From positions 1-20,920 of IMG/VR virus record IMGVR_UViG_3300026078_000880: DNA of 20,920 nt. One strand, written 5' to 3'. The first letter of the stretch is position 1, and every line of letters begins with the position of its first letter. The stretch is from a virus. The notes beneath the pieces are model-generated. The model did no database searches, had not been told where the DNA came from, and saw nothing but the letters and a program-made list of their open reading frames with translations. Both the position numbers and the translations under genes were made by a program. This document shows, piece after piece, positions 1 through 20,920 of this stretch.

Positions 1-549
1 TCCGTCGACGGGCGCAGCTAAATCCAAGCGCGCGAAAAGGCAGGGACGCACGACAGCGGCCACGCCGGTCGATGCGTAGAGGTTCACGCCTTGCGTGAAG
101 GTGAAGTGCGAGCGGACCGGCTTTGTCCGTGTGACTTCGGCGATCACGTCGTCCACATACTGCGCGGTGGCCTCGGTGCCATCCGCGCCGGACAAAGTCA
201 TGGAAAGATCGAACGTGTGCGGCTCGCCCTTGGGCTCTTTCTGCCACCACTCGGTGACTTCCACGGCGCCGCCAAAGCTCTCGACCACATCGCTGACGCT
301 TTTGACCGTGCCTTTGTGCTTTTGAATCTCGAAGGCACTGGCGATGCGCGCACGCTTGATGTGTTCGGGCCAATCGCTGCGCCATGTATCCAGCGACAGC
401 GCCCAGGCGAGCCACGGGAGCAGATCCAGCGGACACGTCTTGGGGTTCCACAGATCCCGCACCGGGACGGGGATGTTGCCGATGCGCGCTGTCGCGCCTT
501 CCAGCGCACGTTCGGCCTGCGTGGCATTCGGCGGCAGCAGGCTATTCAT
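1..549 (-). CDS. I: Phage tail protein I (P2 gpI-like), partial, cut by window edge
   Basis: Baseplate component of P2-type contractile tails, made in the late phase together with J. The frame from ATG at 549 stays open to base 1, so 183 residues are visible and no stop is seen; P2 gpI is about 176 residues, so only the last few codons are probably missing. The N-terminus (MNSLLPPNATQAERALE) and the following PVPVRDLWNP and CPLDLLPWLAWALS segments are typical of the family. The start overlaps the TAG stop of gpJ by 8 bases, as expected for translationally coupled J-I. The tail fibre gene would lie further left, outside the window. Identity is firm; the 3' end is unknown. Confidence 0.9.
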   Translation of the reverse strand, partial: MNSLLPPNATQAERALEGATARIGNIPVPVRDLWNPKTCPLDLLPWLAWALSLDTWRSDWPEHIKRARIASAFEIQKHKGTVKSVSDVVESFGGAVEVTEWWQKEPKGEPHTFDLSMTLSGADGTEATAQYVDDVIAEVTRTKPVRSHFTFTQGVNLYASTGVAAVVRPCLFARLDLAAPVDG

Positions 550-1432
550 CGTTGCCGCCATAGCGAAGGTCGATGGCCGTGCAATACGAGGCCTGCGTGC
601 GGCTGATCACGATGCGATCCGTGGGCGAATCGAGATCCACGCGCTGCATGCCGGGCACGTGAATGGCGGCATCCAGTCCACTACGCGTGATGTCGCGGCC
701 GAGCTTGTGCGTATCCATCACGAACTTCGCGAGGGTCGTGTCGGAGTTGGCGAGCACGACGGCGCTGTCGGGGCCGGCGAGCGTGTAGCGCGTGCCGCGG
801 ATCTGATACGGGATGATCTCGGCGCTTTGCACGATTACTTCATCGGTCAGCGGCCGCACCTTGACCGCGGACAGCGCCGCGGCGACGGCATCGAGCGTGG
901 CCTGCGGTGCTGTGCCGTCGCCGGTGCGCGACAGCACCGTGACGAGCACTTGCCCCGGCGTCGGGCTGGTCGCGCTCGCGTCCAACACATCGGGACTCGC
1001 GCTGAGTGCGTGGAAGATATACGCGCCCTCCGGCCCTGCGACCGAGAACCCTTCCGGCGACAGACGAATGCGCCGCAGGTAGTCCTCGTCGCTCTCCATG
1101 ACCTTGGGGATGCCGCGCGAAGGATCGCCCGGGTCCAGCACCAGGCGCGCGACGTTGTAGAACGCACCCAGGTTGTCCAGATCGGTGCCCTTGGCGTACG
1201 GCAGCATGACCGCCTTGGCGCCATCGTTAACGCGCTGGCGTAGCAGCATTTCCCGGTAGGCGGCGACTTGCAGCACCTTGTACGCCGGGTCGGATTCGGT
1301 GAGCGCCGTGAACGTCGTGTCGCGTGTGCGCAGATCGTCGAGCATTTCGGCAACGATCTGCTCGAACGAAATCACCTCCACGACAGCAGGGGCCGGGAGC
1401 TGCGATAAATCGACGGCGGCTACGCCAGACAT
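542..1432 (-). CDS. J: Baseplate assembly protein J (P2 gpJ-like)
   Basis: Baseplate wedge protein of the P2 tail, 296 residues (P2 gpJ is about 302). The N-terminal part reads like the family: DLSQLPAPAVVEVISFEQI, then DDLRTRDTTFTALTESDPAYKVLQ and a RQRVNDGAKAVMLPYA block. I chose ATG at 1432 (MSGVAAVDLSQ) because the family begins just before the DLSQLP segment. The frame stays open upstream to about 1699, but that extension is arginine-rich and unlike the family. No strong Shine-Dalgarno sequence precedes 1432. Upstream is a non-coding leader with a dyad shared with the O/P promoter region, so J is probably the first gene of a late operon. In P2 the genes V and W come first in this operon; they are not here. 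Confidence 0.92.
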   Translation of the reverse strand: MSGVAAVDLSQLPAPAVVEVISFEQIVAEMLDDLRTRDTTFTALTESDPAYKVLQVAAYREMLLRQRVNDGAKAVMLPYAKGTDLDNLGAFYNVARLVLDPGDPSRGIPKVMESDEDYLRRIRLSPEGFSVAGPEGAYIFHALSASPDVLDASATSPTPGQVLVTVLSRTGDGTAPQATLDAVAAALSAVKVRPLTDEVIVQSAEIIPYQIRGTRYTLAGPDSAVVLANSDTTLAKFVMDTHKLGRDITRSGLDAAIHVPGMQRVDLDSPTDRIVISRTQASYCTAIDLRYGGNDE

Positions 1433-1454
1433 GGTTGGTAGGCAACGGAGCAAT

Positions 1455-1491
1455 GCATGGCTGCATGCTGCGAGGGTGCACCGATGGGTGC
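1455..1491. other. Two small tandem hairpins in the gpJ leader
   Basis: Two five-base stems with four-base loops lie next to each other: GCATG-GCTG-CATGC at 1455-1468 and GCACC-GATG-GGTGC at 1478-1491. They sit between the candidate activator dyad and the gpJ start codon, so they would fall at the start of, or in, the leader transcript. They are short enough to arise by chance in GC-rich DNA. No function is claimed. Confidence 0.3.
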
Positions 1492-1504
1492 GAGGCCATG
1501 GCGT

Positions 1505-1524
1505 TGTACCAACAATTCGGTACA
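1505..1524. promoter_or_regulatory. Candidate late-gene activator site upstream of gpJ
   Basis: Perfect inverted repeat TGTACC-N8-GGTACA (spacer AACAATTC), centred about 82 bases before the gpJ start. The same core, GTACC-N8-GGTAC, occurs in the divergent O/P gap at 9784-9811. P2 late promoters are activated by Ogr/Delta-type zinc-finger proteins that bind a dyad around -55 (recalled as TGT-N12-ACA). The location, symmetry and repetition fit such a role, but the sequence differs from the P2 site. The site also lies upstream of the divergent com gene, about 197 bases before its start. Confidence 0.55.
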
Positions 1525-1711
1525 TCCGTTGCACTCTGCCGTAGCGACACCAGGCAGGCACCATGGCGACACAACGTGGAGCGATCGACACCGCGCGGGA
1601 ACGCGATGCCGACCATCCAACCTGCAGCAACACCTGCAAGCCAGACCGAAGGCTCCACACCCCGTCGACGGAGCCCGGCGAGGCTATCACGCCCGTCAAG
1701 AGAACCTAGGG
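1525..1711. other. Non-coding gap before com with an inverted repeat
   Basis: No gene is supported here on either strand. The only structure seen is GGCTCC at 1651-1656 matched by GGAGCC at 1670-1675, a six-base stem with a 13-base loop about 37 bases before the com start. It could be an operator or mRNA structure for com; by itself it is weak. I see no clear -35/-10 pair. Confidence 0.25.
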
Positions 1712-1954
1712 ATGCAGGATGTTCGCTGCTCGCGCTGTGCGAAGTTGCTCGCACGCGCACAACGCTTTGATGTCATCGAGATCAAGTGCCCACGCTGCGG
1801 CACGTTCAATTCATTGAGGGCCGTTCCGAGCCCCCTGCCAGAGAGCCAGGGAGCATCCATCGGAAACGACCATGCACGACACGACTACCCCCTACACACT
1901 TCATCGCGGCGACGCGCTGCAGGTGCTGCGCACGCTGCAGGATGCCAGCGTTGA
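1712..1954 (+). CDS. com: Com-like zinc-finger translational regulator (phage Mu Com family)
   Basis: An 80-residue protein whose first 30 residues match the Com pattern of phage Mu. Cysteines at 6, 9, 26 and 29 (CSRC and CPRC pairs) form a four-cysteine zinc finger, with KLL after the first pair and FDVIEIKCPRC at the second. In Mu, Com binds the mom mRNA and exposes the mom ribosome binding site. The start is ATG at 1712 after CCTAGGG; the frame is open upstream to 1457, but the family begins here. The gene overlaps the methyltransferase start by 83 bases in another frame, the same nested arrangement as com-mom. The C-terminal half beyond about residue 45 is basic and low in complexity, and may be shaped by the overlap. 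It is on the opposite strand to its tail-gene neighbours. Confidence 0.85.
   Translation: MQDVRCSRCAKLLARAQRFDVIEIKCPRCGTFNSLRAVPSPLPESQGASIGNDHARHDYPLHTSSRRRAAGAAHAAGCQR
1848..1875 (+). promoter_or_regulatory. Possible Com-responsive translation start region of the methyltransferase
   Basis: An AGGGAG Shine-Dalgarno-like stretch at 1848-1853 lies 18 bases before the ATG at 1872, too far to work unfolded. A small fold can be drawn: GCAT (1853-1856) pairs with ATGC (1872-1875), and TCG (1860-1862) pairs with CGA (1867-1869) around a GAAA tetraloop. The outer stem covers the start codon. GGAA at 1862-1865 could be an alternative, weak ribosome binding site. In Mu, Com acts on an mRNA fold that hides the mom start, so this is a candidate target. 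The stems are short, so this is only suggestive. Confidence 0.35.
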
Positions 1955-2615
1955 TGCGGTGATCACCGATCCACCGTATTGCTCAGGCGGCCAGACCATG
2001 GCCGCGCGCGCCAGGCCGACCGGCGAGAAATACGTTAACGGCGACAGCAAGACCAAGCTGCCGGACTTCGAAGGCGATTTCCGCGATCAACGCGGCTTCC
2101 TCGCCTGGGCAAGCCAATGGTTAGCGGAATGCCATCGCGTCACGCGCCCCGGCGGTCACCTGCTGGCATTCATCGACTGGCGCATGTTGCCGACGATGAC
2201 GGATGCGGTGCAGGTGGCCGGCTGGGTATGGCAGGGAATCGTCGTATGGGACAAGACGGCTGGTTGCCGCCCACAACGCGGACGCTTTCGTAGCCAATCG
2301 GAATACATCGTATGGGCGAGCCGTGGACCGATCGACACGCAAGCCCATCCGGTGGTGTTGCCCGGCGTGTTTTCCGTGCATCCGCAGCGCGGCGGCAAAC
2401 AACATCAGGTCGGAAAGCCGGAAGCACTCATGGAGCAGCTGATGGCGATTACTCCCGCGTCCAGCTCGGTGCTAGACCCGTTCATGGGGAGCGCGACGAC
2501 TGGCGTGGCAGCGCTGCGAGCCGGCCATCGGTTTGTTGGTATCGAAATGTCGGAGGCCTACTACAAGGTCGCCACGGAACGGCTAAAGCTCTCTGCGAAT
2601 CCGTCGATAACGTAA
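1872..2615 (+). CDS. DNA methyltransferase, beta-class N6-adenine/N4-cytosine type
   Basis: Transfers a methyl group from S-adenosylmethionine to a base in DNA. At 247 residues it has the catalytic motif IV DPPY at 33-36 near the N-terminus, a target-recognition stretch after it, HQVGKPEALMEQL (motif X-like) at about 178-190, and the cofactor motif DPFMGSATTG at 202-211 followed by FVGIEMSEAYY. Catalytic motif before cofactor motif is the beta-class order. DPPY favours adenine-N6 methylation, but N4-cytosine cannot be excluded. There is no partner restriction gene. The ATG at 1872 lies inside com, so Com probably controls its translation. As a phage moron it could protect packaged DNA from host restriction, the job of mom in Mu, although the Mom chemistry is different. 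Confidence 0.9.
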   Translation: MHDTTTPYTLHRGDALQVLRTLQDASVDAVITDPPYCSGGQTMAARARPTGEKYVNGDSKTKLPDFEGDFRDQRGFLAWASQWLAECHRVTRPGGHLLAFIDWRMLPTMTDAVQVAGWVWQGIVVWDKTAGCRPQRGRFRSQSEYIVWASRGPIDTQAHPVVLPGVFSVHPQRGGKQHQVGKPEALMEQLMAITPASSSVLDPFMGSATTGVAALRAGHRFVGIEMSEAYYKVATERLKLSANPSIT

Positions 2616-2694
2616 CCGAACGAAGGGATTGGCCACTGGTGCTTTGGCGCCGGTGGACTCCCGCGTGAAATGGTCCCAAACAGGAGAGTAGGGT

Positions 2695-3498
2695 GTGGAC
2701 ACACTGTCGGACTGGTTCAACAACACTCTGGTACAGAGCGACATCATTTCGCCATTGATCGGTGCTGTGCTTGGGGTTGTATTTGCTGGATTCAGTTCAG
2801 CGCCACAGGGGCAAGGACGTGCACCGTCGGTACATACGACCACGATCATCTATAAAACGATTTACATCCATCACGGGAATAAAACGTCCGGTGGTCCAGA
2901 CGACATTTGGCCTTATCTCATTGCATGCGGCATGGTGCTTGTTCTGACCATCTGGGGATACAGCTGCTACTCGGCCGTTATCCTTGGCCTTTGGTCAAAA
3001 TTGTTGTTCACATGCCTCAGCTTCGCTCTTGCGATCGCTGTCATCTCATTGCTCAAGGGGCAATTCAGTTCATGGGATTGGGCCGGCTACGTCGGCATTC
3101 CGTTGGCAGCCCTGGCACTTTGTCTGTATTTCATAAGCTTAGCTCAACAGTATCTCATCCCAGGCGCAAGCGAGGCTGCTCGTTCCTACGGGATACGCCA
3201 TGCGTGGGATTACTACAACGTGCTTAGTCACGATCAAGCCAACTGGATAGTGTTCCAATTGGTAGGGGTTATGGCTGGTGTGCTTTGTACGTTGGCATCT
3301 GCTATACGTGCCATTCATTACTTGGCCTTGATGAATCAGCGCGCGGAGAATTTTCTCGATCCGTTTTGGCGTCTGCTCGTACGCATGACGCTTCCTGCCT
3401 CAAAAACAAGTTCGATGATCGGCCTTCTCATTCTTATGGCCTTTTCATGGTTCAGCCTTAGCGGTTATCTGTTTCACTTTGTTAAGAGCTGGAACTGA
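2695..3498 (+). CDS. Unrecognised multi-pass membrane protein (moron)
   Basis: A 267-residue protein I do not recognise. Hydrophobic segments at roughly residues 18-34, 69-88, 92-119, 128-150, 188-209 and 245-263 suggest about six membrane spans, so it should sit in the inner membrane. A polar stretch around 36-66, with QGQGR and tyrosine/histidine-rich parts, separates the first two spans. It starts with GTG at 2695 after a good AGGAG at 2682-2686. It lies 79 bases after the methyltransferase on the same strand, so the three plus-strand genes may be one unit. Its 3' end overlaps the 3' end of gpS on the other strand by 25 bases. Base composition is less GC-rich than the phage genes around it, suggesting separate acquisition. 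A role such as superinfection exclusion is a guess from location only. Confidence 0.75.
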   Translation: MDTLSDWFNNTLVQSDIISPLIGAVLGVVFAGFSSAPQGQGRAPSVHTTTIIYKTIYIHHGNKTSGGPDDIWPYLIACGMVLVLTIWGYSCYSAVILGLWSKLLFTCLSFALAIAVISLLKGQFSSWDWAGYVGIPLAALALCLYFISLAQQYLIPGASEAARSYGIRHAWDYYNVLSHDQANWIVFQLVGVMAGVLCTLASAIRAIHYLALMNQRAENFLDPFWRLLVRMTLPASKTSSMIGLLILMAFSWFSLSGYLFHFVKSWN

Positions 3499-3941
3499 GC
3501 AAGCAGAGTATCGCGGACCAATAATCGGTCTACCTCAGTAAAACCCAGCAGCTCACGTCGTGGATAGCGCACTCGCGGGCCGCCTGGCGTAACGTGATCC
3601 ATAAGGCCGTACTGGTGTACACGTGCGATGCGCTCGACTCGGCCCGTAAAGGTCACCTCCGCGCCCTCGGCGGTCGATCGCGCTTTCATATATTTGGCCG
3701 TCCGAAGTTTCGCAAACATCTTTCCTCGCTTGATACGGCCAGCCTTGCTGCGTAATTGTCGCGCTTTGCGAGGCGCGTAAGGCGTGCCATCCGGATTGCG
3801 CTGGTCGGCGATCCGTTGCTGCTGGCTCCGTCGCAAAGCGATCGCCACCGATTGCGCGACGCGTCGGCGGCCGATAGGGCTGATGGCCAACAACAGCCCA
3901 TCCACCCAGTCTTCAAGCAACGTCAGATCGGCGTCACTCAC
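3474..3941 (-). CDS. S: Tail completion / virion morphogenesis protein S (P2 gpS-like)
   Basis: Acts with R at the head-proximal end of the tail to finish it for head joining. The protein has LEDWVDGLLLAISPIGRRR near the N-terminus, a basic middle with RNPDGTPYAPRK, and RIARVHQYGLMDHV, all typical of the phage virion morphogenesis family. I chose GTG at 3941, giving 155 residues, because it makes a GTGA overlap with the gpR stop. An in-frame GTG at 3956 would add five residues and cannot be excluded. The last 25 bases overlap the convergent membrane protein gene, which marks the edge of the inserted block. Confidence 0.9.
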   Translation of the reverse strand: MSDADLTLLEDWVDGLLLAISPIGRRRVAQSVAIALRRSQQQRIADQRNPDGTPYAPRKARQLRSKAGRIKRGKMFAKLRTAKYMKARSTAEGAEVTFTGRVERIARVHQYGLMDHVTPGGPRVRYPRRELLGFTEVDRLLVRDTLLAQFQLLTK

Positions 3942-4417
3942 GCAGGCTGATCCCACTCTGCAATCAGGTCGTCACGCAGGAAGAGCCGCCAGTGCTTGGC
4001 CGTGAGTTGCGCCTCGGGCGCCGGCTCGTCCACGTGCACGATGTCCAGGCGTCCGGCATCACCTTCCGACACGATGACACGCTCGGTGAGCTTCAACGAA
4101 AGGCTCAGATCGCACGCATCGTGATAGATGATGTCCGCCTCGAACGTGATGCCGTCGGGCCGGAGATCCACGTTGTCGAGCAACTCCGGCTGATGGGCGC
4201 GCACCCACATCAGCAACGGCACCATGACGGTATCGGGATCGCCAGCGTAATCGGTTAGGATGACGTTGAGCGTGTAGCTGTACTCGAACGACAGGCCCGG
4301 CACGTACGTGCCGATCACCGATCCCTTGTCGACGAAGACCAGCAAGCTATCGGGGTTGCGCGCAAGATCCGGCAGCGCCGCCACCAGGGCCTGACGTAGG
4401 CTGGATGGCTTGTTCAT
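3938..4417 (-). CDS. R: Tail completion protein R (P2 gpR-like)
   Basis: A 159-residue tail completion protein, close in length to P2 gpR. The start MNKPSSLRQALVAALPDL, followed by NPDSLLVFVDKG, matches the family pattern strongly. The ATG at 4417 overlaps the LysB stop as ATGA, and the TGA at 3938 overlaps the gpS start, so R is tightly coupled on both sides. The frame is open a few codons upstream, but that would run into LysB and lacks family resemblance. Cytoplasmic virion assembly protein; late expressed with the lysis genes. Confidence 0.93.
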   Translation of the reverse strand: MNKPSSLRQALVAALPDLARNPDSLLVFVDKGSVIGTYVPGLSFEYSYTLNVILTDYAGDPDTVMVPLLMWVRAHQPELLDNVDLRPDGITFEADIIYHDACDLSLSLKLTERVIVSEGDAGRLDIVHVDEPAPEAQLTAKHWRLFLRDDLIAEWDQPA

Positions 4418-4899
4418 GGCGTGGTCTGGTTGGCATGTACCCACGACTGCAAGGCGTTCAGTTGCTCGATCGCCGCGTGGCAGGTGGCGTAGTTGTCGAC
4501 GACGGTGCCGGCGATGGCAGAGAGCGCAAGGCCGCTGGGCTGCGCATCAGAAGTTCCGGCGGAACCGGGCAGGTCATTCGAGGCCGCGGCGTCGTGCACG
4601 CGCACAAAGCCAACAGGCACGGTGCAAGCAGCATCGGCTTGAGCGGTGACATAGATGGGAATCTCCTTGGTGAGGACAGCGCTACGCTCGCGCACGATCT
4701 GCACGCGGTCGACGTAGCGCGTCACGATGCGCTCACTGGCCTTGGCCGCTTCCAGCTGACCGGCAAGCGCTCGCTGTGCAGCGATCGCCGTCTCGGCGCG
4801 CGCGTCCGCGTGAGCGATCCGCTGCATGGTGACGACGTGATAGAGCCACAGCGCACCGAGCAGGCCCGCGCCGAGCAGCACCTGGCGCAACAGGGTCAT
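4414..4899 (-). CDS. lysB: Inner-membrane spanin (LysB / Rz-like)
   Basis: The i-spanin subunit, which links the inner to the outer membrane through LysC and disrupts the outer membrane at the end of lysis. It has 161 residues with one N-terminal membrane anchor (LLRQVLLGAGLLGALWLY, about residues 3-20) and a long periplasmic part rich in alanine, arginine and glutamate, likely helical to about residue 80. Start ATG 4899 has a strong GGAGGTGG ribosome binding site and overlaps the endolysin stop as ATGA. The o-spanin gene lies inside this one in another frame, as in P2 lysB/lysC and lambda Rz/Rz1. Identification rests on topology and context more than on conserved residues. Confidence 0.85.
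   Translation of the reverse strand: MTLLRQVLLGAGLLGALWLYHVVTMQRIAHADARAETAIAAQRALAGQLEAAKASERIVTRYVDRVQIVRERSAVLTKEIPIYVTAQADAACTVPVGFVRVHDAAASNDLPGSAGTSDAQPSGLALSAIAGTVVDNYATCHAAIEQLNALQSWVHANQTTP
4458..4652 (-). CDS. lysC: Outer-membrane lipoprotein spanin (LysC / Rz1-like), embedded in lysB
   Basis: A 64-residue protein wholly inside lysB in a different reading frame. It has a basic start (MSPLKP), a short hydrophobic stretch (MLLAPCLLALCAC) carrying a lipobox-like LCAC or LLALC site, and then a proline-rich mature part (TTPRPR, CPVPPELL), which is the Rz1 signature. The ATG at 4652 is preceded by AAGGAG at a spacing of about 10 bases. Product: an outer-membrane lipoprotein whose periplasmic tail binds LysB. 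The lipobox is not perfect, so the acylated cysteine may be residue 17 or 19. Confidence 0.82.
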   Translation of the reverse strand: MSPLKPMLLAPCLLALCACTTPRPRMTCPVPPELLMRSPAALRSLPSPAPSSTTTPPATRRSSN

Positions 4900-5717
4900 G
4901 CCACCTCCGGTGCGGACTGACGTGCCGCAGCATGGCGTGCGTACGCCTTCGCAAGTTTCACGTCGTAGAGGTTCTCGGCATACGCCGGCCCGTTATAGAG
5001 CCGCGCGAACGTCGCCCATTTGCGACTGCGCAGCGCCTTGAGTAACTCCGCATCGCCCTGGATGAAGCGGACAAACGCCTGCATCTGCTCGGCCTCGCCG
5101 TTGGCAAAGACCGTGGCCATGTGCGAGGCACCGGCGTAGCCAAGCGCTTGGGCGTGGTAGCCCATGATCTGAAAGCGTCCCCAACTGCACGACTCGACCG
5201 CTGGCTCGCGCGCGATGGCGGTGGCCTGCGCGAGGCGCGCGTACTCGGCCGCACCACCCACATAACCACCACGGACCTGACTCAGGATCGCTGCCGGCGC
5301 CTGGACGGTCGTGGGATCGATGCCGTGCGCCTGCAGCTGCCGCCAGAACACGTGCCGTTCGAACAGAATCACCACGCGCCCATCCGGGAGGTACCCGGTG
5401 CGCGGGCTTTCCACCTCGATCACGGCGTGGATGGCGGCGCTTTCGCATTGGAGTTGGTCGGCGGCGAGCTCCACGTCGACCTGTGTCAGCGCATGCGGAT
5501 CTACGATGCCAAGCAATGCCTCCTGGGTGCGCAGACCGGCGATGCCGTCCTCGACCAGATGGTGACTGCGCTGAAACGCGCGTACCGCACTTTCCGTCGT
5601 CGCGCCGTACCAGCCGTCGACGCTGACCGCGTGGCCGGCACGGTTCAATCGCTGCTGCAGCACGGTGACGGCGGCGCCGTGGTCACCGGCGCGCAGGGGG
5701 GTGGAACTAGTCGTCAT
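4896..5717 (-). CDS. Endolysin: peptidoglycan-binding domain plus N-acetylmuramidase (DUF3380 type)
   Basis: Cleaves peptidoglycan for host lysis; takes the place of P2 gene K. It has 273 residues. Residues about 7-68 form a PG_binding_1 domain (LRAGDHGAAVTVLQQRL, VDGWYGATTESAVRAFQ). From about 85 to the end there is a DUF3380-type muramidase domain with AVIEVES at 98-104 (E101 or E103 as likely catalytic acid), VVILFERHVFW, SWGRFQIMG and LYNGPAYAENLY. No signal peptide is visible, so it needs a holin to reach the wall. The start overlaps the holin stop by 11 bases and the stop overlaps lysB by 4. P2 itself uses a different endolysin, so the modular replacement is a trait of this lineage. Confidence 0.92.
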   Translation of the reverse strand: MTTSSTPLRAGDHGAAVTVLQQRLNRAGHAVSVDGWYGATTESAVRAFQRSHHLVEDGIAGLRTQEALLGIVDPHALTQVDVELAADQLQCESAAIHAVIEVESPRTGYLPDGRVVILFERHVFWRQLQAHGIDPTTVQAPAAILSQVRGGYVGGAAEYARLAQATAIAREPAVESCSWGRFQIMGYHAQALGYAGASHMATVFANGEAEQMQAFVRFIQGDAELLKALRSRKWATFARLYNGPAYAENLYDVKLAKAYARHAAARQSAPEVA

Positions 5718-5991
5718 GGTTCGTCCGAAGGATGGCGGCGACGTTGCCCTGCGCCGTGAGACTCAGCACGCACAGCAGGAGCGACAGGCCGAGATCGCCG
5801 AGGTGGATGGCCGTGGTCGTGGTGTGACCGAGTGCAATACCCAACGCGGTGCTGCCGGTACTGACGATCAGCACCCACGCACAGAGGCTGACGACGAGGC
5901 GATAGCGCGCACCGGCGCGCCGATAAAACAGCAGGCGCGCACAAGTGATGGCGTTCGCAACAAACAGGAGCGCGGTGAGCAGCGCGTCCAT
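5707..5991 (-). CDS. Three-span phage holin (Phage_holin_3 type)
   Basis: A 94-residue membrane protein just before the endolysin. Hydrophobic stretches MDALLTALLFVANAITCARLL, RLVVSLCAWVLIVSTGSTALGIAL and LGDLGLSLLLCVLSLTAQ give about three spans, with a basic YRRAGARYR loop between the first two, and it ends in a hydrophilic RTNHDD tail. The pattern fits the putative 3TM holin family. ATG at 5991 overlaps the stop of the preceding gene as TGATG. It probably forms the inner-membrane lesions that let the endolysin out; which of the two membrane proteins here is the holin and which the antiholin or helper cannot be decided from sequence. Confidence 0.83.
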   Translation of the reverse strand: MDALLTALLFVANAITCARLLFYRRAGARYRLVVSLCAWVLIVSTGSTALGIALGHTTTTAIHLGDLGLSLLLCVLSLTAQGNVAAILRTNHDD

Positions 5992-6341
5992 CAGGAACCT
6001 CCACGGCGAAGCCAGCGCGTGAGGTCGAGAGTCTTGATCCGCTCCAGCCCTTGCACGGTGATCGCAATAGCGAAGGCTGCGGCGAGAAACGCCGACACGC
6101 CGGTTTCCTGCAGCCCCATGCGCGCGGCCACTTCGGGCGCGGCGAGGTAGCCGATGATCCAACTGATGATGAGATAAATGCCGCGCGAGGTCATCGACAC
6201 ATCGCGTGCATGCAGAGCGACGAGCGCTGCCCCGGCAAACGCACCGACGATGGCATTGCCATCAATGCCGGGCACCAAGGTGGCGATGCCCACGCCGGCC
6301 GCCATAAAGGCCAGCGTGGTGGTGGTCGTGGGTTCGGCCAT
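5991..6341 (-). CDS. Putative holin-like membrane protein
   Basis: A 116-residue membrane protein in the position of P2 gene Y (holin). The segments TTTLAFMAAGVGIATLVPGI, AIVGAFAGAALVALHA, GIYLIISWIIGYLAAPEVA and FLAAAFAIAITVQGL suggest three to four spans; the C-terminus is basic (LTRWLRRGGS). Proteins of this type accompany the 3TM holin in P2-like phages of Burkholderiales and Xanthomonadales, as I recall. The ATG at 6341 lies 12 bases after the gpX stop, and its stop overlaps the next gene by one base. The lysis role is inferred from topology and place. Confidence 0.75.
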   Translation of the reverse strand: MAEPTTTTTLAFMAAGVGIATLVPGIDGNAIVGAFAGAALVALHARDVSMTSRGIYLIISWIIGYLAAPEVAARMGLQETGVSAFLAAAFAIAITVQGLERIKTLDLTRWLRRGGS

Positions 6342-6353
6342 CGGATGCCCCCT

Positions 6354-6563
6354 TCAGGACCAGAGCTGCACCTGCGCCGTCACCGACGACGCAGCGTGGA
6401 CGGTGTCAGGCAGGCTGACGGGGTACCCCTGCGGCAACACGGGGCCGAGATCGGCGAGTCCAGGATTGGCGGCCAAGGCGGCTTCGGTGACGCTGTCGGT
6501 GCGCCCCAACGCACGCTGGCACAGCGCATCGAGCGTCTCGCCTTGCAGCGCGGGCACGATCAT
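6354..6563 (-). CDS. X: Tail protein X (P2 gpX-like)
   Basis: A 69-residue protein (P2 gpX is 67) with a LysM-like pattern: GETLDALCQRALG near the start, EAALAANPGLADLGPVLPQG in the middle and a short end. It is needed for P2 tail assembly and probably sits on the tail. Its ATG at 6563 shares the A with the gpL stop (TGATG). It follows L and precedes the lysis cassette exactly as in P2. Confidence 0.92.
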   Translation of the reverse strand: MIVPALQGETLDALCQRALGRTDSVTEAALAANPGLADLGPVLPQGYPVSLPDTVHAASSVTAQVQLWS

Positions 6564-7027
6564 CAGAGCAACTCCACCGTGGCGCGTGGACGACCCAGGA
6601 TGTCGCGGATGGCGTAGCGCGCTTGCCGACGATAGTCCTCGACGGAGAGATCCATTTGCTCGGCGCGACGTTGTCCAGCGTCGGTGCTGTCGAAGTCGCG
6701 GTAGCGTTCGAGCAGTTCCGCCTTAGCGGTGGCGTACACGGCGCGCTGGTAGAGCAACACCAGTCGCGAGACACCGCCGATCACCTTGCTCGGCACGGCC
6801 GCGAGCGTGGTGCGGCCCAGCGCATCCTGCTGCTGTTGCCAGGCATCCAGCTCGTCCTCCACCGCGGACATCGCCAATGCGATGCAATCGGTGAGGCGTG
6901 CATCGGTGACGGTACCGTCCAGGCGAAGCACAGCACGCACTTCGGCAAGATCGATCGCGGGATACCACTCCCCGGATCGGATCGTGGTTTGTCCTGCGGT
7001 AGGTGCAGTGGCGACGAAGCCGGACAT
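6563..7027 (-). CDS. L: Head completion/stabilisation protein L (P2 gpL-like)
   Basis: Completes the filled head so that the tail can attach. ATG at 7027, with GAGG about 8 bases before it, gives 154 residues, somewhat shorter than P2 gpL (169). The segments WYPAIDLAEVRAVLRLDGTV, LTDCIALAMSAVEDELDAW and RAVYATAKAELLERYRDFDST are typical of the family. An in-frame ATG 39 bases upstream exists, but the ribosome binding site favours 7027. It follows M after a gap of 97 bases that holds no gene. Confidence 0.92.
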   Translation of the reverse strand: MSGFVATAPTAGQTTIRSGEWYPAIDLAEVRAVLRLDGTVTDARLTDCIALAMSAVEDELDAWQQQQDALGRTTLAAVPSKVIGGVSRLVLLYQRAVYATAKAELLERYRDFDSTDAGQRRAEQMDLSVEDYRRQARYAIRDILGRPRATVELL

Positions 7028-7124
7028 CGTGACCTCTTCAAAATGCGGCGGTGGTCGGTGGGTCATCCGGATGGGAGAGAGGTCATCGGATGCCCACCGA
7101 GCCGCCGCGGCGCTCGGGGCGAGC

Positions 7125-7775
7125 TCAGGGCGCGGTGGCGAGCTGCTTGTGCAGCTTGCCGATCTCGGTCTTGATGCCGAGCCGCGGGTTCAGGTGCAGC
7201 GCACGCTGCAGGTGGTCGAGCGCTTGCGCAGGGGAGGTGTCGCGCAACGCCAGGCCAATCGCTTTATGGAGCTTGGCGCGCACTTCATCCGGCATATCAC
7301 GCCCGTCGGTGAGTTGGCCGACGCGCAAGAGTTGCTCGACCGTCACGCTGCCGGTCGGCTTGTCGCACTGATCGGCGATTTCTTCGACCACCAGCGTGGC
7401 GACGTCGCGCTGGTAGTGCTCAGGCAGCGCGAGATCATGCTTCAAGAGATGCGCGGCCATGTCCAGCGCCCGGTCGAGCGCGCCGGTGTCGATGTGCCAC
7501 ACCATCAGTGTCGCGAACACGTCGTCCTGCACCGGCTGGTCCGCGGCGAGCACACCATCGATCCACGCCGCGTATTCGGGCACGCGTTGCCGCTTGACCT
7601 CGATCTTTTGCTGGATCGACTGAATGCTCTTGAGCACGCGCTTGTCTTCGGCGAGCTTGGCAAGCATCAGGTCGTAGGCGCTACCGGTGAGCTGTCGCGT
7701 GCCGGTGTTGGCCGCCAGGCTGGAGGCCTGGGCGGCCAGCACACGCTCACGATGACGCATGGCGGGACTGGTCAT
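7125..7775 (-). CDS. M: Terminase small (endonuclease) subunit M (P2 gpM-like)
   Basis: With P it recognises and cuts the cos ends during packaging. It has 216 residues (P2 gpM is 247; the lysine-rich tail of P2 is missing here). The start MTSPAMRHRERVLAAQ, the segment VFATLMVWHIDTGALDRAL and the end DMPDEVRAKLHKAIGLALRD plus QALDHLQRALHLNP match the family closely. The TPR-like end is clear. The AGGA ribosome binding site overlaps the stop of the capsid gene 11 bases upstream. Confidence 0.94.
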   Translation of the reverse strand: MTSPAMRHRERVLAAQASSLAANTGTRQLTGSAYDLMLAKLAEDKRVLKSIQSIQQKIEVKRQRVPEYAAWIDGVLAADQPVQDDVFATLMVWHIDTGALDRALDMAAHLLKHDLALPEHYQRDVATLVVEEIADQCDKPTGSVTVEQLLRVGQLTDGRDMPDEVRAKLHKAIGLALRDTSPAQALDHLQRALHLNPRLGIKTEIGKLHKQLATAP

Positions 7776-7786
7776 CGCAGCGATCC

Positions 7787-8797
7787 TCAGTGCTTGAGCT
7801 CGATGTTTTCGAACAGGGCGACGGTGCCGTAGTGCTCCACCACATAGGCATCGTTGGAGGACTCGTAGTTCTCGATCTGGTCGCGTTCGGGCCGATCGCG
7901 CAGCAGGCGCCGGCGCGCACCTTCCTGCCAGTAAATGGAAAGGTTGCTGAGCGGGGTGACCAGCACCGCGTTGTCTGGGAAGCCCGGCACGCGAATGGCC
8001 GGCAGACCGCCCATCGCCTCGCGACTGATCAGGATGTCGCTGGCCAGCTCGTCGGTCGCGCGCTGGTCGCGGTTGAGCTTGGCGAACATCTTGTCGTGCA
8101 GCAGCTTGCGGCCGCAGATGGCGACAAGGTCGGTGGCATCGCGATACGGTTCGTCCAGCAGCATCACCGCGTCGTACACCAGCGCGTCGATGTTGGCGTA
8201 ATCGCAGCCGGCGACGGTGCCGACCTGGATCGAGCCCGGCGTCGCGCCTTCCTTCATCCAATGGCTCGGCGCATCGGTGCGGATGTGCTGCAACCAGCCG
8301 ATGTTCACGTCCTGCAGCAGCGGGTTGGCCGCGCGGTCCGTATCGGCAGCGACCTTCACGCCGTTGAAGCCGATCAGGATGCGGTCCAGTGCCTGGCGCT
8401 TGATGATGGCGTCGCGCAGGCGCGTCTGGAAATCGGGGAATTTCGCCCACGCATCGATCTGCTGGTACTTGATCGCGGTATCGAAGTTGGTCTTCTCGCA
8501 GCGATAGCCCTGGTCCTTGAGATCGCTGACGTCGCGCGGCGTACGATCCTTGGTGCGCGTATCGGTACGACCGGCGATCGTGCCGGTGACACCCAGCATC
8601 ACCTTGTCGCCTTCCTGCTCCTGCACGCCGATCAGGTTGATCTTGCCGAGGAAGTCGCTACTCGCTTGCAGCTGGTTTTCCAGCGTCTGCTGCACGCTCG
8701 GCGTCACGCTGAAGGTGGCGGCGGCACTGTCGACGCCGTTGAGATGGGCCACGCGTTCCGCGTAGGCGTTGAAGAGGCGGCGGGTTTCGTTACGCAT
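7787..8797 (-). CDS. N: Major capsid protein N (P2 gpN-like)
   Basis: Precursor of the main shell protein; in P2 it is assembled on O and trimmed at its N-terminus by O. It has 336 residues (P2 gpN is 357). The recognisable segments include MRNETRRLFNAYAERVAHLNG, DFLGKINLIGVQEQEGDKV, YEQ-like QQIDAWAKFPDFQTRLRDA and GFNGVKVAADTDRAANP. ATG at 8797 has GGAG six bases upstream. It lies between O and M as in P2. Confidence 0.95.
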   Translation of the reverse strand: MRNETRRLFNAYAERVAHLNGVDSAAATFSVTPSVQQTLENQLQASSDFLGKINLIGVQEQEGDKVMLGVTGTIAGRTDTRTKDRTPRDVSDLKDQGYRCEKTNFDTAIKYQQIDAWAKFPDFQTRLRDAIIKRQALDRILIGFNGVKVAADTDRAANPLLQDVNIGWLQHIRTDAPSHWMKEGATPGSIQVGTVAGCDYANIDALVYDAVMLLDEPYRDATDLVAICGRKLLHDKMFAKLNRDQRATDELASDILISREAMGGLPAIRVPGFPDNAVLVTPLSNLSIYWQEGARRRLLRDRPERDQIENYESSNDAYVVEHYGTVALFENIELKH

Positions 8798-8847
8798 GAC
8801 GGCTCCGGATCGGGCAGGCGGTGGGCGGCAGAAGGAGAAGGCGCGAA

Positions 8848-9705
8848 TCAGCAGTCGGTCTGCACCGTGCTGTTACCGCCGGTGGCCGGTGGGCGTGCGG
8901 TGTAAGCAGGAGTTGCTTCCAATTCGGCCCGAAGCGTGGCGAAGGCGGTGGCGGTCTGCTGGCCGGCTTGCTCGATGGCATCAAGGCGACGGGTCAGCGC
9001 GCCGAGTTGATCGCCGAACTGCTGCGTGACCGTGGTGGTGCGGGTGGCGAGTTGCTCCAGCGCGTCGGCCATGCCGCCCAACGCATCGCCGAACTCGGCG
9101 AACTGCGCATCCTGCACCTTCGTTTTGCCGGTGAGTTTGGCGAGGCGTTCCTTGATCGCCGCGAACAACGCGGCGGCGCCGCCATCCTCCGATTCGTCTT
9201 CCCACTCGATCTCGATCGGCTCGGCGGCGGTGAACAGGTTGTCGGGGGATTGCTTACGACCGGCGAGCGGGTTGGTGGAGGCCTGCGCGGCAAACGTGAG
9301 CATGTCGGTACCGAGGCTTGCGGGACTGTCGGTAACACCCAAGCCCACGAGATACGCGCGACCGGTGCTCGCGAATTTCGGATTGACTTCGATGCTGCTG
9401 TAGATCTTCTGTTTCGCCTGGGTCATGGTGACCAGGTCGGACGTGGGTTCGATCTGCGCGAAGAGTGCGAGCTTGCCCTTGAGATCACCGTCGGTGATTT
9501 CTTCGGCCTTCACCGCGGTGACATCGCCGTATGCCTTGAACGGACCGTCCGGCATTACGCCGCGGATGTGTTCCAGGAAGATGCGCGCGCCGTACGTCTG
9601 CGGGTTGTAAGTCGCAGCGATATCGCTGATCCAGCTGCGCTCCATCGTGCGCCCATCGGTGGTCGCGCCTTCGACGGCAACGCGGAAGAACTTGCTCTTG
9701 GCCAT
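8848..9705 (-). CDS. O: Capsid scaffolding protein and protease O (P2 gpO-like)
   Basis: N-terminal serine protease that processes capsid proteins, and C-terminal scaffold that shapes the procapsid. ATG at 9705 (MAKSKFFRVAVEGATTDGR) with GAGG eight bases upstream gives 285 residues, against 284 in P2. By alignment with the P2 catalytic triad (D19, H48, S107 as I recall), D17 (TTDGRT), H46 (FLEHIRG) and S104 (YSSIE) fill the same roles with the same spacing. The C-terminal third is helical and rich in alanine and glutamine, as expected for the scaffold part. The open frame extends upstream across the promoter region into the antisense of P, but that is not coding. First gene of the long late operon. 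Confidence 0.95.
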   Translation of the reverse strand: MAKSKFFRVAVEGATTDGRTMERSWISDIAATYNPQTYGARIFLEHIRGVMPDGPFKAYGDVTAVKAEEITDGDLKGKLALFAQIEPTSDLVTMTQAKQKIYSSIEVNPKFASTGRAYLVGLGVTDSPASLGTDMLTFAAQASTNPLAGRKQSPDNLFTAAEPIEIEWEDESEDGGAAALFAAIKERLAKLTGKTKVQDAQFAEFGDALGGMADALEQLATRTTTVTQQFGDQLGALTRRLDAIEQAGQQTATAFATLRAELEATPAYTARPPATGGNSTVQTDC

Positions 9706-9783
9706 GGGCGAAACCTCGTCGATGTGGCGCAGGGAAAGGACGGGGCCATCCTCGACACCGCGCGTCACACGAGCAACGCGATA

Positions 9784-9811
9784 GCGCGGTACCACCGCAC
9801 TGGTACCGCGC
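9784..9811. promoter_or_regulatory. Candidate late-gene activator site in the divergent O/P gap
   Basis: Perfect 10-base inverted repeat GCGCGGTACC-N8-GGTACCGCGC (spacer ACCGCACT), in the 148-base gap between the divergent O (start 9705) and P (start 9854) genes. The centre is about 92 bases from O and 56 from P. The core GTACC-N8-GGTAC is the same as upstream of gpJ at 1505-1524; the spacers are unrelated, which points to a protein-binding dyad. By analogy with P2 this is where the late activator acts. Standard -35 boxes were not seen. Confidence 0.6.
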
Positions 9812-9853
9812 CGCAAGCCATCGAGTCGAACGCGCGCGGGCGACGATGCGCGC

Positions 9854-11614
9854 ATGCTGATTCCCGCTCCCACCACCGATCTGCGCCGCGGTGCGCGTGC
9901 CTTGTACTGGCAAGGGTGGCGTGTGTCGGATATCGCGCAGGAGATGGGCATCGCGCGCACCACGGTGGAATCGTGGAAGACCCGTGATGCGTGGGACGCC
10001 GCGCCCGTGATCGAACGCGTGGAAACCTGCATCGAAGCGCGCCTGGTGCAGCTGGTGTGCAAGGAACCCAAGACCGGCAGCGACTACAAGGAAATCGATC
10101 TGCTCGGTCGCCAGATCGAACGCCTGGCACGCGTGCGGCGCTACGAAGCACCCGGTGGTAACGAGGCGGATCTCAATCCGAACATCGAGGCGCGCAACGC
10201 CGGCCCGAAGAAACAGCCCAAACGCAACGCCTTCAGCGAGGAACAGGTCGAACACCTGCGCAAGACCTTCCTTGCGTCGCTCTTCGAGTATCAGCACATC
10301 TGGCATAGCGCGGCGGACGAACGCACGCGCATGATCCTGAAGAGCCGCCAGATCGGCGCGACCTGGTACTTTGCGCGCGAGGCGCTCTATGACGCCATCA
10401 GCACCGGACGCAACCAGATCTTCCTGTCCGCGAGCAAGGCGCAGGCGCACATCTTCAAGCAGTACATCCGCCAGTTCGCGCAAGAGACCTGCGACATCGA
10501 TCTCAAGGGCGATCCCATCGTGCTGTGGAACGGGGCGCACCTGTACTTCTTGGGCCAGAACGCGCGCACTGCGCAGGGTTACCACGGCAACTTTTACTAC
10601 GACGAATTCTTTTGGACGTGCAATTTCGAGGAGATCAACAAGGTCGCCTCGGGCATGGCCATGCACAAGCAGTGGCGCAAGACCTACTTCTCCACGCCCA
10701 GCGCCAAGAGCCATCCCGCCTACGCGTACTGGACCGGTGACCGCTACAACCGGCGCCGGCCGAAAGACCAGCGGCTGGATATCGTCACCACGCATGAAGC
10801 CCTGATCAACGGCCTGCGCTGCCCGGACAAGGTGTGGCGACAGATCGTCACGATCGAGGATGCCGAGCGCGGCGGCTGCAGCCTGTTCGACCTGGACGAA
10901 CTGCGCATCGAGTACACGCCGGACGAATTCGCGAACCTCCTGATGTGCCAGTTCCTGGATGACGGGGACAGCCTCTTTACGCTGGCGATGATGCAAGGTT
11001 GCATGGTCGACAGTTGGGTCGACTGGACCGATTGGCAGCCGCTGGCCATGCGTCCATTCGGGTATGCGCCGGTATGGATCGGTTACGACCCATCACTCGG
11101 AGAGGGCGGGGATAGCGCGGGCCTGGTGGTGGTCGCGCCATCCAGCAAACCGGGCGGCAAATTCCGCGTGCTGGAACGGCATCGCCTGAAGGGTATGGAC
11201 TTCGAGGCGCAGGCGGAATTCATTCGGAAAATCACCAAACGCTACACCGTGACCTACATCGGCATCGACTGCACCGGCATCGGCGCGGCCGTGCATCAAC
11301 TGGTGATCCAGTTTTTCCCGCTCGCGCGCAAGATCCTCTACTCGCCCGATTCCAAGGCGCAGATGGTGATGAAGGCGCAGAACGTGATCGGCAAAGGCCG
11401 CCTGGCGTTCGACGCCGGCTGGACGGATCTCGCGCAGTCGTTCATGGCGATTCGCAAAACCCTTACCGACAGCGGACGGCACGTGAAGTACACGGCCGGG
11501 CGCACCGAAGACACCGGCCACGCGGATCTCGCGTGGGCCTGCATGCATGCCCTGATCAACGAACCCCTGGAAGGCGCGACCGCGCGCAACACCAGTTTGC
11601 TGGAGATTTTCTGA
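9854..11614 (+). CDS. P: Terminase large subunit, ATPase P (P2 gpP-like)
   Basis: Motor that pumps DNA into the head. It has 586 residues (P2 gpP is about 590). An N-terminal helix-turn-helix (ALYWQGWRVSDIAQEMGI, about 16-34, with TVESWK) is followed by an atypical Walker A loop KSRQIGAT at 163-170 and the Walker B strand FYYDE at 247-251. The C-terminal nuclease fold shows aspartates in WIGYDPSLGEGGDSAG (about 411-426), YIGIDCTGIG (about 469-478) and HADLAWA (about 555-561). ATG at 9854 has no good ribosome binding site, but the protein begins here as in P2. It is divergent from O, and its stop overlaps the portal start as TGATG-type coupling. Confidence 0.96.
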   Translation: MLIPAPTTDLRRGARALYWQGWRVSDIAQEMGIARTTVESWKTRDAWDAAPVIERVETCIEARLVQLVCKEPKTGSDYKEIDLLGRQIERLARVRRYEAPGGNEADLNPNIEARNAGPKKQPKRNAFSEEQVEHLRKTFLASLFEYQHIWHSAADERTRMILKSRQIGATWYFAREALYDAISTGRNQIFLSASKAQAHIFKQYIRQFAQETCDIDLKGDPIVLWNGAHLYFLGQNARTAQGYHGNFYYDEFFWTCNFEEINKVASGMAMHKQWRKTYFSTPSAKSHPAYAYWTGDRYNRRRPKDQRLDIVTTHEALINGLRCPDKVWRQIVTIEDAERGGCSLFDLDELRIEYTPDEFANLLMCQFLDDGDSLFTLAMMQGCMVDSWVDWTDWQPLAMRPFGYAPVWIGYDPSLGEGGDSAGLVVVAPSSKPGGKFRVLERHRLKGMDFEAQAEFIRKITKRYTVTYIGIDCTGIGAAVHQLVIQFFPLARKILYSPDSKAQMVMKAQNVIGKGRLAFDAGWTDLAQSFMAIRKTLTDSGRHVKYTAGRTEDTGHADLAWACMHALINEPLEGATARNTSLLEIF

Positions 11615-12603
11615 TGAACGACATGACCCCGTCACCGCGCATCGAAGCGTTCGCGTTTGGCGACCCCACGCCCGTGCTCGATGGGCGAGAGGTGCTGGAG
11701 TACATCGAGGCGTGGCGGAACGGGAAATGGTACGAGCCGCCGGTATCGTTGGATGGGCTGGCCAAATCGTTCCGGGCGACGCCGCATCACTCCTCCGCCA
11801 TCTATGTGAAGCGCAACATCCTGGTGTCGACGTTCAAGCCGCACCGCTTGCTGAGCCGCGAGGCCTTCGCGCGCTACGTGCTGGACTACCTGGTATTCGG
11901 GAACAGCTATCTGGAAGCGCCAAGGAATCGACTCGGCAAGGTGCAGCCGTTGCGGCCCGCGCTGGCGAAATACATGCGCCGCGGGTGCGATGACCTCAAT
12001 GCGTATTTCATGGTGCGCGGCTGGAAGATGGAGCACGAATTCGCACCGGGCTCGGTGTTCCACTTGCAGGAGCCAGACGTGCACCAGGAGATCTACGGCG
12101 TGCCGGAGTATCTGTCAGCGTTGCAGAGTGCCTGGCTCAATGAGTCGGGCACGTTGTTTCGGCGCAAGTATTACCTCAACGGCTCGCACGCCGGGTACAT
12201 CCTCTATCTCACCGATGCGTTGTCGGATGAAGCACAGGTGGATGCGATCAAGACGGCGCTCAAGAACAGCAAGGGGCCGGGGAATTTTCGGAACCTGTTC
12301 ATGTACGCGCCAGGCGGCAAGAAGGATGGCCTTCAGTTGATGCCAATCAGTGAGGTGTCCGCGCGGGATGATTTTTTCAACATCAAGAACGTGACGCGGG
12401 ACGATGTGCTGGCTGCGCACCGTGTGCCGCCGCAGCTGCTTGGCTTGGTGCCCACAGGCACCACTGGCTTTGGATCAGTGGTACCTGCCGCTCAGGTATT
12501 TGCTGTCAACGAGCTTGCTCCGTTGCAGGCTCGCCTGAGTGAGCTGAACAATTGGATGGAGGACGAGCTGATTGCCTTTGATCCTTACTTGGTCACTTGC
12601 TAG
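11614..12603 (+). CDS. Q: Portal protein Q (P2 gpQ-like, PBSX family), possibly altered at the C-terminus
   Basis: Forms the dodecameric portal through which DNA is packaged. It has 329 residues, against 344 in P2. Family segments are clear: VLDGREVLEYIEAWRNGKWYEPP, LAKSFRATPHHSSAIYVKRN, FVFGN-like YLVFGNSYLE, YGVPEYLSALQSAWLNESGTLFRRKYY and DDVLAAHRVPPQLLGLVP. The reading frame is intact. It ends in FDPYLVTC just after the point where the family normally has a few more residues, and immediately before the switch to the Rhs/immunity genes, so the last residues may come from the junction. P and Q form the second, plus-strand late operon. Confidence 0.94.
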   Translation: MNDMTPSPRIEAFAFGDPTPVLDGREVLEYIEAWRNGKWYEPPVSLDGLAKSFRATPHHSSAIYVKRNILVSTFKPHRLLSREAFARYVLDYLVFGNSYLEAPRNRLGKVQPLRPALAKYMRRGCDDLNAYFMVRGWKMEHEFAPGSVFHLQEPDVHQEIYGVPEYLSALQSAWLNESGTLFRRKYYLNGSHAGYILYLTDALSDEAQVDAIKTALKNSKGPGNFRNLFMYAPGGKKDGLQLMPISEVSARDDFFNIKNVTRDDVLAAHRVPPQLLGLVPTGTTGFGSVVPAAQVFAVNELAPLQARLSELNNWMEDELIAFDPYLVTC

Positions 12604-12662
12604 GAGAGCAGGAGATCTGTTGCAAGTGGGCAAGTAAGATCCAAACCGGCATAGCACTCAGC

Positions 12663-13010
12663 CTATTGTGTTCCGCGCTTTACCGGACAACCCCATCCAT
12701 CGTACTCAACGTCAAACAATGTCCCCAAGCACGCCATAAATCCCGATATCGAAAAGATGATGGGTTGCTGGATGGGTGTAGTAATCCTTACTAGGATCCG
12801 AAAGTCGCCTTCGAGCGACTCGATGAATGCCGATCCATAGCAATTGTCATTGACAAATTGCTGAAGCCGCTCTGCCTTTTGTGCACTTTGGGTATGGAAG
12901 GTAAAGTCAACATCTCGTCCAATTGAAAAATTGTCACCATGACTGCTTAGAGTGCTGAGAACATCGGCATCCGCTTTGGCTCCCGATATCAAACTTTCGA
13001 TCACAGACAT
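12663..13010 (-). CDS. RraB-like small protein, probable immunity protein
   Basis: A 115-residue protein that resembles the RNase E inhibitor RraB family: DADVLSTLSSHGDNFSIGR near the start, DFTFHTQSAQKAERLQQF in the middle and FDVEYDGWG near the end, a phrase also found in E. coli RraB. Full RraB proteins have a long acidic tail that is missing here. Position as last gene of a toxin-immunity operon, 66 bases after Imm26, suggests that it works as an immunity protein and not as a global RNA-decay regulator. ATG at 13010 is chosen for the GGAG six bases upstream; another ATG at 13025 is possible. It is less GC-rich than the phage genes. It converges on the portal gene with 59 bases between them and no visible terminator. 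Confidence 0.78.
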   Translation of the reverse strand: MSVIESLISGAKADADVLSTLSSHGDNFSIGRDVDFTFHTQSAQKAERLQQFVNDNCYGSAFIESLEGDFRILVRITTPIQQPIIFSISGFMACLGTLFDVEYDGWGCPVKRGTQ

Positions 13011-13076
13011 CGATTGCTCCAACACAAGGACTCAGGACAACCAGTGCATGGTTGCATTTTCAACGTGAGAGAGGTG

Positions 13077-13628
13077 CTAATTAGGGCGTTGACTTCCTCG
13101 ACTCGTCTTCTTGTTGCCTTGGAGCTTTTCAAGGTCCAAAGCGGGTACTTCGTATCCCAAAACATGGGCCATGTAACGTTGGACCGCAGAGTGACCATAT
13201 AACGAATCTCGCCCCAGATCCTTACGCTCATCAACTTTTAACTCTTGCTCACTTAGTCGCTGAGCAGGGTCATTTGGATCGTAAAGGACCTCATAGCGTC
13301 GCCCTGTGAGAGGCTCTTCTCGCACGAAGCTAGGCATCGCCCAATCTTTAGAAGACCAATTGACACACTTGCCCACGATCGGCCACTCGCCATTCTTCAA
13401 TCCCATGTCACCAAAACGAATGACAACTTGAGCGTCTCGAGGCTTCAAATGGCACAGTGTGTCGAGGCTTGGGAGTTGATCGTAGACATCCGAAAAAAAA
13501 TAACCAAGCAATATTCCATGGCTTATGAAAGATGAACGTGCGACGACACCTGCAACAAAGTCGCGATTATCCAAGGGCACGAGGAACCACGTGCCCTCTT
13601 CATACTTAAATTTCGTTCTCTTCATCAA
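13077..13628 (-). CDS. Imm26-family immunity protein
   Basis: A 183-residue cytoplasmic protein with the Imm26 pattern: an N-terminal FKYEEGTWFLVPLDNRDFVAG-like stretch, GILLGYFFSDVYDQLPSL in the middle, then NGEWPIVGKC, a W-P-x-I-G style motif. The C-terminal 50 residues are charged and less conserved. The first ATG (13628) overlaps the toxin TGA as ATGA, so immunity is coupled to toxin translation. Family members sit next to polymorphic toxins and are thought to neutralise nuclease-type tips; here the adjacent toxin tail is a GIY-YIG nuclease. Assignment rests on recognised motifs, not on a search. Confidence 0.8.
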   Translation of the reverse strand: MMKRTKFKYEEGTWFLVPLDNRDFVAGVVARSSFISHGILLGYFFSDVYDQLPSLDTLCHLKPRDAQVVIRFGDMGLKNGEWPIVGKCVNWSSKDWAMPSFVREEPLTGRRYEVLYDPNDPAQRLSEQELKVDERKDLGRDSLYGHSAVQRYMAHVLGYEVPALDLEKLQGNKKTSRGSQRPN

Positions 13629-15826
13629 TGACCACTGCCGTTTTGGTAGTTCTGCGCCGCATTCATATACGTATTGTAGTTGGGATTGTTCGGGCTAATG
13701 CCATTTCTCTGATTTAGCGAGGGCTTATACGCATCCATATATGACTGCTCAAGGCCTCGTTGGGTGGCGTAATCATCTGTTGGCGCAACAGGGTCAAAAT
13801 TTAGTGAGGACTTCGCAGGGTTGCGACTGTGCTCTCCTTCACGCCGGATGAAATCGTTTGTACGACCGATGTACATAATGTCACCCGTGGCTGGATCACG
13901 CAACGCGTAGACTCCACCGATAGGCCCTACTTGTGCTCTTGAAGGCGGATTGGCCTCACATTGACCAAATTCCCCGAACTCTGAGGCCGGTCTTGGCGGG
14001 ACATAGGGCGTTGTATCCCGCGCACGCGCTGCTTCCTCTCTATCTCGATCCAGTCGTGCGATTTCCGCATTCGTATCCGGAGTATTTAATGCTTCCGCTT
14101 CTTTGGGATCGATTTCAGCCCTGTTGTTTTGCAAACCTAAAGGATCAATAGAACCTAGCGGATCGTTACCGCCATACGCGTATAAACTCCACTGTCCACC
14201 CCCATATCCAATCGGGTCAGGTTGCGCGTAGCCGCCGATGCTTGCGTCAAACGTTCGATGAATGTTGTCGCTTAGCCCTGTTTCCGTGTCGTAATACTGA
14301 CCAGGGAGGCGCAGGTTGTATGTGTAGCCATTACTTGTCGGCTGCTGTTCGCCCCATGGATTCCCTTGATAGGCCCAACTCCATACTGTATTGCCGCCGG
14401 CATCTGAGATAGCTCTAGGCGTTCCTAATTGGTCAGCAGTCACATAAGCAACTGACGTCGTCGTGCCTTGACTGTCGAGATTGGCTACCGGAATGTTATC
14501 GAGATAGACATATTCTCGATTGGTCGCACCGTACTCGCTTAGGATCTGACTGTCGGGACCATAGTTATAACGTTCCGTCGCACCATTAGCTGTCTTCGAC
14601 ACACGCTCATCGAAGGCGTTATATGTGTAAGTGGCGATTGTGCTCTGATTGAGCTGTACCAGAGTCAGCCGGTTGCGTGCGTTGTAACCAAACCCGTACA
14701 CGCTGCCGGCTTGGCTGATTGCTGTAGTATTGCCGTTGGCATCCGACGATCGGGCTGCATTGCCTGTGGCGATCAGCTGGTGGGTGTTGGGGTTATAGCT
14801 GTAGGTTCCCGTCGCCAAACCACTGCCCGTCTTGCTCAGACGATCGCCTGCCTGGTTATAGGTCACGCTTTCCAGCGTGCTGCCATCGGCTTCCGTGACG
14901 GTCGTCAACCGATATAGTGGGTTATAGCTATAAGTTTCTGTGGCCGGATTGGCCCCGGCACTGTTGCCGATGGCGGTGATATCGCCCATCGCATCCCGCG
15001 CGACGTGCAGCGTAAAGGTCGGACTGACGAGATCGGTCAGATGATAGTTGGCGTCATACGTCCGCGTCACCGCCTGGCCATTACCCAACGTGTAGCTGCT
15101 CACCGGCCCGAACGGCAGGTAGGTGACGTTGCTAACCAAGGTGGTGATGCCGCTGCTCGTAGTAGCGCTGACCCCACTGACGCGGCCATCTGCGTCGTAG
15201 CTGTAACTCACCTGATCACCGCTGGGGTGCGTGATGCTCAAGATCTTGCCGCCGGGGCTACGAGCATAGGTCGTGACATCCGTGTGACCACTGACCGTCT
15301 GACTCGCCTGGGTGACATAGCCTTGGGCGTTGTAGCAGAACATGGTGGTAACGCCGCTTTCGACGACCCGCGTCAGGTGGCCTATTGGATAGGAGGTCGT
15401 ACAGCCTGTAACGCTGTTGGCTTCGTCATAGGTGTAGGTGATGTTCTGGGTGTTGTCGGCGTAGCTCGCGCTTAGCCGGCGGTTCAGGGCATCATAGGTG
15501 TAGGTGACGGTGTTGCCTTTGGCATCTGTGCCGGTCAACACATTGCCGGCGGCGTCATACGTTTTGGCTGTTATTCCAGTATCGGGGCTGGTGACGCTTG
15601 TGGGGTCGGACAAACCGTCGTACTGGTACGTTGTGTTGAGGCCACTGGGATCAGTCACCTGAATGAGGCGATCCAGCGCGTCGTAAGTGTAGGTTGTCTT
15701 GGTATTGGCCGTTTGTGCGTCAGCCGGTACAACATTTGCTGCTACAGCGAGAGCAAGCATCAGCCCGGCGAGCGACTTTATATGTGTACCTAGGCGGCCA
15801 TGCTTTATGCGCTTCCTAACCATCAT
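13625..15826 (-). CDS. Secreted Rhs core protein with GIY-YIG nuclease toxin tail
   Basis: A 733-residue protein. ATG at 15826 (AGGAG just upstream; 15823 also possible) gives a signal peptide with KRIKHGR, a LAGLMLALAVAANVV core and cleavage near PADAQ. YD-type Rhs repeats follow at once (TYTYDALDRLIQVTDPSGL) and run to the core end, with PDPIGYGGGQWSLYAYGG and the closing DPLGL at about 561-565, where Rhs proteins cut themselves. The 168-residue tail has GVY (638-640), YIG (652-654), R662, H666 and E693, aligned with the I-TevI-type GIY-YIG active site, so it likely cuts nucleic acid. There is no PAAR or other T6SS domain; export would be by Sec. It lies 106 bases after the first Rhs gene and overlaps imm26. 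It appears to be the second half of a split Rhs shell. Confidence 0.88.
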   Translation of the reverse strand: MMVRKRIKHGRLGTHIKSLAGLMLALAVAANVVPADAQTANTKTTYTYDALDRLIQVTDPSGLNTTYQYDGLSDPTSVTSPDTGITAKTYDAAGNVLTGTDAKGNTVTYTYDALNRRLSASYADNTQNITYTYDEANSVTGCTTSYPIGHLTRVVESGVTTMFCYNAQGYVTQASQTVSGHTDVTTYARSPGGKILSITHPSGDQVSYSYDADGRVSGVSATTSSGITTLVSNVTYLPFGPVSSYTLGNGQAVTRTYDANYHLTDLVSPTFTLHVARDAMGDITAIGNSAGANPATETYSYNPLYRLTTVTEADGSTLESVTYNQAGDRLSKTGSGLATGTYSYNPNTHQLIATGNAARSSDANGNTTAISQAGSVYGFGYNARNRLTLVQLNQSTIATYTYNAFDERVSKTANGATERYNYGPDSQILSEYGATNREYVYLDNIPVANLDSQGTTTSVAYVTADQLGTPRAISDAGGNTVWSWAYQGNPWGEQQPTSNGYTYNLRLPGQYYDTETGLSDNIHRTFDASIGGYAQPDPIGYGGGQWSLYAYGGNDPLGSIDPLGLQNNRAEIDPKEAEALNTPDTNAEIARLDRDREEAARARDTTPYVPPRPASEFGEFGQCEANPPSRAQVGPIGGVYALRDPATGDIMYIGRTNDFIRREGEHSRNPAKSSLNFDPVAPTDDYATQRGLEQSYMDAYKPSLNQRNGISPNNPNYNTYMNAAQNYQNGSGH

Positions 15827-15932
15827 CCCCTCTCCTGTGTGATTGTCGGCTCGCATGCCCTCCCTCCCTGATAGCGCCCCCAATACTGAAGAACGTATCA
15901 ATGTCTGTGCATGATCCATGGCCGCGCCCCTG

Positions 15933-18900
15933 TCAGTTCGTGCCGTTGTAGTTGTCGAGGGTCTGTACCAGCCGATTCAGGGCGTCGTAGCCCGACTGGC
16001 GCTGGATACCCAAGCCATCAGCTCTCTGCACCAAATTGCCGTTGGCGTCATAGCTACCACTCGCGCTGGCATCGAAGACCATGTGATTGAGGCCATCGAT
16101 CACTTTGATGAGTTGGCCCAGCGAGTTGAAGCTTCGGGTCAGTGTTCTATATAGATTGCCGCCGGCGTCGTAGGTCTTCTCGGCAATCTTGTTGCCTGCG
16201 GCATCCAGGGTGTACTGCACGTAGTTACCCAGAGCATCGGTGATCTTCACCAAGCGATGCGCCGCGTCGTAACCGTAGGTGGTGGCGATACCGTCCGGAT
16301 CGGTAATCGTTTGTACAGCGCCATAGGGCGTGTAGGTGAAGCTGGTGGTTGCACCCCCCACACTGCGTGAGGCAAGCCATCCGCGTTTGGTATAGGTCAT
16401 ATCCGTGTTGAGGCCGTTGGCATCGGTTGTGCGCGTAATGCGGCCATCAGCATCGTAAGAGGCAATGGTCGTGACGTGGCCAACGGGATCGGTAACGATA
16501 TGAACGTCGCCGGTTTGATAGCAAGCTGCGCCCGCGGTGCCACAATTCATTGCGCTACTTGTCATGTAGTAGCTATACGTGATCGTTTGCGCGACGTCGG
16601 TTCGTGGCCCCGTGGCCGTCAACATCAACCCTACGAGCGGGCACTGCGTGGTGTCGACAGCTGTGCAATATGTATAGTTGGAGCGACGTACACCCACAGG
16701 CACGCTGCCGGTTGCGCTGCAGGTATATCCCGAGGCTGCGCTGCTGGCGGGATCGATATCGCAGCGGGCCAGCACCTGTCCAATGTTGTTATATAGCCAT
16801 TGCGTGGAACTGGCAGTGCTGCCGGAAGCATCTAGGACAGTTCTGGTCAGGGGAACGCGCAATGTAGCGTTCCAGGTGAAATTAGTGGTGCGCTGTTTGG
16901 ACGTTCCAGAAGCTTCGATCTGCTGATCAAGCAGACCGTTCGTGTCATAGGTCGTTTTGGACGCATTGCCATTGAAGTCCGTGGCCGAAGCGAGGTAGCC
17001 GTTGGTGTCGTAGGTGCTCGACGCATAAGGCTGATCACACTGCACGCCGCATGGTGCGCTGACGGTGGTGCGATGGAATGAGCCGAATTGTTGGTTAAAC
17101 GTCAGTGTCGACTGCGAGCCGGTCGGATAGGTCACGGTGGTCGTGCCGTCTGGGTTATAGGCCACTTGGGTTTCGGCGATGTTGGAGGCCAGCATCGACG
17201 TAGTGGCCCTCCCTTGGGCGTTGTAGCTGATGCTGGTGAAGCGCGTATTGGTTTCGTCGATATCACCCGTCAAAGCGGCGGGGAGATTGGCGCTGCTGGT
17301 TAGGGTGCTTTCGTTGTAAACGTACTGGCGAGATGTTTTGTCGGGATACGCAACTGATGTCAGATTGCCGCTTCCGTCGTAACCATAAGTCACCACGCCG
17401 CCATCCGGTTCCGTGATGTTGGCTATTTTCGAATTGCTGCTGTAGGTGAAGTTAAGCGTCCGTCCACGAGGATCGGTCACTGTCAGCAACAGACCCGCCG
17501 CTGGCGCCACACTGGTGGGCGTGGAAGCGGTACTGTACGTAAGTGTAGTAAGTAGGCCGTCTGTGTCCGCAATGGAGAGCAGATTTCCATTCTGATCGTA
17601 GCTTTCCTGATAGCGCGTTGCAGCGTCGAAATAGGTCCACCCTATGATCGCGCCAGAAGAATCCGTCTGCGGAGTAAGACGATCAGCCACGTCCGGGTCG
17701 GAGACCCATTGGCCCGAGGTCAAGGTGAAGTTGAGCTCGCGCCCATCCGGACGAAATGCTGTGGCGGTGATTAGTCCGTTACTGACGAGGTATTCGATGC
17801 TTCGATCGAAGGTGTGACGCCAATTGGTGCCGATGTGAGCGGGCGCGACAGACGTCTGGCTGTTGTAGTAGCGATGGAAGCTTAAAACCCCGAGCGAGAT
17901 GTCCGCATCATCTTTGTACTCGTTGCCGGTCGCTGAATTGATAGGGTCGCCGATGCAATTGCAGGATTTACCCAATTCCTTGCCATCAGGATTGCCTGGA
18001 ACGACTGCCAAATAGCCGATACCTTCGTCAGTGGTTCCAGGATCATAGGCACTGAATGACGATACGATCGCCCCAGTTTGCATATTGATGCGAGAAATAT
18101 TGCCGCTATTCGAATCGGCAACCCAAAACGTGTGCCCATCTGGATCGGGAAAGACGGAACCGAGTGATCCGTAATACGGACCGTCGTTAATTGCATATTC
18201 GTTAAGAACGTTGCCGGAGCTATCCAACAAAAAAACATCATCCCAGCTAGCCACCAGCAGGTTCCCATTGGGAAGCTGACGAATGTCGTACAAAACTTCG
18301 GTGCCGCCAAATGGGTCGGCGAGAGACTGTACGAGATCGGATAGTTGCGAGCCAGTGCAAACGTCGAATTGGTGAATGCTGTCGCCACCGGTGGTGTAGC
18401 GCAATGTGCATTGATCGGTAGACAGAGCGATATGGTCTATCGCGTCACCTGAATTTGGGTCATTGGGAACTGAATAAGTGATAATCAGATTTCCGCTGGG
18501 ATCAAACTTGAGAATCGATCCCGGTCCACCAGATGTCAGTGAGTCTTGGCCAACATAAGCATAGCCCTTGTTGTCAAATACTATCGAAGTCGGAAAGGTG
18601 TACCCGCTGCCGAAGCTTCCTCGCGTACCATCGCTACTGATTTGATAGACATCATTCGTCGAATTTTGAAAAGGGATGTAGATGTTATTTGACGCATCTG
18701 CCCCTAGCGATCCGAAATAGTTGTTGTTGACGCCAAAATTAAAGTTGTCGAGCAGTACACCATTGGGGCTGAAATGCTTGACGTGATGACCCCAAGTGGA
18801 GCCATAGCCGGCGAACATAGTGATAAAAACTTCTCCTGGACGTAGAGGGGCTCCGTCTGCGAATGCGGGCGGGGCACACAAGCCAGCTACTAAAAGAGCA

Positions 18901-18983
18901 AGCAGACACCTGATTGAGAAGCCCCACCTGGATAGGCGATACGAATCCGAAGTACGTCCTTGCTGCAGAAAAAGACTTTTCAT
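15933..18983 (-). CDS. Secreted Rhs protein with NHL-like beta-propeller, DUF6531 and YD repeats; no toxin tail
   Basis: A 1016-residue protein. ATG at 18983 has GGAG six bases upstream; an ATG at 18995 would add four residues. The signal peptide runs to about AFA-DG (residue 42-43). Residues about 50-330 show repeated DxxGN/S-type strands (FSPNGVLLDNF, LKFDPSGNLIITYS, FLLDSSGNVLNEY, FWVADSNSGNISRINMQTG), consistent with an NHL/SMP-30-like propeller. Residues about 340-400 (CNCIGDPINSATGNEYKDD, LSFHRYYNSQ) are the DUF6531 start of an Rhs shell, followed by YD repeats to the end. It stops at GYDALNRLVQTLDNYNGTN, with no core end motif and no toxin. The missing part begins in the next gene, which has its own signal peptide. 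Together they probably make a shell around the toxin. Confidence 0.87.
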   Translation of the reverse strand: MKSLFLQQGRTSDSYRLSRWGFSIRCLLALLVAGLCAPPAFADGAPLRPGEVFITMFAGYGSTWGHHVKHFSPNGVLLDNFNFGVNNNYFGSLGADASNNIYIPFQNSTNDVYQISSDGTRGSFGSGYTFPTSIVFDNKGYAYVGQDSLTSGGPGSILKFDPSGNLIITYSVPNDPNSGDAIDHIALSTDQCTLRYTTGGDSIHQFDVCTGSQLSDLVQSLADPFGGTEVLYDIRQLPNGNLLVASWDDVFLLDSSGNVLNEYAINDGPYYGSLGSVFPDPDGHTFWVADSNSGNISRINMQTGAIVSSFSAYDPGTTDEGIGYLAVVPGNPDGKELGKSCNCIGDPINSATGNEYKDDADISLGVLSFHRYYNSQTSVAPAHIGTNWRHTFDRSIEYLVSNGLITATAFRPDGRELNFTLTSGQWVSDPDVADRLTPQTDSSGAIIGWTYFDAATRYQESYDQNGNLLSIADTDGLLTTLTYSTASTPTSVAPAAGLLLTVTDPRGRTLNFTYSSNSKIANITEPDGGVVTYGYDGSGNLTSVAYPDKTSRQYVYNESTLTSSANLPAALTGDIDETNTRFTSISYNAQGRATTSMLASNIAETQVAYNPDGTTTVTYPTGSQSTLTFNQQFGSFHRTTVSAPCGVQCDQPYASSTYDTNGYLASATDFNGNASKTTYDTNGLLDQQIEASGTSKQRTTNFTWNATLRVPLTRTVLDASGSTASSTQWLYNNIGQVLARCDIDPASSAASGYTCSATGSVPVGVRRSNYTYCTAVDTTQCPLVGLMLTATGPRTDVAQTITYSYYMTSSAMNCGTAGAACYQTGDVHIVTDPVGHVTTIASYDADGRITRTTDANGLNTDMTYTKRGWLASRSVGGATTSFTYTPYGAVQTITDPDGIATTYGYDAAHRLVKITDALGNYVQYTLDAAGNKIAEKTYDAGGNLYRTLTRSFNSLGQLIKVIDGLNHMVFDASASGSYDANGNLVQRADGLGIQRQSGYDALNRLVQTLDNYNGTN

Positions 18984-19369
18984 TGCACGCTCCATGGGCT
19001 GCTATATCGACCCGCTCGACTAGGGTTATGGTTTAACGAAGCATTGATCTGCTAGGCATAGCCGTACGAGCCGCATACGGCGCAGCTCACTATCGGCACA
19101 AATTCTGGAATCGTCCTTAGGTCTTGCCTGGCGTCGCTATGAAAACTGGACGCGCTGATGCGCTCGCGGGGAGCGCCGGCAAAAGGTGCCAAATCAATTC
19201 CATCTGATATCCCCTGCTTTAAACCTGACGTGTACCTACGAACGTTACATGGCGCGCGCTTGGGCGTTGCGCACGTGCACAGCAGCTTCACAGCAAATAG
19301 GTTGCAGATCGATTCGTGATGACTTTGTGATATGCAGGCACTTACCTTGTAGGTGAGCTCGCCTTTTGA

Positions 19370-19387
19370 CGTAGGTTTTTTCCTACG
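19370..19387. other. Short dyad CGTAGG-T6-CCTACG
   Basis: Perfect six-base arms around a run of six T (plus strand), read on the minus strand as CGTAGG-A6-CCTACG. It lies about 390 bases upstream of the first rhs gene, in the non-coding flank. The A/T-run centre makes it look like a regulator-binding dyad or an intergenic repeat unit, not a terminator. Only one copy was seen in this window. Confidence 0.35.
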
Positions 19388-19575
19388 CGCGAACGACGCT
19401 GCAATTGGGGCCTTCATTACGAAGAAAACTACGGCAACGTTACGGGAAAAAAGAAACGACGGTCAGGAACCCATGCCGGCGCGCCTTCCTCTTTCACGTC
19501 CACATTGCTTTTGGTGATCAATTCAATGGCTCGCTGCTGTGCTGCCTGATTGGTAGTCAAGCCTGAGCTCACCTT

Positions 19576-19606
19576 TGAAAAGAAACGAGCGCCCACAGGG
19601 CGCTCG
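19576..19606 (-). terminator. Rho-independent terminator (minus strand)
   Basis: Nine-base perfect stem CGAGCGCCC / GGGCGCTCG (19586-19594 and 19598-19606) with a three-base loop. On the minus strand it is followed by TTTCTTTTC, a classic intrinsic terminator. It would stop transcription coming from the right, and so separates the two small genes at 19987-20708 from the Rhs operon. The nearest upstream minus-strand gene ends 380 bases earlier, so an unseen small RNA or a lost gene may lie between. Confidence 0.75.
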
Positions 19607-19986
19607 GTCGGACGTCGGCTTCCGTGCTGCGGCGGGCCCACCGCGGACGCCAGGACTTTCCGGCGTGCCGACCTTAAATCGTCCTTTGTCTGTAGGTCAA
19701 CGAAGATCGCTGGGCGGAGGGCTGCGGATGTCGCTCAACTCGCGCCGCGCGCTTGCCCCCGCCACGCCCGCGGTGGCTTCGTAGGCCGATTTTGACGCAG
19801 GTGTCCACAGTTTGTTTTAGAGCACCGGACGGTTTGCTGCCCGCGGCAGTGACGAGGCCATGAAAGACGCAAGATGACGCGCGGAGTCTGCGTTTGAAAC
19901 GTCCTTTCGCGCAGGACTCGGCCAGGAAAGTGAGGGCGGGTTCGGAAAAAGGTAATCCGGGTCACAGTCCAGAAAATCGCCGCAAC

Positions 19987-20328
19987 CTAAGCCAACCCGC
20001 TAATGACTTTAGAAGTGTAGGCGACCGGATCGTCCTTCAGCATCCCGAGATCAGAGAGTGTGGTCTGCCGCCCCGACGGGCTCGTGACCAAATGCTCAAA
20101 TGCGGCAATCCTACCGGTCCGGGTCAACCGGAAAGTGACCATATCTTCTGTTTCCAGAAACCCCATTGTCACCAGTTCAGTCAGATTTCTAGCAAGGTGC
20201 ACTAGCCGCAACGCTTGCGGAGGTCGACGAATATGCCATAGATCCAGACGAATGGCAGATCGCTCATCAGTCGGGTCGAAGAGCGCAACTATTTTCTGTT
20301 GGAACATTGTCAAAGCAGCAAATGTCAT
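19987..20328 (-). CDS. Hypothetical protein, possible winged-helix fold
   Basis: A 113-residue protein I do not recognise. ATG at 20328 has an excellent GGAGGAA ribosome binding site seven bases upstream, which supports a real gene. The middle part (LRLVHLARNLTELVTMGFLETED, then VTFRLTRTGRIAAFEHL) has the helix-helix-strand pattern and the GFLE...FRLT..GR turn common in winged-helix DNA-binding proteins. That is a resemblance only. No signal peptide or membrane span. It lies 95 bases after another small minus-strand gene, and a terminator is found 380 bases further on. Confidence 0.6.
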   Translation of the reverse strand: MTFAALTMFQQKIVALFDPTDERSAIRLDLWHIRRPPQALRLVHLARNLTELVTMGFLETEDMVTFRLTRTGRIAAFEHLVTSPSGRQTTLSDLGMLKDDPVAYTSKVISGLA

Positions 20329-20423
20329 GGGTGTTCCTCCATGAGAGGGCGTATTTACGCTGGGAGCGCGCGACGTAAAGCCCTACCTTTGGGTCGAGCG
20401 CCAGCGAACATTTGCAAATCCAA

Positions 20424-20708
20424 TCAGTGGTCGTGATCCGGGGATTCGGTCCTGAAATGTTTACCGCCGTCATCTTCCATTCGATCTTCCGCAAAATCCT
20501 GTCGGTTTTTTTCGGCCTTCACCGAAGCAGCCGTGCGGAGCGGCAGGCGTCGCGGATGTTGAGGTGACGCCGATGGCGAGGCGATCGCCGGGGAAGAAGC
20601 CGCAAATATACGATCGCGTTGCGCGCCAATTTCGGCGGGCACGATGGGCGCGAATCTGAGCCTGTGGGGATAGAAGTACAATGAGTTCGTTTGATTGACT
20701 GTGTACAT
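20424..20708 (-). CDS. Small hypothetical protein
   Basis: A 94-residue protein of unknown function. ATG at 20708 (MYTVNQTNSLYFYPHRLRF) has AGAGGA seven bases upstream. The N-terminal 20 residues are rich in aromatic residues; the middle is rich in serine, proline and alanine (AASSPAIASPSASPQHP); the C-terminus is charged (DRMEDDGGKHF, ESPDHDH). The low-complexity middle and polar end suggest a largely disordered protein, or a frame that is only partly real. It may be co-transcribed with the next small gene. The frame is open nine codons further upstream, but the ribosome binding site favours 20708. Confidence 0.5.
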   Translation of the reverse strand: MYTVNQTNSLYFYPHRLRFAPIVPAEIGAQRDRIFAASSPAIASPSASPQHPRRLPLRTAASVKAEKNRQDFAEDRMEDDGGKHFRTESPDHDH

Positions 20709-20920
20709 AAACTTGTCCTCTTGGGTGCTGGCGACCATCTAATTCGGGCGACCATCGTGCAAGTCATGAGCAGGCTGCGGCCCAGAGTTTCGACCACATC
20801 AAGAATCTGACGGGCTCGGAAGGTTGTCAGCTATCGCGCGGATGATGAAGCCGATTACATAAGGGATCAGTCGCATGGAAGGGCGACTTTCGTTATGTAT
20901 ATGCAAGCCTCTTCCACGCA
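20709..20920. other. Right edge: no supported gene; nested inverted repeat
   Basis: No gene could be supported. A nested inverted repeat lies at 20856-20899: outer arms TACATAA (20856-20862) and TTATGTA (20893-20899), inner arms AGTCGC (20869-20874) and GCGACT (20883-20888) with an eight-base loop. A plus-strand frame from about 20815 to the edge is open and has protein-like composition (ADDEADYIRDQSHGR), but no start codon is seen before it. It may be a fragment of a gene continuing outside the window. Confidence 0.35.

What the first reader, a model, noticed from the sequence alone, without database searches (positions are those of the whole stretch)
13625..18983. Rhs shell split into two separately exported proteins
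The first Rhs protein ends in mid-repeat (LDNYNGTN, stop) without core end motif or toxin. The second begins, right after its own Sec signal peptide, with the next repeat (TANTKTTYTYDALDRL). Joined, they read as one continuous Rhs chain. A simple nonsense or frameshift mutation would not create a signal peptide, so this looks like an evolved two-part toxin in which the halves must meet outside the cytoplasm, or a recombined toxin-end cassette with its own export signal.
Basis: partly seen in the sequence, partly recalled or inferred. Interest (0 to 1): 0.7.

Follow-up and report, generated by a model that had tools for sequence, protein, structure and literature searches.

The report
Bacterial toxin shell in two exported halves
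A soil bacterium related to Dyella encodes a toxin-carrying protein shell as two separately exported halves instead of one chain; relatives keep the cut at exactly the same place while swapping the front half, so one toxin half appears able to work with many different front halves.

Summary
In the window, P1 (SP, six-bladed propeller, N-half of an Rhs shell) stops at ...NYNGTN*. Thirteen bases later, in another frame, P2 starts (SP, C-half, Rhs core, GIY-YIG/URI-type toxin), followed by Imm26. The same split occurs in 14 Dyella-type loci. All 19 long front halves end at the same residue, and the gap is 13 nt in 13 of 14 pairs. Single-chain homologues (29 used) read straight across the joint. 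The rear halves fit one clade (p-AU 0.51). The front halves do not (p-AU 3e-5): they are scattered among single-chain relatives, and some loci carry two or more front halves before one rear half. dN/dS is mostly 0.04-0.2 in both. Two other splits at different joints (9 loci, 1 locus) also place a signal peptide on the rear half. Models put P1 and P2 on complementary halves of solved single-chain Rhs cages, with P2 starting near the TcC start. Likely mechanism: both halves cross by Sec and meet in the periplasm to close a TcB/TcC-like cocoon, making front halves interchangeable. Assembly and toxicity are inferred. It is a new variant of the split-shell idea, not a Tc toxin.

The parts
15933..18983 (-). 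Front half A (P1), 1016 aa, ends mid-repeat; alternative upstream ATG at 18995
18855..18983 (-). Signal peptide of A (..CLLALLVAGLCAPPAFA^DG)
   Evidence: and inspection
17988..18842 (-). Six-bladed beta-propeller (YWTD/NHL-like), N-terminal domain of A; shared with single-chain L005, L014, L131, L134
17727..17951 (-). DUF6531, start of the Rhs shell
15936..17987 (-). Rhs N-half of the shell
15920..15935 (-). Stop of A (TGA) plus the 13-nt gap to the B start, same length in 13 of 14 loci
13625..15919 (-). Rear half B (P2), 764 aa
15716..15919 (-). Leader and signal peptide of B; conserved inner ATG with a ribosome-binding-site-like GGAG near 15826
14132..15715 (-). Rhs C-half with core/autoprotease-type motif (14132-14362)
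13628..14131 (-). Variable toxin end, GIY-YIG/URI nuclease-like (weak Pfam match 13811-13918)
13077..13625 (-). Imm26 immunity protein, start overlaps the B stop (TGATG)

Best explanation
This is an evolved two-chain Rhs polymorphic toxin. A (propeller plus N-half of the Rhs shell) and B (C-half, autocleaving core and GIY-YIG/URI-type nuclease) are translated from adjacent genes. Each is exported by its own Sec signal, and they assemble after export into one cocoon that holds the toxin, as TcB and TcC do. B is a mobile cassette. By homologous recombination in the conserved 3' part of A it comes to sit behind front halves of many lineages, so N-terminal domains and toxin ends are exchanged independently. 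Shown here: the split, its conservation, selection, reassortment, and complementary shell folds in separate models. Inferred: export, pairing, autocleavage, nuclease activity and use against rival bacteria. The route beyond the periplasm is unknown.
For: Recurrent exact joint, 13-nt gap, single-chain relatives reading through it. Rear halves fit one clade; front halves do not. Identity falls on both sides of a shared core around the joint. N-terminal domain types are shared between split and fused forms and toxin ends are diverse. dN/dS: A mostly 0.07-0.2, B 0.04-0.18. Separate models map to complementary halves of one cage, e.g. 8qjd_B 360-947 and 851-1420. P2 aligns to TcC nearly end to end (4igl_D 36-688, Z 20.9, rmsd 2.9). 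Imm26 is a listed partner of Tox-URI1. Splits elsewhere also place a signal peptide on the rear half.
Against: No complex was predicted and no experiment exists. Four rear halves (L073, L074, L076, L079) have no adjacent front half; the search showed none in the G076 genome, yet B there is intact, and L073 against L074 gives dN/dS 0.08. The mapped ranges of P1 and P2 overlap by about 100 residues, which may be repeat slippage. Part of the A divergence measured by dN/dS predates the split. The toxin fold was not resolved (pLDDT under 50) and its Pfam match is below the curated cut-off.
Confidence: 0.72

Rival explanations
1. Displacement cassette: B is a stand-alone exported toxin that inserted after the joint, and the front halves are truncated leftovers or scaffolds with no role in the B toxin.
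For: Orphan B genes with signal peptides and no A nearby; front halves from many lineages; Rhs loci are known to carry displaced ends.
Against: Front halves stay under purifying selection, e.g. L068 vs L126, both split, dN/dS 0.086. They keep an exact end and a 13-nt coupling, and B covers only half of a shell.
Confidence: 0.15
2. A and B are each functional but do not form one shell: A has another job (adhesion or receptor) and B homodimerises or stays open.
For: A has a propeller or other N-terminal domains and no toxin; several A genes can precede one B; no complex was tested.
Against: Exact continuity with single-chain homologues and complementary mapping to one cage.
Confidence: 0.1
3. 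Recent nonsense or frameshift, sequencing error, or programmed read-through of a single-chain gene.
For: The family is mostly single-chain; some true broken copies exist (L101, L136).
Against: Same split in 14 loci, a signal peptide at the joint, different frames, no gap in the repeat.
Confidence: 0.02

Closest known systems
TcB and TcC of ABC (Tc) toxins (shell in two genes; e.g. YenB/YenC, TcdB2/TccC3)
   Same: Two chains make one Rhs cocoon; the N-terminal chain carries a beta-propeller; the C-terminal chain holds core and variable toxin; orphan TcC pairs in trans (PMC11067744); fused forms exist (PMC7861908). P2 starts near the TcC start.
   Different: Sec signal on each chain here; no SpvB/TcB midN/midC Pfam match; no TcA-type domain found in 18 of 19 related genomes; linked immunity gene; front halves reassort and occur in tandem.
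Single-chain Sec-exported Rhs polymorphic toxins of the same family of bacteria (Dyella and relatives)
   Same: Same domains and N-terminal types; up to 84% identity in the front half.
   Different: One chain of about 1500-1770 aa, no signal peptide in the middle.
T6SS Rhs effectors (RhsA, Tse5, RhsP, Tre23)
   Same: Same cage fold and core motif.
   Different: Single chain there; no PAAR/VgrG-type domain found here and a Sec signal instead.
Tox-URI1/Imm26 toxin-immunity pair
   Same: GIY-YIG-like end followed by Imm26, as listed in PMC3482391.
   Different: Here it rides on a half-shell.

Membership tests
Rhs polymorphic toxin | RHS/YD repeats | tested here: met
   PF05593 in both halves, E 6e-37 and 2e-33
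Rhs polymorphic toxin | Rhs core motif before a variable toxin end | tested here: met
   TIGR03696 in P2; unrelated ends among relatives
Rhs polymorphic toxin | Immunity gene next to the toxin | tested here: met
   Imm26, E 3e-10
Rhs polymorphic toxin | Autocleavage of the toxin end | not testable with these tools
   Conserved aspartates only
Tc (ABC) toxin BC component | Shell made of two chains split near the TcB/TcC boundary | tested here: inconclusive
   P2 aligns to TcC from residue 26-38 on; no complex was predicted
Tc (ABC) toxin BC component | SpvB and TcB mid domains in the N-terminal chain | tested here: not met
   No Pfam match at E 0.1
Tc (ABC) toxin BC component | TcA partner in the genome | tested here: inconclusive
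   PF18276 in only 1 of 19 related genomes; the window's own host genome is not held
T6SS Rhs effector | PAAR or VgrG domain at the N-terminus | tested here: not met
   No such Pfam match in P1 or P2 at E 0.1
Tox-URI1 (GIY-YIG) toxin | GIY-YIG/URI nuclease domain | tested here: inconclusive
   PF01541 E 0.019, 15.7 bits, below the cut-off of 22.6; Imm26 neighbour fits

The most novel reading that the evidence does not exclude
Combinatorial assembly outside the cytoplasm: several exported front halves with different N-terminal domains, from one operon or elsewhere in the genome, share and exchange one exported toxin half, so one toxin can be fitted with different heads without any DNA change.
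Probability: 0.35. Interest if true: 0.78.

Novelty: new variant of a known kind. Interest (0 to 1): 0.64.

Why it matters
The solved Rhs cages outside the Tc toxins are single chains built around their cargo. Here the cage is encoded as two exported halves, and the same protein family is split at three different places. That gives natural material to test how an Rhs shell closes, whether it can close after export, and how the TcB/TcC division arose. The loci also show that both ends are exchanged, head domains as well as toxin ends.

Tried and rejected
Sequencing error, nonsense or frameshift: rejected by recurrence, and true broken copies look different (L101, L136: no signal peptide at the break). 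Read-through: the frames differ. Programmed frameshifting near the A end: the B frame is open across the last A codons, but no clear slippery site was seen by eye and the product would carry a signal peptide in its middle. Tc membership: SpvB/TcB domains not found, TcA domain rare. My exact pattern for the joint across genomes was too strict and found only two sites. Toxin ends of ten relatives: almost no Pfam match. Paper searches for a split Sec-exported Rhs found none; that library lacks most subscription journals.

Full report
Observation. On the minus strand the window encodes P1 (15933-18983) and P2 (13625-15919). P1 has a signal peptide, DUF6531 and RHS repeats, no core motif, and ends NYNGTN*. 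P2 has a long leader with a signal peptide, starts with the next repeat, carries the Rhs core motif and ends in a weakly GIY-YIG-like toxin. Imm26 follows with an overlapping start, then an RraB-like gene. The window is an IMG/VR record, and its first 12.6 kb hold phage genes of P2 type. Its closest named relatives are Dyella.

Recurrence. Searches of viral contigs and of 233 genomes of the family gave many homologues, most of them single chains of about 1500-1770 aa. Reading ORFs around them gave 14 loci with A directly followed by B, in the window, two viral contigs and six genomes, plus one pair cut by contig ends. All 19 A halves over 700 aa with an intact end finish NYNGTN* or NYNGAN*. 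B starts 13 nt after the A stop in 13 of 14; the divergent L077 has candidate starts at 2 and 17 nt. Single chains read NYNGTD-TATQNTKT across the joint. Mature B begins at the repeat boundary, right after an AxA-type site, mostly xAQTAN. Two A copies precede B in L004, L008, L069 and L072; L125 holds an A remnant and two A genes running to a contig end.

Evolution. In a tree of the C-half region all split and orphan B fall near one clade, and holding them together costs nothing (p-AU 0.51). In a tree of the N-half region split A are scattered among single chains: 12 changes, at least 7 forced by well-supported branches, and one clade is rejected (p-AU 3.1e-5). The window's A is closest to the single chains L014 and L005, 84% identical to L014. 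L066's first part resembles single-chain L105 and its last 280 residues resemble split L070. In one genome with five pairs, DNA identity is about 0.55 up to 1100 bases before the joint, 0.84-0.95 from 900 bases before up to the joint, and falls to 0.54 or less at the toxin end. N-terminal domain types of split A are mostly shared with single chains, and toxin ends are mostly different. This is what repeated homologous recombination through a conserved middle would give. dN/dS is low in both halves, including upstream A copies. A caveat is that some A divergence predates the split.

Other splits. A second type, joint near P1 residues 718-785, occurs in nine loci (L084-L086, L088-L091, L093, L137) with rear halves that start with a signal peptide. 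A-A-A-B is seen in L090 and A-A-B in L093. A third type, joint at about 878, is in L135 from another part of the order. They use different joints, so they look independent, although no tree was built for them.

Structure. AlphaFold2 models were made of each mature chain with alignments of 50 and 48 sequences. P2's repeat part is confident (pLDDT about 90) and its toxin end is not. P1 is confident overall (84). P2 aligns with the C-half of single-chain T6SS cages (8qja_D 532-1076, Z 25.7; 8qjd_B 851-1420, Z 24.9) and nearly end to end with TcC (4igl_D 36-688; 6l7i_G 38-661; 5kis_B 26-687; Z about 21). P1 residues 5-289 (mature) are a six-bladed propeller (1npe, Z 26.8), and the rest aligns with the N-half of the cages (8qjd_B 360-947, Z 28.8). 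So P2 does not by itself look like a full shell, and the cut lies close to the natural TcB/TcC cut. Repeats can slip in such alignments by a strand or two.

Mechanism. Shown: two genes, conserved joint, selection, reassortment, complementary folds. Inferred from the sequences: Sec export of both, pairing in the periplasm, autocleavage at the core, nuclease action and Imm26 protection (Imm26 is a listed partner of Tox-URI1 in PMC3482391). Unknown: how the complex leaves the cell. Lysis with the neighbouring prophage is a possibility, not tested. Orphan B genes could act with A genes elsewhere, as orphan TcC does (PMC11067744), but the search found no split A in G076.

Known or new. Split Rhs shells are known from TcB/TcC, and fused forms too (PMC7861908). 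This is not a Tc toxin by domain content, and a TcA-type domain was found in only 1 of 19 related genomes. What appears undescribed in the papers searched is separate Sec export of the two halves, repeated splitting, and exchange of front halves with tandem copies.

Noticed in passing
window 1-12603; L069 243-3016; L007; L014; L004: The Rhs genes sit next to P2-type phage genes: by the portal gene in the window and L069, and close to a tail gene or primase in L007, L014 and L004. They look like prophage cargo at more than one site.
   Followed up: partly
L084-L086, L088-L091, L093, L137: A second split of the same family at another joint, with short front halves in tandem (three in L090). There the third front half shares its signal peptide and leader with the rear half.
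   Followed up: partly
L135 4692-9230: A third split, with front half 649 aa and rear half 862 aa that starts with a signal peptide, in a genome outside the main set.
   Followed up: partly
L073, L074, L076, L079: Rear halves with signal peptide and no adjacent front half; L073/L074 keep synteny between two genomes.
   Followed up: partly
window 15716-15919 and homologues: The leader of B has fewer synonymous changes than the B repeats and two conserved candidate starts; the longer start would give an unusually long leader.
   Followed up: no
window 12663-13010: RraB-like gene next to the immunity gene.
   Followed up: no
G082 C12:195495-196367: One TcA-type domain (PF18276) in a related genome that also has split Rhs genes.
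   Followed up: no
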